Source: a virus
Virus record (IMG/VR): IMGVR_UViG_3300031669_004775
Location: 19,346 to 83,345 of that record
Direction: 5' to 3' (one strand)
DNA: 64,000 nt
In this document: in pieces, positions 1-64,000 of the stretch
Numbering within the stretch: position 1 is the stretch's first letter
Layout of the letters: every line of letters starts with the position of its first letter
Position numbers and translations under genes: made by a program
Notes under the pieces: model-generated
Seen by the model: the letters and a program-made list of their open reading frames with translations, nothing else
Told to the model about the DNA's origin: nothing
Databases searched by the model: none

Positions 1-1502
1 TGTTCAACATAAATATTTCTAAATGAGATATCAAAAATATCAACTATTCTATCTTCATATACAACCATTAAATATTTTTCATCAATATGAACAACCTCAC
101 CATTCTTTTTTGCACGTTTAATAAATTGTGTATGATCTGTATATAAACCTTCACAACCAGACTTGATCATTGGTTGATCAAATTCTTTTAGCATAATCGC
201 TTGTCTCATTTGTGATGCTGCCATTTGTAATCTTGTCTGATCATCATGTTCACAGAATGGGGTGAATGATACAGGTATTGAAATAGGTTGATGCTCGCAT
301 ATATCATCAGAGAAGCGTAGTTGATCATCCAATTTGACATTAGGTATCAAGTTTTGTAGAACGCCGCAGTTATCGCGATCTGGGGTGTCTACTGGGCATA
401 TACGACCAAACATCGTAGGGCATATATCCCTTAAATGCTTTGGTATATTCTCTCTTTTAAATCCACCAGGACCCAAGAGACTTATTCTTGATAACTTTGT
501 TAATTCCTCAATAGGATTGATTGAAAAATCAAATTGAACAATATCCGAAACATTACATTCACTTAATATTTGAGTTGAATTTGTATTAAATTTCGGTTGC
601 TTGGTTGATCTATTTGAAAAACATAAATCAAATATAATTTTTGATAGCTTTGAAAAAATCATATATTCAAAACATCTAACTCTCTTATTTGTAAATAATA
701 TATCATCTACATCCCCAGTCTTAATTGTTAGAATTAATTCTCCTAATAATGATCCAGTTGTTAAGAAAGATCTTGTAAATATATCAACCTGTGGAATTAA
801 ATCTAAAGCATAAACAATGTCATGACCTTTAGATTTGGAATTATATTTTGAATAAACCCTTCCAATTTCTAGAATAAAATCATCTTGTGTCATATTTGTT
901 TGTAGATCATTATATATGAGTTTACAATCTTTTATTAATAAATCCATTAAGTTTTCTGGATCTAAATCCTCAATTTTAACATTTATAAGATCAAACTCTT
1001 TATTTTTTATCATCTCATCAATTCCATAATATGCATATAATAGTATTGATAGAGGAATCTTTTTTCCTAAAAAACTAACTTTAACAAATGGCGGATCTCT
1101 ATCTTTTACAATCATTAGGGTTGCTACATTAGTTCGTAACTTAATATTTTCTCCTCTAGTTACAATTGGAATATCAAATAATTGAAAGAGAGGAATTTTC
1201 CTACGACCATTAATTACTATATAATTATTATCAACCAATTTAGGAATCTGTAAACTTAAATCAATATTAGAAGTTCCTTTTTGTAATTTAATTGCAAGGG
1301 TTTGTTTAACTGTTTTCGATAATTCTCCAGATGAAAATCTAGAATCTTTTAAAGTAAGTTCATTTAATGTAAATCCTAAATCTATTGCAGGTTGAAGTAT
1401 TTGTCTTGTTACTGTTAAGAGTTGATCTTGATCTTTTTTTCGAATCGTGAAGATATTGTTGTTAGGATCTTGTATTTTGAAAACTGGATTAATTAATTTC
1501 AA
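1..1502 (-). CDS. RNA polymerase beta-like subunit, N-terminal part (runs off left edge)
   Basis: The minus-strand frame is open from a TTG start at 1502 to the window edge, about 500 codons. TTG was chosen because GGAGGA lies seven bases upstream and the first residues read MKLINPVFKIQD. Near residues 355-390 the protein has a run matching the bacterial RpoB segment before the active site: LGPGGFKRE, then RDICPTMFGRICPVDTPD (RpoB has RDVHPTHYGRICPIETPE). ASQMRQAIML follows, like RpoB SNMQRQAVPL. It would be the second-largest subunit of a phage multisubunit RNA polymerase, partnered by the beta'-like protein just upstream (1682-4363). It is a diverged paralogue of the 1354-aa beta at 33705-37769. 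The catalytic C-terminal half lies outside the window. Confidence 0.85.
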   Translation of the reverse strand, partial: MKLINPVFKIQDPNNNIFTIRKKDQDQLLTVTRQILQPAIDLGFTLNELTLKDSRFSSGELSKTVKQTLAIKLQKGTSNIDLSLQIPKLVDNNYIVINGRRKIPLFQLFDIPIVTRGENIKLRTNVATLMIVKDRDPPFVKVSFLGKKIPLSILLYAYYGIDEMIKNKEFDLINVKIEDLDPENLMDLLIKDCKLIYNDLQTNMTQDDFILEIGRVYSKYNSKSKGHDIVYALDLIPQVDIFTRSFLTTGSLLGELILTIKTGDVDDILFTNKRVRCFEYMIFSKLSKIIFDLCFSNRSTKQPKFNTNSTQILSECNVSDIVQFDFSINPIEELTKLSRISLLGPGGFKRENIPKHLRDICPTMFGRICPVDTPDRDNCGVLQNLIPNVKLDDQLRFSDDICEHQPISIPVSFTPFCEHDDQTRLQMAASQMRQAIMLKEFDQPMIKSGCEGLYTDHTQFIKRAKKNGEVVHIDEKYLMVVYEDRIVDIFDISFRNIYVE

Positions 1503-1505
1503 AGT

Positions 1506-1685
1506 TTACTCCTCCTTATAAGATCTTTTTAAATTTTCTAGAAGATCTTCATCTTCCATATAATATAATCCTTCATCAGTTGGACAACCATTTAATATTA
1601 GTTGCCCCAATCGAAGGTCTGGATATGTATACCAAACCTTCGATATTATTCTTAACATTTCAGGTATTCTTTTTGAACTTCTCAT
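1506..1685 (-). CDS. small conserved phage protein (59 aa) between beta' and beta
   Basis: A 59-codon frame starts with an ATG that overlaps the beta' stop (ATGA) and ends with TAA just before the beta ribosome site, so it is translationally coupled on both sides. The protein begins MRSSKRIPEML and contains PDLRLGQLILN followed by an acidic EDEDLLENL tail. I have the impression that small proteins with an R-I-P...W...PDLRLGQL pattern are widespread in phages and bacteria, but I know no function for them. Its place inside an RNA polymerase operon is suggestive only. Confidence 0.7.
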   Translation of the reverse strand: MRSSKRIPEMLRIISKVWYTYPDLRLGQLILNGCPTDEGLYYMEDEDLLENLKRSYKEE

Positions 1686-4363
1686 GATATAATTTCTCCT
1701 TTTAAAATTTTATCCATTATACCTGAATATTTTCCTTGATTTAAAATTCCTTGCAAAATACTTCTTTTTGGATTTGAGAATGCCATTGCTAATATCCAAC
1801 TTTCACGGTTCGGAACTGATTGAATTGAATAATAATCTGGTGTTATTAGATGTCTATCTTTTATAAGTCTCCATTTTTCAAATCCTTTCCACATTAATTG
1901 AGCAACAACACATTCATAATGGACATGATAGATATCTTTATTATACACTTCAAATAATTCTTCAACTATATCTGTGTATGTTTTATTTTTAAATTTGTGA
2001 AGAAGCTGTGATACAGTTGCTAAATCTCCAATAATATCTTTCTGTTTCAATGATTCATCCTCTAAACCTTCGCCTTGTATAATAGCTGATCCTGATGTAT
2101 GAAAAGTTCTTAAAACTAATTGAGTTCCTCGTTCACCAAGAGTTTGCGCAGCAATTATACCAACAAAGCGACTATTTAATCTTTTATATAAGTCACCATA
2201 GCATTTATTACATAACTTTGGAGACTTACATAATATAGGACTTCGAATCCAAATTGTTTTTCCAATTATATCTTTATAATTTTCTTTAGTAATAACTTCT
2301 AAATTTTCTTTAACTCGTTGATATCTATTAACTAGCATTCTTGCTTTTCTTTTAGTTTTAACATAAACTTCAAGGAGATCAGTTGTGCCACAGTCATCTA
2401 ATTCTGTATCAATTTGAAGATTAGCGCAAGTAAAAATTAACTTTCTGGAAAGATAACCTGATGTTCCTGTATTTAATGCAATATCAAGAAGTCCTTTTCG
2501 GCATCCATATGTTGAGTAGAAAAACTCTTTTTCAGTTAATCCTTCAACTAAATTATGTTTAATAGGAATCGGCAGAATTTCTCCATCAAAGTTAGATACA
2601 AATCCTCTGGACATTATAATCTGTTTCACTTGATCCCAGCTTCCTCTAGCACCAGATTCAATCATATATGCATATTCAAAACTATTTCTTAGAGTTTGTA
2701 TAATGCCCTTATTTGATAGAGCTATTAATTGTTCTCTAATTGTACTTTTTAAATATATTGCATCTCTTAAATCTGTTAGTTCTTTTGATTGAAAATTTTC
2801 TAATGACATAGTACAACCAAATAGTGTTGCATATGTAAAACCAATTGTTTTAATTCTATCCAAAACTTTAATAACTTCATCAGCTGGATAACTATCTTTT
2901 ATATCATTTAAAATGTATAAAAGTTTCTTTTCATTTACTAACTCATTAATTTTTGGATAATTATCTGGTAGTGCATCATTAAAAATACTTAAACCAGTTT
3001 GATCATCCAGTTGACCATCGAATACGCCTGTAGTTAAAAAATAAATTCCTAATATAATATCTTGACTTGGGGTAGTTGTTAAATTTTCATTTGATGGACT
3101 GCTCAAATTACGAGAAGGTAACATTCTTTCAATTATTTCTTGTTTAGCTTCTTCTGTAATAGGAATATAGATTGCCATTTGATCTCCATCAAAATCGGCA
3201 TTAAATGGAGCACAGACTAATGGATGAATTTTAATAACTTGATCCGATGTAATTAGAATTTTAAAACCTAGCATTCCAAGTCTATGTAAAGATGGTTGTC
3301 TATTTAATATACATATCTCACCTTCAACTGTATCTTTACATATTTTAAAAAGGTCAGGTTTTCTAAATTCAATACAGTTATCAACAAAGTCTAATGCATC
3401 GTTTAATAATTTAAATCTTCCTATTTCAATTATTCGTTTTGCAATTGGAAGTTTAAATATTTCCAATGCCATAAAGTATGGAAGTTTACATTCATTTAAT
3501 AAAAGAGAAGGATCAGGGGTTATTACCGCTCGACCTGAAAAATCTATTCTCTTCCCTAAAATATTTCCACGTATTAGACCTTCTTTCTTTGCCATTTTTT
3601 CAAGTATTCTGCTATATAACTCATTCGCATTTTTCTGTATCTGTTTAAAATATGTATAGTATAAATTTTTATCTCTTTGAACATTTATATTTGTACCATG
3701 CATTAAAGTTTTATTAGTTAGAATCTGAACATAGTATCTATTAATTTTATCCATTAAATGCTTTCCCGCCCCACCTCTTGATACAGGTCTTAGATCGGGA
3801 GGTAATACAATTATTTGATTTATTAAAAGATTATCAATATTCTCTGAGATAATTTTCCAGTCTTCTATTCCTTCATCTGATAGTCCTTTAGAAACATCAT
3901 AAATTAGTTTATAAATTGCATCTGTTCTTTCATAGATTTCTACTCCGCTTGGTCTAATATCTTCACTAGCAACTACATGCTCCAGACCATCAATATACAT
4001 ATAACTTTTTTCATTTTTCATTAAGTCATCTAAAGCTGATTTTATACTCTTTCCACCAATTTCATTTAATAGATCATAAAATAAAGGATTTATTATTGGA
4101 AACGGTAATATAATTTTTGCAAATCTTGTTCGTCTTACATCACTATTAACAATATCTACCTTACATAGATTACATTTACTACCAGTTTTTACATTGGATG
4201 GTCCATAATATATTCCACATTGACAAGTGTAATTTTTAACTGGTCCAAAAATTTGCTCGGAGAATAGACCATCAGGGTGAAATTTCTTTTTTGCTATTAC
4301 TTTTAAGGATGTAACTTCTTCTAGTTGTTCACAAAACTGTTGATAGTTCAGTATCTTTGGCAT
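1682..4363 (-). CDS. RNA polymerase beta'-like subunit (paralogue A, 893 aa)
   Basis: Largest subunit of a multisubunit RNA polymerase, carrying the catalytic magnesium site. The absolutely conserved NADFDGDQMA motif lies at residues 388-397. An N-terminal zinc-binding module has cysteines 47, 49, 64 and 67, and GKRIDFSGRAVITPDP (about 270-285) matches the clamp/switch region. A second zinc site reads CKSPKLCNKCYG, and LGERGTQLVLRTFHTSG is the trigger-loop region. The C-terminus (SWILAMAF...ILKGEIIS) corresponds to the normal beta' end, so the protein is complete but much shorter than the roughly 1400-aa bacterial subunit. It precedes its beta partner, the reverse of the bacterial rpoB-rpoC order. 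The start has GAGGAG upstream and overlaps the preceding gene by 35 bases. Confidence 0.93.
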   Translation of the reverse strand: MPKILNYQQFCEQLEEVTSLKVIAKKKFHPDGLFSEQIFGPVKNYTCQCGIYYGPSNVKTGSKCNLCKVDIVNSDVRRTRFAKIILPFPIINPLFYDLLNEIGGKSIKSALDDLMKNEKSYMYIDGLEHVVASEDIRPSGVEIYERTDAIYKLIYDVSKGLSDEGIEDWKIISENIDNLLINQIIVLPPDLRPVSRGGAGKHLMDKINRYYVQILTNKTLMHGTNINVQRDKNLYYTYFKQIQKNANELYSRILEKMAKKEGLIRGNILGKRIDFSGRAVITPDPSLLLNECKLPYFMALEIFKLPIAKRIIEIGRFKLLNDALDFVDNCIEFRKPDLFKICKDTVEGEICILNRQPSLHRLGMLGFKILITSDQVIKIHPLVCAPFNADFDGDQMAIYIPITEEAKQEIIERMLPSRNLSSPSNENLTTTPSQDIILGIYFLTTGVFDGQLDDQTGLSIFNDALPDNYPKINELVNEKKLLYILNDIKDSYPADEVIKVLDRIKTIGFTYATLFGCTMSLENFQSKELTDLRDAIYLKSTIREQLIALSNKGIIQTLRNSFEYAYMIESGARGSWDQVKQIIMSRGFVSNFDGEILPIPIKHNLVEGLTEKEFFYSTYGCRKGLLDIALNTGTSGYLSRKLIFTCANLQIDTELDDCGTTDLLEVYVKTKRKARMLVNRYQRVKENLEVITKENYKDIIGKTIWIRSPILCKSPKLCNKCYGDLYKRLNSRFVGIIAAQTLGERGTQLVLRTFHTSGSAIIQGEGLEDESLKQKDIIGDLATVSQLLHKFKNKTYTDIVEELFEVYNKDIYHVHYECVVAQLMWKGFEKWRLIKDRHLITPDYYSIQSVPNRESWILAMAFSNPKRSILQGILNQGKYSGIMDKILKGEIIS

Positions 4364-4580
4364 CTACTGGTTTCTCCTCTTTTGATTTAAGTGAATCTAT
4401 TAAATATTGTGCTATAAATTTTAAATGCTGCTTTACCTTATCTGCTATTATCTCATCAACTAATGGCATTAAGGTATTAATAATAACTTGTGCATCTTGT
4501 TTTTTTATAATTGTCTCATTATTCCTAACATATTCTTTAATTCTATTTTCAATATATTGATCTAATGGATGATTGTTCAT
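4329..4580 (-). CDS. small helical hypothetical protein (83 aa)
   Basis: The frame overlaps the UBC-like E2 gene upstream by 32 bases and the beta' gene downstream by 35 bases, which is typical of this genome and supports real translation. AAGGAA lies nine bases before the ATG. The protein is charged and predicted to be largely alpha-helical (DQYIENRIKEYVRNNETI, later VKQHLKFIAQYLIDSLKSK). There are no cysteines, no membrane segment and no recognised domain. Its position between the ubiquitin-like operon and RNA polymerase does not reveal which it serves. Function unknown. Confidence 0.65.
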   Translation of the reverse strand: MNNHPLDQYIENRIKEYVRNNETIIKKQDAQVIINTLMPLVDEIIADKVKQHLKFIAQYLIDSLKSKEEKPVDAKDTELSTVL

Positions 4581-5013
4581 TGTATATAATTCCTTTCATA
4601 AGATTAAAGTAGAATGGTTGTCCTTGAGCATCAACATTTTTTGTTTCATAAAGATTGGCAATTGGTGTATTATAACATTCATCAAGGTTGTAAACTTCAA
4701 GCATACTAATTAATAGATTCTTCAGATTTTCAATATCCAGAACATATTGTCCTTGTAGATCATTGGATAAACAAAGTTCATTTGTTTTAGAATCTACATT
4801 AGGATGCCATCCATATACCATAACTTTTTTTAATTTAGTATCGTATGTTTTAATACAAAATCCTTCTAAATGATAAATTTTATGTATATTGATTATTTGT
4901 CGATAAGTTTTATTTTGTAAAGTAAACTTTGGAATTATTTTTTCAAAGTAAAAATCATAATTCGTGGATGGAATATTTCCGGTTCCACATATAGTTACAT
5001 TGTGATGAATCAT
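4549..5013 (-). CDS. UBC-type E2-like conjugating enzyme candidate (154 aa)
   Basis: ATG at 5013 is preferred over an earlier one at 5055 because AGGAGGT sits eight bases upstream and the start is two bases past the stop of the preceding E1-like gene. In the middle is HPNV (residues 70-73) followed by NELCLSND, with Cys81 eleven residues after the His. In eukaryotic E2 enzymes an HPN motif precedes the catalytic Cys by about this distance (HPNI...ICLDIL). The hydrophobic helix ENLKNLLISMLEVYNLDECYNTPIANL matches the E2 helix after the active site. The expected role is to accept the ubiquitin-like protein from E1 as a thioester. The tryptophan-proline after the Cys is not obvious, so this is a divergent member. 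Operon context with E1, Ubl and JAB genes supports the call strongly. Confidence 0.6.
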   Translation of the reverse strand: MIHHNVTICGTGNIPSTNYDFYFEKIIPKFTLQNKTYRQIINIHKIYHLEGFCIKTYDTKLKKVMVYGWHPNVDSKTNELCLSNDLQGQYVLDIENLKNLLISMLEVYNLDECYNTPIANLYETKNVDAQGQPFYFNLMKGIIYNEQSSIRSIY

Positions 5014-5014
5014 A

Positions 5015-5917
5015 TTATGCACCTCCTGTTTCTGACAAAATATAAATTTCATCATGTATAAGAACCGGTCTAAGTTTCGAAGTTCCGTTTTTAGTTTGAA
5101 CTATTTTTTTCAAAAAATTAATTACATCTTCTGGTTGTCTTAAACTATTTTGTGGTATTATTTGATATTTTGTTTTAGGTGCATCTGGAAATTCAAAAAT
5201 ATTTTTAGCAATTGAGCTTCTTTCTTTGACTGCCAACTTTAAATTAGATGTTCTATTCTTTTTTAGTATTGGTTGTATAACTTCATGAATCCGTGGTAAT
5301 CTTTCCACATCCTTATCTAGATCATAAACTATATCATATCTTTGTTTTGAACTGCATATATTCTGTAATATTATTGACTTAATTGTATCAATATGAATAC
5401 ATTTAACTGATTGACTTTTTAATAACTCTTCTAGAATATTGCTACATAATATTAAATTTGTAGCATAATGAGCAGCTGTACTTATTTCATGTTTTGATAA
5501 CTTATAGGAGTACTCTCCTTTTAATTGACTTTCATTTTTAAATCTCTTTTCAAAATCTAATATTAAAATCCTTTCTGTTATAAACATTTTTAAATCAATG
5601 TTAATATCCCTTTTTCCAAACACATTTCTGCAATCAATTATAAGGTCGGTTGGTGCTAATTGTGTAATACCATCTTTATAAAACTCTACCCTTGGTTCAA
5701 TTTCAGTATCATAAGTAGAAAACATATCATGCAATACATGTACTTTTGGTTGACAAATATCTACTTGTTTAAAAATACCAATAGATATGTCTTTTGAATC
5801 AACTGTATCAGCATCAATTAATATTAACTTACTTATTTCTGAACTTTCAGCAAGATGTTTACAAAGATGTGCTCCTAATGTTCCAGTTCCAATTATTGTT
5901 AAACTATCCAATTTCAA
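5015..5917 (-). CDS. second ThiF/E1-like Rossmann protein, apparently degenerate (300 aa)
   Basis: The N-terminus is a nucleotide-binding Rossmann fold: LTIIGTGTLGAHL with glycines 10, 12 and 15, and LILIDADTVD at about 32-40, as in ThiF/MoeB/E1 enzymes. The next element, which in active E1s reads N..RQ and binds ATP, is replaced by DISIGIFKQ. LIIDCRNVFGKRD stands where CVDN...R is expected. It may therefore bind nucleotide weakly or serve as the inactive half of a heterodimeric E1. The C-terminal 150 residues are unfamiliar and end in SETGGA, a glycine pair one residue from the terminus. It lies between the ubiquitin-like gene and the E2 gene. A full E1 role is not established. Confidence 0.6.
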   Translation of the reverse strand: MKLDSLTIIGTGTLGAHLCKHLAESSEISKLILIDADTVDSKDISIGIFKQVDICQPKVHVLHDMFSTYDTEIEPRVEFYKDGITQLAPTDLIIDCRNVFGKRDINIDLKMFITERILILDFEKRFKNESQLKGEYSYKLSKHEISTAAHYATNLILCSNILEELLKSQSVKCIHIDTIKSIILQNICSSKQRYDIVYDLDKDVERLPRIHEVIQPILKKNRTSNLKLAVKERSSIAKNIFEFPDAPKTKYQIIPQNSLRQPEDVINFLKKIVQTKNGTSKLRPVLIHDEIYILSETGGA

Positions 5918-5944
5918 AGATTAAGATCTCCTTTCTGAAGAATT

Positions 5945-5972
5945 GGATGGGGATCCAATAGAATCCCCATCC
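5945..5972 (-). terminator. strong hairpin between Ubl and second E1 gene (attenuator or processing site)
   Basis: A perfect 10-bp stem (GGATGGGGAT / ATCCCCATCC) with an 8-base loop lies between the ubiquitin-like gene and the E1-like gene that follows it. The stem is far more G+C-rich than the surroundings. There is no uninterrupted T run after it on the minus strand, so complete termination is doubtful. Partial termination, or RNA end protection that raises ubiquitin-like protein over enzyme, is more likely. Confidence 0.55.
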
Positions 5973-5983
5973 TCGGAGCACAA

Positions 5984-6475
5984 TTAACGACCTTTACGAC
6001 CAGCAGGTTTCATAAATTCCAAACTATCTCCGTTTTTCAGTATATAACTTCCAGGGATTTCTTTTCCATTGACCAGACCTGTGGACAGTTTATCCACATT
6101 CAGAACTTCCCGCAGGAACTCACCAACTTCAGATACACTTTTTCCTTCAACAGGAAAAGCTCCTGAACTAGCACCACAAGTTACCTGAATTGTGGTTTTC
6201 ATTTTATTACCAAATGATGCATAGGGTTTATCTAAAACACTATGTCCAGAAAAACCTAATTCAGTTAATGGACCTTCTTGTTTTGGTGCAGTAGCTACTG
6301 CAGTAGGTGCTACTGAGGGTTTGGATGAACTTCCTTGAAGCTTTATAATAGCTTTAATGATAATATCTTTGCGTTTTTTGGTCATACCTGGAATTCCAAG
6401 TTTATCAACACATAGACGTCGAAGTTCGGGGACGGTCATTTTATCCAGATTTTCATAAGTATATTCGCTTGCCAT
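5984..6475 (-). CDS. ubiquitin-like modifier with N-terminal SAP-like domain (163 aa)
   Basis: Two domains are joined by an alanine/proline/threonine-rich linker (about residues 49-68). Residues 8-47 (LDKMTVPELRRLCVDKLGIPG..KKRKDIIIKAI) resemble SAP/Rho-N helix-extended-helix nucleic-acid-binding domains. Residues 92-157 look like a beta-grasp fold: KTTIQVTC strand, helix SVSEVGEFLREVLNV, then LVNGKEIPGSYILKNGD and SLEFMKP. The ending PAGRKGR resembles the (P)AG.KG tails of bacterial ubiquitin-like proteins found beside JAB and ThiF genes. It is the likely substrate passed through the E1 and E2 proteins of this operon. The tail ends Gly-Arg, not Gly-Gly, so the protease may first remove the terminal Arg. 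AAGGAG precedes the ATG. Confidence 0.68.
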   Translation of the reverse strand: MASEYTYENLDKMTVPELRRLCVDKLGIPGMTKKRKDIIIKAIIKLQGSSSKPSVAPTAVATAPKQEGPLTELGFSGHSVLDKPYASFGNKMKTTIQVTCGASSGAFPVEGKSVSEVGEFLREVLNVDKLSTGLVNGKEIPGSYILKNGDSLEFMKPAGRKGR

Positions 6476-6505
6476 GATTTTAATTCTCCTTGCTTTGTTT
6501 TACAG

Positions 6506-7192
6506 TTATTGTTTAAGAGCTCTTATTTTCGCAATAGCGGACATCTGTGTCATATCAAAATAAATTTCAGATGGTCCAATGTTATTTTTTATAACTACAT
6601 TATAAAATGCTGCACACATAAGTGTAGCTACCCACACATTGGTGAAGTAGAGTTGAGGATCTGAATTTGCTAATTCTTCACAACTCATTTCCTCTGGTAA
6701 TTTATCTGCGGGATTTGCAATTTCTGGATGATAAGAACAGAGATCAGGTGTTAAATCTTTCCCCCCTTTCCTGACATAAATTTGTACATTACCATCCGTA
6801 AATTCATTTCCACCAGATATCAAAGTAATATTGCTTAACATATTACAGTATTTAGATGTGATCATTCTAGTTTTATGATTATCAACACATAGAAATACAA
6901 TATCGTCTGACTTTATGACTTCATTAATATTTACATTATTTATATATGCAGGATAATAATCTAAATCTATATTTGGAAACTTATTTTCTAAATCTCCACC
7001 TTTAATCCTAGATTTATTTCCCATCTGTGTAAATTCTTGTCTTTGATAATTTTTACTTTCATACGAATCACCATCTACTAATGTCAACTTTGCGTTAATA
7101 TCTGTGGCGTAATTTAAAAATCTTGCTATCTTTTCACATAATACTGAACCAACGCCACCCAACCCAATGATTTTAATGGATAATTCTTTCAT
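6506..7192 (-). CDS. E1/ThiF-family adenylating enzyme, intact (228 aa)
   Basis: This protein activates the C-terminus of a ubiquitin-like protein by adenylation. It carries GLGGVG at residues 10-15, LTLVDGDSYESKNYQRQEF with the aspartate and the N..RQ signature (Asn48, Arg51, Gln52), and LCVDNHKTR (Asp104, Asn105, Arg109). All of these are standard for ThiF/MoeB/E1 ATP sites. Candidate thioester cysteines are Cys171 in EEMSCEELA and Cys152. At 228 residues it matches small single-domain ThiF proteins, including those of PRTRC loci. Its ATG overlaps the JAB stop by four bases (ATGA), so the two are translationally coupled. Confidence 0.85.
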   Translation of the reverse strand: MKELSIKIIGLGGVGSVLCEKIARFLNYATDINAKLTLVDGDSYESKNYQRQEFTQMGNKSRIKGGDLENKFPNIDLDYYPAYINNVNINEVIKSDDIVFLCVDNHKTRMITSKYCNMLSNITLISGGNEFTDGNVQIYVRKGGKDLTPDLCSYHPEIANPADKLPEEMSCEELANSDPQLYFTNVWVATLMCAAFYNVVIKNNIGPSEIYFDMTQMSAIAKIRALKQ

Positions 7193-8847
7193 CTATTTCC
7201 CCTAAATTTTTCAAATAATTGTTTAAGTGAGTTTATACTGTCTGCTACCATTTGTTTAGAAGGATCTGGTATTATATTAGATGGATTTGGATTTTCTTTT
7301 GCTGCTTTATAATTAGAAATTTCTTCTTCGCTTATATTCTTTATATTAACTCCATCTAAATCTAATAGATCGCTTTCTGTTTCTGTAGATAATAATTTTC
7401 CACAGAATGGACATGATACTCCATTATCATCTTTTTTTGTCATTGATAAATCAAACTGACTTCCACAAGTTTTACAATTGATTTTATAATCTTGTTTTAA
7501 ATCAGAAAGATAGTCATCAAAATTATAGGGATCATCATCTTCATCTTCATCTTTATCCTTTAATCCTATATCAAGTAGGGTTAAATGCTCATCTGATTTA
7601 CATGATGGACATATAATATCATCTTTAATTTCTCCACAGTCATCATAATAAAATGATACAATTAGATTACACTTCTCACATTCATATGACTCTTTATCAA
7701 ATATATCATCTTCCTGTTCTTCAATGGATCCTTGATTTTTCTCTACCATTATTTTAGCAACATATTCAATTGCTCTTTCCTTGAATGCACAGGATTCACA
7801 AGGAGTTGGTTTGGTAGGAGTAGTTATATCAGTAATAAGTGGACCTTGGTCATGCGGAGGAAATGTAATAGGTTTAGTTTTAACTCCAACATTTTGAGGT
7901 GGAACTTTAATAGATTCTCTACTCCAAACATCTGGATCAAAATTTCTATTCCATCCATTTTTAATACGAGGAGCCCAAGGTCCGCGATTAAATTGAGGAT
8001 ATCCATGTCTATAATGCTCTGGCCAATTTATGAATGACTGATTAAAATTACCATAAATATGACGAACTTCATGTTCTTCAATAGCATCTAACCATGAGGG
8101 TGGAACTTGAGCTTTAATAGCATTCTCACTTACTACCTTGTATCGTTTATCATATTTACGATAGGTTTTAAATCCTGCGGTTGTAAATTTTGGAGTTGTT
8201 TCAACCATTTTTCCATTGATCCACCTATAAACTCTTGTGGTAGGAATTTGCTCAACTTCATCAATCTCTTCTTTTAATTCTATACCTTTCATATATTCTT
8301 CTGGTTTAACTATTACTCTGTTACCATTTGAAACAATTGAGGCGGAGATACTTATTAAATCAGAGTTCATATTTCCAAATGTAATATGTAATCCATCGAA
8401 AGACTCCTCATCTCCTTGATCTGTTCCTGAATGAAATGCAGACATTGAACTATGACTATGAATATCACCAATCATGGTCCAACCATCTATAACAACTGCC
8501 CTATTATATTCAATTGATGCAGGACTCACTTTTTGTGCTGGCGGAAATAACTTATATTTTTTAGTTTTTTCATTATAAAATAATAATACAATTGCTTCTG
8601 ATCTATGTTCTTTTTGAACAGCTCTAAAGAAATTAGAAACCTTAGCTATAGATATTGATGGTATTTTTTCAATATTCATCTTTGCTGTTGCTTGAACACT
8701 TTTTAATATTGAAATATTTTTAACTGGTGATACACTATCCATAATGCCCAATTTCTTTTTTATAAAAATACCTTCTTTTGCAACTATATAATAAATATCA
8801 TCATCTGGTAGTTCTTGTTTTCCATCGGCAACTACTATTTTAAACAT
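7189..8847 (-). CDS. JAB/JAMM metalloprotease with C-terminal zinc ribbons (552 aa)
   Basis: Predicted zinc isopeptidase that matures the ubiquitin-like protein or removes it from targets. The motif GDIHSHSSMSAFHSGTDQ (His130, His132, Ser140, Asp143) fits H-x-H-x7-S-x2-D exactly, and Glu84 in SEAIVLLFY is a fitting catalytic glutamate. The middle is a proline- and tryptophan-rich linker (about 245-335). The last 200 residues contain three cysteine-pair modules: CESCAFKE, CEKCNLIV...CPSCKSD, and CKTCGSQF...CPFCGKLL, which look like zinc ribbons for binding protein or nucleic acid. The start has AAGGAG upstream and overlaps the E2-D-like gene by eight bases. PRTRC plasmid loci also contain a JAB protein, but the ribbon extension here is unusual. 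Confidence 0.82.
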   Translation of the reverse strand: MFKIVVADGKQELPDDDIYYIVAKEGIFIKKKLGIMDSVSPVKNISILKSVQATAKMNIEKIPSISIAKVSNFFRAVQKEHRSEAIVLLFYNEKTKKYKLFPPAQKVSPASIEYNRAVVIDGWTMIGDIHSHSSMSAFHSGTDQGDEESFDGLHITFGNMNSDLISISASIVSNGNRVIVKPEEYMKGIELKEEIDEVEQIPTTRVYRWINGKMVETTPKFTTAGFKTYRKYDKRYKVVSENAIKAQVPPSWLDAIEEHEVRHIYGNFNQSFINWPEHYRHGYPQFNRGPWAPRIKNGWNRNFDPDVWSRESIKVPPQNVGVKTKPITFPPHDQGPLITDITTPTKPTPCESCAFKERAIEYVAKIMVEKNQGSIEEQEDDIFDKESYECEKCNLIVSFYYDDCGEIKDDIICPSCKSDEHLTLLDIGLKDKDEDEDDDPYNFDDYLSDLKQDYKINCKTCGSQFDLSMTKKDDNGVSCPFCGKLLSTETESDLLDLDGVNIKNISEEEISNYKAAKENPNPSNIIPDPSKQMVADSINSLKQLFEKFRGNR

Positions 8848-11500
8848 TAATTAAGCTCCTTGAGTCATTTACATATAGAAAGTGTGAGTTTTCACTTAGA
8901 TAAAAACCTCCATGAAAATTAGGAACTGCTCTAATAAAACCATTTTTATCTTGCTCGGATTTTGAAACTCTTGGATTTGGTATACAATGTAATGTACAGT
9001 CTTTATGAAGCGACATATCAGAATTAGCGCTATAACTATCATACCTTCTTGAATACGAGTCTAATGGATGATATCTCAAAGCTCTTTTCATTTGACTTTG
9101 AACCATCAAGAGTCCTGGATCATTAACATTACCATAATAATTAGGAATAGCAATATCTCCCGATTGAAGTTTAATTTTCTTTAGATCAAATTCAACATGA
9201 TCATTGCTCTTCCATAGTATAGAGTTTATTGGAATTAGTTTGAAATTTTCTATAACATCTTCATACCATAAAGTACAACCATTTGAACATAATACTAATG
9301 GTTGCGGACCGTCAGTAATAATACCAACAATAATATTGTAATCTTTTTTTGGAAAATTTGATATTCTTCCTTTTTCTGCTTTAATCTTCATTCCAGCAGA
9401 TACCTGTTGAAATTTAGTTGTAATTTTTCTGATATATCCAATACGAACATTAGAACCAGTTACAAATAATTCTTCAGATAGATTTCCTAGTTTATTTGCT
9501 AATATAAATGATATGTTAATGGTTTTTACTTTCTCTTCTATTTTAAATGCTTCAATTCTTTTAATATCTAGAACACTTAAAGGGTTTGTCCAATTTGCAA
9601 CTACAACTAGATCACCAACTTCAAATTTAACAATGCCAGAGTGGGTATCTATTTCAAATGTGGTATCATTCTTAATGAGATTTTTAATATTTTCTGATTT
9701 AGATTTTTCACAAAGTGCATTAACATTAATATTATAGTGAGTAGGTGTTTTATAGACTATGGATGGAATTGTGCTTCCATTATCATCAAACTCTATAAAT
9801 TCCATAATACTTCGACCAACTGAAGTTGCTTTAGAATTTTGACATATTGCTGTATAATCAAGTTTTGGATATATTCTTCTATTGCGACGATTGTTTGAAG
9901 TATTATTACTATATACTGCTAAGTCGGCATTTTGTCTTTGAGGATCCATAGACTTAAATTTAAACATCAAGTCATTATTTGATGCAACATCAATACTATC
10001 AAATATACATCTTTCTATTTGTTTGATAATAGGAGAATCACTTGCATTAGAATGACTGTATAAATATTCATCCCCTATTTTCAAATTCATATCATATATG
10101 CTTAAATTATCTGTATCTACTTTTTCTAATCCTTTTGGAAGATTGTTAGCTAAATAATATCTATTTCCCATTCTTATCTCTGGTCGACCATCTATACATT
10201 TTCTAATATAGTAAATTTTTTTACATACTTCTGACCCAGTGATATCTATATATTTAATAATATCACCGGATTTAATAATGAATCCATTAAGATCAATAGT
10301 TTTAATAAATCGCTGTTCTTCAATTCTTTCTTTTAAATATTGAATAGATTTTCTATTTAGTGTAAAATTAAATACTTTTTCATTATATGAAATTCTTATT
10401 ATTTTAGGATCGTCTCCTCTAATGCCAATAAATGAAATAACGAAATATTTCTTTGTTTTATTTACATTTTCAAAAGAATCTCCAATTTCTAATTTAAGTA
10501 TATCAGTTATATAAAAACCAGTAGTGATGTCATAATAAAGCTGATCAACTCTTTTATTAATTTTTCCAGTTTGAATTTCTCCAATGATTGCGGGTTTTGT
10601 AAAGGTTTTTAAAAATGTAGTATAAGTATCTGAATTACCATTATTATTTGATCTGCTGGTTCTTCTTTCTTTTATAATATTAATAAGTTCAAAGATATTG
10701 TGATTATATCTAACCCAGTCAGCGACATATACAAACATTGGATCTTTTCTTGATAGATATTGCCATTCTAAAAAATTTGATATTCCTACAACGTTTTTAT
10801 ATGCATTGATGTTATATGTGTAGTCTGTATTAAAGATACTTGTCCAAAATATATCAATAGTTGATCTAACAGCTTCATGATCTGTGTTATATGATTCTGA
10901 ATTAAGTCTATCACCAAAACATATTGCCTGACTTTCTGCAATATTTGACATTGGCATTTTTAAAAGATAATCAGATAATCCTATCATTTGACTAGTTCTA
11001 ATAAAAGAATAACCAACTTCGACATTTGCTTTTTCATTAATATAAATGACAAATACAACATATGGAAATGCAAGATTTAATTTATAGTATCTGTTAGTTG
11101 ATGAAGTTTGTGTAACATTGCTCTCTAACCAACCTTTAATATCATATTCTTCTAGTAATCCTTTTGATTTAATTTCTTCATACATAAGATCAAAGTTTAA
11201 TGACATTGCTACTGTTCTAAATTGGGGTGGTTCTTCAATAACATATATTCTTCCTCCATTTTTAAGCGTTTCAATATATCTACAACCAGGAGGAAGAATC
11301 GTTGAAGTTTTTTCTGATAATAATGAATATTTTTTAAGATATTCATCTGTTGGTAATACTTTTATTCGTTTAGTTGGTAATGCTTCAGTATGATCCTGTG
11401 CTGATAAATCAGTTGGTTGATGCGAAATTAATAGAGATGTATAACGTTTATTTATTCTAATATCATAATCTTCATAAAGATCTTTCATTCCCAATTGCAT
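8840..11500 (-). CDS. large protein with prokaryotic E2-family-D (PRTRC protein B)-like N-terminus (886 aa)
   Basis: Residues about 65-200 carry PPGCRYIE, PPQFRTVAMSL and LAFPYVVFVIYIN, then LLKMPMSNIAESQAICFGD with Cys194. This layout (P-V-F strand, P..N, then C-x-G) recalls the Prok-E2 family D / PRTRC protein B domain, in which the Cys is taken to be the conjugating residue. The remaining 650 residues are beta-rich with repeated basic segments such as SGDIIKYIDITG and GDLVVVANW that look like small SH3/KOW-type barrels; I do not recognise a named domain there. It begins the JAB-E1-Ubl-E1'-E2 block. The E2 assignment is inference from motif and context, and the long C-terminal part could select the target. 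Confidence 0.55.
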   Translation of the reverse strand: MQLGMKDLYEDYDIRINKRYTSLLISHQPTDLSAQDHTEALPTKRIKVLPTDEYLKKYSLLSEKTSTILPPGCRYIETLKNGGRIYVIEEPPQFRTVAMSLNFDLMYEEIKSKGLLEEYDIKGWLESNVTQTSSTNRYYKLNLAFPYVVFVIYINEKANVEVGYSFIRTSQMIGLSDYLLKMPMSNIAESQAICFGDRLNSESYNTDHEAVRSTIDIFWTSIFNTDYTYNINAYKNVVGISNFLEWQYLSRKDPMFVYVADWVRYNHNIFELINIIKERRTSRSNNNGNSDTYTTFLKTFTKPAIIGEIQTGKINKRVDQLYYDITTGFYITDILKLEIGDSFENVNKTKKYFVISFIGIRGDDPKIIRISYNEKVFNFTLNRKSIQYLKERIEEQRFIKTIDLNGFIIKSGDIIKYIDITGSEVCKKIYYIRKCIDGRPEIRMGNRYYLANNLPKGLEKVDTDNLSIYDMNLKIGDEYLYSHSNASDSPIIKQIERCIFDSIDVASNNDLMFKFKSMDPQRQNADLAVYSNNTSNNRRNRRIYPKLDYTAICQNSKATSVGRSIMEFIEFDDNGSTIPSIVYKTPTHYNINVNALCEKSKSENIKNLIKNDTTFEIDTHSGIVKFEVGDLVVVANWTNPLSVLDIKRIEAFKIEEKVKTINISFILANKLGNLSEELFVTGSNVRIGYIRKITTKFQQVSAGMKIKAEKGRISNFPKKDYNIIVGIITDGPQPLVLCSNGCTLWYEDVIENFKLIPINSILWKSNDHVEFDLKKIKLQSGDIAIPNYYGNVNDPGLLMVQSQMKRALRYHPLDSYSRRYDSYSANSDMSLHKDCTLHCIPNPRVSKSEQDKNGFIRAVPNFHGGFYLSENSHFLYVNDSRSLINV

Positions 11501-11503
11501 TTG

Positions 11504-11881
11504 TTATTCCCCTCTATAGAATTTTATAAGTTTTGCAAATTCAGTTATTATTTTTTTTGCTGATCTTCCCTCAAGTTTATGAGATTGATGTCTTCGTGGC
11601 ATCTGGGGTAAATCCGCACCTTGAATATCAATTATTTTTATTGAATAGTAATTAGAAATATATTCATCCATTGGATCTCTTTCTAATGTTAAAAATGAGA
11701 TGTGTCCTTTATTTTTAGCAGGAACTTCTAATGCAAGAAATATATTTGCTCCACTTGGCAGTACTTGAGGATATTTTACTTTTGTGCTTTCTTCTTCCCA
11801 TATTTTTGTGCAAAATTCCTTTATCAGTACTGTAATATCACTTGATGGGATATCTTTTAAAAGTTGATCTATAATATCCAT
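11504..11881 (-). CDS. hypothetical protein (125 aa), first in ubiquitin-like block
   Basis: No recognised family. The protein reads as a compact alpha/beta fold: helix MDIIDQLLKDI, VKYPQVLPSGANIFLALEVPA, then strands GHISFLTLERD and YYSIKIIDIQGADL, a basic PRRHQSHK segment, and a C-terminal helix KKIITEFAKLIKFYRG. Its stop is separated from the next gene only by that gene's ribosome site (GAGGGG spans the stop), so it belongs to the same transcript as the E2-D/JAB/E1/Ubl genes. It may be a further component of that pathway, but nothing in the sequence shows this. Confidence 0.6.
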   Translation of the reverse strand: MDIIDQLLKDIPSSDITVLIKEFCTKIWEEESTKVKYPQVLPSGANIFLALEVPAKNKGHISFLTLERDPMDEYISNYYSIKIIDIQGADLPQMPRRHQSHKLEGRSAKKIITEFAKLIKFYRGE

Positions 11882-11889
11882 AATTGCTC

Positions 11890-12204
11890 CTATTTTATAG
11901 GTGAAATTTTATATCTCTGATCAGAAGTTTCTAACCAATCAACAGTTGCAAATGGAACTGATCTCCAGTCACCTTTATCTAAATCATAGACATGAATTAT
12001 TCCACTCTTTTGCATCAACTTTAATATCTTTGGCATATTAACACTTTTAGGATGATGTTTCTGTGGAATTTTTTCAAAATCTAAGGTACATTTCATAGTT
12101 CTTGAAACTCCACTCTTTTTAATAAATCGAATGGTTGCTTCTCCAGCTTCATATATGGTTTCCCAAAATTTAACTGCATTTCTAATCTGCTCTTCTGCTG
12201 CCAT
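11890..12204 (-). CDS. small beta-barrel protein resembling the phage DUF2693/WYL_2 family (104 aa)
   Basis: After an N-terminal helix the protein reads ATIRFIKKSGVSRTMKCTLDFEKIP, then IIHVYDLDKGDWRSVPFATVDWLE. A strand with F-x-K-x-x-G-x-x-R followed by a later V-Y-D...W-R-S is the pattern I associate with small Sm/SH3-like barrels common in phages (DUF2693/WYL_2). Such proteins are thought to bind nucleic acid or small ligands, but no activity is established. It sits between the radical SAM gene and the start of the ubiquitin-like block. Confidence 0.5.
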   Translation of the reverse strand: MAAEEQIRNAVKFWETIYEAGEATIRFIKKSGVSRTMKCTLDFEKIPQKHHPKSVNMPKILKLMQKSGIIHVYDLDKGDWRSVPFATVDWLETSDQRYKISPIK

Positions 12205-12206
12205 TT

Positions 12207-13229
12207 TTATACCCTCCTATCGAGATGAATTAAATCTTCTGTTCCTTGATCTGTTTCATTAATATGTTTACTCATTAATAAGCATGTATGGTTACATCCT
12301 AGACAATGAACTTCTTTATCTTTTGAAATTGCTTTTTCAGCAATAAATGATATGTTACCTTTTGAGTCGATTAAATTTGATACCTTAACTAATTTTGGAG
12401 CATGAGTTCCTCTTATTCTTAAACATAATCTAATCGTTCCATCTGCATCAACGGTTACATTATGAAGATCTTTCTCCAATTCACAATCTAATTCTGATGG
12501 TAGAATTTCCCAGATTTTTGGTAATAAGATTTCTTTCATATGAATATCTAAATCACTATCATTTAACGAATCAAATACATCAGATAATTCTGAAGATTGT
12601 TCTACCAATAAGTTTTCATCACTTATATTAGAGAAATCATAAAATGGACTTTTTGCTATATCAACAAATGTTATATCACTGCTGATCCCATTTTCTGTTA
12701 ATAGTTTAACAAGATCATATAGATATTTTACATTATGTTTCATAACTGTTATTTCAGCAACAACATCATTAATACGATCTTTGAGTTTTAAAAGATTTTC
12801 AAAACCAGATATGCTTTTTATTATTCTGTCAAACTTACCTTTTTCATTAAATGATGGATCAACAGATGCAGTAAATCCTTGAATATGATCAACGTTATCA
12901 AATAAGTTTTCAATCAATGGAATAATTTCATTTGTATTATTTGATATGATAGTGTAGTGAATATAATTTTCATTACAGTGGTTGATAATATCAGCTAAAT
13001 CTTTCCTCAAAATTGGCTCGCCGCCATACCAGATATGAAAGCAATCTGGATTGTGCAACTGAAATTGATCTAATCCTTTGATAACTTGCTCTGTGGTCAT
13101 TTCATTTTTTATATAATGACTCATAGGAGGATATTCAGAAGGCATGGTGGGATAGTTTTTTACAATTGCACAGTAGTCACAATTTAGGTTACATCTACGA
13201 GTTAACAACCAATTTACTATTCTTATCAT
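12207..13229 (-). CDS. radical SAM enzyme with C-terminal SPASM-like cysteines (340 aa)
   Basis: Cysteines 13, 17 and 20 form the CxxxCxxC site for a 4Fe-4S cluster that cleaves S-adenosylmethionine. FHIWYGGEPILRKDL gives the usual GGEP motif, and the barrel continues through TIISNNTN and FTASVDP. Near the C-terminus VTVDADGTIRLCLRIRG and HCLGCNHTCLL resemble the SPASM/twitch auxiliary-cluster region used by peptide-modifying enzymes (anSME, PqqE type). It is longer than QueE, so 7-deazaguanine synthesis is less likely than peptide or protein modification. AAGGAGG lies close before the ATG. The substrate is unknown. Confidence 0.85.
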   Translation of the reverse strand: MIRIVNWLLTRRCNLNCDYCAIVKNYPTMPSEYPPMSHYIKNEMTTEQVIKGLDQFQLHNPDCFHIWYGGEPILRKDLADIINHCNENYIHYTIISNNTNEIIPLIENLFDNVDHIQGFTASVDPSFNEKGKFDRIIKSISGFENLLKLKDRINDVVAEITVMKHNVKYLYDLVKLLTENGISSDITFVDIAKSPFYDFSNISDENLLVEQSSELSDVFDSLNDSDLDIHMKEILLPKIWEILPSELDCELEKDLHNVTVDADGTIRLCLRIRGTHAPKLVKVSNLIDSKGNISFIAEKAISKDKEVHCLGCNHTCLLMSKHINETDQGTEDLIHLDRRV

Positions 13230-13238
13230 TAAACCTCC

Positions 13239-15434
13239 TTATGATTTAAACTGAAGAACTTGATCTGCTTCTAGTTGGTCTTGGTGAGTATGTGAAATTA
13301 AATATATTGATTTTCCTTTCTTTAATCTTATTAATACCTTAGATACATAATCAATATTTTGAGCATCCAAACTATCAAAGATTTCATCAAATATTAATAG
13401 ATTTACTTTTATTCCTAAATTCTTTGATTGTAAATCTCCAAGGGTTAATACTGTTGCAATATCAACTAATCTTGTTTGACCACCTGATAACTGAAGTCTT
13501 TTATTTGCTCTTGTATGTGTATCCAAAACTTTAACTGAAATTTTATCTCTCATTTCTCCTGACTTGATTGCATCCTGGGTATCAAATGAAATAATATAAC
13601 GACCATTTGATATTTCCTCCAAATATTCAGATACTTTTTTATTCATAAATGGAATAGCTTCATCAATTAATGTTGATGGAATACCAGTGGGTGAATAAGC
13701 AGATTTCCAAAAATCATATATTTGATATAGTCTATTTTCAGATATAATTGATTTTTGAATAGCTTGAATCTCTTTTGTATATTCTATAACTCTACTGATA
13801 TAACCATTCAATTGGGTTTCATTATATTCTTCTTCTTCTTTTTGTCTAATATCTCTCAAAAGATTTTGTTTTGTGTTCTCTGCTATTTGTAAAGATTGTT
13901 TAGATGATTCTAGTTCTTGTTTAATAAGTTCAACTTCTATTTTTTTGGATAACAATTTCTTTATTGATTCATTTAATTGATTGATCTTTATAAGTGAATT
14001 AGATCGAAGAATAGATAATTGTTCTTTTCCAGCTATTTCAACTTTTTCAAGAACAGTTTTTATTCTTTCATTTACTTCTTCAAGTTTTTCTTCATGATTT
14101 TGTTTTAATACTTTTAATTCAATATCATATTGAATGTTGAGATTATTTAACTTTTGTTGTTCATCAGTAATTTTTAAACCAAGTGCATAAATACTATCAT
14201 TAAATTTCTTAATACTTTCTTCACAGTTTATAATAGAATCTTCAGATTTTTTAATTTCATCTTTTAGATGTTGTTTAACATCACCAGTAATTTTTTGAAG
14301 ACAAGTTGGGCATGATGATATTTTAGATTCAAATACGCTTTGATTGATTTTATTAATATTTTGCTTGAATGATAAAACTTGAGTTTTAAATGTTTGAACA
14401 TCTACTTCGAGTTTATGTTTCTCTTCTATTAATTCTTTTACTTTTTTATTTATTTTGGATTCACCTTCTCTCCATTCAGCTACTGATTCGTCTTTAATTT
14501 TATTGTAACTTATGGTGAGATCTTCTTTAGCTTCATCTGCTTTACTTTTTAACTCATATATTTTAAGTTCTTTTTGAGTTAGCAGTTGATTTTCTTGAGA
14601 TTCATTTTGCAGTTCAATAGAATCTAAATCTTTTTGTAAGACATCTATTTCTGTTTGAACTTTAGTTGGATCGAAATCTTTTAATTGTAGTTGAGCTATA
14701 GTTTCTTTCCAAGTGTTGATGATACGGTTAGATTGTTCTACCGATTGTTTAAGATCCCTTATATTAGTTAATTTGTCAAGTTCAAATTGTATCTTTAGAT
14801 TTTTTAATTCTTCTATCCTCTCATGTGATTCAGTAATTAATCCTTGCTTAATCCCCATCTGTCGTTCATGAGATTCAATAATTTGTCCTGCTGTTTTCTT
14901 ATTATTATCTGCTTCTTTATAGTAGTCAACATAATTATCAAGACCTAATAGTTTACGAAAGATTTCTTTCTGTTTTGAATCAGTTAAATCAGTGAAAAAG
15001 TCTTTAACTTTCTGACCAAACATTGAAGTGTTCATAAAACTTTTTTGTGAACACCACAATCTTTCAATTTCTGGAATTACTTCTTTTGATCCTGATTTAA
15101 TATCAACTCCATTCTTATTTAATACAACGTTGTTTCCTCCAAACTTTGAATAACTTTGATACCTTTTTACAAAATAATTATCATCATTAATTGAGAATTT
15201 AACCCATGTATGGCAGTTCTTTTCAACAACGTTATTGACAACATCATCTCCTTTCAATCCCTTACTAGTTGTTCCAAATAATGTAAATGGTATTGCATCT
15301 AGCGCCATTGTTTTACCAACACCATTTGGACCAGTTAGAAGAGTAATATTATCATTTACAAATGATAGAATCATTGGATCAATATAGGGTCCATAATTTT
15401 CCATCCCTACTTCATGCAGTGTTATTTCTCTCAT
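13239..15434 (-). CDS. SbcC/Rad50/T4 gp46-like recombination endonuclease subunit (731 aa)
   Basis: ATPase half of the Mre11-Rad50 type nuclease that processes DNA ends for recombination-dependent replication. Walker A GPNGVGKT is at residues 35-42. Long coiled coils flank a zinc hook, CPTC at 375-378. The ABC signature LQLSGGQTRLVDIA and Walker B NLLIFDEIFDSLD lie near the C-terminus, followed by a switch histidine in ISHTHQDQ. The size is typical: T4 gp46 is shorter and E. coli SbcC longer. It overlaps the partner SbcD-like gene by four bases, the usual D-then-C order. Confidence 0.93.
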   Translation of the reverse strand: MREITLHEVGMENYGPYIDPMILSFVNDNITLLTGPNGVGKTMALDAIPFTLFGTTSKGLKGDDVVNNVVEKNCHTWVKFSINDDNYFVKRYQSYSKFGGNNVVLNKNGVDIKSGSKEVIPEIERLWCSQKSFMNTSMFGQKVKDFFTDLTDSKQKEIFRKLLGLDNYVDYYKEADNNKKTAGQIIESHERQMGIKQGLITESHERIEELKNLKIQFELDKLTNIRDLKQSVEQSNRIINTWKETIAQLQLKDFDPTKVQTEIDVLQKDLDSIELQNESQENQLLTQKELKIYELKSKADEAKEDLTISYNKIKDESVAEWREGESKINKKVKELIEEKHKLEVDVQTFKTQVLSFKQNINKINQSVFESKISSCPTCLQKITGDVKQHLKDEIKKSEDSIINCEESIKKFNDSIYALGLKITDEQQKLNNLNIQYDIELKVLKQNHEEKLEEVNERIKTVLEKVEIAGKEQLSILRSNSLIKINQLNESIKKLLSKKIEVELIKQELESSKQSLQIAENTKQNLLRDIRQKEEEEYNETQLNGYISRVIEYTKEIQAIQKSIISENRLYQIYDFWKSAYSPTGIPSTLIDEAIPFMNKKVSEYLEEISNGRYIISFDTQDAIKSGEMRDKISVKVLDTHTRANKRLQLSGGQTRLVDIATVLTLGDLQSKNLGIKVNLLIFDEIFDSLDAQNIDYVSKVLIRLKKGKSIYLISHTHQDQLEADQVLQFKS

Positions 15435-16453
15435 ATATTCACCTCACAAGCATCAATTATTTGAAGTCCTATATCTAAATATTCTTGACGTTCATTTTCT
15501 GGAATTTCTTTTATCTCGAGATATCTTTCTAATTTTTCTTTTTGTGACATTGTGCTTGTAATACCTCTATCAGTCACATCAGCTTCTGTTTTATCAACAA
15601 CATTGAAGTCTTCAAAACCTGTAATATCAACTTTTTCTTCTTTCATTAGAATCTTGATATAATGACCTTGATCTCGTGCATCTTTTGCAACTTTCATTAT
15701 CTGTTTTTTATTTTTTGATGTTAACTCAATTTGTATAAATTTTTTATATCCTTTTGTTAGAACTGATTTTACTTCTAATGTTTTTGAATCAATGATCAAA
15801 AATCTTTTAGGATCTCCTTTTTCTCCCCAATCTAATTGTATTGGAGATCCTACATAATACATACTTGTATGTTCTTCAATAATTTCTTGTGGTTTATGAT
15901 AATGTCCGAGAAGAATTAGTTTATATCTTGATCTTAAATCAGACATACTAATATTTGAAATGATACTTATTCCTGAATTTAACACTCCTTCACTTAATCC
16001 AAAATGTGAAATTAGTATATCTGCTTTTCCTTTCTTAACCTGTTCAACAACCTTAGTCGAATAAGGCACAAATAATATATTTTCAAACTTTTCAGATTTC
16101 TTACTTATCCAATGAACATTTGAAATGTTTTCCAATGATCTTAATGCAGAAACAGCATCCTCTCCCTTTCCAGATAAATCATGGTTACCATCAATTACCC
16201 AAAATTGAAAGTAGCTGCAATCATTAAAAAATTGAAGCATAACATCTTGTGCTAATGCATAGATAATTGATTTTCCATGAAGAATATCTCCTCCAATTAC
16301 AATATTCTCTATTTCATTTTTCTTACAATGATCCATCATAAAATATAAAGATCTAGTTAGTCCATGTAATCTTTCTGGAAGACCTGATGAGTCTTCTATT
16401 GGATCTTGACCATATCTAGATAGATGTATATCTGCTGTAAATCCAAATTTCAT
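15431..16453 (-). CDS. SbcD/Mre11/T4 gp47-like nuclease subunit (340 aa)
   Basis: Metallophosphoesterase subunit of the SbcCD/gp46-gp47 complex, binding two metal ions. All phosphoesterase motifs are visible: ADIHLS at the N-terminus, IVIGGDILHG, WVIDGNHDLSG, ISHFGLSEG and LLGHYHKPQ. The length equals that of T4 gp47. The C-terminal 100 residues probably hold the Rad50-binding helices. It is transcribed directly before the gp46-like gene with a four-base overlap, so the pair is coupled. Confidence 0.93.
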   Translation of the reverse strand: MKFGFTADIHLSRYGQDPIEDSSGLPERLHGLTRSLYFMMDHCKKNEIENIVIGGDILHGKSIIYALAQDVMLQFFNDCSYFQFWVIDGNHDLSGKGEDAVSALRSLENISNVHWISKKSEKFENILFVPYSTKVVEQVKKGKADILISHFGLSEGVLNSGISIISNISMSDLRSRYKLILLGHYHKPQEIIEEHTSMYYVGSPIQLDWGEKGDPKRFLIIDSKTLEVKSVLTKGYKKFIQIELTSKNKKQIMKVAKDARDQGHYIKILMKEEKVDITGFEDFNVVDKTEADVTDRGITSTMSQKEKLERYLEIKEIPENERQEYLDIGLQIIDACEVNI

Positions 16454-16465
16454 TTTCCCTCCTCA

Positions 16466-16672
16466 TTAATAAATCCATACACCCTTTTCTTCTACTTCTT
16501 TTTCTTTCTTCTCAATAAATTCTAAAAATAAATCACATGCAGTGTCTTCCATAAATGATTTAGAACACATTGGTTTAACAATACATATCTGACAAGGACT
16601 ATCTTCTAATAGGGTCATATAATAAATAAATTGCATTGGACCTTGTCCAATAAGTTCTTCTCGTTTGGTCAT
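16466..16672 (-). CDS. small cysteine-rich protein (68 aa)
   Basis: Five cysteines fall in a short block: CQICIVKPMCSKS...ACDLFLEF, followed by a charged helix FIEKKEKEVEEKGVW. The spacing C-x2-C-x5-C-x9-C could bind zinc or an iron-sulfur cluster. The ATG overlaps the helicase stop by one base (TAATG). Small proteins with this kind of cysteine layout are frequent in large phages and usually have no assigned function. No finer call is possible. Confidence 0.6.
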   Translation of the reverse strand: MTKREELIGQGPMQFIYYMTLLEDSPCQICIVKPMCSKSFMEDTACDLFLEFIEKKEKEVEEKGVWIY

Positions 16673-18075
16673 TACATTTCTCCATTAATAATTCCGTATG
16701 CGTGTTCCTCATCTAACTCAATTATTTTAGTTTGTGTTGCCAAAAGAAAGTTAACTGGCCAATTTTTCTTATTATAAAATTTAATTCGATTATGTAATGT
16801 TCTTGATATTTCTTTACATCCATAGTCAACCATATCAACTACAATTGGAGTCTTTTTATTTGGATGTTTTCTAACAATTCTTCCAGTTAATTGTTCAATA
16901 TTTGTAATTGGAGAAGTCATTATAACACAATCTTTTTGTGGTGCATCAATTCCATCCCTACATTTACCAGGTGTTGTGAATGTCATTTTATAATCTAATT
17001 GATCTAACTTTGCTGAACCACAAAATTTTGATTTACTATCAGATGGTAACCAGTTGTAAAGGTCTTCAATTAATTTAATCCGTTCTGAAAGACATAATAG
17101 ATCTCTATCTTCTTTGAATTTTAATAGCAATCCTTTTATAACTCTTAAAAATGTTTCTGATTTTTTCATCATATTGAAATATCTTGCTCTTTGAAATTCT
17201 CCACCCCATCTAATATAAGTATGTCTTTTAGGAGTATCAATTTGATAATCGAGTAGTATAGCTGTTACTCTTACATCCATTGTCCCTTCCACATCATCAT
17301 CAGAAAATATTTCTCCCAGATGGTATTCAATTATATCTCCATTGCCATCATATCTATATGGAGTTGCACTCAATCCGTATGTATATTTTGCTGGTATGTG
17401 AATTGAACATTCTGAAAATGTTGGAGCTCCAACAGATGTGTGAACTTCATCTGCAATAAAGACACCGATATTTGCATCATCCAATGATCTTAAAAATGCT
17501 TGTCTATTTCTCTTTAAAAGAGATATAAATGTCTGCGATGTGCTTATGATTATTGGTTTTGTTAGATCTTTTTCAAATGTTGCAGATGTTAATCTTGAAA
17601 TATTATCATCTTCAAGATTAGTAAATGTTTTTAATCTATTATGCCATTGTTCTGCTAATGCATCCCTATGAACTAATATAAAACTTTTCTTTTTTCTAAC
17701 TGCAATTGTGTATATTGAAATTACAGTCTTACCAACACCAGGTGATAATTGTAAAATACAATTTTCAGAATTTAACATTTTAGATATTGCTTTTTTCTGT
17801 GTTTCAGTTCTTGGAATAATATTATGCTGAACTTCAATATCTTCACCTTTATGTGTTATATCTTGTATCTTAAAATCAAAGAGATAATTTTTTAAAGGAA
17901 AGCATCTTGGTATTAATAGATAATCATTTGACTCTAAATAAAATAAACTTATATCATATGTTGAATTTTGAAAATTCTTCATTCTTCTTGTTAAATGATC
18001 TTTAATCATTTTATAAAATTCTAAATTCTCATATTTTCTTGAAATAAGAAAACCAGATCTTTTAATAATATTCAT
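16672..18075 (-). CDS. uvsW: superfamily 2 DNA helicase, UvsW-like (467 aa)
   Basis: ATP-dependent DNA/RNA-DNA unwinding enzyme, in T4 used for branch migration and R-loop removal. Q-motif-like RTETQKKAI precedes Walker A SPGVGKT (residues 111-117). FILVHRDALAEQW is motif Ia, IADEVHTS is motif II (DEVH box), GLSATPYR is motif III, and TNIEQLTGRIVRKHPNK is motif VI. Size and motifs match T4 UvsW (503 aa). The neighbours are SbcCD and topoisomerase genes, which fits a replication-recombination role. Confidence 0.85.
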   Translation of the reverse strand: MNIIKRSGFLISRKYENLEFYKMIKDHLTRRMKNFQNSTYDISLFYLESNDYLLIPRCFPLKNYLFDFKIQDITHKGEDIEVQHNIIPRTETQKKAISKMLNSENCILQLSPGVGKTVISIYTIAVRKKKSFILVHRDALAEQWHNRLKTFTNLEDDNISRLTSATFEKDLTKPIIISTSQTFISLLKRNRQAFLRSLDDANIGVFIADEVHTSVGAPTFSECSIHIPAKYTYGLSATPYRYDGNGDIIEYHLGEIFSDDDVEGTMDVRVTAILLDYQIDTPKRHTYIRWGGEFQRARYFNMMKKSETFLRVIKGLLLKFKEDRDLLCLSERIKLIEDLYNWLPSDSKSKFCGSAKLDQLDYKMTFTTPGKCRDGIDAPQKDCVIMTSPITNIEQLTGRIVRKHPNKKTPIVVDMVDYGCKEISRTLHNRIKFYNKKNWPVNFLLATQTKIIELDEEHAYGIINGEM

Positions 18076-18084
18076 ATTATGTCC

Positions 18085-18546
18085 TCATATCATTAAATTT
18101 TGTGGATCAAATTGATATGATTGCATTGGTGGTGTTTCAATGACTTCTTCTTCTTCTAATAGATCAAAATTAAAAATACTATCTGATTCTCTATATTGTT
18201 TTGTTAATCGAAGAGATATCATATTTTTCATACTACCCTTTGAAGCATAAAATTTATCCATAGCTTTATCATATCTTTTAAATATAAATTCGTCTTTCAT
18301 TTTATTAACAATTTCCTGATCAATATACCTTGATAATTGATAGAATTTTCTTTTATAAGAATTTCTACCTGAACGAAAATTGGAGCAACCATCATACATA
18401 GCAACAAATGTAATTGAGGTAGATGAACTTGAAAGCATTATTCGACAAAACTCTTTTAGTATTTCATGTGAAATCTTATTCTCTTTTTCATAAATTTCGC
18501 TCATTTGTTTTAATTTTTTAAATAAATTATTTCTAGAGGTATTCAT
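18085..18546 (-). CDS. hypothetical protein (153 aa)
   Basis: A largely helical, basic protein with an acidic C-terminal stretch (DLLEEEEVIETPP). It begins MNTSRNNLFKKLKQM and contains GCSNFRSGRNSYKRKFYQLSRY, a tyrosine/arginine-rich region that could touch nucleic acid. No domain is recognised and there are no membrane segments. It sits between queD and the helicase with two- and nine-base gaps, so it shares their transcript. Function unknown. Confidence 0.6.
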   Translation of the reverse strand: MNTSRNNLFKKLKQMSEIYEKENKISHEILKEFCRIMLSSSSTSITFVAMYDGCSNFRSGRNSYKRKFYQLSRYIDQEIVNKMKDEFIFKRYDKAMDKFYASKGSMKNMISLRLTKQYRESDSIFNFDLLEEEEVIETPPMQSYQFDPQNLMI

Positions 18547-18548
18547 AA

Positions 18549-18983
18549 TTATTCCTCTGTATATGTTGATTTGGAATTCTCATTTTCATAAACTGTTACA
18601 TAATCAATCTGAATATTATTAAACTCTTTTTCAAATAATGATTTAAGATATTTATAAAAATGATTCGCCATTACCTCTGCTGTTGGATCCCTACCTTCAT
18701 CATCCATTATTTTAACCTTCCAACTCATCTTCTGCGAAAGAGGTTCTAACCATTCCATATCTTTTTTATTTATAACTAAACAGTGATCATACTCTTGAAG
18801 ATAAGTTTCGAAAATACTTTTTAAGTCAGAGAAATCCATAATCATATCATTCTCATTCAATATATAACTTTTCAAACCAACATATACAATATAATTGTGC
18901 CCATGGATGTTTTTGCAAGATCCTTGATGTTTACTTAATCTGTGTCCTCCTGCAAAACTAAATCTTCTTTCAATTTTATACAT
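18549..18983 (-). CDS. queD: 6-carboxy-5,6,7,8-tetrahydropterin synthase (QueD)
   Basis: Converts 7,8-dihydroneopterin triphosphate to 6-carboxytetrahydropterin, a step to 7-deazaguanines (preQ0, queuosine, phage DNA 7-deazaguanines). FSFAGGHRL and CKNIHGHNY supply the zinc histidines and the catalytic Cys. MIMDFSDLK, EYDHCLVIN and DPTAEVMANHF are the standard QueD motifs, and TVYENENSKSTY is the end strand. Length 144 is near normal. GGAGG sits eight bases before the ATG. No folE, queE or queC is visible here, so the phage may use host enzymes or have the rest elsewhere. Confidence 0.85.
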   Translation of the reverse strand: MYKIERRFSFAGGHRLSKHQGSCKNIHGHNYIVYVGLKSYILNENDMIMDFSDLKSIFETYLQEYDHCLVINKKDMEWLEPLSQKMSWKVKIMDDEGRDPTAEVMANHFYKYLKSLFEKEFNNIQIDYVTVYENENSKSTYTEE

Positions 18984-18984
18984 A

Positions 18985-19332
18985 CTAATATCCTCCGCGA
19001 TATAATGATAGTTCTGGTCTCATTGAATACGTGAATTGATCTCTGGTTTCAATGTCTATATTAGTTCGCACATTAGCTCCTACCAATGCTCCCTGTTGTA
19101 CTATTTCCATACGAAGTATTTCAATATTTTTCATAGCATAATCAAGTTGTTTGCTCCTATCTGGTGTTCTATATCTATTAGTCATAGCTGCTGCAACAAA
19201 ATCAACATAACCTTGCCCGCCACATTTCATACAAATATCTAATAGATAAATACATCTCCCTCTTGTATAATCGTCTCCATGGCATTTTGGACATATAACA
19301 AAACCTTCTTTTTCACGATCTGATAAATCCAT
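18985..19332 (-). CDS. zinc-finger protein with DnaJ-type cysteine repeats (115 aa)
   Basis: ATG at 19332 is chosen because GGAGG is six bases upstream; it overlaps the topoisomerase gene by 20 bases. ICPKCHGDD...CMKCGGQGYV gives two CxxC(x)G units like the DnaJ zinc finger, which suggests binding of one zinc. The rest is a helical region (KQLDYAMKNIEILRMEIV) and a polar tail ending LYRGGY. Such short DnaJ-finger proteins are common in phages and are mostly of unknown role. The gene ends two bases before queD starts. Confidence 0.65.
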   Translation of the reverse strand: MDLSDREKEGFVICPKCHGDDYTRGRCIYLLDICMKCGGQGYVDFVAAAMTNRYRTPDRSKQLDYAMKNIEILRMEIVQQGALVGANVRTNIDIETRDQFTYSMRPELSLYRGGY

Positions 19333-20620
19333 TATAATCCTCCAATACATATGGAACTATTTGTTTTAAAATTTCATTTAATTCTTTTATTTTGATATTT
19401 AATTGAGATGTATCCGTATCCAATGTTAATAATTTGTTTATTTTATATTTATTAATTAATTCTTTAGTAACTTGCTTAGAAACATTTGTGCTTTTTTCAA
19501 TTACATTTAATATTTCTTCTTGTGATAACTTATGATAAATTCCACTTGCAATTATTGGTCTAATTATCTGTAATGCTTTATACTCTGTAATAATTTGATC
19601 TATCTTTTTTATTTCCTCATTGATCATTTTTTCTGTCGTTTGACAGTAAGAAGAATAAGTATCTAATAGCATTTTATCAATTGATTTATGGATTACATTT
19701 TGATCTGTATTGACAGTTATTGTTTCAAATGATATTGATCCTTTAATTGCCTCTTTTAAATCTAATACAAACCTCCGATAAATTGCATCTCTATTTCTTT
19801 CTCTTAAAATTTGAAATACAATTTGTGTAGTTGATACTGACAGATCTGTAAATCCAACCTCACCACTTTCAAAATGTTTTGATAATTTATTAAGAATTGT
19901 TTCAAACCTTTTACCAGGTGGCCAAGATTGTAATATTACTTTATTAGTTCTTACATCTTCTTTAACTATTCCTGTTACTTCAATTTTTGCTTTTCCAATA
20001 GTTAATAACTCTTCCAAAACCTTATTATCTGATAATATTTTACAGTCTGTAATTGGTGCTATTGTGGGTTTTGTTTTTCGTTGTTCTAATAACCACAATA
20101 ATCTTTTATATAAATCTTTCACTTCAAAACAGGGAATGAATGTTTTAAATCCAAAACCTATTCCCTGTGTATATTCCCTACCTATTAAACATATCGGAAA
20201 CATGGTTGGAAGATAAGATGGTTCTTTATCATCAAGTTCTGTCTGAACCCATGGAACATAGTTGATCATCTTGAATGCCAGATTTAATGTATAGTCATTA
20301 ATTCTGCATTCTGTATATCTTGGAGCAGCTGGTCCAACAATTTCAATTCCGACATTGCTTCCGAAATTTCCTTGTCCTGTTAAAAACCCCTGCTTAACTA
20401 ATTGAACTATTGTTCCATAACATTCTCCATGTGGATGATAATGACCACAGGTATAACTATCGACTTGTCTGCATTTAGCAAATTTAGTTTTTGCAATCTT
20501 AAATGCTGATAATAAAACTCTTCTCTCAACTGGTTTTAATCCATCAAGATCAAGCGGAAAGTTTCTATAATTTGAATAAGTCCCGTATTCCTTGTAAAGG
20601 TTTGGAAGGCGTTGGTCCAT
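19313..20620 (-). CDS. type II DNA topoisomerase subunit A-like, T4 gp52-like (435 aa)
   Basis: DNA cleavage and rejoining subunit. GLKPVERRVLLSAFK and GHYHPHGECYGTIVQLVKQ match the GyrA/ParC breakage domain. The catalytic tyrosine is in GPAAPRYTECR (GyrA has AAMRYTE). GIGFGFKTFIPCF follows as in GyrA. The length equals T4 gp52 (about 440 aa), so the GyrA C-terminal wrapping domain is absent and a T4-type topoisomerase is expected with the 599-aa ATPase subunit at 21683-23482. AGGAG precedes the ATG, which overlaps the upstream gene by 56 bases. Confidence 0.92.
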   Translation of the reverse strand: MDQRLPNLYKEYGTYSNYRNFPLDLDGLKPVERRVLLSAFKIAKTKFAKCRQVDSYTCGHYHPHGECYGTIVQLVKQGFLTGQGNFGSNVGIEIVGPAAPRYTECRINDYTLNLAFKMINYVPWVQTELDDKEPSYLPTMFPICLIGREYTQGIGFGFKTFIPCFEVKDLYKRLLWLLEQRKTKPTIAPITDCKILSDNKVLEELLTIGKAKIEVTGIVKEDVRTNKVILQSWPPGKRFETILNKLSKHFESGEVGFTDLSVSTTQIVFQILRERNRDAIYRRFVLDLKEAIKGSISFETITVNTDQNVIHKSIDKMLLDTYSSYCQTTEKMINEEIKKIDQIITEYKALQIIRPIIASGIYHKLSQEEILNVIEKSTNVSKQVTKELINKYKINKLLTLDTDTSQLNIKIKELNEILKQIVPYVLEDYNGFIRS

Positions 20621-20993
20621 GTTTCACTCCTAGCTTTGGAAAGTTTGGTATAGCATTTGCAATTTTTGAAGAGTTTAGATCTTCACCTCCTATAACTTTC
20701 AATGGATCAAAAATCATTTTATCCTTCATAGAATATCCAACAACTTTGCCTCTTTCACAATCAAGCATATATGAGTAATCTGTCATTTGACTATCTTCCC
20801 AATGCCAGGGCCACTTGTAATCATCATGTCTTACTGTCTCGAGAAAATTGCTTAACTCCTCGGCAAACATAGTTGGATTAATTTCTGTTAATAATTTGAT
20901 TGGAATATGCCAGGGTTCTCCATGTGTATGAATACTTCCTAACCAGGTCATGTCCCCGATATTATCAATATAGAAATCTGCTTTAGTTCCCAT
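20565..20993 (-). CDS. conserved phage protein of the MGTKADFY family (142 aa)
   Basis: The start at 20993 is favoured over TTG at 21023 because GGAG lies eight bases before it and the new N-terminus reads MGTKADFYIDN. I associate an N-terminus MGT(R/K)ADFY, then WLGSI, then WPW.W.DS..TDY with a widespread phage and bacterial family of unknown function. Here those read TWLGSIHTHG and KWPWHWEDSQMTDYSYML. No catalytic motif or cysteine cluster is evident. It sits between the two topoisomerase subunit genes. Confidence 0.65.
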   Translation of the reverse strand: MGTKADFYIDNIGDMTWLGSIHTHGEPWHIPIKLLTEINPTMFAEELSNFLETVRHDDYKWPWHWEDSQMTDYSYMLDCERGKVVGYSMKDKMIFDPLKVIGGEDLNSSKIANAIPNFPKLGVKHGPTPSKPLQGIRDLFKL

Positions 20994-21019
20994 TTTAAAC
21001 TCTCCATCCTTTAAGATGT

Positions 21020-21184
21020 TCAACTCTTTATTAAATTACAATTTGGATATCCTTTTTTTCTTTTTGGAGTATTTAAAACTTTAATAAATTTTCCATGTCC
21101 CCAGGTGCAACACAATTGATTCCTTTCATTCATTATACAAAAGTTACAGCTATCACATTGTTTTGTTAGAGTTTTTTGTCTCAT
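21020..21184 (-). CDS. small cysteine-rich protein (54 aa)
   Basis: A 54-codon frame starts with ATG overlapping the stop of the preceding gene (ATGA) and has GGAGA seven bases upstream. The protein has CDSCNFC near the N-terminus, CCTWGHGKF in the middle and a basic tail KRKKGYPNC. Five to six cysteines in so short a protein suggest one metal site. The pair of overlapping signals supports a real gene. Function unknown. Confidence 0.6.
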   Translation of the reverse strand: MRQKTLTKQCDSCNFCIMNERNQLCCTWGHGKFIKVLNTPKRKKGYPNCNLIKS

Positions 21185-21669
21185 GTTTTATCTCCATTAA
21201 TAAAATCATCTATAGATGCTATCTCTTTATCTAAATTAAAATTATTATTTAATTTTTTTCTTTCAATTATTTCTTCAGCTTTCTTTAAAATTTGATCTTC
21301 TTGCTTTTTGATGTGTAGCAAATCAAAATATGTATGATGTAGATTTTTAAATCCTTCTGCATCTATAAGTCCAGTATCAATCATACATCCTGTCATCTGT
21401 AATGCAGAATCATTTATTTGTCCTGTTTCTCGAAAACGATACATATTTGTTTTGTTTACTTGTAACTCTAACTGGGAATCAGAAAATGTTTCTCCAAAAA
21501 TAACTGTCATAATTTGAGCTGCTTTTTCATATAATTGTGAATGTTTTCTTTTTAGATTCGAATATTCTTCTGCAGTTTCACAATTTTCAAATTTGAACCC
21601 TATCTTTTTTAATATTAAACAGAGTAATTTTCGATCTTCTTTTGTCCATTGCCTTCCTTCTCTTGCCAT
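21181..21669 (-). CDS. hypothetical helical protein (162 aa)
   Basis: Begins MAREGRQWTKEDRKLLCLIL, continues as a charged, mostly helical protein (EEYSNLKRKHSQLYEKAAQI), and ends with an acidic segment DKEIASIDDFINGDKT. The N-terminal W-x-x-E-D-x-K-L-L resembles the first helix of SANT/Myb-like DNA-binding folds, but a full domain is not visible. It lies directly after the topoisomerase ATPase subunit gene. Function unknown. Confidence 0.6.
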   Translation of the reverse strand: MAREGRQWTKEDRKLLCLILKKIGFKFENCETAEEYSNLKRKHSQLYEKAAQIMTVIFGETFSDSQLELQVNKTNMYRFRETGQINDSALQMTGCMIDTGLIDAEGFKNLHHTYFDLLHIKKQEDQILKKAEEIIERKKLNNNFNLDKEIASIDDFINGDKT

Positions 21670-21682
21670 TTTATTCTCCTTT

Positions 21683-23482
21683 CTATCCAGTGACTAATTT
21701 TCTTTTTTCTTCAGCACTCGAAAATAACTTGGTCAATCCAGAAATATTTTCACTATATATTAGTGGAGTTAAATTTCTTGTTGCTTCATCTAATAAACTA
21801 ATTTTCAATTGTGCTGGATTCATTTCTCCCAAACCTTTATATCTTTGAATAGTTCTATTTGCTTTTCTTGCTTTTTCTAATTCCTCTTCTGTCCAGAGTG
21901 GGATAAATACTTTCTTTTCATTGATTGCGAACAACGGCGTCTGTGCTATATAATACCGACCCTGCTTGATAATCTCAGGTAATAGTATTCCCACAACCAT
22001 CGTCAACAAGCAAGCAATGTGAGCACCATCGTGATCAGCATCCGTAGCACAAATGATTTTAGAATATCTCATTTTAGATATATCAAAATGAGGACCAATT
22101 CCTGCTCCGATTGCCATAACTAATTCACCTACTTCTTTATTTTTCAATATCTCTTTTTTCATTGTAACATTTGGAATTGATTTTCCCTTTAATGGTAAGA
22201 CTGCGTGCATAGCTGGATTTCTACTTTGTATAATAGAACCACCTGCTGATTCTCCTTCAACTATAAATAACTCTCCATTCCTACTTGTGCAATCTCTAAG
22301 CTTTGTAAATTTTGTTGATGCTCTTCTGCCACCTGAACCATTTGCTGTTAATTTTTTTGCATCAATCTTTTTTCTATAATCTTGAAATCTCTGTAGAAAT
22401 TCATCAAGTTTTTTTGGATATTTATTTGAAAATTCTTCTAATTGAAATCTACAATCTTTTATAAATTTATCAAAATAAACTTTTCTATTTGTTAACTTAT
22501 CTTTTGTTTGACCTGAGAATTTTGGTTCAATCAAACTCAACATTAAATATGCTCTTAAACCATAGAGAAAATCATTTGGTTGAAACTTATAATTGAATTT
22601 TTTTGCTTTAGTTATAAAGAAATCTCTAAGCAATTCATAAAAACAATTTACATGAGTTCCTCCTCCTTCTACTGGTAATAAATTAACTGACGATAATACC
22701 TTGGAAGATATTGACCCTGAATCTTCATACGCCATCATTACTCTAAATTGTTCTGGTTTATGAACAGAATTTAAAACTATTGTTGTTTCTACTTCACCTG
22801 TTGATGTGCAATTATTTTTGAAATAGTCATCCAAACTTAATTTGATTATTTCCTTTTCATCATCTACTTGTAAAACGAATGTTATTTTCTCATCTAGTTC
22901 AGCAGATGCTGTAATCAATCTTTTTCTTATTCTATCAATATCTGGAATCAGAGTTTCAAAAATTTTCTTTTCTGGAATAAATTCAATTTTTGTTGAGAAT
23001 CGTGAATCTCCATTTGGTTCAATTAATGTGCTTTTTAATTTTGCATTTTTAAAGATAAATAAAGCATGCTTGTTATCTCTAAATATTTCAATTTTATAGT
23101 CACTACTCAAAGCATTGATAGCAATTAGTCCTATACCATGCATGCCACTACTTATCTGATATGCGGTTTTCTTATCTTGAAACTTTGCTCCAGAAAATAA
23201 TTTAGATGATATAATTATAGGAGCATCATTTGTAATTGGAATTCCTCTTCCATTGTCCATTACTGTACATATATGTTTTTTAGTATCAATTACTACAGCA
23301 ATAATTGTTGCATAACCTGCTAATGCTTCATCAAGAGCATTGTCAATTGCTTCTTCAACAAGATGAACTGGATTGTTGGTAGACCCAATATACATAGATG
23401 GGTTCAATCTTATATGTTCGATTTCTTCTAGAACTCTAATATCTTTAGAAGTATAACCTGTTTCCTTCTTTGGCGTATGCAA
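21683..23482 (-). CDS. type II DNA topoisomerase ATPase subunit, GyrB/T4 gp39-like (599 aa)
   Basis: Supplies ATP hydrolysis and the TOPRIM metal site for strand passage. VEEAIDNALDEALAG, MDNGRGIPI and SSGMHGIGLIAINALS form the GHKL ATP site. LFIVEGESAGGSIIQ and ATDADHDGAHIACLL are TOPRIM motifs, and RYKGLGEMNPAQL is the C-terminal signature. T4 splits this subunit between gp39 and gp60; here it is one chain of near GyrB length. The start is TTG at 23482 with AGGAGG nine bases upstream. It lies just downstream of a hairpin terminator. Confidence 0.92.
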   Translation of the reverse strand: MHTPKKETGYTSKDIRVLEEIEHIRLNPSMYIGSTNNPVHLVEEAIDNALDEALAGYATIIAVVIDTKKHICTVMDNGRGIPITNDAPIIISSKLFSGAKFQDKKTAYQISSGMHGIGLIAINALSSDYKIEIFRDNKHALFIFKNAKLKSTLIEPNGDSRFSTKIEFIPEKKIFETLIPDIDRIRKRLITASAELDEKITFVLQVDDEKEIIKLSLDDYFKNNCTSTGEVETTIVLNSVHKPEQFRVMMAYEDSGSISSKVLSSVNLLPVEGGGTHVNCFYELLRDFFITKAKKFNYKFQPNDFLYGLRAYLMLSLIEPKFSGQTKDKLTNRKVYFDKFIKDCRFQLEEFSNKYPKKLDEFLQRFQDYRKKIDAKKLTANGSGGRRASTKFTKLRDCTSRNGELFIVEGESAGGSIIQSRNPAMHAVLPLKGKSIPNVTMKKEILKNKEVGELVMAIGAGIGPHFDISKMRYSKIICATDADHDGAHIACLLTMVVGILLPEIIKQGRYYIAQTPLFAINEKKVFIPLWTEEELEKARKANRTIQRYKGLGEMNPAQLKISLLDEATRNLTPLIYSENISGLTKLFSSAEEKRKLVTG

Positions 23483-23505
23483 ACTCCACTACCTCCTATC
23501 ATTTT

Positions 23506-23539
23506 AAAGGTCTAGTCCTTATAAAAGAACTAGACCTTT
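23506..23539 (-). terminator. transcription terminator hairpin before topoisomerase operon
   Basis: A 15-bp stem (one G-U pair in minus-strand RNA) with a 4-base loop reads AAAGGTCTAGT...ACTAGACCTTT. It is bounded by A and T runs on both sides, so it could act in both directions. It lies between the stop of the vWA gene (23553) and the TTG start of the topoisomerase gene. Confidence 0.7.
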
Positions 23540-23552
23540 TCTTGATGAGAAA

Positions 23553-24830
23553 TTAAATCTTTATTACATATCCAGTTTTATTAATGTTATTTATACTTCC
23601 ATTTGGAGTTAGAATCCAAATAATTTTTTTTGGTAATAATTTTCTAGATATTTGATTTATATTTTCACAAAATCCATCTGTAAATGCTAGACAAACATCA
23701 ACTCCTAACTCTTTACATCTTTCCAAACCAGGAAATAGTGATGTTCCTCCCCTACCTTTTGCTTCAAATTTAATATCTCTAATTTTCTTTGGTTGATATT
23801 CACTTTCAATTACTGTATCAACTTGCATAACTGTAACATGACAGTGTCTATCTTTTTCTAATATATTTTTCACACCAGAGAGACCTTCTGCAATCCATTG
23901 TATTAACATACTACCTGATGTATCAATAACAATACCCACCTTAAATGTGAAATCTCTAGTTCGACCTGGAAAAGGTGATATTTCTGGAATACCTTTATTT
24001 CCAATTATAAATACATACCCTCTCTTTCGATTGACTTTAGTGTGAGATCTTTTGAATTTAGATAGTCTGCTTCCTTTAATAAGTTTTTTAATTAATGCAT
24101 AATATGGAACTTTTGGTGGACCCAATGCTTGTTCAACTAATTCTTGTATATGTGCTGGAAGATTTCCTCTATCTTTTGAAAAACTTCTAACAGATTTTTT
24201 TATAATATCTGTTAGAAAACTATCAATTTTTCTTGATAAAGAATTTGGATCTGGACTTTTAGATAAACCTTTTCCCCATTCTGAATGATTTTCTAACATC
24301 TTAAAGATTTTTTTCATTTCTTCTGAAAGCTTATCCATTGAATCTTTATTCTTTTTTAATAGCTCATGAAAATACCATTCAGTGGTTTTACCATCAGGAA
24401 GGTTTAAACTACTTGGAAATATTAATGGCCAGGTTTCTCCATTTATACAAAGTGTTTGCTCAAATTTTGCTTGCTGATTAGCAGCAGCATCTGCTGCAAA
24501 ATTCCATAAATCTCTTTTTATATGGAACTTTGTAATATCAGTCTCATCCGAAAGAATTCTTATTAATCTTGCTACATGCTTATTTAATAAATGCATTCCT
24601 TCATGTTCAAGAACTAATCTAATATTTTTATCATTTGTTCCATCGGTTAATTTAGGATTATACCATAGAGTTATTGTTCCATCCATTTCAGGTGCTACTC
24701 CCATAATAGATGGAAAATTGTCAGATGGTTTTCTTCTTATTATAGAAAATAAATATCCCCAATAATCATACTTTAGAACAAATTTAGCAAGTAATTCTTT
24801 TATTCTTTGATCGGTTTGATTTCCAGGCAT
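23553..24830 (-). CDS. metallopeptidase-like/vWA domain protein (DUF2201-type, 425 aa)
   Basis: LVLEHEGMHLLNKH (HEGMH at residues 76-80) is a zincin-type HExxH motif, placed as in the DUF2201 putative metallopeptidase domain. The C-terminal third is a von Willebrand A-like domain with an intact metal site IVIDTSGSM and later RGGTSLFPGL and LAFTDGF. Proteins of this pair of domains usually work with a MoxR AAA+ ATPase, and one is encoded immediately upstream (24852-26072). Such pairs are thought to act as chaperone-like remodelling machines. The phage substrate is unknown. Confidence 0.75.
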   Translation of the reverse strand: MPGNQTDQRIKELLAKFVLKYDYWGYLFSIIRRKPSDNFPSIMGVAPEMDGTITLWYNPKLTDGTNDKNIRLVLEHEGMHLLNKHVARLIRILSDETDITKFHIKRDLWNFAADAAANQQAKFEQTLCINGETWPLIFPSSLNLPDGKTTEWYFHELLKKNKDSMDKLSEEMKKIFKMLENHSEWGKGLSKSPDPNSLSRKIDSFLTDIIKKSVRSFSKDRGNLPAHIQELVEQALGPPKVPYYALIKKLIKGSRLSKFKRSHTKVNRKRGYVFIIGNKGIPEISPFPGRTRDFTFKVGIVIDTSGSMLIQWIAEGLSGVKNILEKDRHCHVTVMQVDTVIESEYQPKKIRDIKFEAKGRGGTSLFPGLERCKELGVDVCLAFTDGFCENINQISRKLLPKKIIWILTPNGSINNINKTGYVIKI

Positions 24831-24851
24831 ATTGACTCCTTTACATTTGGT

Positions 24852-26072
24852 TTATTCTAGTCCAAGTCCAACCAATGGATCATAGAATTCTTTCTTGTAT
24901 TTATTTGATCTTTGAGTCAATATAATGTGAAGTTTTACCATATATTGAAATGCTTTTGAGCTTCTTTCATATTGATCTATTTGAGACATAAATAATGCTG
25001 CTGTATCTATTGGCATTAATAATAGAAACTCAATTACATTCTTTAAGTTACCATTTTCATAGTTAGGCATTGTGGTAACCATAAAAGTTCCGAAACTTAT
25101 CATTAATTCACCAAGTTTGGAGTTATCATTATTTTTAATAAGATCTTTTATTTGAGATTCAACTTTATTAAAATTATAAAAGATATCTCTTGGATTAATA
25201 TCCTTCTTATCTCTTGCAAATTCTAAAAACATTCTAGTTTGATTAGTATTAATCAAACCAGAACATTTGGGTTCAAACTTATCAAATAATATACTTCCAT
25301 GAGCTATTTCCATTTTCCATAGATGATCTGAAATCTTTTCCCAACTTGCAGGATTGGCGTAAACTGCTCCTACTTTTTGAGATTGAAAGTCATAGACCCT
25401 TTCTGGATGAGTTTGAATATACTCAATTACAAATGGATGAAAGTCATTTAGAATTGCATAATCAAGAAAATCTTTTGCACTAACCTCTGTATAAATATGA
25501 AGATTTCGACGAAGTCCTGCAGCATCCTCAATTATATCCATTGAATATTCAGAATCATCTGGATTATCAATTGATATAACAAACCAATGTTTTGGAAACT
25601 CATACCTATGGATGGCATATTCATTTTGAACTTGCCATAATAATTGTTGTAATGCATGATCTCCACGACCACACTCGTCAATAACAAATAGTCCATAGGT
25701 ATCTTTACCTTCTGGCACGAAATCCGAATACAACATTTTGAATCTTGTATTTCCATTGTCGATAACTGGAAATGGAATAATAAAATCATCCCTTGATAAA
25801 ACGGGAGCTTTGATCATAATAATATGAAATTTTTGACCTACTTCTTGGGTTAATTCATCAACTATCTGATAACAGATTTGAGTCTTACCAACGCCAGCTG
25901 GTCCAATAATTCTATAACATTGTCTTTCAACATTTCTTCCTTGTTGCCAGGAGATGATTGTTGATTTAATATCATCTTTTAATAATTCTTTAATTCTGCT
26001 GATTGAAAGAACTGAAATATTTAGTTTCTCGTAATATTTCTGTTCTTCGACTGGAATATTTTCATTTGACAT
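24852..26072 (-). CDS. MoxR-type AAA+ ATPase (406 aa)
   Basis: Walker A GPAGVGKT is at residues 57-64. GLFVIDECGRGDHALQQLLW supplies Walker B and the following arginine-bearing helix. VISIDNPDDSEY is sensor 1, and AAGLRRNLHIYTEV an arginine-finger region. The layout is that of MoxR/RavA-like AAA+ proteins, which remodel or activate partners carrying vWA domains. It is followed by exactly such a gene (23553-24830), 21 bases away, so a MoxR-vWA complex is likely. Part of the same transcript as the gp32-like candidate upstream. Confidence 0.82.
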   Translation of the reverse strand: MSNENIPVEEQKYYEKLNISVLSISRIKELLKDDIKSTIISWQQGRNVERQCYRIIGPAGVGKTQICYQIVDELTQEVGQKFHIIMIKAPVLSRDDFIIPFPVIDNGNTRFKMLYSDFVPEGKDTYGLFVIDECGRGDHALQQLLWQVQNEYAIHRYEFPKHWFVISIDNPDDSEYSMDIIEDAAGLRRNLHIYTEVSAKDFLDYAILNDFHPFVIEYIQTHPERVYDFQSQKVGAVYANPASWEKISDHLWKMEIAHGSILFDKFEPKCSGLINTNQTRMFLEFARDKKDINPRDIFYNFNKVESQIKDLIKNNDNSKLGELMISFGTFMVTTMPNYENGNLKNVIEFLLLMPIDTAALFMSQIDQYERSSKAFQYMVKLHIILTQRSNKYKKEFYDPLVGLGLE

Positions 26073-26101
26073 TTAGCATCTCCTTAGTAAAGATTAACTA
26101 T

Positions 26102-27064
26102 CTAGAATGAAATTTTGTCAAAGCTAAATGACTTATCTGAGGTATCTTCTTCTTTTTGAACTGGAGGTTGAGTGAATTGTTTTTGGGTTGTTTGTGGTTG
26201 TGTTTGAGTTGGAGGAGTATCAGATACAGGTGGAGGAGCATCCATTGTTAAAACTCCATCTACTGGGGGTGCCACCGCTTGACGTTTTCTTGACCAGTCA
26301 AACTTCTCATTAAACTTTTCTAAAGTTTGTTTTGTAACTTTTAATATATTCATTACAGATTCTTTATCTAATGCTGGACCTTTTTCTAATACAAAGACAT
26401 TTTTATCACCATATCTTGTATTTGATTGTCCAATTGTAATTCTGGTAACATGACGTTTATTATTAACGACTTGTTTTTCAAACTCTTGACTTTGAGTTGT
26501 AACAGGTTCAAATATAGGAGACAGTTCTAGTTTATACATTTCATCAAGATAACCTGATATATTTCCATATTTTACACCTTTACCTCTTAGGAATATAAAT
26601 ACTGGTTTTCCTTCTGTATCAACAACTGGAGAACCATTGGTTTTACAACATATTCCTGCAACAATAATTTGTGCTTTACATGGAGCACAAAAATCATTAA
26701 CTGCTCTTTCAGGTGCTGTTGCTGGACAAGGTCTGTCTCTACCATCTTGAAGTTTAGTTGTCCCATGCCATGGCGGAGCACCATTTTTATATGAAAAACA
26801 AGAATATAAATCTCTAGTTCCCTTTTCTGGTTCTCTAACAAGTATTGGTTTTGTATGAGTAATAACCATATTAACTTCATCTACATTATACTGTAATCCT
26901 CTAATTTGTAATTTGCCTGCTACTTCTTCTATATTAATATGATTCTTTCTTGTAATTCCAGCAATATAAATGCTCTTGAAAAATTCTTCCTCTGGTGGTA
27001 CGGATTCTGATTGACCTTGAAAACCAACACCTTGTAAATCACCATACTCTTCAAATCCACTCAT
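26102..27064 (-). CDS. single-stranded DNA-binding protein candidate, gp32-like (320 aa)
   Basis: Three traits recall T4 gp32. A zinc site is spaced H-x12-C-x12-C-x2-C (PPWHG...RPCP...DFCAPCK); gp32 has H-x12-C-x9-C-x2-C. There is a beta-rich central region. A long proline/glutamine linker is followed by an acidic, aromatic C-terminal tail (EEDTSDKSFSFDKISF) of the kind ssDNA-binding proteins use to recruit partners. Two extra cysteines follow in AGICCKT. I did not recognise the core by overall similarity, so this is inference; position among replication genes agrees. Confidence 0.5.
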   Translation of the reverse strand: MSGFEEYGDLQGVGFQGQSESVPPEEEFFKSIYIAGITRKNHINIEEVAGKLQIRGLQYNVDEVNMVITHTKPILVREPEKGTRDLYSCFSYKNGAPPWHGTTKLQDGRDRPCPATAPERAVNDFCAPCKAQIIVAGICCKTNGSPVVDTEGKPVFIFLRGKGVKYGNISGYLDEMYKLELSPIFEPVTTQSQEFEKQVVNNKRHVTRITIGQSNTRYGDKNVFVLEKGPALDKESVMNILKVTKQTLEKFNEKFDWSRKRQAVAPPVDGVLTMDAPPPVSDTPPTQTQPQTTQKQFTQPPVQKEEDTSDKSFSFDKISF

Positions 27065-27085
27065 TAGTTTTTCTCCTTTTTAATT

Positions 27086-27703
27086 TTATCTGTTTGGAAA
27101 TAAGCACCAATTTTGACCATCTCTATCCATCGGTATTGTTACAATTGAAAATTCATTATCAAACCAGCAAGACATATATCGATCTAATAATTGTGATGAT
27201 ATAAATTTATGAACTTTATTATATTCTGGAAGATCTTCTAAATCTGGATCTTCAACTGTTATAGGATTTATTTTTCTAACTTTTGAATCTGTAATTCCTC
27301 CTGAAATTAATTTTGTATGTGGACAGTAAACAATAACTAATTTATTTCCCACCATTCGATAAATTTCATTTTGATATATGTAGGTATATGTATCTAGATC
27401 ATACATTACTTCATCAGCATTTAATACTCTTTGAATTGATGTATGCTGACGACAAAACATTCCTTGGTCTCTCTTTTGTTGACATTCTTTACATTCATCT
27501 GTTTTTAAGTCAAATTTAAATTTTGGATTGAAATTTTTACTTGCCGCTTTTGAGAAATAATTCATAATTCTTTTTTTATTTAATAGAAACTTAATAAGTG
27601 CAATGGGATAAACTTCTGCTCCTAATTGCTCTATGTATCTTTCTGCTGATACTCTTCTCATATATCTATCCCCTGGAACAGAAATTAAAGATAGTTTTAC
27701 CAT
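27086..27703 (-). CDS. hypothetical protein with zinc-binding motif (205 aa)
   Basis: DECKECQQKRDQGMFCRQH (C-x2-C-x9-C-x2-H) near the middle looks like a zinc knuckle. It lies between a basic helical N-terminal half (KFLLNKKRIMNYFSKAASK) and a beta-rich C-terminal half. No catalytic motif is seen. The ATG has GAGAGG upstream and the gene precedes the gp32-like gene by 22 bases. In T4, small zinc proteins near gene 32 include the late transcription factor gp33 and loader gp59, but there is no visible similarity to either. Confidence 0.6.
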   Translation of the reverse strand: MVKLSLISVPGDRYMRRVSAERYIEQLGAEVYPIALIKFLLNKKRIMNYFSKAASKNFNPKFKFDLKTDECKECQQKRDQGMFCRQHTSIQRVLNADEVMYDLDTYTYIYQNEIYRMVGNKLVIVYCPHTKLISGGITDSKVRKINPITVEDPDLEDLPEYNKVHKFISSQLLDRYMSCWFDNEFSIVTIPMDRDGQNWCLFPNR

Positions 27704-27757
27704 TAATTAACCTCTCATCAAAAAAAGTTTAGACAACAAAAAGTAAGGTGATATATA

Positions 27758-27874
27758 CGCCCCTGCTATTACGGTAGCTTGTGGAAGATACTATTAGTCT
27801 CAATCCTAGTTAATTAAATAACTAAGATCAAAAACTAAAAGCATCTTCCACAAGCTATCGTAATAGCAGGGGCG
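27758..27874. repeat. long inverted repeat (two 32-base arms, 53-base spacer)
   Basis: Arm 27758-27789 and arm 27843-27874 are reverse complements over 32 bases with one difference. In RNA that position would be a G-U pair, so pairing is preserved. The arms are about half G+C, well above the surroundings. The spacer contains a smaller dyad (tagtta...taacta). The element begins nine bases after the stop of the 56-aa gene and lies before the 205-aa gene. It could be a terminator/RNA stabiliser or a DNA cruciform site. Confidence 0.85.
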
Positions 27875-27882
27875 AGTATCTT

Positions 27883-28053
27883 TTAGGGTTCGTCAGAACC
27901 ATAATAATGTTTTTCAACTTCAAGTGGAATCTTAATACTACAAATTTTTGCAACTTTAACAATAATGCTAGGAGATGTTGCTGGATTTTGGAAAATTGCT
28001 ACCAACCTTCTCCTTACTTTTTTGACTAAATGCTCAAGATCTTGCTGATTCAT
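27883..28053 (-). CDS. small basic protein (56 aa)
   Basis: A 56-codon frame starts one base after the stop of the ARPP-1-like gene and ends just before the long inverted repeat. The N-terminus MNQQDLEHLVKKVRRRLVAIF forms a basic helix, and the C-terminus is acidic (YYGSDEP). There is no strong ribosome site, so translation would depend on coupling to the preceding gene. No family recognised. Confidence 0.5.
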   Translation of the reverse strand: MNQQDLEHLVKKVRRRLVAIFQNPATSPSIIVKVAKICSIKIPLEVEKHYYGSDEP

Positions 28054-28054
28054 A

Positions 28055-29023
28055 TTAGAGAACCAGTGAAAGATATATAGGTTTTTTATCTTGAGTTATA
28101 AGATCCCCACCACCTGAATCTGTTTCTATTAATATAGTTTCAAAATTCTCAATTTTATTTAATATTGAGGCATTTTTTATTTTAATATTATCTATTATTT
28201 GTAAAATATCTTTTCTAATATCATGTAAAAAATTATCAACAATTAGTTCTAGATGTTCCACCTTATCACCCTTCTTAAATTTTGGTAGTTTAAGAGATGA
28301 ATTAATTTTGCCAAGTTTTTTAAGTCTCAATAACTCGGCGCCGTAACATCCTCGAATTAATAACTTCCAATAACTTTCCCAATGTTGAACACTTGGCATA
28401 ATTTCTATTCCAACAACTTTGTCTTTAAATAATATGACAGCTCCAATCTGATTAGATACTGGTTCAAAGGAAGCAGAAAACTCTTCAAGAGATTCCTTTA
28501 TTTGAGGATTATCATAGAAATATCTTAAATGTGACTGCATTATTGATTTAGAAACTCCTGTGCCAGCTAACCATTTTGAAATGTCTGGCCATAATTTATC
28601 ATATCTATTCTTGTCTCTCATTTTTAATGGTAAGAGATTTTTACGAAGCTCAATTGGTAAGATATCATAATCATTACCTTTATCTTGTAGATATCCTCCC
28701 TGACCTGATTCAATACAGCATGCATTAGTGAATTTTGTTGTTTTATTTGCTGTAATTATTCCTGAACCTGCCATTGCATGATCTTGAGCATTAAATCCTC
28801 TAACCATTATGTTTGTAGGAATAATTCCGGATAGTTCCTTATCTGTATTTTCATATACCATGGAACCATAACTATCCGTTCGTTTGAATTTTAATGAAAG
28901 TGGTTCTGCTACATTACCTAGATTTTCACCAATGAGAGGCACCACTGTCATTTCATCTACACCCTGAATACTTCCAGCTCCAATATCTTCATCTGAAAAT
29001 TTTAATATTCTAAAAATTGACAT
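28055..29023 (-). CDS. ARPP-1-like protein (322 aa)
   Basis: The N-terminal part (VVPLIGENLGNVAEPLSLKF, later IPTNIMVRGFNAQDHAMAG...GIITANKTTKFTNACCIESGQGGYL) recalls the ARPP-1 domain (ADP-ribosylglycohydrolase and rhodanese-phosphatase-associated protein). In that domain a stretch ending in a metal- or ligand-binding C-x-E is followed by G-x-Y/W. Near the end is TDSGGGDL. ARPP-1 proteins have no proven activity but occur with RNA- and nucleotide-processing genes. It overlaps nothing and follows the Ro-like vWA gene by nine bases, suggesting a common function. Confidence 0.5.
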   Translation of the reverse strand: MSIFRILKFSDEDIGAGSIQGVDEMTVVPLIGENLGNVAEPLSLKFKRTDSYGSMVYENTDKELSGIIPTNIMVRGFNAQDHAMAGSGIITANKTTKFTNACCIESGQGGYLQDKGNDYDILPIELRKNLLPLKMRDKNRYDKLWPDISKWLAGTGVSKSIMQSHLRYFYDNPQIKESLEEFSASFEPVSNQIGAVILFKDKVVGIEIMPSVQHWESYWKLLIRGCYGAELLRLKKLGKINSSLKLPKFKKGDKVEHLELIVDNFLHDIRKDILQIIDNIKIKNASILNKIENFETILIETDSGGGDLITQDKKPIYLSLVL

Positions 29024-29032
29024 AAGTTCTCC

Positions 29033-30556
29033 TCATTGAATCAGACTTTTATATTTTGATATTAATAATTTTCTAACCATATCTTTATCTTCGATAAGTT
29101 TAGAAAAGATTATTTCAGTTTCAAGAAACTTATAATCTCCAACTGGAAATGGTCTAACATCCTCTGTTAATCTTATTGAGGTTCCTGTTAAGGATCCAGC
29201 TGAAAATACAGGATTGAGATGTGTTAATTTAAAATTATATCCTGTCTCCTTCAAATGCTTATATACGTGCCCGAACATCCCTTTAATAGAATTTTCATAA
29301 CCATCAGAAATAATAACTATATTTTCAACACCTTTTGAGACTGCTTTAATTAATGCTCTCCAGAGATCTGTATAATTCTTTGGTATTATAACTCCTGGAT
29401 TAATTGTTGAAAATTTAATTGCTTGTCCTCCAACATATATTATATCTTTTACATTGTCGAGGTTTGCAATAATGCACAGTCCAGTTAAAAATGGATGCAT
29501 TGGTCTTTCTTCACTTCCAAACATTGAATGAGAGGCATCCATAATAACTATACACTCTCCAATATCAAGTTTGATCATATTATCTGTAACATAATCCATT
29601 GCTTCTATTATTTTATCAACATCCTCTTCATCTTTAGTGTTGAGTTTAAAATATAGAAGCTTGAATAGATCATAGATATCTTGTTTTTTATAATTAATAT
29701 CTACTTTCTTTGCACCAGCTCGTTTTGCTGCTGCTATTCCTTGAATTTTATCTTTCTCTGATTTCTGGGTATCATTCTTTATATCAGATATGGGAATATC
29801 AAGTTTATATAAATTTCTCATTCCCATAACGGTTCTTTCTGGAAAACCTTTCATATGCTTTCTAAATTCAACAAGATTTCCAATTTTTGCTGCATCTTTG
29901 AGTTCATAATACTTTTGAATCATTGGAAAGAAAGTTCCGGAAGGAATAGGTTTATTGAATATATGGCATACAACTGGAAAAGAATGATTATTGTATCTGC
30001 CAATATTTTTTCTAAATATAGTATCACTATTGCTTCCATTTAAAATTTTATAGAGATCTTGCTTTCCAAGAGCATGTTTAATTAGTTTTTGAAGTTTAAT
30101 CTTATAATTTACAGCAAGATAATCAAGACTTTTATTATCTCGATTGAAGATGAACTCCAAAATAATTTTTCTGGTTTTTGAATTATTTATTTTTTTATGT
30201 CCTTCTTCCCCTGCCAACATTAATAGATTTTTCAATGCTCTTGGTGTTCTCTCTTTATAGAGATTATATCTAATAATCTCCTTTTCAAATTCTTCTGGTA
30301 ATCCATCTGTAATTGCTGGTAGATTATTCACATTCTTTATACTATTTGATAATAGGATGTGACTCATAGCTCCTTTAGAGAAACCAGTGCCATTTAATAA
30401 CATTACTAAAGAGAATAAGGTTCTGTCGTAATCTAATAATTGCATCCACATGTTTTTAACTGCTTGATATTGTTCATCCTTTTCTTCATAATAAGCTCCC
30501 TTCGGGGCGAATTGTAAAATTCCCGAATCAATGATTCCCAGTTCCCCTATTGGCAT
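29033..30556 (-). CDS. Ro60/TROVE-like protein with vWA domain (507 aa)
   Basis: The N-terminal 300 residues are all-helical with a HEAT-like rhythm and contain YNLYKERTPRALKNLL and NYKIKLQKLIKHALGKQDLYKIL, which recall the TROVE ring of Ro60/Rsr. The C-terminal 180 residues are a von Willebrand A fold with an intact MIDAS, VIMDASHSM (Asp340, Ser342, Ser344), a threonine in SLTGTS, and IVIISDGYENS. This order (TROVE then vWA) is that of Ro60, a ring protein that binds Y RNAs and defective RNAs. The intergenic array just upstream is full of Y-RNA-like hairpins, which supports the call. The match is by pattern, so another helical-vWA family is possible. Confidence 0.55.
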   Translation of the reverse strand: MPIGELGIIDSGILQFAPKGAYYEEKDEQYQAVKNMWMQLLDYDRTLFSLVMLLNGTGFSKGAMSHILLSNSIKNVNNLPAITDGLPEEFEKEIIRYNLYKERTPRALKNLLMLAGEEGHKKINNSKTRKIILEFIFNRDNKSLDYLAVNYKIKLQKLIKHALGKQDLYKILNGSNSDTIFRKNIGRYNNHSFPVVCHIFNKPIPSGTFFPMIQKYYELKDAAKIGNLVEFRKHMKGFPERTVMGMRNLYKLDIPISDIKNDTQKSEKDKIQGIAAAKRAGAKKVDINYKKQDIYDLFKLLYFKLNTKDEEDVDKIIEAMDYVTDNMIKLDIGECIVIMDASHSMFGSEERPMHPFLTGLCIIANLDNVKDIIYVGGQAIKFSTINPGVIIPKNYTDLWRALIKAVSKGVENIVIISDGYENSIKGMFGHVYKHLKETGYNFKLTHLNPVFSAGSLTGTSIRLTEDVRPFPVGDYKFLETEIIFSKLIEDKDMVRKLLISKYKSLIQ

Positions 30557-30653
30557 TTAGCTTCTCCTTTATTTTAGTTTTTAACAACCAACGTAAAGCA
30601 ATGATATCTAATATTTTTGGTTTAAGGAATTTCATTACTTTCCTTTCAAAAAA

Positions 30654-30710
30654 ATGGAGTTGAGTGTAATTGAAACTTCTCTGCGAGTTCTGAAATCACA
30701 CTCAGTCCAT
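30654..30710 (-). ncRNA. Y-RNA-like structured element 7 (57 nt)
   Basis: In minus-strand RNA the ends pair (ATGGA/TCCAT). A small internal loop follows, then a 9-bp helix TGAGTGTGA/TTACACTCA with one G-U pair. The 5' strand keeps the shared box as GACTGAGTGTGATTTCAGA. It is the last member of the array, about 100 bases before the Ro-like gene. Confidence 0.5.
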
Positions 30711-30716
30711 TAAAGA

Positions 30717-30792
30717 TTGTGAGGACAATATCAGTATAATTAACAATGATCCCCGAATGATATTGAAATTGTTATACCCAGTGTCCTCACAA
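30717..30792 (-). ncRNA. structured RNA element 6 (76 nt)
   Basis: The ends form a perfect 11-bp helix (TTGTGAGGACA/TGTCCTCACAA). The interior can pair GTATAA with TTATAC and carries CATTCGGGGATCATTG. It lacks the full shared box but keeps GGAC at the end of the terminal helix. It is separated by six bases from the elements on each side. Confidence 0.5.
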
Positions 30793-30798
30793 GATGTA

Positions 30799-30862
30799 TT
30801 CAAAAGAAGCATATGTAAGTCATTAACTCAATCGGTTCTGAAATTACATAAAGTCTTTTGAA
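30799..30862 (-). ncRNA. Y-RNA-like structured element 5 (64 nt)
   Basis: Terminal helix TTCAAAAG/CTTTTGAA (8 bp), internal loop with GACT, then a second helix TATGTAA/TTACATA (7 bp). The shared box reads exactly GACTTTATGTAATTTCAGA. The apical loop is short, so this is the minimal member of the family. Confidence 0.55.
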
Positions 30863-30870
30863 AAAGTAAA

Positions 30871-30951
30871 GATGAGAAGTATTATTAAAAATATGTAGAT
30901 AGTGAATACGCCAATTGTATTTTTTCTGAAACTACATAAAGTCTTCTCATC
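30871..30951 (-). ncRNA. Y-RNA-like structured element 4 (81 nt)
   Basis: Terminal helix GATGAGAAG/CTTCTCATC (9 bp), shared box GACTTTATGTAGTTTCAGA, second helix TATGTAG/CTACATA (7 bp; the A to G change in the box is matched by a C in the partner strand), and an apical hairpin AATAC-AATTGGC-GTATT. The compensatory change supports a real RNA fold. Confidence 0.6.
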
Positions 30952-30960
30952 TAAAATTGG

Positions 30961-31031
30961 TGGGGACAGAGAACTAATTTAATCCGGGCGGGCCAACGCT
31001 TGTATTAAGTTAATTCTCTTTATTGTCCCCA
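30961..31031 (-). ncRNA. structured RNA element 3 (71 nt)
   Basis: Terminal helix TGGGGACA/TGTCCCCA (8 bp), then a second long helix AGAGAATTAACTTAAT/ATTAAATTAGTTCTCT interrupted only by mismatch or wobble positions. It is capped by a G+C-rich loop. It lacks the shared box but keeps GGAC at the helix end and sits in line with the others. Confidence 0.5.
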
Positions 31032-31044
31032 AATAAAAATGATT

Positions 31045-31149
31045 CCAAGAAGTAATAGATGTAACTAAAATAGGGAATCGAACCCTCACGTCTCATTTCA
31101 AGTAAGATGCTGAACCAATCAGCTCTGAAATTACATAAAGTCTTCTTGG
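31045..31149 (-). ncRNA. Y-RNA-like element 2 with tRNA-like core (105 nt)
   Basis: Terminal helix CCAAGAAG/CTTCTTGG (8 bp), box GACTTTATGTAATTTCAGA, and acceptor-like helix TGTAATT/AGTTACA (7 bp). Inside are three hairpins in tRNA order: GCTGA-TTGGT-TCAGC (D-arm with GG), TCTTA-CTTGAAA-TGAGA (5-bp stem, 7-base loop, anticodon position TGA), and AGGG-TTCGATT-CCCT (T-arm with TTCGA). Extra bases before the 3' acceptor strand and the added terminal helix make a functional tRNA unlikely. Bacterial YrlA RNAs combine a Ro-binding stem with a tRNA-like module in the same way. Confidence 0.65.
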
Positions 31150-31184
31150 AAACTAAAAATACAAGTCAAATTTTTATTACACCT

Positions 31185-31198
31185 ATTAATATATATAG
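31185..31198 (-). promoter_or_regulatory. recurrent promoter-like motif CTATATATATTAAT (upstream of element 2)
   Basis: On the minus strand CTATATATATTAAT lies 36 bases before element 2. The following bases (GTGTAATAAAAATTTGACTTGTATTTTT) are conserved with those after the copy before element 1. Four identical 14-base copies occur in the window, all in gene-free DNA and in the same orientation as downstream genes or RNAs. Confidence 0.5.
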
Positions 31199-31219
31199 AT
31201 GTTTTTTCTTAAATGTTTT

Positions 31220-31314
31220 CTGGGAAGCAGAAGATGTAATTTAATGTCAGGGAATTTAATCCCCTTAATGGCACTGTAATTACACAGTTCTGAAATTATA
31301 TCAAGTCCTCCCAG
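31220..31314 (-). ncRNA. Y-RNA-like structured element 1 (95 nt)
   Basis: Terminal helix CTGGGAGG/GCTTCCCAG (8 bp with one G-U), box GACTTGATATAATTTCAGA, second helix TATAATTT/AAATTACA with one mismatch. A D-arm-like hairpin ACTGT-GTAATT-ACAGT and a T-arm-like hairpin AGGGG-ATTAAAT-TCCCT follow, with no anticodon arm. It is first in the array and has its own copy of the promoter-like motif. Confidence 0.55.
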
Positions 31315-31352
31315 AAATTGAAAAAAATAAGTCAAATCATATATTATCACTT

Positions 31353-31366
31353 ATTAATATATATAG
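31353..31366 (-). promoter_or_regulatory. recurrent promoter-like motif CTATATATATTAAT (upstream of element 1)
   Basis: Second exact copy, 39 bases upstream of RNA element 1. The 35 bases after it (GTGATAATATATGATTTGACTTATTTTTTT) resemble those after the copy at 31185-31198, so the promoter-like unit and its leader appear duplicated together with the RNA. Confidence 0.5.
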
Positions 31367-31385
31367 ACATTTTCTTTAAAATGAA

Positions 31386-31643
31386 TTAGGTAGCATCAAC
31401 CATAACAGGTTTTCTAGCATTATCCAAATCTATAATAATATTATTTCCTTCAAATGAGTCAGTTGTATTTTTGATAAGTTGTTTTATATGAGTCGGCATG
31501 AACTGTTCAACTTGATACACCTGTAAACCACGTTTGAAGTTAAATGCTATACCATCATGGGTTTCGGATACTTCAACTAATTCAGATTTAGGTCCTGTTA
31601 TAACAACATTACCTTTCGTAATTTTAATTATAGGTTCTGCCAT
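31386..31643 (-). CDS. hypothetical protein (85 aa)
   Basis: A small beta-rich protein: MAEPIIKITKGNVVITGP, then VSETHDGIAFNFKRGLQVYQVEQFMP, a short helix IKQLIKNTTDSF, and IIIDLDNARKPVMVDAT. No cysteines, catalytic motif or membrane segment. The start has AGGAGAG upstream and the gene is preceded by an AGAACAAA motif 32 bases before the ATG, so it may be monocistronic. It is the last protein gene before the structured RNA array. Function unknown. Confidence 0.65.
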   Translation of the reverse strand: MAEPIIKITKGNVVITGPKSELVEVSETHDGIAFNFKRGLQVYQVEQFMPTHIKQLIKNTTDSFEGNNIIIDLDNARKPVMVDAT

Positions 31644-31674
31644 TCTTCTCTCCTCTCACAATTCAGTTTATTTT

Positions 31675-31682
31675 TTTGTTCT
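31675..31682 (-). promoter_or_regulatory. recurrent motif AGAACAAA before 85-aa gene
   Basis: The minus strand reads TTTAGAACAAAAAAATAAA, 32 bases before the ATG at 31643. The same core, AGAACAAA followed by an A/T-rich TA-x-A stretch, precedes at least five other genes or operons in this window at 20-60 bases (42306, 45182, 56981, 58740, 61866). Confidence 0.45.
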
Positions 31683-31735
31683 AAAAAAATTTTAAATCAA
31701 CTAAAAATTTTAGTCAGTTAGAAACTTAAATTTTA

Positions 31736-32329
31736 CTACATAATTTCAGTAATAATAACGGTTTTATTTTTGCTTGTATTCTTTATAAACCATTCAATAT
31801 ACTTCTCTTTATAAAAAGTTTTTAAAAATATATTAACTAATTGATTTTGAGAATGTATTTCTAATTGTTCTTCTGTTTCTTTAATAATCCTCATTTCATT
31901 TAATTTACAGAATTCTTTAATATTAAGCTTCATAAGTTTTAAAGGATCATCAAGTAAAAATTTCCAAACATAAGATAGAAATAAATAGTTATCAAATTCA
32001 AGAAATTCTATAAATTTATATAATTGTTCTTGTTGATATGTAGTATCAACTAATCCCCACTCATCAGAAAATTCCCAGTCATATATTTCGCTTATCTTTT
32101 GTTGCATTTCAATAAGAAATGTTCTTTGTGCATGTAGAGTTTCATTTTTAACAACATCAATTTGAACCATATATAGTTCTTTAAAATTTTCTAATCCAAC
32201 AGAGTTTATTATATCAAGAGCGGAATATCTAAAACTAGCAACATCATTGTATTTATCAACATCTTCTTCATAGTTATCCATTTCAGGTGGAATGATTGAA
32301 TCGCCACATAAAGCTTCTAAACCGCTCAT
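31736..32329 (-). CDS. hypothetical acidic helical protein (197 aa)
   Basis: An acidic, aromatic-rich, mostly helical protein (EIYDWEFSDEWGLVDTT, LYKFIEFLEFDNYLFLSYVWKFLLDD). No known motif. Its ribosome site and start (AGGAGGTCAATAATGA) are nearly identical to those of the HNH gene and of the Nudix gene, the last two being 14 bases apart in coding overlap, so the three share a duplicated start region. It is the last gene of the RNA polymerase B transcript before an A+T-rich gap. Function unknown. Confidence 0.65.
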   Translation of the reverse strand: MSGLEALCGDSIIPPEMDNYEEDVDKYNDVASFRYSALDIINSVGLENFKELYMVQIDVVKNETLHAQRTFLIEMQQKISEIYDWEFSDEWGLVDTTYQQEQLYKFIEFLEFDNYLFLSYVWKFLLDDPLKLMKLNIKEFCKLNEMRIIKETEEQLEIHSQNQLVNIFLKTFYKEKYIEWFIKNTSKNKTVIITEIM

Positions 32330-32339
32330 TATTGACCTC

Positions 32340-32855
32340 CTATGTTAGATATTTTTCCAATTTAGGCATTACATTTATAAATTGATTTTTCTTTGTGGAT
32401 ACATTTATAATTTTTGGAACAATATATAGTTTCTCTTTTCCTACCCAAATTAATTTATCAAACTCGGTATCTCTAACATCTATTTCTTGAATAGTAGATT
32501 GAACTACATAATGTAAATAGTATTTACCTTTCATAACTACAGACTCTCCAGAGTCAGTTCTTAAGTCTCTGCTTCCAATTCCACTTGTAAACATTATTTT
32601 ATCTAAATGTATTAACTCAGGTTTTCCATATAAACTTTTTTGTAATTTTATTCCTAGTTCCTCTCCAAGCTCTCTATATAATGCTTTTTCAGGTGTTTCT
32701 TTATTATCAATTCCACCTTGAGGAACAAACCAGAGATCATGTTCTTTGGAATATGTTAATAGAAATTCTCCATCTCTAATAATATAAGCAACAACCTCAG
32801 GTCTTAAACCTGCTTTTCTTAATAAGTCAATTTGTTTGTAGTTAGGAGCATTCAT
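32340..32855 (-). CDS. Nudix hydrolase (171 aa)
   Basis: Hydrolyses nucleoside diphosphates linked to another group. The Nudix box is complete: GGIDNKETPEKALYRELGEELGI fits G-x5-E-x7-R-E-U-x-E-E-x-G-U. Strand VVAYIIRDGEFLLTYSKE precedes it and LWFVPQGG leads into it. The overall layout resembles RppH/dinucleoside polyphosphate hydrolases, so removal of 5' pyrophosphate from RNA is possible but unproven. ATG at 32855 is preferred over 32867 because TGGAG lies six bases upstream. The gene overlaps the HNH gene by 14 bases. Confidence 0.85.
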   Translation of the reverse strand: MNAPNYKQIDLLRKAGLRPEVVAYIIRDGEFLLTYSKEHDLWFVPQGGIDNKETPEKALYRELGEELGIKLQKSLYGKPELIHLDKIMFTSGIGSRDLRTDSGESVVMKGKYYLHYVVQSTIQEIDVRDTEFDKLIWVGKEKLYIVPKIINVSTKKNQFINVMPKLEKYLT

Positions 32856-33705
32856 TATTGACTCCATCTGTACAAATTCTATTAGCTAAAGCTCCAGTTG
32901 AACATTCATCTTTATGACCTTTTGTATAATGACATTTCTCACAACAACTCCAAGCTAAATTAGGATCAAGCGCAAAAAATGGTTCTAATTTTTGTGATCT
33001 TTCGTGGTGAACATCTGTTGCTAAATCTTCACAATACTGACATTTATAATCATCTCTTTCAAGAACGAAATTTCTAAAAGTTTGATACTCTTGTGATGTA
33101 TATGGTATTTCATTATTTTTAAATGGATCAGAATGTAAATTAAATAATGGACATTCATTTTTACATTTTTGAGAACAATAGTAATAAGAGTTATCTAATC
33201 CGTGGTGTTCTACATTTCTTATTCTTTCATATAGTTGAATATTTGTTGGTGTAAACCAACCTCCCTGTTCTTTTGAATTTGAACAATTATGATTTTTACA
33301 ATGAACTTGAATTTCTTTTTCTTTTGGTTTATCTGGATTATATCTCATTTCTTCAATTTTTGAAAATAGCGTATATTTTTCTTTTAGCATTTTAATAGTT
33401 CTTTTTCTTTTTTTGGATGCTTCTATCAAAGCTTTTTTTAATTTCTTTCTATATTGAGGATTATTAAAAGTTGATGATTTATCTTTCCAAACTTTTTTAT
33501 TTGACTCACTATTTTTTAGTTTAGATTCTATAGTTTGTTCTCTTCCATACATTGGATTATTTTTTCCTGACTGTTTTATTTTATTTGTTTCTGAATTTCT
33601 TTTTCTTATTCCTGGACAAGAATTAAATTTAGGACTGCAACATTGTCTGTTATTAGATGTTTTATATTTTGCTTCTTGTCCACAACCATATTCACATAAG
33701 TTCAT
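32842..33705 (-). CDS. HNH homing-type endonuclease with NUMOD3-like motif (287 aa)
   Basis: N-terminal cysteine finger (CEYGCGQEA...CC...CPG), then KQSGKNNPMYGRE, the NUMOD3 DNA-binding signature of homing nucleases, followed by a lysine-rich helical region. The C-terminus is an HNH domain: ERDDYKCQYCEDLATDVHHER, then CCEKCHYTKGHK. Free-standing nucleases of this design invade intergenic spots in phages. It sits between beta and Nudix genes, and its ends duplicate a GGAG(G)TCAATAATGAA start context, consistent with insertion at a gene start. Its ATG overlaps the beta stop region. Confidence 0.85.
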   Translation of the reverse strand: MNLCEYGCGQEAKYKTSNNRQCCSPKFNSCPGIRKRNSETNKIKQSGKNNPMYGREQTIESKLKNSESNKKVWKDKSSTFNNPQYRKKLKKALIEASKKRKRTIKMLKEKYTLFSKIEEMRYNPDKPKEKEIQVHCKNHNCSNSKEQGGWFTPTNIQLYERIRNVEHHGLDNSYYYCSQKCKNECPLFNLHSDPFKNNEIPYTSQEYQTFRNFVLERDDYKCQYCEDLATDVHHERSQKLEPFFALDPNLAWSCCEKCHYTKGHKDECSTGALANRICTDGVNNECS

Positions 33706-36700
33706 TATTGACCTCCTAACATCAATGAAATAAAATATGCACTTAATAGATCTCTAGTTGGAGACATTTTTGTTTGCTTAAAATCTGTTGTTCCAGTTTG
33801 TATAATTTCTGATAACATTTCATTTTTAGATGCAAAATCATCAGACATAGGACCAAAAAATTCAGATAATACTGTTGGACAATTATAAGAAGCTAACGCC
33901 CATGTATCACCTTCACCCATTTTTTGACCACCCTCTTTTCTTTTTCCAGCAGTTGGTTGTCCTCCTTTTCCTGCTGTTGGTCCTGTTGATCTTGCATGTA
34001 ATTTAGCATCTGCGAGATGTTCTAATTTAGAAACATATTCATAACCAAAAGGAACTTCATTTTGCGTCAATGTATTATACTTTGGAAGTTTTAATTTATA
34101 TCCTGTTTTTAGTTTTAATAATTTTAATACTTCCGCTATACTTTTGTGATTAGGAGATTGAAATGGAGGAATAACTATTGGTATAAATTTATTCTTTTCA
34201 ACTTGACTTAACATTTCTTTATATTTTCCATCACTCATTTTAGTTAAGGAAGCAATTAATGATGTGCTAATTTTCTTATCTTTTGTATTATCAAGTTTTG
34301 TTATTACAGATTTCATCAATGCAATTCCTTGTGGTCTGGTCAACTTTATCATTCTCTTTGCTACTTCTTTAGAAATAAGACCACAGTATAATTCGTATAT
34401 TTGCCCCATATTCATTCGACCTGTAACTCCAAGAGGATTCATAATTATATCAACTGTTTCACCCCAAGGTGTTCTTGGCATTAAATTATCTTTTTCAATT
34501 AATGAAATAATTCCTTTATTTCCATATCTGTTACAGAGTTTATCACCCACTCTAATTTTCAATTCTTGTTCAACTTTAAATACAATTAATATTCCTTTAA
34601 TTGAAATTGATCTATCTGTATATTTATCTTTATCAGGTTTTTTATGTCTTAAGTTAGTTCTTTTAACTAACTTTTTAATAGAAGGAAAATCATCTATATC
34701 AAGATTAGAGAATACTTCAATATCAACAACTTGTCCTCCTGGACTTTTTATAACAATTTGACCTTCATATACATCAACTCCTTCTTCTTCCTGTTCTTGA
34801 TAACCCAGTAGTTCTTCAATATCTCCTGCTGTTTTTATTAATAAAGGTTCACCTTTTTTAGTATAAGCTCCCATTTCTATAATATGTAAAATTCTATCTT
34901 TATGATCAATTTTTACTTCAATATCAACTCCATGTAAGGAAGTTAATTTATCATCATTTGCTAATCTTTCATTTATTACAAGACCATCTTCAAAATTATA
35001 TCCTTCATATGGCATATAGCATGTTGCAAGATTTCTTCCTAATGATATAGTTCCTCCAGATATACAAGCTCCTTCTGCAATTACTTGCTTATCTTTAACA
35101 GATTGACCAACAGTCACAGTTGGTCTAAATGTGCTCAATGTATTTTTTCCAGATCCAGATTTTAGTTGACCTGGTGTAATATCAACTTTCTTTTTAGAAT
35201 TTTCTTTACAACTTATTTCAATAAAGTCATTTGTAATACTTGATACTTTTCCAGCACATGGAGATCTCTTAATAAAGCTATCAGATAGAACATTGGAAAG
35301 TAATGACTCATATCCAGTTTGAACAATAGGAGGTTCAGGATTTTTCAAGGGCAGCATTTGTTTTCCTTGATTTCCTGCCATGATAAGTCTGGCACCTTCA
35401 TTGTTTTCAATAAATGGAACCATTGAAAGAGTCGTTGATAGTATTCCAGATCCTTCATCATTTTTTAAATCTTTAATTCCAAAAAGTCCTCTTGAAGATG
35501 TTAAATATGCATCAACTGTTAGTTGTTGGGTTATACCAATATTACCACCCTCTGCTGTATCAACTGGATCAATATTTCCAAAATATGATCTATGAACATT
35601 TCGAGCTTCAAGATTTAATCCCTCCTTATCAGGAACTCCACCAACAGTTTTTCCAACTGGAGAAATTTTTGTAATGGTTGCCATTTCTTCAACTGGATTT
35701 GCATATTCCATATTTTGAACAATCTCTAAATTAGTAAATTGACCTAATATAGAACCAGGTGGAAAATTAAATTTTGCATCTTTATTTCCTGATAGATATT
35801 GTTCTTTATATTCAGTATATGATTTAAGAAATTGTTTTTGTGCTAAATGAACTAGAATTTCTGAATTTCTAATTCTTTGATATTGAATATCATTTCTTTC
35901 TTGAACATAACCTTCAACAGCTTTAGATGCCATATAGTGCATAATATCTTCTAGTTTATATGGTAATAATTGATTGATTAAAACTTGTTTTGAAACTGGA
36001 TCAACAATGTATTCAATATTATTATTTATCAAATATGTTGAGTCAACCCTTCCAGTCATTTGAATAATTAAATCTATGAAATAATCTTTTGATAAAAATT
36101 CTTTATCATTTTTATATTGACTGATGTTACTATGAGTAAATGATGTTACCATTTCTCGTTTTAAATCAGTATCTAAACCTTCAAATATCATATATGAGGA
36201 CGGAACCTGTGTAAAAACTACATCTTTTTCAGGTCTATCTTGAACAATTTTATATTTTATTCCTACTCTTTTGACTGTTTCTTCAAATCCAAAACTATAT
36301 GATAACAAGATCATCAATGGGAGGCGGAATGAACCCATGTATGCTTCTAGATACGACAATCTCTTGGTCTTCCTACTATAGATATGGAATTTTGAATATG
36401 AACTCTCAAATTTAGAATCATAAGGTTTAGGAAAGCTAATAGGGGTCAACACTATTTGATTTATTAAACATTTACGTTGACCATTTACTCTAAAAGTTCC
36501 AGAGTTAGGATCAATCTCAGGAATTTCAAATTCAATTATTTGCTCATTTCCTGCAGCATCTGTTACGCTTATAGATACAATTGCAACGTCTGATTTTTTA
36601 AGTTCTCCAGGTCTTGATATTTTACTAGTAACCTTAATTGAATTGAATTTAATAGGAACATTTCCTTTTTGTAAAACTTTAAAAGCACTGGACATATCTT

Positions 36701-37769
36701 TTTTCAAATTTGTTTCAAAGTCGATTCTTCTTTTATCAAATATATGCTCTGGTGTTTTATTTTGGACTGCTTTACCAACATTCATTCCTTGAATAATATA
36801 CGACTCACTAAGACTAACAGCTTTTTCACCTGTTAATAAATCATCTCTATATAAATTACTTATCTTTTGAACTGCAGTTTTGATGTTTGAGTCAGGTATA
36901 GATTTTGCAAGTCTTTGAGATTTTGAATAGTTTCCTGTAACTTTATATAAGATAGAAGCTATTGTCAATCTATCTTTTTCTGTTTTATCAAGTTCATCAT
37001 TAGAAACTTTCTCAAGATCTTTATCATTCTTATTTAGATAGTTTTGAATTGCTGTTTTAATTTTAGAATCTTTCTCATCAAATGAGTTGGTTGCTGATTC
37101 AACATCTTGTTCTTTCTCTTCATCTGAATCAACCATTTTAATTTTTCTTATATATTGAGTAACTCTTGCAAATTTATAGTTTCTATCTTTAACTAATAGT
37201 CTATATCTAGTTGATGTCTCACCGACCAATCCTAAAAGCATATGATCAAATGAAATTTCATTTTCTTTCATGTTTCTTAATATAGGAAATATTTTTCTAT
37301 TTATAAACGAATTTATTGGTTTATTAATATCAACAGTGTAAATTAGAACCTTTTGATAATTATTAGGAAGGGAATTGAATGATTTGTAAAAAAAGTTATT
37401 AAGAAGAAATCCTGCTCTTTGTCTATATGTTGTTGGTTTATATGTTTGATCTATTAATGAAACATACTGACTTGTATCAAATATAATATTTGAGTTTGGA
37501 GGATATGCTTGATTTGATTGAAATGGAATTAAACCAAATGATTTATAAATCTTTCTTTGATCTCCTGTTAATCGTGAAACAGGAATTTTTGTTATCGGAA
37601 CGACTACATATTTAGAATCTATTCTCATTAGATTCATCTTTGGATAGTCATTATATAGAGTTGAATTCTCGGAGAAATAAAATAATGCAAATGGTTTATC
37701 TTTTTCTTTTAAGAAACGAACTCCATCTACTACTCTTGTATATTGTGTTAGTAATTGAAATTTAATCAT
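33705..37769 (-). CDS. RNA polymerase beta-like subunit (paralogue B, 1354 aa)
   Basis: Full-length second-largest RNA polymerase subunit. RpoB hallmarks in order: RNVHRSYFGNIDPVDTAEGG (RpoB RDVHPTHYGRVCPIETPEG), GYNFEDGLVINERL, KIRVGDKLCNRYGNKGIIS, DIIMNPLGVTGRMNMGQI, and MGEGDTWALASYNCPTVLSEF. The length is like E. coli RpoB (1342 aa), unlike the split beta subunits of phiKZ-group phages. The N-terminal 400 residues are lineage-specific (acidic/lysine-rich insert about 210-270). It pairs with the beta' at 38794-41817, which lies upstream in the same transcript. Confidence 0.94.
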   Translation of the reverse strand: MIKFQLLTQYTRVVDGVRFLKEKDKPFALFYFSENSTLYNDYPKMNLMRIDSKYVVVPITKIPVSRLTGDQRKIYKSFGLIPFQSNQAYPPNSNIIFDTSQYVSLIDQTYKPTTYRQRAGFLLNNFFYKSFNSLPNNYQKVLIYTVDINKPINSFINRKIFPILRNMKENEISFDHMLLGLVGETSTRYRLLVKDRNYKFARVTQYIRKIKMVDSDEEKEQDVESATNSFDEKDSKIKTAIQNYLNKNDKDLEKVSNDELDKTEKDRLTIASILYKVTGNYSKSQRLAKSIPDSNIKTAVQKISNLYRDDLLTGEKAVSLSESYIIQGMNVGKAVQNKTPEHIFDKRRIDFETNLKKDMSSAFKVLQKGNVPIKFNSIKVTSKISRPGELKKSDVAIVSISVTDAAGNEQIIEFEIPEIDPNSGTFRVNGQRKCLINQIVLTPISFPKPYDSKFESSYSKFHIYSRKTKRLSYLEAYMGSFRLPLMILLSYSFGFEETVKRVGIKYKIVQDRPEKDVVFTQVPSSYMIFEGLDTDLKREMVTSFTHSNISQYKNDKEFLSKDYFIDLIIQMTGRVDSTYLINNNIEYIVDPVSKQVLINQLLPYKLEDIMHYMASKAVEGYVQERNDIQYQRIRNSEILVHLAQKQFLKSYTEYKEQYLSGNKDAKFNFPPGSILGQFTNLEIVQNMEYANPVEEMATITKISPVGKTVGGVPDKEGLNLEARNVHRSYFGNIDPVDTAEGGNIGITQQLTVDAYLTSSRGLFGIKDLKNDEGSGILSTTLSMVPFIENNEGARLIMAGNQGKQMLPLKNPEPPIVQTGYESLLSNVLSDSFIKRSPCAGKVSSITNDFIEISCKENSKKKVDITPGQLKSGSGKNTLSTFRPTVTVGQSVKDKQVIAEGACISGGTISLGRNLATCYMPYEGYNFEDGLVINERLANDDKLTSLHGVDIEVKIDHKDRILHIIEMGAYTKKGEPLLIKTAGDIEELLGYQEQEEEGVDVYEGQIVIKSPGGQVVDIEVFSNLDIDDFPSIKKLVKRTNLRHKKPDKDKYTDRSISIKGILIVFKVEQELKIRVGDKLCNRYGNKGIISLIEKDNLMPRTPWGETVDIIMNPLGVTGRMNMGQIYELYCGLISKEVAKRMIKLTRPQGIALMKSVITKLDNTKDKKISTSLIASLTKMSDGKYKEMLSQVEKNKFIPIVIPPFQSPNHKSIAEVLKLLKLKTGYKLKLPKYNTLTQNEVPFGYEYVSKLEHLADAKLHARSTGPTAGKGGQPTAGKRKEGGQKMGEGDTWALASYNCPTVLSEFFGPMSDDFASKNEMLSEIIQTGTTDFKQTKMSPTRDLLSAYFISLMLGGQ
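37737..37769 (-). repeat. first 11 codons of beta, duplicated at 38283-38315
   Basis: The start of beta (MIKFQLLTQYT) occurs again at 38283-38315 with one base difference in 31 compared. The second copy is the beginning of the 35-codon fusion frame. Together with the duplicated end of beta' this marks a recombination junction. Confidence 0.85.
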
Positions 37770-38208
37770 ATAGGTTAATCTCCAAAGATTTCTTAAATAA
37801 TCGTTCCCATGAAATGGTATTAACTTTTTTCTTATATAACCATTTTAGTTTTTTAGATTTAAAAGGTTCAACTAAATATATTCCCTCATCTTTTATTATC
37901 CATTCATCTAAGTTTGGTTTTTTATAACATGGAGGATTTATAACAAAACATACAGGTAATTTTCTATTACCGGCATTTGCAATAGGATATTTAGATTTGT
38001 TATCTGCTAAATAGAAATCTAAATCAGAAGACCATACAGGTTCCTGATCTTCAAATGTATAATGAATATCAACTCTCTCATTAAAATATGAGGTTAACCT
38101 TTGCATTATTTGATTTATTTCTTTTGCGTATCTATGCTGCAAATAGTTTTTTAGACCTATTGGATTTTTATCTAAAAAATTTATTGTGACTTTTGTTTCT
38201 GTATCCAT
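37762..38208 (-). CDS. hypothetical protein between beta' and beta (148 aa)
   Basis: The protein begins MDTETKVTINFLDKNPIGLKNYLQHRYAKEINQ and contains an aromatic central segment (FEDQEPVWSSDLDFYLADNKSKYP) and basic C-terminus (FKSKKLKWLYKKK). No family recognised. The start overlaps the stop of the 35-aa fusion frame (TAATG) and the stop overlaps the beta start, so translation is coupled. It appears to have been gained by recombination between duplicated ends of the flanking RNA polymerase genes. Confidence 0.65.
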   Translation of the reverse strand: MDTETKVTINFLDKNPIGLKNYLQHRYAKEINQIMQRLTSYFNERVDIHYTFEDQEPVWSSDLDFYLADNKSKYPIANAGNRKLPVCFVINPPCYKKPNLDEWIIKDEGIYLVEPFKSKKLKWLYKKKVNTISWERLFKKSLEINLYD

Positions 38209-38315
38209 TATTTTCTTAATTCCTCTCCTGTTACTAATTTTTCTAATATTGATGGAGGCATATCTTGTTCAGAAACTAATCCTGTATATTGTGTTAATAA
38301 TTGAAATTTAATCAT
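38208..38315 (-). CDS. 35-aa fusion remnant: start of beta joined to end of beta'
   Basis: A frame with its own GGAG site reads MIKFQLLTQYT (identical to the beta N-terminus) followed by GLVSEQDMPPSILEKLVTGEELRK (the last 24 residues of beta' with one Leu to Met change). Start and stop overlap both neighbouring genes (ATGA and TAATG), so ribosomes are likely to pass through it. It is best explained as the scar of a tandem duplication of the beta'-beta module followed by deletion between beta codon 11 and the beta' C-terminus. Whether the peptide does anything is unknown. Confidence 0.8.
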   Translation of the reverse strand: MIKFQLLTQYTGLVSEQDMPPSILEKLVTGEELRK

Positions 38316-38797
38316 TCTATGTCTCCATCTAAGACCTTATATTTCCAATGATAAAATTTAGATATTTCTTTGTGACCAGGAAGCTGAATTTCATATGCTA
38401 ATCTAATTTTCTTTATTACCTCAATTACTCCAATTTCTTTAAATTCAATAGTAGATGTAACCCAAATTTCACCACTATATTTTGCATCAATTGTTAGCTT
38501 TCTTCTTATTAACTCTTTATTTGATATTATTTTAATTGTGTTATAATTAGAGGGTTCAAATACTATCCATCTTTTTTCGATAGATCCTTCAATTCTATTG
38601 TTTCCTATTGCAGTAATACATTGATTAATAGTAGGAGCAAAAGAAATTCTTGGAATTGTTTTATCCTCTAGTCCTAATTTAGTAAAAAGATTTTCTGGAA
38701 TTTTGGGTTTTACTATTTTACCATCTAATTCTTGTTGAGCTATATGATATAGTTTTTTGGTAGACTGAATTTCAGATAAGTAATTTTCAATTATCAT
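38312..38797 (-). CDS. conserved phage protein, LYHIAQ family (161 aa)
   Basis: KKLYHIAQQELDGKIVKPKIP, ENLFTKLGLEDKTIPRISFAPTINQCITAIG and later YSGEIWVTSTIEFKEIGVIEV. Proteins beginning with LYH(V/I)...L.G..L.P..P and later ED..TPRI.FAP.I occur in many large phages. The fold may resemble small ADP-ribosyltransferase/Tpt1-like proteins, but I see no catalytic set and this is a guess. The start overlaps the beta' stop by four bases. It is the other gene wedged between beta' and beta ends. Confidence 0.6.
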   Translation of the reverse strand: MIIENYLSEIQSTKKLYHIAQQELDGKIVKPKIPENLFTKLGLEDKTIPRISFAPTINQCITAIGNNRIEGSIEKRWIVFEPSNYNTIKIISNKELIRRKLTIDAKYSGEIWVTSTIEFKEIGVIEVIKKIRLAYEIQLPGHKEISKFYHWKYKVLDGDIE

Positions 38798-38871
38798 TTC
38801 CTTAATTCCTCTCCTGTTACCAATTTCTCTAATATTGATGGAGGCAGATCCTGTTCAGAAACCAATCCTGT
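38794..38871 (-). repeat. last 25 codons of beta', duplicated at 38208-38285
   Basis: The end of beta' (TGLVSEQDLPPSILEKLV...EELRK, stop) is repeated as the end of the fusion remnant. About six of 74 compared bases differ, nearly all silent, with one Leu to Met change. The low divergence means the duplication is fairly recent or is kept alike by selection or gene conversion. Confidence 0.85.
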
Positions 38872-41817
38872 ATCAATAGCTTTATTTATATTTTCAAAAG
38901 CTAATCCTTGAATAAAACCTGTAGTAAATACTGTGCTTTTAATATTCATCATTACGGGATCCCAAGTCTTTCCCATTCTTGCAGGCAATGATTCATTTTT
39001 TCTATCTCTTAATACCTGTGAACATAATACTTCAAAATAGCATAAATCTAAATCGGATACCGAACCACCATATACTTTCAAAACCTTTAGTAACAAATGA
39101 CTTGGATCTTTATAAACTACTCGACCTCCAATCAATCTGTTAATATAATTTACCTCTTCTTTAATTTCTGTTGTTTGTAAAGGTGTTTCCATCATTGTAT
39201 CTCCAACAGAATAATCAAAGGTCAATGTTTCTTTTCCAATTTTTTGAAATTTTTGTTTAAATAAATGGACTGGATAATCAAGAGATATATTAAAAATTAT
39301 ATCATCAAATTCTATTTGAGATATGAGATGATTAAACCAAACATAATCTTTATCGTCGTCAATTAAATAAGATTTCTGCACTTCATATGTTGATAAATCA
39401 ATTTTTATATTACACTGTTTTTTAGCTATTAATTTATCATCTAGTTGTTCTAAATATTGACCAAGTTTTTGTTTAGATGCTTCAATCAATGGATCGTTAT
39501 CAATAATATCAGATAAAATATCTCGAACAACTATATTAACAGCACCACCAGTGTGAAATGTTCTCATAATTAACTGGGTGCCACGTTCTCCAATTGATGC
39601 TCCTGTTAGCACTCCAACATAAGGAGATTTGTGTCGTTTTAATAAATCTCCATAACAGGTATGGCATAATTTATAAGATTCACAATAAATAGAAGTTCTT
39701 AAATTAACAACGTCTCCTATATTATAGTCTGATTTTTTAAATGGAATTACATTACTACCTTTGATAATATATCGTCCAGTCATTCTTTTAATAAGATCAT
39801 TGGTCAATCTTAATTGAACTGTTCGTTTTGTTTTACAATCTTTTAGAGTAGGATGTGCTTCTATTGGAGACAATACATAGACAAGTTGTCTTGTAAAATA
39901 TCCAGTTGTAGCAGTATTTAAAGCTCTATCTGCCATTCCTTTTCTAGCACCACCAGCTGCATTAAAATATTCTATATTTGTCAATCCATCTGAAAATGAT
40001 CCTTTAATTGGTTCAAGCAGTTTACCACTTGTATCAGCAATAATACCCTTAGCAACAAGAATCTGCATGGGTTGATCCCATCCTTTTCCAGCACCAGATT
40101 CAACTAATTCATACAAACCTGTATCTTTTAAATGTTTCTTTAATATTATTTCCATTTCTTTCAATAATTTTTGTGCTTCTTCTGGTGTTGAACTTGTAAG
40201 TTTTTCTTTCAATTTTAATATACTATCAGGAATATCAAGCATATCTAGAGTTATTGATGAAGCTCCGATGGTTGCAAATTTAAATGCCACATTTTTTATA
40301 TCTGTAAAAATATTAGCTGCAGTATCATCTCCATACTTATCAATAATTTCAGGAATTAAATTATTGATAATTTTCTTTGTGACTTGACCATCAATCCATT
40401 TAAAATCAGAAGGAAAAGCAGAATTTATTATAGCTCTTCCCATTGTTGTATTATGTCCTCTAAATCTAACAGGAATAAAAGGATTATTTGCTTTTTCTAA
40501 ATCTTGAAGTGTTACTGCTATTGGAGAGGTTTTTAGTTTAGTATCTTTGGTCATCAAGTAAACTCCTAAACTCATCTCCTTTGAAATTTCAAACATGGTT
40601 GCATTTGAGCTTTTACTTCCAACTCCTCGCATCATTCTTTCTCTAGCTTCTTTTTGTGCTTGTTGAGAAAGAGGATGATAAACCGCCATTTGATCTCCAT
40701 CAAAATCAGCATTAAATGGACCAACCTGCATTGTTGATATTTCTATTGTTGATCCTCTTGTTAATACTGGATTAAATGCTCTATATGAACCATCATGTAG
40801 TGCAGGATCTCGTTTTAATATTACTACCCTGCCTTTCATTACAATTTCACACGCTTCAAATAATAGTTCATATAAGAGATCTGGAATTTTATCATCATCT
40901 TTAATTCCTTTCATAACTCTTTTTATTGTATCAACTGATAGTTCTGAATCAGTATAATTTCTAATTTCATTTTCTAATTCTGCATATCTAGGATATCTTT
41001 TAGAATAAAGCATGTAATGTATAATGAAGGGTTCAAATAAAATAACTCCTATTCTAACAGGCAAACCCACATCATTAATTTTTAGTTTTGGACCAGGAGT
41101 AATAACAGCTCTAGCTGAAAAATCCACTCTCTTTCCCAACATTTTATCTCTAATTATTCCATGCTTTTTAGAAATTTTTGTGCGTATATATGCATCATGC
41201 GAATTAACAGCTAACTGTAAATTATAATTTAGAAGATCAAATAATGCTCCAGATTTTCCAACACCTTTTATTTGAGTTGCTTTTCTTATTAGACCAGTAT
41301 AAACAGTATTAAGTTCATCAATAATCCATCGTTTATTCTCATCTTCGTATGCAGGTCTAAGTTCGGGTGGTATAACTGGAATTTTATCAATGAATAATGT
41401 CCCATCTTTACCACCTTGTTTTAGAACTTTAATTAAAGCTTCTCGAGCAGGTGTGCCCCCTTTAAAGTTTAAATTAAGAAACGCCTTAATAAACTCCTTG
41501 ATTCCTGTTACCCCCTTTTCAGATTCAAAATATGATCCATCATTTTGAATTGTGAAAAGTTTTTCAGTTGAAAAGAAATCAATTAGTTTTTTATCAATTC
41601 TTTTAAAGATTATAAAAGCTGCGGGATGGATTACTGGCGTATGGAGTTCTATATATGAATAAGTTTGAGATCTTTCCCTAGAATTTTCAACTCCAAATAT
41701 CTTTTCACTAAATAAACCATCCGGATGAAATTCTCCAGCTCTAGTTCTAAATTCAGCAGTTGTAACGGGTTTTAATCCTCTTATAAACTTATTAATATCG
41801 AGAAATTTTATTTTCAT
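38794..41817 (-). CDS. RNA polymerase beta'-like subunit (paralogue B, 1007 aa)
   Basis: Largest catalytic subunit of the second phage RNA polymerase. NADFDGDQMA, which binds the catalytic magnesium, is at 369-378. GKRVDFSARAVITPGP (about 228-243), the zinc site CESYKLCHTCYG, ASIGERGTQLIMRTFHTGG (bridge helix/trigger loop) and the C-terminal STVFTTGFIQGLAFENINKAI all match RpoC. The N-terminal zinc module of paralogue A is missing: the corresponding region has no cysteines. Like A, it is compact and precedes beta. A and B differ throughout, so they are old paralogues and not recent copies. Confidence 0.93.
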   Translation of the reverse strand: MKIKFLDINKFIRGLKPVTTAEFRTRAGEFHPDGLFSEKIFGVENSRERSQTYSYIELHTPVIHPAAFIIFKRIDKKLIDFFSTEKLFTIQNDGSYFESEKGVTGIKEFIKAFLNLNFKGGTPAREALIKVLKQGGKDGTLFIDKIPVIPPELRPAYEDENKRWIIDELNTVYTGLIRKATQIKGVGKSGALFDLLNYNLQLAVNSHDAYIRTKISKKHGIIRDKMLGKRVDFSARAVITPGPKLKINDVGLPVRIGVILFEPFIIHYMLYSKRYPRYAELENEIRNYTDSELSVDTIKRVMKGIKDDDKIPDLLYELLFEACEIVMKGRVVILKRDPALHDGSYRAFNPVLTRGSTIEISTMQVGPFNADFDGDQMAVYHPLSQQAQKEARERMMRGVGSKSSNATMFEISKEMSLGVYLMTKDTKLKTSPIAVTLQDLEKANNPFIPVRFRGHNTTMGRAIINSAFPSDFKWIDGQVTKKIINNLIPEIIDKYGDDTAANIFTDIKNVAFKFATIGASSITLDMLDIPDSILKLKEKLTSSTPEEAQKLLKEMEIILKKHLKDTGLYELVESGAGKGWDQPMQILVAKGIIADTSGKLLEPIKGSFSDGLTNIEYFNAAGGARKGMADRALNTATTGYFTRQLVYVLSPIEAHPTLKDCKTKRTVQLRLTNDLIKRMTGRYIIKGSNVIPFKKSDYNIGDVVNLRTSIYCESYKLCHTCYGDLLKRHKSPYVGVLTGASIGERGTQLIMRTFHTGGAVNIVVRDILSDIIDNDPLIEASKQKLGQYLEQLDDKLIAKKQCNIKIDLSTYEVQKSYLIDDDKDYVWFNHLISQIEFDDIIFNISLDYPVHLFKQKFQKIGKETLTFDYSVGDTMMETPLQTTEIKEEVNYINRLIGGRVVYKDPSHLLLKVLKVYGGSVSDLDLCYFEVLCSQVLRDRKNESLPARMGKTWDPVMMNIKSTVFTTGFIQGLAFENINKAIDTGLVSEQDLPPSILEKLVTGEELRK

Positions 41818-41819
41818 TA

Positions 41820-42266
41820 TTAAGTCCTAATTGTTCTTAAATGATCTTTTACATGATTCATCATTCTTGTAACTACTGCTTTTCTTCCTGCTTGATTGGG
41901 TGGTTTTGCTATGTCTTTAGAATAAACACTTCTCATTCTCTCTAACTTTGATAACATATTAGATAAATCATTGGTATCATATGTTCCACTATCATCATTC
42001 ATTAATCTCGATACCGATCTTAAAGATAACTCAATAGCTCTCGGATCTATCATTCCTGCTGTATTACAAACAGGAAAGAAATCTGGAGTTTGCCCGCCTA
42101 TTGATTTAACAGAAAGAAAACATTTAGGATATTTCCCCCTCAGTCTATTTCTTAGATCTTGACTTTGAAGTGCTTTTAATGTATCATGTGGTTCTAGATT
42201 TCTTGCAACAGACCTAATTAGTTCATCTATTACTTCAAGACTTTCTTGTATTTTTATATTTTCCAT
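41820..42266 (-). CDS. hypothetical protein at head of RNA polymerase B operon (148 aa)
   Basis: Helical N-terminus (IKIQESLEVIDELIRSVARNL), a central segment with CFLSVKSIGGQTPDFFPVCNT, and a basic helical C-terminus (NHVKDHLRTIRT). No family recognised. It is the first gene after a terminator hairpin and an AGAACAAA motif, ends three bases before beta' starts, and so opens the transcript that carries beta' and beta. A regulatory or assembly role for the polymerase is possible but not shown. Confidence 0.65.
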   Translation of the reverse strand: MENIKIQESLEVIDELIRSVARNLEPHDTLKALQSQDLRNRLRGKYPKCFLSVKSIGGQTPDFFPVCNTAGMIDPRAIELSLRSVSRLMNDDSGTYDTNDLSNMLSKLERMRSVYSKDIAKPPNQAGRKAVVTRMMNHVKDHLRTIRT

Positions 42267-42305
42267 TTTGTTTCCTCCAATATCTGTACAATTCCATATT
42301 TGTAT

Positions 42306-42313
42306 TTTGTTCT
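42306..42313 (-). promoter_or_regulatory. recurrent motif AGAACAAA before RNA polymerase B operon
   Basis: The minus strand reads TTAGAACAAAATACAAATAT, 40 bases upstream of the ATG at 42266 and just after a terminator hairpin. Terminator followed by motif followed by gene start is the layout expected of a promoter. Confidence 0.55.
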
Positions 42314-42323
42314 AAAATCTAAC

Positions 42324-42350
42324 TAAAAAAAAGACTCAGTGGGGAGTCTT
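42324..42350 (-). terminator. intrinsic terminator after 485-aa gene, with alternative pairing
   Basis: In minus-strand RNA AAGACT-CCCCACTG-AGTCTT is followed directly by a T run. The loop CCCCAC can instead pair with GTGGGG at 42360-42365 upstream, giving a second, mutually exclusive or pseudoknotted helix. Confidence 0.65.
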
Positions 42351-42448
42351 AATTAGAAACCCCACTTTTATCTTCTACAAAATAGGTAATTATTTTAGAT
42401 ATTGTTATTTTTAACATTTTTTTTATTCTCCGTAAAAAATCTTAATAA

Positions 42449-43906
42449 TTAAAAATCTTGATTCATTAAACGGACTAATTGTTTTATTTTTGGATCCATT
42501 TCACCAGCAAATAGTTTAGTATAAAATAAAATCATATCAAGTTCAACCTTACTAAGAGGGATACCAGATAATTTTTGTCCTGTTAAAAGATGACAAAAGT
42601 TTATTCTAGATACTCTTCCAATAAAATGACATAGAATTTTATGAGGTAACATCTTTGTATTAAACCCATAAAAATTTTGTGTGTCATCTTGAATGTTGAT
42701 ATAATCATGTATTGTTTTTATTTTATATGTCGTATTTATTGATGGTTGACTTAAAGGATAATATTGCAATAATGATAATAAATTTTTATATTCTCCTTTA
42801 AATGATTTTTGTAAAAGACTATGTAAGTAGTATGAAAGAATAGCAGCATGATCTGGAGAAATAGTTTTAAAATGAACATATGAAATATTAGTCATCCTTG
42901 CTAATAAAGGAAACACTAATGATGTGCAAAGAGGAGAAATATATTCAATTTGTTCAACACGATTATTAAATTCAATCAGATCTTTGTCTACAGCATCTTC
43001 ATCTACTGTTAGAGAAGTTGATTTTTCCAATTGTGAATGGATTTTTTCAAATGCCATTGCTTTTATTCTACCAAGGGTGTCATTAAAACTATAAGTTAAT
43101 AAGTTATTTATATTAATTCCATGAATATCTTCAGTTGAGATACTATCATCATAGACAATAGTGCCTTTATATACAGAACGAAGAATCCATTTTACAGATT
43201 GATCAATGACACCAACAAAATAAGTAATTGGATTTTTATCTTCCTCACATAATACTATAATGTAATTCATTATGAAATTAAAAATTTCAATTATATGAGA
43301 ACCAATATCCTTGCATTGAATCTTTTTAATATAGTCCCACATATACTTATCTGAAAGATTATATCTAAATGTTTTTGTTTTGATAACATCAAATAATTTT
43401 GATGCTATATCTGTTTCAATAACATTAGTTGCAAGTTTATTATAAATCTGTTTATGCAAACTTTTACCAAATGCCATCTCTTCATTATTTGAAATAATTG
43501 AATAAATTTTCAAATAGGAGGATAACCTTAGTATATTTTTAATTTCATTCGCATTAAATAGAATTGAGTTTTTCTTTGCTTTAGTAATATCAACAAATCT
43601 ATCATAATCTATATGTGTTGATTCTATATATTGATCAACATATAGTTTAAGTTTATCAATATTATTGACAAAAATTTCTGATCTTCTATCAATGTCTTGA
43701 CAGTCTTTTATTAAATTAACAAACCAATTACTAAACTCCTCTCCATGAAATGCATCAACTCGCTGTATAAATTTCGTGACAATTTGATATTTATTTGTCA
43801 CTGTTGAAGCTACGAGTTTCAATGGAATAATTTCATCTTCATATAATAAGTTCCATTCTTTTGGTGCTACCTTTTCAAAATTCAGCAATAAAATATCTCC
43901 TTTCAA
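42449..43906 (-). CDS. hypothetical protein (485 aa), single-gene transcript beside RNA polymerase B
   Basis: A mainly helical protein without recognised motifs; two segments (SHIIEIFNFIMNYIIVLC and TSLVFPLLARMTNISYVHF) are hydrophobic but look like buried helices, not membrane spans. It stands alone: a CTATATATATTAAT motif lies 30 bases before its start and a terminator follows its stop. Its length is near that of the fifth, promoter-specificity subunits of phiKZ/AR9-type RNA polymerases (about 460-520 aa), and it neighbours beta'/beta. That resemblance is size and context only, so a specificity-subunit role is a hypothesis. Confidence 0.6.
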   Translation of the reverse strand: MKGDILLLNFEKVAPKEWNLLYEDEIIPLKLVASTVTNKYQIVTKFIQRVDAFHGEEFSNWFVNLIKDCQDIDRRSEIFVNNIDKLKLYVDQYIESTHIDYDRFVDITKAKKNSILFNANEIKNILRLSSYLKIYSIISNNEEMAFGKSLHKQIYNKLATNVIETDIASKLFDVIKTKTFRYNLSDKYMWDYIKKIQCKDIGSHIIEIFNFIMNYIIVLCEEDKNPITYFVGVIDQSVKWILRSVYKGTIVYDDSISTEDIHGININNLLTYSFNDTLGRIKAMAFEKIHSQLEKSTSLTVDEDAVDKDLIEFNNRVEQIEYISPLCTSLVFPLLARMTNISYVHFKTISPDHAAILSYYLHSLLQKSFKGEYKNLLSLLQYYPLSQPSINTTYKIKTIHDYINIQDDTQNFYGFNTKMLPHKILCHFIGRVSRINFCHLLTGQKLSGIPLSKVELDMILFYTKLFAGEMDPKIKQLVRLMNQDF

Positions 43907-43935
43907 ATTGTTAAAGTTGTTTTGCCTATTCGGTA

Positions 43936-43949
43936 ATTAATATATATAG
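43936..43949 (-). promoter_or_regulatory. recurrent promoter-like motif CTATATATATTAAT before 485-aa gene
   Basis: Third exact copy of the 14-base motif, 30 bases before the ATG at 43906, in a 53-base gap between genes. It is the only copy that directly precedes a protein gene, which supports a promoter and not an RNA-specific element. Confidence 0.5.
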
Positions 43950-43959
43950 ACGAATGAGT

Positions 43960-44214
43960 TTAAATTTTCTTTAGTGGAGTATTGTGATTAAAGTTTCGTT
44001 TTAACATCTCCTCAACCAAACGATCGTGATATGTAACAATACTATTTATAAATTGCTTATTTGGTGGGTCACGTTTTATATTTCCAGCATAAAGCATATG
44101 TGTTTTCCTATGATATTCAATCAGGGTTTTATTTCCAAGATCTTTAGGATCAAGATCACGAAATGCTGCAAATAATTTTTTTGACCTTTTTAGAAATTGG
44201 TCTGAGGTGTTCAT
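43960..44214 (-). CDS. hypothetical protein (84 aa)
   Basis: A basic protein starting MNTSDQFLKRSKKLFAAFRDLDPKDLGNKTLIEYHRKTHMLYAG and ending in a lysine-rich tail. Probably helical. The ATG lies at the stop of the heptose-kinase-like gene, so the two are coupled. No known domain. Function unknown. Confidence 0.6.
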   Translation of the reverse strand: MNTSDQFLKRSKKLFAAFRDLDPKDLGNKTLIEYHRKTHMLYAGNIKRDPPNKQFINSIVTYHDRLVEEMLKRNFNHNTPLKKI

Positions 44215-45132
44215 TTAAAATTCTCCCTTTTTATAATCTTTAACAATTTTAAAGAAAAATTCTTTTGGAACTATTGCTGTAGTCGATTGAGTTACGACGT
44301 ATGCCGCACACTTGTTAGCTATATAAGCAGCATCAATTGGATTCCAACCCATAGATAAACACACTGTCATTATTGAAATTACAGTATCTCCAGCACCTGA
44401 TACATTATAGACTTCAACTGCTTCAGAATAAATCTTAATTCGTGTTTTATCAACATTATTTATCAAGAGCATTCCACCACTTCCTTGAGTCAATAATGTA
44501 TAATTAGTTGAATTGGGGGGTTTTGGAAATGTATTTTTAACAATTTCTTCCCATTCTTTTTCATTGGGAGTTATCATAAAAACGTTATTATATAAATTAA
44601 AATTTTTGGGTTTTGGATCTACAATAATTGTTATTTTTAATGAATGTAAATAATCCATTAACTCTTTTGTAATTAATCCTTTGGCATAATCTGAAATAAC
44701 AATTATATCGTATTCAATTTCATAGTCTGATAACTTTTCAATTAGAATTTTTGAATTAATAGGATGGACAATCTCTCTATCAATACGAATCATTTGAATC
44801 TTTCTTTCGCTTGCAATGACTCTTTCTTTAACAATTGTGCTCTTGGATTCTTGAACTAAAATTGGAATAACCTTAATTTTGTCTAAATGATTTATTATTT
44901 CTCTACCATATAAATCATTCCCAATAGATGATAAACAATAAACGTTAGCTCCCAATTCTCTAATATTCCTAACCGTATTACCACATCCTCCAAGGGTAGA
45001 ATATTCCTTTTGAACATGAACTATTGGAACCGGAGCTTCAGGAGATATCCTTTCAACTTCCCCCATTATATAGTGATCTAGCATTATATCTCCAACCACA
45101 AGAATATTTTTGTCTTTTAAATCAACATCCAT
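44215..45132 (-). CDS. PfkB-family sugar kinase, HldE/RfaE kinase-domain-like (305 aa)
   Basis: Phosphorylates a sugar phosphate, in the HldE family D-glycero-D-manno-heptose 7-phosphate at C1, a precursor of lipopolysaccharide inner core. LVVGDIMLDHYIMGEVERIS and PEAPVPIVHV (residues 11-40) are almost the HldE signature (VVGDVMLDRYWYG...RISPEAPVPVV), and TLGGCGNTVRNIRELGA follows. The C-terminal NVSGAGDTVIS is the PfkB catalytic motif. Only the kinase domain is present; the HldE adenylyltransferase domain is absent. In a phage it may alter host surface sugars or feed another nucleotide-sugar path. An AGAACAAA motif precedes it. Confidence 0.82.
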   Translation of the reverse strand: MDVDLKDKNILVVGDIMLDHYIMGEVERISPEAPVPIVHVQKEYSTLGGCGNTVRNIRELGANVYCLSSIGNDLYGREIINHLDKIKVIPILVQESKSTIVKERVIASERKIQMIRIDREIVHPINSKILIEKLSDYEIEYDIIVISDYAKGLITKELMDYLHSLKITIIVDPKPKNFNLYNNVFMITPNEKEWEEIVKNTFPKPPNSTNYTLLTQGSGGMLLINNVDKTRIKIYSEAVEVYNVSGAGDTVISIMTVCLSMGWNPIDAAYIANKCAAYVVTQSTTAIVPKEFFFKIVKDYKKGEF

Positions 45133-45181
45133 TTTTATATCCTTTCAAAAAAATAATCAATATATGTATATCCATTATATA

Positions 45182-45189
45182 TTTGTTCT
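45182..45189 (-). promoter_or_regulatory. recurrent motif AGAACAAA before sugar kinase gene
   Basis: The minus strand reads AAAGAACAAATATATAATGG, 50 bases before the ATG at 45132. It follows directly after the structured element at 45221-45339. Confidence 0.45.
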
Positions 45190-45220
45190 TTATTTAAAAA
45201 AATATTTCTATTTTAAAGAA

Positions 45221-45339
45221 TGCAGAGTAAGTGAAACGTTTGATAGGATCTTGTACCTGGAGACAGAAATGACTCAGGTATTCAGTCAAGGATCATCTAC
45301 CTCACCTTTTAATGTTCTCTTTATAGGACTTACTCTGCA
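45221..45339 (-). ncRNA. structured RNA candidate with perfect terminal helix (119 nt)
   Basis: The ends form an exact 12-bp helix (TGCAGAGTAAGT/ACTTACTCTGCA). Inside, TACCTG pairs with CAGGTA, extended by CAAG-GATC/GATC-TTG with a bulge, giving a long branched fold. It contains no credible gene on either strand. Strand is assumed from neighbouring genes. The shared box of the 31-kb array is not present, but AAGTCCTATAAAG occupies the same place. Confidence 0.5.
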
Positions 45340-45344
45340 AGAAA

Positions 45345-45511
45345 TGCGAAGATAGGATAATAAAATGAGCGATATCTTTAATATAAAAAACATTCGCGCC
45401 ATTTATAATTATATATTGGATATTGATCGAATGGGTATGGGATTTTAATAGTTTAAAGATCCCTGCCATATCAACTACGTTATACGTAATATCCTAGTCC
45501 TATCTTCGCAA
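45345..45511 (-). ncRNA. structured RNA candidate with perfect terminal helix (167 nt)
   Basis: The ends form an exact 13-bp helix (TGCGAAGATAGGA/TCCTATCTTCGCA). Inner pairings include GGGAT/ATCCC and flanking ATGG/CCAT segments. It is separated by only five bases from the next element and lies about 80 bases downstream of a CTATATATATTAAT motif. No protein-coding frame of note. Confidence 0.5.
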
Positions 45512-45591
45512 ACTGAAATTCAAAAATTAGTTCTCCTTTCATATGATATCGGAATAATCAAAAAAATAGTTATAAATCTTCCTTTTCAATT

Positions 45592-45605
45592 ATTAATATA
45601 TATAG
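45592..45605 (-). promoter_or_regulatory. recurrent promoter-like motif CTATATATATTAAT before the 45-kb RNA pair
   Basis: Fourth exact copy of the motif, between the amidase stop (45626) and the structured elements at 45221-45511. It again precedes RNA-like elements, as at 31 kb. Confidence 0.5.
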
Positions 45606-45625
45606 ATAGGATTTTTTAAATGATA

Positions 45626-46144
45626 TTACCTTGTTATCATAAATCTTCTTATTATTGCTTCAAGTTTACCTGCATCAGCAAATTCACCGGGACAAGATAA
45701 GTCTTTATTTGAGGATACATCTCTGTGGAATTTAACACGTTTTGGAGTAAGTCCATAGATCTTTATCATTGGACTAATTAAGCGGTAGGATAATATTTCA
45801 TACAATCTTCTCTCTGGAATTTTGAAGTCATATGAACCCATAATAGCAAGATGAACTGCTCTTTTATTTATATCATCAGATATATCATCCCACTCACATA
45901 GACTTGAAATAGGACGGCATACGATTGGAATATAATCTTCTTTGATTTTCTCAATAATATAATGATAGTTAATATCTGGAGCAGCTTTTTCTAGGACACC
46001 ATTTATAATACCAGGATATTGAAATTTAGCATTATCAATTTTTGTCTCAGGTGCTTCATACATTTCTGCTGTATGATGAATGATGATCCATTTAACTGGA
46101 CCTCGTCTTATATTTAATAATGCTGCTTTAAATGGCATCCTCAT
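45626..46144 (-). CDS. N-acetylmuramoyl-L-alanine amidase (Amidase_2/PGRP fold, 172 aa)
   Basis: Cleaves the bond between muramic acid and the peptide stem of peptidoglycan. KWIIIHHTAEM supplies the first zinc histidine, INYHYIIEK and VHLAIMGSYD are the family core strands, and VKFHRDVSSNKDLSCPGEF gives the second histidine and the cysteine zinc ligand. Length and layout fit Amidase_2 endolysins. No signal peptide or transmembrane segment is seen. It closes the tail/baseplate module, so it may be either the endolysin or a virion-associated lysin. AGGT-type site precedes the ATG. Confidence 0.85.
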   Translation of the reverse strand: MRMPFKAALLNIRRGPVKWIIIHHTAEMYEAPETKIDNAKFQYPGIINGVLEKAAPDINYHYIIEKIKEDYIPIVCRPISSLCEWDDISDDINKRAVHLAIMGSYDFKIPERRLYEILSYRLISPMIKIYGLTPKRVKFHRDVSSNKDLSCPGEFADAGKLEAIIRRFMITR

Positions 46145-46193
46145 GATTATTTACCTCAACTTTTAACATAAATTCTGTAATTGGATCTATCAT
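46128..46193 (-). CDS. 21-aa peptide repeating the N-terminus of the next upstream protein
   Basis: A 21-codon frame reads MIDPITEFMLKVEVNNHEDAI. Its first residues repeat MIDPITNYILEQ, the start of the 198-aa protein encoded just upstream, and it overlaps the amidase start. It may be a remnant of a duplicated gene start or a leader peptide. The sequence before it holds three ATCATTTTATTT repeats. Confidence 0.35.
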   Translation of the reverse strand: MIDPITEFMLKVEVNNHEDAI

Positions 46194-46215
46194 TTTATTT
46201 ATCATTTTATTTATC

Positions 46216-46812
46216 CTATAATACTTTCTTTAATGTATTTACAACAACTTTAATTTTTTGTTGATCCCCTTCTTTGCCACCTTTCATTAAACGAACTGCA
46301 TTTTCAAGAGATTTTAAATCAGCTTCTAATTGTGGTAAATATCTATCTATCCATTTTTCACAGAGATCTTTATTGATGTTTTTATCACATATAGTTCTTC
46401 TATCTTTCTTTATAACATCAATTGTTTCTTTAAGATTATCATAAAGACACATGATTAAACACTTTCCACGTTCTGGATTCCGTTTAACTGTTTCAATTGT
46501 TTCTTGTTTTTCTTTATCTATTTGACCATCAGTTTGTCCTCGTTCTCCACTACTTCTTCTCTGAGTTGTTGAGGTAGTTTCTACTTCATCAGGATATGCC
46601 TTCCAACAAGAACTTTTACAACGAAAGTATGCTTTTGAAATTGCTTTTACTCTTGGATCAGCTGGTCTTCCAAATCCAAATAAAACAAAGAATTTATTCA
46701 TTACTGTCAATACACCTTCATCAAGAAGCATGGTATTTTCATCAAAAATTTCTTGTTCTATTAAGTAATGGTCATCTTGTTCTAAGATGTAATTAGTAAT
46801 TGGGTCTATCAT
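46216..46812 (-). CDS. hypothetical tail-module protein (198 aa)
   Basis: N-terminus MIDPITNYILEQDDHYLIEQE, then a hydrophobic segment VLTVMNKFFVLFGFGRPADP, a cysteine pair CKSSCWKAY, a polar linker, and a helical C-terminus with CLIMCLYDNL and CDKNINKDLCEKW. I do not recognise it. It lies between the PAAR-peptidase tip and the amidase in the structural operon, so a virion or lysis-related role is plausible. Confidence 0.6.
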   Translation of the reverse strand: MIDPITNYILEQDDHYLIEQEIFDENTMLLDEGVLTVMNKFFVLFGFGRPADPRVKAISKAYFRCKSSCWKAYPDEVETTSTTQRRSSGERGQTDGQIDKEKQETIETVKRNPERGKCLIMCLYDNLKETIDVIKKDRRTICDKNINKDLCEKWIDRYLPQLEADLKSLENAVRLMKGGKEGDQQKIKVVVNTLKKVL

Positions 46813-46823
46813 TGTAATGTCTC

Positions 46824-47870
46824 CTATGTCATATATTTAATTGTGCCCCAAACATAATTTCCTGGTGACACTCTTGTACCAAATTTATTAGATACACCAT
46901 CTACTCTATTACCTTCTCTCTTAAATGAGCAGTGGATCCATGGACGATTACCACCATATTCAAGTATTAACTGATCAAAATTAAATGTAGTTTTAATTAT
47001 GTTTGCAACATCATAAACTTCTTGATTTGTGTATAATGGAAATTGAATGTCAGCAGCTTGACCCCTTTCATGTTGTGAAATAGAACTACCATGCCTAAAT
47101 GCTGATGTTATAATGAAATTCTCTTTTCCATATGCTGTTGCCAGAGGTTCAAGAATGAATTGTGTCAATGCTTGTAAATTACAAACAATGTCAGAGACAC
47201 TTAAACCATGCTGTGATTTTATATAATAATGTGAGATAATAGCTTCTGTTGATAACTCTTTTAGTTGAAAATTTGTTGACAATTGATAATCAGGATCAGC
47301 TACATCTCCAATGTCAGAACAAGTAACAGTTGGAGTAGATGTATTTGATGCTGTTGAATCCTGTGCTACCTCCACGGTTGGAGAAACATCTAATTCCTGT
47401 GATTTTTCAATTTCCTGTGGTGTAGCTACCCTATCTACAACAGGAGGAAATATATTTAAACCATCGTCTGTATCTTCATCATCATCAATATTTCCATAGT
47501 CAACTTCTGTAAATTCTATAACTTGATCTTGAAATGTTATCTTCGTTGATATTGTACTTGACGATCCTGTTTCAACATTATGCTTTGACATACCTGTAAC
47601 CATTATTCCTATATTACAACCAGTTACAATATCTCCAATTCTAGCTTTTCCACGAGAACCAGTTTTAACTGTGGCACTTGCTGTTACAATTTGACCTATA
47701 TGCCCACACCATCCCTGTGTTTTTGAAGTAAGAATTGCTTGTGATAATCCACCTGATTTATTTTTGGATGCTCCAGTTAAAACTCGACCACTCATTGGAA
47801 CACACTTTGGATCGTCATGACAACAACAGATACCACTCCAGATGTCTGTTAACCTTGAACTAAATGGCAT
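46824..47870 (-). CDS. PAAR-like tail tip fused to M15 peptidase (348 aa)
   Basis: The N-terminal 100 residues are glycine- and valine-rich with repeated short strands (SGRVLTGAS, GHIGQIVTASATVKTGS, ARIGDIVTGCNIGIMVTG), as in PAAR proteins that cap the spike of contractile tails. An acidic, low-complexity linker spans about 120-200. The C-terminus is an M15/VanY-type carboxypeptidase with zinc ligands His267 and Asp274 in SQHERGQAADIQF and His313 in WIHCSF. Such a protein would open peptidoglycan cross-links as the tail tube enters the cell. It is encoded close to the spike gene, as expected. Confidence 0.75.
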   Translation of the reverse strand: MPFSSRLTDIWSGICCCHDDPKCVPMSGRVLTGASKNKSGGLSQAILTSKTQGWCGHIGQIVTASATVKTGSRGKARIGDIVTGCNIGIMVTGMSKHNVETGSSSTISTKITFQDQVIEFTEVDYGNIDDDEDTDDGLNIFPPVVDRVATPQEIEKSQELDVSPTVEVAQDSTASNTSTPTVTCSDIGDVADPDYQLSTNFQLKELSTEAIISHYYIKSQHGLSVSDIVCNLQALTQFILEPLATAYGKENFIITSAFRHGSSISQHERGQAADIQFPLYTNQEVYDVANIIKTTFNFDQLILEYGGNRPWIHCSFKREGNRVDGVSNKFGTRVSPGNYVWGTIKYMT

Positions 47871-47878
47871 AATTCTCC

Positions 47879-48442
47879 TTATGATGCATAATCTTCCAGA
47901 TATGATACAGAGTCATCAATCTTATCTTTGTTGTTTGTTAAAATGCTAATTGCTGAATTTAAATTATCTTTATAAGGAATCAGTCCATACGTTGCACCTG
48001 ATTCAAGAGGTCTTGTTAAATAGTCATTTCCAAAATCAAAATCATTAACCCAAGAAATTATTTGAGCATCGTTATCCCATCCAGTCCCCTCATATGCATA
48101 CAATACAACTTTTGTTGCAAAAGCAGGTGGTATAGGAATCGTCATATAATATATTTCCCAATCTGTTAAATTTCCTGTATCATAATCAATGCTTGCATAT
48201 GTGGCACCAAATTCTATAACAGCAGTTGGATATGTTAGCTGAAATTCTGCAAGTTTAACATCTGTTAAATATGTTGTTAAATCAGTTTCAGCTACACCAC
48301 ACATTCCATCCTCAACAGCAGCAATTTGATCGAGAAGTTCATCTCTTGTATCTTCAATTTGTGATATACTATCTGCTAAATTTTCAGATTCAGAGGCAGC
48401 ATTGGTGGCCATCTCTCTTAATTTATCAGACTCGACGCTCAT
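47879..48442 (-). CDS. baseplate-module hypothetical protein (187 aa)
   Basis: N-terminal helix rich in acidic residues and alanine (LREMATNAASESENLADSISQIEDTRDELLDQIAAVEDG), then a beta-rich region (AVIEFGATYASIDYDTGNLTDWEIYYMTI). A trimer-forming coiled coil followed by a beta domain is a common baseplate design. The start overlaps the preceding gene by four bases. No named family recognised. Confidence 0.55.
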   Translation of the reverse strand: MSVESDKLREMATNAASESENLADSISQIEDTRDELLDQIAAVEDGMCGVAETDLTTYLTDVKLAEFQLTYPTAVIEFGATYASIDYDTGNLTDWEIYYMTIPIPPAFATKVVLYAYEGTGWDNDAQIISWVNDFDFGNDYLTRPLESGATYGLIPYKDNLNSAISILTNNKDKIDDSVSYLEDYAS

Positions 48443-49182
48443 AGTAAGTTCTCCTTATAAATATCAATAGCACTTGCTATTGTCGTCTCAGCTCTATTTT
48501 TTTCTCCATCTGCTGCTGTTGTAGTTTGATCAATTTGTGTTCGCTGTGTTAATGATAATCCTGCATTATTATATAATTGACCAACGTCAAAAAGTCCATA
48601 ATTTGGATCTACTGGATTACTTACTATATTTAAGTCGGAATATGTTTGACCTAGTGCAGTTGTCATACTTGTCAATTGAGCTGGATATTCCCCACCACAA
48701 TATAATGATATACAGTTAAGTAACTTATCTAGACCCTTTAATAAATCTGATATTTTTGGTCCCCTTCCTCCCAATAAATCATTAATTAAACTTAAAATTT
48801 TTGCTATATTAAACTCTGGAACACTAGCTCCAATATTATCAAGAAAACTATTTATTTTATTGTATATTGCATCTAAAGCTCCCAACATTGCTGCAATTGG
48901 TGACAACCCACTTAAGTATTCACACTTCTCAATAAATGCCTTTAATGCCCTCATATCGCTTAATGTATCAGTGGGTATTACAAGATTTACTTGACTCCTT
49001 AAATCAGATATAGCACTATTTATTGCTGATTGTGAAGATGAGGTTAGATTATTTAAAAGAGCTTGTGCTTGATTTGCCTTGTCTCTAATTCCACCTTTGG
49101 CAGCTTGAGCTGGTGCAATCGTTCCATCAAAATCATAAACCATTTTATTACATAGCGCTCTTTCAACGGGTAGTATTGCCAT
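48439..49182 (-). CDS. baseplate-module hypothetical protein (247 aa)
   Basis: An alanine/leucine/serine-rich, helical protein (NQAQALLNNLTSSSQSAINSA, IAKILSLINDLLGGRGP) with two cysteine-bearing segments (CNKMVYDFDG, LLNCISLYCGGEYPA). Composition and place, immediately downstream of the gp5-like spike gene, suggest a baseplate or tail-tube-associated structural protein. No catalytic motif. Confidence 0.55.
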   Translation of the reverse strand: MAILPVERALCNKMVYDFDGTIAPAQAAKGGIRDKANQAQALLNNLTSSSQSAINSAISDLRSQVNLVIPTDTLSDMRALKAFIEKCEYLSGLSPIAAMLGALDAIYNKINSFLDNIGASVPEFNIAKILSLINDLLGGRGPKISDLLKGLDKLLNCISLYCGGEYPAQLTSMTTALGQTYSDLNIVSNPVDPNYGLFDVGQLYNNAGLSLTQRTQIDQTTTAADGEKNRAETTIASAIDIYKENLL

Positions 49183-50144
49183 TATGTATTACGTTCTCCT
49201 TTCGGGTCTGCTGGTGTTGGTGATGTTCCTTGAACTGCTGGTTGTGAATCTCCCGCTTGTTCATTAACAAGTGTGCCAGCATCATGGTTGATATTAATTC
49301 CAGCTTGTCTATTTATATTATATAGGGCTTGAGCGTTATGATCTCTACCAGCTAACTCCTGTATTTTATTTCCAGCAGTTGAATAGAGATCTGCAGCAGC
49401 TTTAATATTAACATCCTTACCACTAGCTTCAATTTTTATGTCTCCAGTTCTTGCTCTAATGTTCATATCTTGTTTCGCTTCAAAATATAATGAACCATCT
49501 GTTTTAATAATAATATCACTTTTAAAATACATTTGCAGTTTTTGATCATCAATGTCAATATGAATAAAATCACCTTTATAAGTTCTAATTAGAATTTTTT
49601 CTTTTCCTGATCTTTCATCTAATAAGATTGTATTCTGGTTTGCATCAATTTCATATACAGAATCTGTTCCCCCAGTTGGTGGATTTCCAGTTAATTTCTT
49701 TTTACGCCCTGTTATTTCAACCCTTTGATCATCAGGATCATCAGAGATAATAATAGTTCGACCTTTATGACTTTTAAATATTGTCCATTTATCTTCGTAA
49801 TTTGCTCCAAGTTGATTTTCAGGTAGTACTTTTGTATTTTGTAAATCAAGAGCTCCAAAATAATAAGGTCTATTTATATTACCTGTTTCAAAAAAGATCC
49901 AAACCCATGAACCTTTTTTTGGAATATAAGAGGTGCCCATATAATGACTTTCGTTATCACCTTCTGTATTTCTACCTCCAACTGGATTATTTGCAGGTCT
50001 TGCCCACAATCCCTTTTGTTTAGAAACTTCAGGCATTAAATCGGGAATCCACACTTTAACCCTGCCAAATTTTTCTGTATCTTTATTGTCAATAACCTCG
50101 GCACGATAGTTTCCGTATAGTCTTTTTGTAACACCTTCGTCCAT
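49182..50144 (-). CDS. baseplate central spike, gp5/VgrG-like (320 aa)
   Basis: The N-terminal 110 residues form an OB-type domain (GNYRAEVIDNKDTEKFGRVK, VWIPDL...GLWARPANN, YIPKKGSWVWIFFETGN, RPYYFGALD), matching gp5/VgrG N-termini. The C-terminal half is a run of short strands (IIIKTDGSLYFEAKQD, MNIRARTGDIKIEASGKDVN) typical of the trimeric beta-helix needle. Unlike T4 gp5 there is no lysozyme insert. The peptidase on the PAAR tip and the amidase could supply wall cleavage instead. It is the spike that pierces the outer membrane. Confidence 0.85.
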   Translation of the reverse strand: MDEGVTKRLYGNYRAEVIDNKDTEKFGRVKVWIPDLMPEVSKQKGLWARPANNPVGGRNTEGDNESHYMGTSYIPKKGSWVWIFFETGNINRPYYFGALDLQNTKVLPENQLGANYEDKWTIFKSHKGRTIIISDDPDDQRVEITGRKKKLTGNPPTGGTDSVYEIDANQNTILLDERSGKEKILIRTYKGDFIHIDIDDQKLQMYFKSDIIIKTDGSLYFEAKQDMNIRARTGDIKIEASGKDVNIKAAADLYSTAGNKIQELAGRDHNAQALYNINRQAGININHDAGTLVNEQAGDSQPAVQGTSPTPADPKGERNT

Positions 50145-51242
50145 TTAATTTCCTTTACTAAATAAACTTTTTACTTTCATAGTGACAGCTGATATATTTG
50201 CTTTTGCAACTGCTTTCAAAAGTTCTGCATTTTTTAATGCACGTTCAATTCTATCACGAGTAGCTGGATGTTCATCCATTGCTTCTTCAATTCGATTAAC
50301 AACCTGGCAAACTTTTCCACAACTTTGACCTTGTGTTGCTTTAATATAAGCTCGTTCTAATTTATTTAATGCAGATGCAATTTCTTTGCCATAATCAGCT
50401 TTAACAGCATAATTGTCAGCGTCATATTCATGCTTTCTGCCAAGAGTAATTTTTAAAGGGAGGGTTAAAATTGCCATCATTATGGTAAAAACTAAAAGTC
50501 CAGTTATAAGCGCTAAAGGTCCTGACGCAACTGCCGCAGCAATCGCTATTGGTGCAGCTATATAATAAAGTGGAAATTCGGTTGCCATTCTTTTAACAAT
50601 GTGTAAATCAATTGCGTGATAGACTTCATGTAAAAGAACTGCAAGAGTTTCTCTTTCATTCAGAATTTTTAGAAGACCAGATGTAATATAAACGTGTTTT
50701 CCTCCAGGCGTAAATGCATTGGGTTGCTTTTGAGGGACGACGTGAACTTGAAAATCTTTTTTAACCCCAAGATTTTTAATTATTGGGTTTAACTTATCTG
50801 TAAGTTTTTTATCAACCTTAGTTTGAGCTGCTATTTGCGCAACAAATATAAAAAAGAATATCAAGTCTTTTAAAATCAATCCTGTGGCAACAATAGCACC
50901 AAGTCCTATAGCAAACATTGGATCGTAGATATCAACTTCTTGAAGATCTGTAGTTAGTGATGTAACGACTTCACTTGAATATGGGGATTCATTATTATTG
51001 TAATCATAACTTGTAGCTGCTATAAAATATTTAACTCCTGGTTTTAAATTAAGAACTGTTTCACATTGATTTATTTCTTTATTAATAGGATTTCCAACAT
51101 CAATGGTTTGATCATATTTTCTTGATGATCTACCATAATGAATTTTATATCCAGCAAGAATAGATTCAGTATTTGGATTCCAAGCTAATTTAATAACACC
51201 ATGCTTCTCTTGTATCTGATTTAAGTATTTTTGAGTATTCAT
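50145..51242 (-). CDS. M48-family zinc metalloprotease with N-terminal FN3-like domain (365 aa)
   Basis: Residues 15-97 resemble a fibronectin type III domain (IKLAWNPNTESILAGYKIHY...GVKYFIAATSYD...ESPYSSEV). Then come a hydrophobic span (about 108-138) and an M48/HtpX-like peptidase: NAFTPGGKHVYITSGLL, VLLHEVYHAID (HEVYH at 205-209), two membrane helices (about 225-265), and GRKHEYDADNYAV with the third zinc ligand Glu. A membrane-type protease inside the baseplate operon is unusual. It may be packaged and act on host envelope proteins, or process virion proteins. Stop and start overlap the neighbours. Confidence 0.8.
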   Translation of the reverse strand: MNTQKYLNQIQEKHGVIKLAWNPNTESILAGYKIHYGRSSRKYDQTIDVGNPINKEINQCETVLNLKPGVKYFIAATSYDYNNNESPYSSEVVTSLTTDLQEVDIYDPMFAIGLGAIVATGLILKDLIFFFIFVAQIAAQTKVDKKLTDKLNPIIKNLGVKKDFQVHVVPQKQPNAFTPGGKHVYITSGLLKILNERETLAVLLHEVYHAIDLHIVKRMATEFPLYYIAAPIAIAAAVASGPLALITGLLVFTIMMAILTLPLKITLGRKHEYDADNYAVKADYGKEIASALNKLERAYIKATQGQSCGKVCQVVNRIEEAMDEHPATRDRIERALKNAELLKAVAKANISAVTMKVKSLFSKGN

Positions 51243-52135
51243 TATTTAAATAATCCCCTCATTATGTCTATTATACTATAATAAGCTCTCTCATTATATT
51301 TTGAAATAAAGGTAGGAACCACTCTGGATCCTGGTATATTGGAAGCTAATATAACAGAGAAAAATCTTGATAGATCTTCTAATGCTGCCAACATTTCAAC
51401 CTTCATGAAGGTATGGATTGTTGCTGTAAATCTTATTAGATTGATTCCAGGCATAACTTTAGTATCAGATAAGACCTGAACAAAATCATCAATTTTGGTA
51501 AAGTCATATTTTTTTAATAATTCTATTTCATTATTATACAAATAGGGAGCTGCTATAGATGCGATTTTAAATAATTGTGGTCCATTTTTATAACCAAAAA
51601 AGGCAGAATATACATAACAGGCAACTATAAATTTCAATTTTGGAATACCAGATGAATATGTTGCTAGTAACCCATATTTTCTTCCGAATAATTGAACATA
51701 CATAGATAGGAGAAAATCAATGATATGTTTGGAATAAGATTCAGATATTTTAAATTTCTTTGTGACTAATTTTGAAAATGTATATGAATAAACCAAACAG
51801 GCATATAAATCATTTGGACTTAAACTTGAAATCTCTTTCACACCAAATGGTTTTAAATTTATAATCATTCCTTTAGTTGGAGCATTATATGAAACGTGAA
51901 GAGGATATTGTTCTAGATCTACGACTTGAACTTGCTCACGTTGCTTTAAATTTGTTATTAATTTAAATATTGTATCATTTGTGAAGTGTGGTATGCTTTT
52001 TCTCTTTAGTTCTAAAAATACAAAAATATGACGTGGACTATTTTCTTCATCCATATAGTTGTTGATCATAGCGGGAGATAACTCAAGTATGTTTGGAACA
52101 TTGCTAACTAATCTAAAATTGCTTTTAATTACCAT
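51242..52135 (-). CDS. hypothetical baseplate-module protein (297 aa)
   Basis: No known motif. It is an alpha/beta protein with many aromatic residues (YKNGPQLFKIASIAAPYLYNNEIELLKKYDF) and a C-terminal segment VVPTFISKYNERAYYSIIDIMRGLF. It overlaps the protease gene by one base and follows the gp53-like gene directly, so it is probably a structural or assembly protein of the baseplate. Confidence 0.55.
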   Translation of the reverse strand: MVIKSNFRLVSNVPNILELSPAMINNYMDEENSPRHIFVFLELKRKSIPHFTNDTIFKLITNLKQREQVQVVDLEQYPLHVSYNAPTKGMIINLKPFGVKEISSLSPNDLYACLVYSYTFSKLVTKKFKISESYSKHIIDFLLSMYVQLFGRKYGLLATYSSGIPKLKFIVACYVYSAFFGYKNGPQLFKIASIAAPYLYNNEIELLKKYDFTKIDDFVQVLSDTKVMPGINLIRFTATIHTFMKVEMLAALEDLSRFFSVILASNIPGSRVVPTFISKYNERAYYSIIDIMRGLFK

Positions 52136-52537
52136 TTACCACCCCACGGACTCCAGATCTTCTATATCTTTATCTGGGTCGAAATTATCTTTTAATACAA
52201 AAGTAATAGCATTTAAATTAGGAATAATAATATTTGTTAAATAAGCAAATTCTTCAATTGTTCTTATTCCATTTACAAACATTAATAGTTTATCTAAAGC
52301 TGGAGTTCCATAATAGTCATAACTTACATAGTCAGGTCTATATTTATATCTTGAATCATCAAATGGAACTTGTTGAGAATTTTTTAGAAGATAATAGATA
52401 TTTTTTTCAAGGGTTTCTAAATTAGGATCAGGAAACGTAAAATAATTATTATCTGTTTTTAAACGATCACTTTGTTTTTCAAAATCAACAGCTGTTCTAG
52501 CTCTAGTTAAAGCTTCTTGATATATGGTTATTGCCAT
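52136..52537 (-). CDS. baseplate wedge protein, gp53-like (133 aa)
   Basis: NNYFTFPDPNLETLEKNIYY followed by YRPDYVSYDYYGTPALDKLLMFVNGI matches the pattern of T4 gp53 and relatives, in which R-P-D-x-x-(A/S)-x-x-Y-Y-G-x...L precedes a hydrophobic W/L-I-x-x-x-N. gp53 joins wedges around the hub. It is shorter than T4 gp53 (196 aa). The neighbours are spike and other structural genes, which agrees. Confidence 0.6.
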   Translation of the reverse strand: MAITIYQEALTRARTAVDFEKQSDRLKTDNNYFTFPDPNLETLEKNIYYLLKNSQQVPFDDSRYKYRPDYVSYDYYGTPALDKLLMFVNGIRTIEEFAYLTNIIIPNLNAITFVLKDNFDPDKDIEDLESVGW

Positions 52538-53142
52538 TATGAAGCAGAACCTCCTTGAGCTTGTGCAATATAGTCATCCCTACTCCAAGTACAATTATGT
52601 TCATCTATTGTCATTCTATGCTGTATTTCATCAAGATCTAATTCATCCAGATATCTTGAATAATTATCAACAAAATATCTATAGTTTCCTTTTATAAATT
52701 GATGAGGGATTGTTAAATATCCATTATGAAATTTCTCATGTATAGTTTTAACCAGACATACATAACCAATTCGATTTTCAAAATGTAATTTTATAGCTTC
52801 GGAGGCAATGTCAAAACTACAAAAATCAATATTATCTTCAATTTTCTGGTTAACCAATGCTGAAACAAGAACGAACATTGATGGAATGTGATGATGAACT
52901 TCAACTGTTACTTCAAAATTTGTTTCATTTGTAATCATACAGCAGTTTTGTTGCAGAACATCTTTAATATAACTTGTCCATAATTTATATTCAGTACATC
53001 GTCTAATCAACATTTCAGTATTTTTCACAAATTTTTTATATGATGTTTCACTATCAAAATTTCTTATACGAAGACGTAAACTAAAGGGATGATCATCGCT
53101 ATATAACTCTAATTTTTCTACGTTTGATCTAATTGTTTCCAT
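52537..53142 (-). CDS. hypothetical structural-module protein (201 aa)
   Basis: An alpha/beta protein rich in His, Tyr and Cys (RRCTEYKLWTSYIKDVLQQNCCM, VEVHHHIPSMFVLVSALVN) with an aspartate-rich C-terminus (YSRYLDELDLDEIQHRM). The stop abuts the gp53-like gene start. No domain recognised; probably a baseplate component by position. Confidence 0.55.
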   Translation of the reverse strand: METIRSNVEKLELYSDDHPFSLRLRIRNFDSETSYKKFVKNTEMLIRRCTEYKLWTSYIKDVLQQNCCMITNETNFEVTVEVHHHIPSMFVLVSALVNQKIEDNIDFCSFDIASEAIKLHFENRIGYVCLVKTIHEKFHNGYLTIPHQFIKGNYRYFVDNYSRYLDELDLDEIQHRMTIDEHNCTWSRDDYIAQAQGGSAS

Positions 53143-53157
53143 TTGATTTACCTTTTT

Positions 53158-53850
53158 TTATTCGCCAGCACCACCAAATGCTTCAGCAAGTTTAAGAAGT
53201 AACCAAAGAATACCAGTTCCTGCTAATGAAGCAATTAAAATTATTCCTGCCATATATAGATATGGTACTAACATAATTATAGTGTAGATAGTAATTGCTG
53301 TTAAACTACCTATTAGAATAACAACAGCAAGTCCCATTGCAACTTCTTTCATATCTGATGCTGATGCATTTCCTGTAGATTTTTCCTCTGCTTCTTCATA
53401 AAATTGTTGAACTTTTGAAGCAAAAAGTTTTAACTCGGTTTTAACAGCACCCATATAATTAGAGGATTTATAATGTTTAATTTTAGCTAATATAGCAACA
53501 AAATATGAAGCAACCAAAGATGTAGTTTTTGATATTCCAGGTATTGTATTTCTTAAAACTCTTAAACTCAATTCAGCACCATCTTGAATATCTGGCGAAA
53601 GTTGTTTAAAAGTTTCTAACGATTGTTTTGGTTTAATCCTTTTATAATCTAACCCATATTTCTTTACCACATCAAGAAATTTAGGAATATCTATAGAAAC
53701 TGATGTTTCATGTGTTTTTGATAACAACTGCTTTATTTTTGGTGGAGTTAGATTTGACATAAAGTCTTTAAAGGACTCATTCAAATACTGATGATCAACA
53801 GTTAAATATAAGGATTCTATATAGTCTTCGACTAAAATATCATGTTCCAT
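53158..53850 (-). CDS. hypothetical membrane protein (230 aa)
   Basis: The first 165 residues are helical and soluble; two strong transmembrane helices follow (about 166-190 MGLAVVILIGSLTAITIYTI and 195-220 YLYMAGIILIASLAGTGILW), ending in a short glycine-rich tail. Both are separated by a tight turn, as in a hairpin insertion. It could be a tail-tube/tape-measure-associated channel protein or a lysis/holin-like factor. Neither is demonstrated. Confidence 0.55.
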   Translation of the reverse strand: MEHDILVEDYIESLYLTVDHQYLNESFKDFMSNLTPPKIKQLLSKTHETSVSIDIPKFLDVVKKYGLDYKRIKPKQSLETFKQLSPDIQDGAELSLRVLRNTIPGISKTTSLVASYFVAILAKIKHYKSSNYMGAVKTELKLFASKVQQFYEEAEEKSTGNASASDMKEVAMGLAVVILIGSLTAITIYTIIMLVPYLYMAGIILIASLAGTGILWLLLKLAEAFGGAGE

Positions 53851-53851
53851 T

Positions 53852-55066
53852 TTATTGCCTCTCCTGATAATTAATTAGTTTGTTTTCCGCTTTAGATTCT
53901 CCTAATAGTTTCGAAAAACGAACTGCCTTCATTTTAAATAATGATGCATTTTGCTTTCTTATATCTTCTAAATCTTCATAAACTCCTGATTGTCCTAATG
54001 TTTTATACATCATTCTGTAACTCATCCCTTGGCATATCCCTTTAGATGCTCGCATACAAAAGTATGCAGTTTGAAGAGCATCATCAGCAATAACAAAATT
54101 TCCCCAACCTAATTTAAATAATCTATTTATTCTTCCCGTACTTCTAAGAAAGTATTCGTCAACATCATGATTTCTTTCAAGAATTACAAATGTTTCTCCT
54201 TTATGACCTGTAGTTCTATATATAATATCTTTTTTAGGATCTCCAGATACAGGACCTTTATTTACTAATCTCATTAATTTTCCAATTATTGCTCTACCAA
54301 TTCCTATACATAATGCAGTAATTCTATTAATTTTCATATCATGCATTAATAAATGAGATAATTTGGCATCTGAATGAACTCTATAAGGAACAACTTTAAT
54401 ACCAATCATTTGGGTTCCATGTCTATCTGTATGTACAGTCATCCATGTTGGTTCTATTGAAATAGATCTATCTGATCCTATTTTTACATCAACTTTAGCT
54501 CCTTGTGCTTTTTCTGTTTTCTCTTTATCTCTCTCTCTTTCTGCTTTTTCTTCTTCTCTTGCATCTCTTTTTTGATCTCTTTCTATGTCAGTTTCTGATT
54601 TTTGTCTATCTCTTCTACTTTTTTCTTTTTCTCTTCTATCTTTTTCTTTTGACGATCTAATTTTTTCTTTATCTAAATCATGTTGAGTTTGTTTACGTTC
54701 TCTCTCATCTCTTTCATCTTTCTCTTTATATGCTTCTTTTTCATCTCTTCTCTTTTGTTGTTCTTCTTCATCTCTTCTCTTTTGTTGTTCTTCTGGAGTT
54801 GGTCCTTTCCCTCGACCTGGACCTCCCCATGGTTGTTTCTCATCCTCATCCTCAACTTCATTAAGATCAATGGATTCACCAACTATTTTTTTACCTTTAA
54901 CCTTATATCTTAAACTTGGTGAACCAGGAATTGGTGTATCATTTAAAAAACTTAATAAATCGTCTTGCATATAAATTAGTATATATTGTTCTAGCATTTT
55001 TCCAATCGCAGGAAGTGTGTTCTCTGATACTGCATTTGATACTATCATTGGATATACAACAATCAT
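53852..55066 (-). CDS. protein with extreme charged repeat region (404 aa)
   Basis: Residues about 75-195 are almost entirely K, R, E, D and Q in heptad-like runs (EEQQKRRDEEEQQKRRDEKE and DRREKEKSRRDRQK), consistent with one long single alpha-helix or coiled coil. The N-terminal domain begins MIVVYPMIVSNAVSENTLPA. The C-terminal 200 residues are globular (GRAIIGKLMRLVNKGP, CMRASKGICQGMSYRMMYK) without a known motif. A structural spacer or scaffold role is plausible. GGAGGAAT precedes the start. Confidence 0.6.
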   Translation of the reverse strand: MIVVYPMIVSNAVSENTLPAIGKMLEQYILIYMQDDLLSFLNDTPIPGSPSLRYKVKGKKIVGESIDLNEVEDEDEKQPWGGPGRGKGPTPEEQQKRRDEEEQQKRRDEKEAYKEKDERDERERKQTQHDLDKEKIRSSKEKDRREKEKSRRDRQKSETDIERDQKRDAREEEKAERERDKEKTEKAQGAKVDVKIGSDRSISIEPTWMTVHTDRHGTQMIGIKVVPYRVHSDAKLSHLLMHDMKINRITALCIGIGRAIIGKLMRLVNKGPVSGDPKKDIIYRTTGHKGETFVILERNHDVDEYFLRSTGRINRLFKLGWGNFVIADDALQTAYFCMRASKGICQGMSYRMMYKTLGQSGVYEDLEDIRKQNASLFKMKAVRFSKLLGESKAENKLINYQERQ

Positions 55067-55081
55067 TTATCATTCCTCCAA

Positions 55082-56074
55082 TCATAAAAGGAAGACCGCC
55101 TCTTTTTTATTTGGTTTAACTTCTCTTGGACTATCTTTCTTTTCTGTCTTAACTTTTTTAGATTTTTTCCACGGTTGCAACACATTGTTACACTCGTCCC
55201 TTTCGCAGTATGTTTTGAATAAACACCAATGACAACCATCAGCAGTTGCTCCAATTGGATCAGGAACTTCATTTTTGTTAATGGAAGATTTGAGCGTAAT
55301 AGCTCTTTGAAGGAGGGATTTTGCAAGTGAGTCATCTAAAGGTAAATCAAAAGGAACAACCTTTTTTAAACCTCTCATAAAATACACTATGACAATTTTT
55401 TTAATTTTATATTCGTATTCTGTATTCAAGATATAAGCATATACAATTCCTTGATGATAATGTTCTGTAATATAATTCCCTTTTAATTTCTCCTCGTCTA
55501 TAGTTTTTAGTTCATATAGATAACTTTCTTGAATCCCATCAACTCTTCCTTTAACTTTAAAAATTTCACTTACTATTGTTTTTTCAGTTTCATTAAAGTT
55601 GTAAAGATCCTGAACTACATCATGAATCTCATTCCCAACTCTTTGTATTAAATACAAATATGAAAATCTAAATTTCTTTTTTAAATCTATCTGATATTTC
55701 ATTCTGTTATAGAAATTTGATCTTATGCAACTACAAATTTCTGTAACAGAAATATAAGGTCTTTCATAAGTTTGTGATTTTTTATACTCATCAATTAATT
55801 TCTGTCTCATTCTATTTTCAAATGATATAACATCAAAACCAATTGATCTATTAAGCTGCTCTGGAATCGAAGTTTGTAGTAGAGACATATAACCATCAAT
55901 TTCAGAATTCTCAATTAATTTTCTAGTCGATTCTTTAACAGCTTCTTTTTTTGATTGTTCTTTAACTTTAGATTTTATAAGATTCTTATTTTTTCGCTTT
56001 ATAGGCGTCTTGGGCAAATTTGCATCAAGATAAGATAAAAGTTTCTCGTATTCATTATTCAGCTTGATCATCAT
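55082..56074 (-). CDS. Cas4/RecB-type nuclease with iron-sulfur cysteines (330 aa)
   Basis: PD-(D/E)XK motifs: GNEIHDVVQDLY (His), VKGRVDGIQ (Asp), LYELKTIDE (E-x-K) and HYHQGIVYAYIL (Q-x3-Y). A cysteine in EICSCIRSNFYNRM near the N-terminal third and CHWCLFKTYCERDEC at the end match the four-cysteine 4Fe-4S cluster of Cas4, AddB and Dna2. The first 80 residues are a lysine-rich helical extension. It probably trims DNA ends during replication, recombination or packaging. The start overlaps the preceding gene by 20 bases. Confidence 0.78.
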   Translation of the reverse strand: MMIKLNNEYEKLLSYLDANLPKTPIKRKNKNLIKSKVKEQSKKEAVKESTRKLIENSEIDGYMSLLQTSIPEQLNRSIGFDVISFENRMRQKLIDEYKKSQTYERPYISVTEICSCIRSNFYNRMKYQIDLKKKFRFSYLYLIQRVGNEIHDVVQDLYNFNETEKTIVSEIFKVKGRVDGIQESYLYELKTIDEEKLKGNYITEHYHQGIVYAYILNTEYEYKIKKIVIVYFMRGLKKVVPFDLPLDDSLAKSLLQRAITLKSSINKNEVPDPIGATADGCHWCLFKTYCERDECNNVLQPWKKSKKVKTEKKDSPREVKPNKKEAVFLL

Positions 56075-63803: not shown

Positions 63804-64000
63804 TTAAGTATTTTTTAGTTGTTCTTCAGTAGGACTCGATCCGATCTTCATCTTATCAATTTGTTCTTGATTTGTTTCGATGATTTTTGCCAATGTATCT
63901 TGATGTCGATTAATCAGTGTCTCCAATTGTGTTTGATACATACTCACAGTCTTAGAGAGAGTTTCTTCATGTATCATCATCATCTCCCTAAGAGAGTCCT
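63804..64000 (-). CDS. C-terminal end of a coiled-coil protein (partial at right edge)
   Basis: The frame is open from the window edge to TAA at 63804, about 64 codons. It reads SLREMMMIHEETLSKTVSMY, then glutamine-rich helical sequence and an end SSPTEEQLKNT. The heptad pattern predicts a coiled coil. An AGGGAG lies six bases before the third ATG of a triple methionine, so a separate 58-aa gene starting within the window is possible. It is directly upstream of the two RebB-like genes and could be co-expressed with them. Confidence 0.55.
   Translation of the reverse strand, partial: DSLREMMMIHEETLSKTVSMYQTQLETLINRHQDTLAKIIETNQEQIDKMKIGSSPTEEQLKNT

Follow-up and report, generated by a model that had tools for sequence, protein, structure and literature searches.

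A jumbo-phage operon for a predicted ubiquitin-like conjugation system related to the bacterial PRTRC/type-6d cassette

A large tailed bacteriophage (jumbo phage) carries six adjacent genes that probably constitute a reversible ubiquitin-like conjugation system, with a core related to the PRTRC/type-6d cassette of bacteria. The operon lies within a 64,000-nucleotide stretch (the window) of IMG/VR record IMGVR_UViG_3300031669_004775, the viral source of which is supported by terminase, baseplate, endolysin and two multisubunit RNA polymerases. Its components, their catalytic residues, their synteny and their relationship to PRTRC can be read directly from the sequence. The six open reading frames of the first-pass annotation are all present on the minus strand at the positions it gave, encoding, in order of transcription, an E2-family-D-like protein (E2D), a JAMM protease (JAB), a complete E1 (E1a), a ubiquitin-like protein (Ubl), a second E1-like protein (E1b) and a small E2 candidate with an HPN...C site; the claim that a phage encodes such a set stands, with the components recognised in a viral record. 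The reported adjacency to RNA polymerase (RNAP) likewise holds, as the gene for an RNAP beta'-like subunit (1682–4363, minus strand; PF00623, 1.1e-32) is a constant neighbor of the E1b-E2 pair, with a small conserved protein of 83 aa (4329–4580, minus strand; about 29 loci by phmmer) encoded between the E2 and the polymerase subunit. Upstream, the conserved neighbors are a 125-aa protein, a WYL_2 Sm-like protein and a radical SAM protein (11504–13229, minus strand).

Co-occurrence of the components is conserved among related genome neighborhoods. In a census of 60 contigs picked solely by the RNAP beta' gene and having more than 9 kb of upstream sequence, each component was present in 49 to 57 contigs (E1b in 57, E2 in 54, JAB in 53, E1a in 51, Ubl in 50 and E2D in 49). 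Synteny is kept in 17, and later in 54, viral loci located via E1a, many of which share common ancestry and some of which are near-duplicates. E1b and the small E2 are separated by 60 nt or less in 59 of 67 cases, and distant phages bearing the RNAP retain an HPN-x-C E2 together with paired E1-like genes. Across 70–81 relatives the catalytic residues, comprising the JAMM His/His/Ser/Asp, the E1 Arg-Gln and Cys, and both E2 cysteines, are essentially invariant. Because these residues are near-invariant over distinct relatives, the motifs of the operon are not a product of chance, and those previously noted (H-x-H-x7-S-x2-D in JAB, GxGGxG and N..RQ in E1a, HPN...C in E2 and the Ubl tail PAGRKGR) were all verified.

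The first gene of the operon, E2D (8840–11500, minus strand), encodes an N-terminal Prok-E2_D/PRTRC_B-like domain followed by a C-terminal extension of about 650 aa. Its assignment to E2 family D is backed by profile-profile comparison with real PRTRC_B (hhalign 93.9%, 1.5e-7, with the cysteine in register) but has no structural support. The domain-library match to Prok-E2_D (PF14460) is weak in the window protein (0.011) and reaches 2.8e-12 in a homologue from another locus. Cys194 (codon 10919–10921) is kept in 76 of 80 relatives, the remainder having gaps at this position; at another locus E2D is divided into open reading frames of 233 and 717 aa. In isolated phages tblastn returned no match to E2D, and a profile was needed to detect it there. 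The overlapping gene encodes a JAMM/JAB isopeptidase (7189–8847, minus strand) that resembles PRTRC_A (TIGR03735, 2.5e-15, 56.6 bits against a curated cut-off of 101.8) and has a zinc-ribbon-like C-terminal extension. Its motif, H130-x-H132-x7-S140-x2-D143 (8419–8460), is conserved in 81 of 81 distinct relatives at H130 and in 80 of 81 at each of the other three residues.

E1a (6506–7192, minus strand) is a complete ThiF/E1 protein (PF00899, 6e-20; PRTRC_ThiF TIGR03736, 4.7e-10, 39 bits against a curated cut-off of 144.75). It carries the features of an adenylating E1, namely GxGxxG, here as GxGGxG, DxD, N..RQ (N48..R51Q52, with R51Q52 at 7037–7042), DN and a cysteine, Cys171 (6680–6682), which is probably the thioester cysteine; R51, Q52, N185 and C171 are invariant in all 77 relatives. 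The Ubl (5984–6475, minus strand) combines an N-terminal Rho_N/SAP-like domain (about 6335–6448) with a ThiS/TGS-like beta-grasp domain (about 5987–6196), Rho_N being matched by 14 of 15 members (best 1.9e-7), TGS by 13 of 15 (6e-4) and ThiS by 12 of 15 (3.2e-4). Its C-terminus takes the form G-x-K-G plus 0–8 residues in 69 of 76 sequences, with four of the seven sequences lacking this tail being separate proteins that have the N-terminal domain only. The Rho_N-like domain, which probably binds nucleic acid, occurs in 57 of 58 RNAP-linked Ubls vs. none of five other Ubls. Directly after the Ubl stop lies a 12-bp RNA hairpin (5945–5972, minus strand; fold z −2.83) that beats all eight controls in 57 of 64 relatives, where seven would be expected, and that is followed at one locus by a T-run, consistent with a probable attenuator or mRNA-end element. 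The earlier description of the six genes as one transcript agrees with their common strand, but is qualified by this conserved hairpin.

The PRTRC/type-6d operon, found on plasmids and other bacterial DNA, comprises a Ubl, JAB, E1 and Prok-E2_D-type E2 (Iyer et al., 2006; PMC1779556), and the kinship with it is supported by profile matches, gene order and the Ubl tail. Profiles built from the phage proteins match real PRTRC proteins (E1, 1e-25 to 4e-16; JAB, 1e-12 to 4e-7; E2, 4.8e-7), the order E2-JAB-E1 is common to the window and three PRTRC loci (L153, L154, L155), and both E2D and the PRTRC E2 have an N...C site without the histidine of HPN. Although the Ubl aligns with PRTRC_C at 3.5e-4 with an hhalign probability of only 37%, both share an xGxKG tail (AGxKG or GTKG in PRTRC). 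With four core proteins matching, we regard E2D-JAB-E1a-Ubl as the counterpart of this cassette in phages. The phage version differs in scoring below the curated PRTRC_A and PRTRC_ThiF cut-offs and in its zinc-ribbon and roughly 650-aa extensions; PRTRC_parB and PRTRC_E had no match in the 83-kb record, which is itself a fragment. New relative to PRTRC are two genes situated between those of the core and that of the polymerase, for E1b and the HPN...C E2, as well as the Rho_N-like Ubl fusion, the hairpin, and linkage to a phage RNAP. To judge from the open-access literature, in which we found no paper that names such a ubiquitin-like operon in a phage, the expanded version linked to a polymerase seems not to have been described before; the papers searched gave no experimental function for PRTRC-type Ubl operons.

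Of the two E1-type proteins annotated previously, E1a is catalytically complete but E1b (5015–5917, minus strand, TTG start; ThiF, 1.9e-8) is degenerate, retaining GxGxLG, D35 and K58 without N..RQ; across 82 sequences the positions of the RQ pair hold N, S, T and other residues. Its predicted fold resembles UBA5, MccB, ThiF and Cap2, so modeled E1b has an E1 fold, yet it would be unable to adenylate by the usual mechanism. The C-terminal domain has a beta-beta-alpha-beta-beta order in the AlphaFold model, but profile comparison shows no relation to the Ubl (0.8%) or to PRTRC_C (0.1%), and a reading of this domain as a second beta-grasp Ubl was set aside. The C-terminus ends in a conserved TG[AG]A, which in the window could plausibly be read as a ribosome-binding site (AGGAGG) for the E2; these residues are, however, conserved with synonymous changes, even where the E2 starts upstream.

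The E2 candidate itself (4549–5013, minus strand) is better started at 5013 than at the longest open reading frame (5055), because AGGAGG lies just before 5013. Its HPN (4798–4806) and cysteine (4771–4773) form HPN-x8-C in the window (H84 and C95 in the 168-aa reading frame) and HPN-x5-to-x9-C followed by [LI] across a family of about 20–45% identity, in which H and C are present in 70 of 70 relatives and N in 65 of 70. The UBC assignment is thus upheld as regards an invariant active site but not as regards the fold: the AlphaFold model is confident (pLDDT 85.6, pTM 0.77) and found no Foldseek match in the PDB (best E 0.77), and since it has one main helix only, most UBC helices are missing. 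A structure prediction lacking a UBC fold, named by the first-pass annotation as evidence against its proposal, was therefore partly obtained, which leaves motif, profile and context as the basis of the UBC assignment. This, with a weak UQ_con match (0.0059, below cut-off, and in only two of 36 members), would suit a small protein rich in beta structure that is unrelated to UBC-fold E2s and has His and Cys in its active site, leaving E2D as the sole E2; we consider this rather unlikely, given the invariant H and C in divergent sequences, a PDB profile search whose matches to the real E2s 5nkz and 6xod (E only 0.11–0.96) fall precisely on the active site, and an hhalign alignment of PN...C with E2D whose score was reached by none of 60 shuffles. 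A search of 399 genomes with PF00179 for a UBC reference set found none.

From this inventory we infer the activity, order of transfer, substrates and purpose of the system. JAB would trim the few residues beyond GxKG where these are present, and E1a would adenylate the Ubl C-terminal glycine, then bind the Ubl through a thioester at Cys171. From there the Ubl may be handed to the cysteine of E2D and/or the small HPN...C E2, joined to a lysine or amino terminus of the target, and later removed by JAB. E1b may serve as a scaffold or a pseudo-E1, by pairing with E1a, by bringing the Ubl to E2, or both. No E3 or degradation machinery was identified. Two features, the Rho_N-like domain of the Ubl and the linkage of E1b-E2 to the RNAP gene, point to nucleic-acid-bound phage proteins of transcription or of replication and recombination as the most likely targets, on the basis of gene neighborhood. 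More specifically, but only tentatively, the Rho_N-bearing Ubl may be conjugated reversibly, via the complete E1, the pseudo-E1 and two E2s, to the phage multisubunit RNAP or its nucleic-acid-bound partners as a means of transcription control.

Phages often modify host proteins, and the system might instead inactivate host RNA polymerase, nucleases or defense proteins by tagging them, or its JAB and E1/E2 components might hinder Ubl-tagging defenses of the host such as Bil or CBASS Cap2. CBASS Cap2 (an E2-E1 protein), Bil and Bub share the E1 fold and ATP-dependent C-terminal activation and act in the phage-host context, and the E1 domains of the operon have a distant relationship to the E1-E2 proteins of CBASS. 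Against the PADLOC models of anti-phage Ubl systems, the similarity is nevertheless confined to the generic E1 domain, E1-E2 models being matched over that portion only (best 1.6e-7), and the constant gene position and linkage to the phage polymerase and SbcCD over divergent phages are unlike the usual patchy, mobile pattern, leaving a counter-defense role possible but doubtful. A sulfur-carrier role, in which the Ubl would be adenylated, converted to a thiocarboxylate and used to supply sulfur for modifying RNA, nucleotides or peptides, as in thiamine, molybdopterin or siderophore pathways, seems improbable: the Ubl matches ThiS/TGS profiles and a radical SAM gene, whose product would be the acceptor enzyme while JAB trims the precursor, is conserved a few genes upstream, but two proteins carry invariant E2-type cysteines, rhodanese and ThiG/MoaE-like genes are absent among the genes scanned, and the closest relatives, PRTRC-type operons, have E2 and JAB. 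Tagging or maturation of head or tail proteins, for which the Ubl-like/JAB pair proposed in lambda tail assembly is a precedent (PMC1779556), is very unlikely, with the operon sitting among SbcCD, helicase and RNAP genes outside the tail module and no NlpC/P60 domain found in the JAB protein by the domain library; gene linkage favors polymerase and DNA proteins over virion proteins as targets of conjugation.

Related genes occur in isolated phages of about 217–235 kb, as Bacillus phage vB_BauM_KLEB27-3 (gp194-196) and Acinetobacter phage ME3 encode ThiF and a PRTRC_A-like JAB, the former with an E2D-like protein as well, although the region has no visible E1b, HPN...C E2 or RNAP linkage and no Ubl was recognised nearby. 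The eukaryotic heterodimeric E1s SAE1-UBA2 and APPBP1-UBA3, which unite a complete and an adenylation-dead E1 partner and work with a separate HPN...C E2, are comparable to the putative E1a-E1b pair by analogy only.

Predictions of PRTRC-type Ubl operons date back to 2006, and a large group of jumbo phages has this core as a constant feature. Its coupling to a polymerase, together with a pseudo-E1, an HPN...C E2 and a Ubl that probably binds nucleic acid, gives a concrete place to seek substrates among phage transcription and recombination proteins, and the operon offers a simple route to reconstitution. If conjugation to RNAP is true, a viral polymerase in bacteria would be regulated in the manner of ubiquitin. 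Taken together, the operon makes a case for complex ubiquitin-like cascades kept by bacterial viruses.

The operon genes lie on the - strand of the window, part of an 83,345-bp IMG/VR virus record, at the coordinates that the first-pass annotation had given: in transcription order, an E2-family-D-like protein (E2D, 8840-11500), a JAMM protease (JAB, 7189-8847), an E1 (E1a, 6506-7192), a ubiquitin-like protein (Ubl, 5984-6475), a second E1-like protein (E1b, 5015-5917) and a small HPN...C E2 candidate (4549-5013), followed by an 83-aa gene (4329-4580) and the RNA polymerase (RNAP) beta' gene (1682-4363), also on the - strand. The source of the record is a tailed phage, encoding a terminase large subunit, baseplate wedge and OB proteins, endolysin, UvsX-like recombinase, ribonucleotide reductase, SbcC/SbcD and gyrase subunits. 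Its two sets of multisubunit RNAP beta/beta' subunits (window 1682-4363, 33705-37769 and 38794-41817; contig 17806 to about 21000) recall the virion polymerase and the non-virion polymerase found in phiKZ-like phages, and contigs bearing relatives reach 340 kb. The window also encodes a MoxR-VWA-like pair, in which a VWA/DUF2201 protein adjoins an AAA ATPase-like protein (23553-26072), a queuosine salvage-like protein (60961-61854; PF10343, 1.3e-13) and tandem, similar 108-aa proteins (63046-63372 and 63458-63784).

Searches based on E1a recovered 17, then 54 viral loci, mostly with the same gene order. To escape E1a-based selection, RNAP beta' alone was then used as query; among 60 contigs with >9 kb upstream, some near-duplicate, E1b occurred on 57, the E2 candidate on 54, JAB on 53, E1a on 51, Ubl on 50 and E2D on 49, bearing out both the predicted co-occurrence in related phages and the adjacency to RNAP. 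E1b and the E2 candidate are the genes most tightly linked to that of the polymerase, since they are spaced by <=60 nt in 59/67 cases and remain with RNAP in locus L115, where the core (E2D, JAB, E1a, Ubl) is not within 10 kb, and since distant phages (RNAP identity 38-43%) retain paired E1-like genes plus an HPN...C E2, with JAB in some. In almost every RNAP-linked relative whose flank is long enough, a conserved radical SAM protein (12207-13229 in the window) is encoded ahead of the operon.

Catalytic positions show little or no variation among distinct relatives that share about 20-87% identity, and are not due to chance. E1a (ThiF, 6e-20; PRTRC_ThiF, 4.7e-10) is intact as first read, with R51, Q52, D104 and C171 in 77/77, and the JAMM motif of JAB (PRTRC_A, 2.5e-15; zinc-ribbon-like C-terminal matches) is likewise conserved (H130 in 81/81; H132, S140 and D143 in 80/81). 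E1b matches ThiF (1.9e-8), its AlphaFold model matches UBA5, MccB, ThiF and Cap2, and G10, G12, G15, D35 and K58 occur in 82/82 relatives, but the RQ pair is absent from the 82 sequences, and the protein is degenerate. The C-terminus of E1b (window 5015-5030) and of its relatives keeps TG[AG]A as protein up to the last residue, even where dispensable as a ribosome-binding site.

E2D matches Prok-E2_D weakly when compared directly (0.011). In hhalign (93.9%, 1.5e-7), its family profile aligns with real PRTRC_B proteins, the E2s of the bacterial PRTRC cassette, such that the Cys positions coincide, which supports the E2-family-D assignment; the profile also matches KLEB27-3 gp196 (9e-27) and an L061 homologue that in turn scores 2.8e-12 against Prok-E2_D; C194 is present in 76/80 relatives, with gaps in the remainder. 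E2D is fused to a ~650-aa extension, a fusion that is split in L059, and two or three E2D paralogues precede JAB in L053, L046 and L060, phages without RNAP linkage. For the small E2 candidate (UQ_con, 0.0059), proposed as UBC-like, H84 and C95 are found in 70/70 relatives, a PDB profile search touched real E2s exactly at the HPN...C site at non-significant values (E 0.11-0.96), and its PN...C aligns with the E2D N...C site (score 21.3; maximum of block-shuffled controls 15.4, n=60). These comparisons make UBC kinship probable, but the confident AlphaFold model (pLDDT 85.6) gives no PDB match in Foldseek.

The Ubl is a beta-grasp protein, as proposed (TGS in 13/15 members, best 6e-4; ThiS in 12/15, best 3.2e-4), ending in G-x-K-G, with Gly last in 47/69 and a short tail (C, R, DRKGC, others) in the remaining. 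Its N-terminus matches Rho_N in 14/15 members (best 1.9e-7), a Rho_N-like domain being present in 57/58 RNAP-linked cases versus 0/5 others; L048, the only RNAP-linked case without it, is missing E1b and E2 as well. An extra gene before E2D (L015:4268-4594, L030:4048-4485, L033:4129-4491, L037:4034-4474) encodes this Rho_N-like domain with an acidic, low-complexity tail replacing the beta-grasp domain; its product is possibly a substrate or partner. Right after the Ubl stop, a 12-bp hairpin (5945-5972, - strand) is constant in place though variable in sequence, and stronger than all controls in 57/64 relatives; it could lift Ubl level above that of downstream genes.

The suggested likeness to PRTRC is borne out by loci retrieved from bacterial genomes: phage profiles match their E1 (1e-25 to 4e-16) and JAB (1e-12 to 4e-7), as well as their E2 (4.8e-7 at best); phage and bacterial loci share the order E2-JAB-E1, and the bacterial Ubl tails AGAKG/GLGTKG match the phage tail. 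Loci of this kind are the type 6d operons described by Iyer et al. (2006; PMC1779556). Because PRTRC_parB and PRTRC_E were not found in the 83-kb record and phage scores fall below the curated cut-offs, we use the label "PRTRC-like". Parts of such a core are annotated in phages ME3 and KLEB27-3, and thus the core alone is not new; new are the degenerate E1 and small HPN...C protein accompanying it, the Rho_N-like domain on the RNAP-linked Ubl, the extension fused to E2D and, in most relatives, the hairpin straight after the Ubl gene. Two jumbo-phage reviews describe no such system, ubiquitin appearing only in the context of eukaryotic viruses in one (PMC7824862) and being absent from the other (PMC13282480).

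The gene set combines constant linkage with intact active-site residues in E1a, JAB and both E2-type proteins. Roles in virion processing, sulfur transfer or counter-defence are rival explanations to the conjugation pathway that we propose. In that pathway JAB would trim Ubl, E1a would adenylate it and then form a thioester, with E1b as a pseudo-E1 scaffold, and Ubl would be handed on to E2D/E2. Linkage and the Rho_N-like domain suggest that phage nucleic-acid-bound proteins may be the substrates to which Ubl is conjugated, a modification that JAB would reverse.

What the first reader, a model, noticed from the sequence alone, without database searches (positions are those of the whole stretch)
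31045..31149. tRNA mimic nested on a Y-RNA-type stem
Element 2 has D-arm, anticodon-arm (TGA at 34-36) and T-arm (TTCGATT) hairpins inside a 7-bp acceptor-like helix, which in turn sits on an 8-bp terminal helix. This is the architecture described for bacterial YrlA RNAs, which mimic tRNA. Insertion of extra bases before the 3' acceptor strand argues against a normal tRNA.
Basis: partly seen in the sequence, partly recalled or inferred. Interest (0 to 1): 0.7.

Follow-up and report, generated by a model that had tools for sequence, protein, structure and literature searches.

The report
Phage Y RNA carrying tRNA mimic
A virus of bacteria carries a row of small folded RNAs, one of them shaped like a transfer RNA, next to a gene for a distant cousin of the human Ro60 RNA-binding protein; relatives show that the same RNA handle is attached to, or inserted into, whole tRNAs in ways not found in the papers searched here.

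Summary
The structure is real, on the MINUS strand (31151-31043): a 10-bp outer helix, an asymmetric internal loop, an 8-bp inner helix, then D-, anticodon- (UGA) and T-arm hairpins. ARAGORN calls no tRNA there and Rfam tRNA gives 25 bits (gathering 29). A related phage (L003) has two counterparts; five pairs change on both sides across the three sequences. The element is one of at least five that share a 5' motif (all five copies in the 83-kb record lie in this array), directly upstream of a 507-aa protein and an ARPP-1 protein. Profile comparison makes the 507-aa protein a divergent Ro60 (TROVE-like plus vWA), missed by Pfam. In six loci carrying this protein family, a two-helix module with an ACU/YUA internal loop lies upstream of its gene (15 modules; 0.05 expected from shuffles). 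So this is a Y-RNA-type element. It is not YrlA, however: YrlA is a circularly permuted tRNA, whereas here the arms are in tRNA order, and the Rfam YrlA model finds nothing in this record. In distant jumbo phages and one bacterium the same handle carries permuted tRNAs, or sits inside CCA-bearing tRNA genes. Binding, expression and function are untested. Verdict: a new variant of Ro60-Y RNA systems.

The parts
31043..31151 (-). Element 2 (the finding): Y-RNA-type element with D-, anticodon- (UGA) and T-arm-like hairpins in tRNA order; outer helix 10 bp, ACU/UUA internal loop, inner helix 8 bp
31217..31317 (-). Element 1: same outer-stem module (GACUUGAUAUAAUUUCAGA), two apical hairpins in the places of D-arm and T-arm, no anticodon arm
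30870..30952 (-). Element 4: same module (GACUUUAUGUAGUUUCAGA), apical part not tRNA-like
30799..30862 (-). Element 5: same module, short apical loop, not tRNA-like
30653..30711 (-). Element 7: same 5' motif (2 mismatches), short; stem followed by a run of U, so it could also act as a terminator (inference)
   Evidence: counterpart in L003 5839-5897 seen by eye
30717..30792 (-). Element 6: long-stem hairpin with a different sequence; counterpart in L003 (apical UUCGGGG) seen by eye; membership uncertain
30961..31031 (-). Element 3: long GC-based hairpin without the shared motif; no counterpart seen in L003; membership uncertain
29033..30556 (-). 507-aa divergent Ro60-like protein (TROVE-like helical part plus vWA with DxSxS and ISDGYEN)
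   Evidence: no TROVE/vWA_Ro60 hit
28055..29023 (-). 322-aa ARPP-1 protein (PF20208), the next gene after the Ro60-like gene in all relatives found
31184..31198 (-). CTATATATATTAATA upstream of element 2, possible phage promoter; same string at 31352-31366 before element 1 and before the L003 array
   Evidence: not significant by count alone (13 of 100 shuffles have as many)

Best explanation
The element is a Y-RNA-type noncoding RNA of a phage-encoded, divergent Ro60-like ribonucleoprotein. Shown: the RNA fold and its conservation, the shared two-helix module with an ACU/YUA internal loop, the genetic linkage to the Ro60-like plus ARPP-1 gene pair, and the tRNA-like apical arms in tRNA order without acceptor or CCA. 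Inferred: the array is transcribed towards the Ro60-like gene; the outer helix, internal loop and inner helix (with the UUNCAGA strand) form the handle bound by the Ro60-like ring protein; the apical part is exchangeable and sets the partner. In element 2 (and L003 M1, M2) that part presents a tRNA elbow (GG in the D-loop, UUCGA T-loop) that could recruit tRNA-binding proteins, act as a decoy for tRNA-cleaving defence nucleases, or tether the Ro60-like protein to a nuclease as YrlA tethers Rsr to PNPase. ARPP-1, a predicted enzyme on ribose or ADP-ribose, would act on RNA ends or on modified RNA held by the particle. Of these uses I think decoy/quality control during infection the likeliest, with low confidence.
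For: Fold and tRNA likeness; conserved pairs with counterparts; motif confined to the array; the same array in the same gene order in L003. Ro60-like identity: profile-profile 94% probability, E 8.5e-8, 283 columns against seven annotated phage Ro60 proteins, of which the two tested hit TROVE and vWA_Ro60; score 67.7 against a maximum of 27.5 for 60 column-shuffled controls; C-terminal half alone 38.1; N-terminal half alone 31.4 against control maximum 22.3, matching Ro60's conserved VKYRQR...H region. ACU/YUA module: 15 in the 2.5 kb before Ro60-like genes of six loci, none in the 4 kb after the gene start, shuffles mean 0.05 (max 2), best of 2048 trinucleotide combinations; compensating changes in its outer helix over 18 elements. 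Independent support: in the Pseudohongiella genome (6.6 Mb) the best Rfam YrlA match (40.4 bits, E 4.6e-7) lies about 230 bp upstream of the Ro60-like gene, at the same score level as matches beside true Ro60 genes of mycobacteriophages (36.6 and 34.3 bits).
Against: No RNA-seq, binding or structural data. The ACU/YUA module was first noticed in these same loci by eye, and in the window's array only element 2 passes the strict scan. In L009, L010 and three bacterial loci the module was not found in that form.
Confidence: 0.72

Rival explanations
1. A decayed or unusual phage tRNA gene (tRNA-Ser-UGA) caught in a flanking inverted repeat; the Y likeness is incidental.
For: 25 bits to Rfam tRNA with all three arms; an L003 counterpart just passes the tRNA gathering score (29.9 bits); jumbo phages carry many tRNAs.
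Against: ARAGORN finds no tRNA; five unpaired bases on both sides of the arms; no CCA; short variable loop where tRNA-Ser has a long one; counterparts have other anticodons (AUA, AUU by reading); stem pairs are kept by compensating changes; sister elements without any tRNA part keep the same stem and motif.
Confidence: 0.1
2. A caged pre-tRNA: the Y-type helices are leader and trailer of a real tRNA which the particle releases or repairs when host tRNAs are cleaved.
For: In L001 and L008 the same module surrounds tRNA-like sequences followed by CCA; other relatives have CCA-bearing tRNAs permuted on, or interrupted by, the module.
Against: Element 2 itself has no separate acceptor stem and no CCA, so it could not yield a standard tRNA; no RNA ligase found in the 83-kb record (the record is incomplete).
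Confidence: 0.12
3. Cis-acting hairpins in the long leader of the Ro60-like mRNA (attenuator, RNase sites or terminator), not separate RNAs.
For: All elements lie in the 830-nt leader on the coding strand; element 7 ends in a U run.
Against: Multiple near-identical modules with conserved internal-loop bases, and the same module in other phages 1-4 kb upstream, partly beyond other genes, and around tRNA sequences.
Confidence: 0.06

Closest known systems
YrlA, bacterial Y RNA (Rfam RF02553; Salmonella YrlA, PDB 6CU1)
   Same: Terminal stem of the two RNA ends, tRNA-like module with T-loop UUCGA and D-arm GG, gene beside a Ro60-type gene
   Different: YrlA is a circularly permuted tRNA (T-arm, closed acceptor, D-arm); element 2 has D, anticodon, T in tRNA order, no acceptor, a different conserved internal loop, and no hit to the YrlA model
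Deinococcus radiodurans Rsr-Y RNA-PNPase (RYPER) and Salmonella rsr-yrlBA-rtcBA operon
   Same: Ro60-type protein encoded with its Y RNAs
   Different: No RtcA/RtcB beside it here, partner gene is ARPP-1; protein far outside the TROVE model; an array of at least five RNAs
Ro-like RNA binding proteins of mycobacterio- and streptophages (TROVE, vWA_Ro60) with YrlA-like RNAs
   Same: Phage-encoded Ro60 with YrlA-like matches nearby (W03 and W05)
   Different: Window protein recognisable only by profile comparison; the ACU/YUA module is absent from the seven canonical phage Ro60 loci scanned
Circularly permuted tRNA genes of algae and archaea
   Same: Order T-arm, acceptor 3', linker, acceptor 5', D-arm, anticodon arm seen in L005, L008, L009, L018
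   Different: Halves meet at a Y-type module rather than a known splicing motif; not the topology of element 2

Membership tests
YrlA (RF02553) | tRNA-like domain circularly permuted: T-arm, closed acceptor, D-arm | tested here: not met
   Order in element 2 is D, anticodon, T; YrlA order
YrlA (RF02553) | match to the Rfam covariance model | tested here: not met
   No match at E<=1 in G000 or the L003 record; none
Y RNA in the wide sense | terminal stem formed by both ends, with a conserved internal loop as protein site | tested here: met
   (stem and loop shown, binding not)
Y RNA in the wide sense | encoded beside a Ro60-type gene | tested here: met
   depends on the Ro60-like assignment
Y RNA in the wide sense | bound by Ro60 protein | not testable with these tools
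   needs pull-down or gel shift
Ro60 / TROVE | Pfam TROVE (PF05731) or vWA_Ro60 above cut-off | tested here: not met
   controls L011 and L016 hit both
Ro60 / TROVE | homology over helical domain plus vWA | tested here: met
   hhalign 94%, E 8.5e-8, above all 60 shuffled controls; helical half alone weak
Ro60 / TROVE | ring of helical repeats closed by a vWA domain | tested here: inconclusive
   no usable model
functional tRNA | 7-bp acceptor joined to D-arm by 2 nt and directly to the T-arm, CCA end | tested here: not met
   5-nt linkers on both sides, no CCA; ARAGORN negative
tRNA-Ser | long variable arm | tested here: not met
   variable loop of 4 nt

The most novel reading that the evidence does not exclude
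The ACU/YUA Y module is a general handle by which jumbo phages (and some bacteria) permute, interrupt or wrap tRNAs, and the Ro60-like plus ARPP pair reassembles or releases them during infection: a tRNA concealment and maturation system. The window's elements are a reduced branch in which the tRNA part has become a pure mimic or been lost.
Probability: 0.22. Interest if true: 0.92.

Novelty: new variant of a known kind. Interest (0 to 1): 0.68.

Why it matters
It points to a divergent Ro60-like family, invisible to the Pfam and NCBIfam models scanned, carrying its own class of Y RNAs, and it shows that the Y handle can hold a tRNA module in normal as well as permuted order. That bears on what tRNA mimicry by Y RNAs is for. 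The relatives with CCA-bearing tRNAs permuted on, or interrupted by, the same handle make a concrete prediction about tRNA maturation in jumbo phages that one RNA-seq experiment could test.

Tried and rejected
Pfam, NCBIfam, PHROGs, PADLOC and PDB sequence searches for the 507-aa protein: nothing meaningful. TROVE search of the phage records: no hit. Rfam low-score hits other than tRNA in the array (PsrR1, 6S-Flavo, snoRNA, psRNA6) are far below their cut-offs and were rejected as chance. Exact-motif scans of IMG/VR found only the two L003/L004 records. Deletion tests with ARAGORN on interrupted tRNAs are suggestive at best: shuffled inserts sometimes score as well. MAFFT across distant elements misaligned the stems, so covariation was counted on hand-anchored arms and on three close sequences. 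The hypothesis that element 2 is a plain YrlA was tested and dropped.

Full report
What is there. The finding's element lies on the minus strand. Minus-strand RNA 31151-31043 folds into a 10-bp outer helix, an asymmetric internal loop (5' ACUUU, 3' CUAUUA), an 8-bp inner helix, and three hairpins that match the D-, anticodon- and T-arms of tRNA. Rfam's tRNA model aligns positions 9-63 at 25.0 bits, below its gathering score of 29; ARAGORN finds no tRNA in the window. The anticodon loop is CUUGAAA (UGA), the T-loop UUCGAUU, the D-loop holds GG. There is no CCA, the variable loop has 4 nt, and five unpaired bases flank the arms on each side.

It is one of an array. The motif GACUNUAUGURRUUYCAGA occurs five times in the window with up to 3 mismatches (0.73 expected), all between 30689 and 31307 on the minus strand; the whole 83-kb record has the same five and no others at up to 2 mismatches. 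Elements 1, 2, 4, 5 and 7 carry it; elements 3 and 6 are long hairpins of other sequence. Only elements 1 and 2 have tRNA-like hairpins.

The neighbouring genes. The array runs into a 507-aa ORF (29033-30556) followed by an ARPP-1 gene (28055-29023; PF20208, E 2.5e-20). The 507-aa protein has no family hit. Homologues were found in a 462-kb phage, in IMG/VR phage contigs and in four bacterial genomes including Pseudohongiella and Rhodopirellula. An ARPP-1 or ARPP-2 gene follows each; I read this from ORF starts for all loci and checked eight by Pfam. The paper describing ARPP lists other neighbours and the passages I read do not mention this pairing (PMC9503650).

Ro60-like identity. Seven annotated phage Ro60 proteins (L011-L017; the two tested, L011 and L016, hit both TROVE and vWA_Ro60) were aligned (A3). 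The phage-only family profile gave 63% and E 6.9e-5; adding the four bacterial members raised this to 94.4% and E 8.5e-8 over 283 columns spanning both domains. The score, 67.7, is far above 60 column-shuffled controls (maximum 27.5). The halves also match separately: C with C 38.1, N with N 31.4 against a control maximum of 22.3. The E-values are for single comparisons. I call the protein Ro60-like with about 85% confidence. A structure model was not obtainable.

Comparative RNA. L003, a phage contig whose Ro60-like protein is 68% identical, has the same array in the same place with at least six motif copies. L004 is a second record identical over the 1.5 kb compared and was not counted as independent. 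Two of the L003 elements (M1, M2) are tRNA-like in the same order. Across E2, M1 and M2 97.8% of cells are paired, five pairs change on both sides, and sliding the partner strand abolishes pairing; with three sequences this is supportive, not overwhelming.

A shared module. Reading the distant loci suggested one module: outer helix, ACU opposite YUA, inner helix, then UUNCAG. A scan for it found 15 in the 2.5 kb before the Ro60-like genes (window, L001, L003, L005, L008, L018), none in the 4 kb after the gene start; shuffles average 0.05, maximum 2; among 2048 trinucleotide pairs ACU/YUA ranks first, and the second is, by its register, the same elements shifted by one base. The outer helix is kept by different base pairs over 18 elements (ACU there is a selection criterion, and the window's elements 1, 4, 5 and 7 were added by hand and deviate at YUA). 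Seven canonical phage Ro60 loci do not show the module, so it seems specific to this family.

Comparison with YrlA. YrlA resembles the D, T and acceptor arms (PMC8394870) and superposes on tRNA with a circular permutation (PMC11472068). Rfam's YrlA model finds nothing in the window's record or in L003, but gives sub-threshold matches to permuted elements near the Ro60-like genes of L009 (37.3 and 34.3 bits), L018 (40.4) and L005 (26.6), and similar ones beside true Ro60 genes in mycobacteriophages Farewell (36.6) and Shifa (34.3). All are below the gathering score of 69, and in that search the model also rings in 13 of 14 control genomes below the cut-off, so position and topology carry the weight. 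Element 2 is therefore a Y-type RNA with a non-YrlA topology.

Beyond the window. In L005, L008, L009 and L018 tRNAs are circularly permuted on a Y-type stem, with 6-7 acceptor pairs, short linkers and mostly an encoded CCA. In L001, L005, L008 and L010 nine tRNA-like genes with 7/7 Watson-Crick acceptors (six with CCA) hold an insert of about 50-60 nt that in eight of them contains the module's UUACAG-type strand, at the 8/9 position, in the D-loop or in the variable region. Nine interrupted and six permuted cases lie within 3 kb upstream of the Ro60-like gene, one interrupted elsewhere, none in shuffles; the canonical Ro60 phages show two permuted and none interrupted. Rejoining permuted halves yields ARAGORN tRNAs for about 33-52% of joins with one dominant anticodon, against 0-6% in controls; for the interrupted ones the contrast is uneven. 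Literature searches found no description of such arrangements in phages, but much of the Y RNA literature is not held here.

Mechanism. The most economical reading is a phage Ro RNP: the outer helices and ACU/YUA loop bind the Ro60-like protein, and the exchangeable apical part sets the job. For element 2 this is tRNA mimicry without the possibility of charging. The papers report that Y RNA tethers Rsr to PNPase and suggest that YrlA may inhibit an anticodon nuclease (PMC7790460); a ROT/TROVE protein in a small subset of jumbo phages has been interpreted as RNA repair (PMC7824862). Which of these applies here is open.

Verdict. Observation confirmed with strand and lengths corrected; interpretation right in kind, wrong in topology; a new variant of a known kind, with a more radical reading in related phages that deserves an experiment.

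Noticed in passing
L009 3780-4815; L005 4228-4370; L008 4079-4232 and 4430-4510; L018 3822-3957: Circularly permuted tRNA genes (T-arm, acceptor 3' mostly with CCA, 6-12 nt linker, acceptor 5', D-arm, in several cases a full anticodon arm) on Y-type stems upstream of Ro60-like genes; rejoined halves read as tRNA-Ser(UGA), Ile(GAU), Gln(UUG), Tyr(GUA) and others.
   Followed up: partly
L001 4814-4950 and 5206-5350; L005 4379-4524 and 5673-5811; L008 4563-4687, 4882-5009, 5698-5834; L010 3551-3689 and 3814-3952: Nine tRNA-like genes with perfect acceptor stems (six with CCA) interrupted by a 50-60-nt insert, in eight of them with the UUACAG-type strand of the Y module, at different tRNA positions; ARAGORN sees none of them unspliced.
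   Followed up: partly
L001 9446-10483, L003 7524-8495, L018 5819-6823, L020 5732-6946, L021 5998-7275 and others: A conserved two-gene module, Ro60-like protein followed by ARPP-1 or ARPP-2, in phages and bacteria.
   Followed up: partly
L015 1506-1583 and 2295-2366; L016 1276-1352 and 1989-2060; L017 483-557 and 1409-1480: Streptomyces phages with canonical Ro60 carry two annotated tRNA-Asp genes upstream of it; in L015 and L016 both are annotated with anticodon GUC. Whether one of each pair is a tRNA mimic was not examined.
   Followed up: no
window 33705-37769 (-): 1354-aa ORF with the look of an RNA polymerase beta subunit (by eye, not scanned), suggesting that this 83-kb record is a fragment of a large phage.
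   Followed up: no
window 31184-31198, 31352-31366, 45591-45605 (-): Exact CTATATATATTAATA strings; the first two precede elements 2 and 1 and recur before the L003 array; possible phage promoter.
   Followed up: partly
window 31386-31643 (-): 85-aa ORF directly upstream of the array, strongly conserved in L003, no family hit above cut-off.
   Followed up: no
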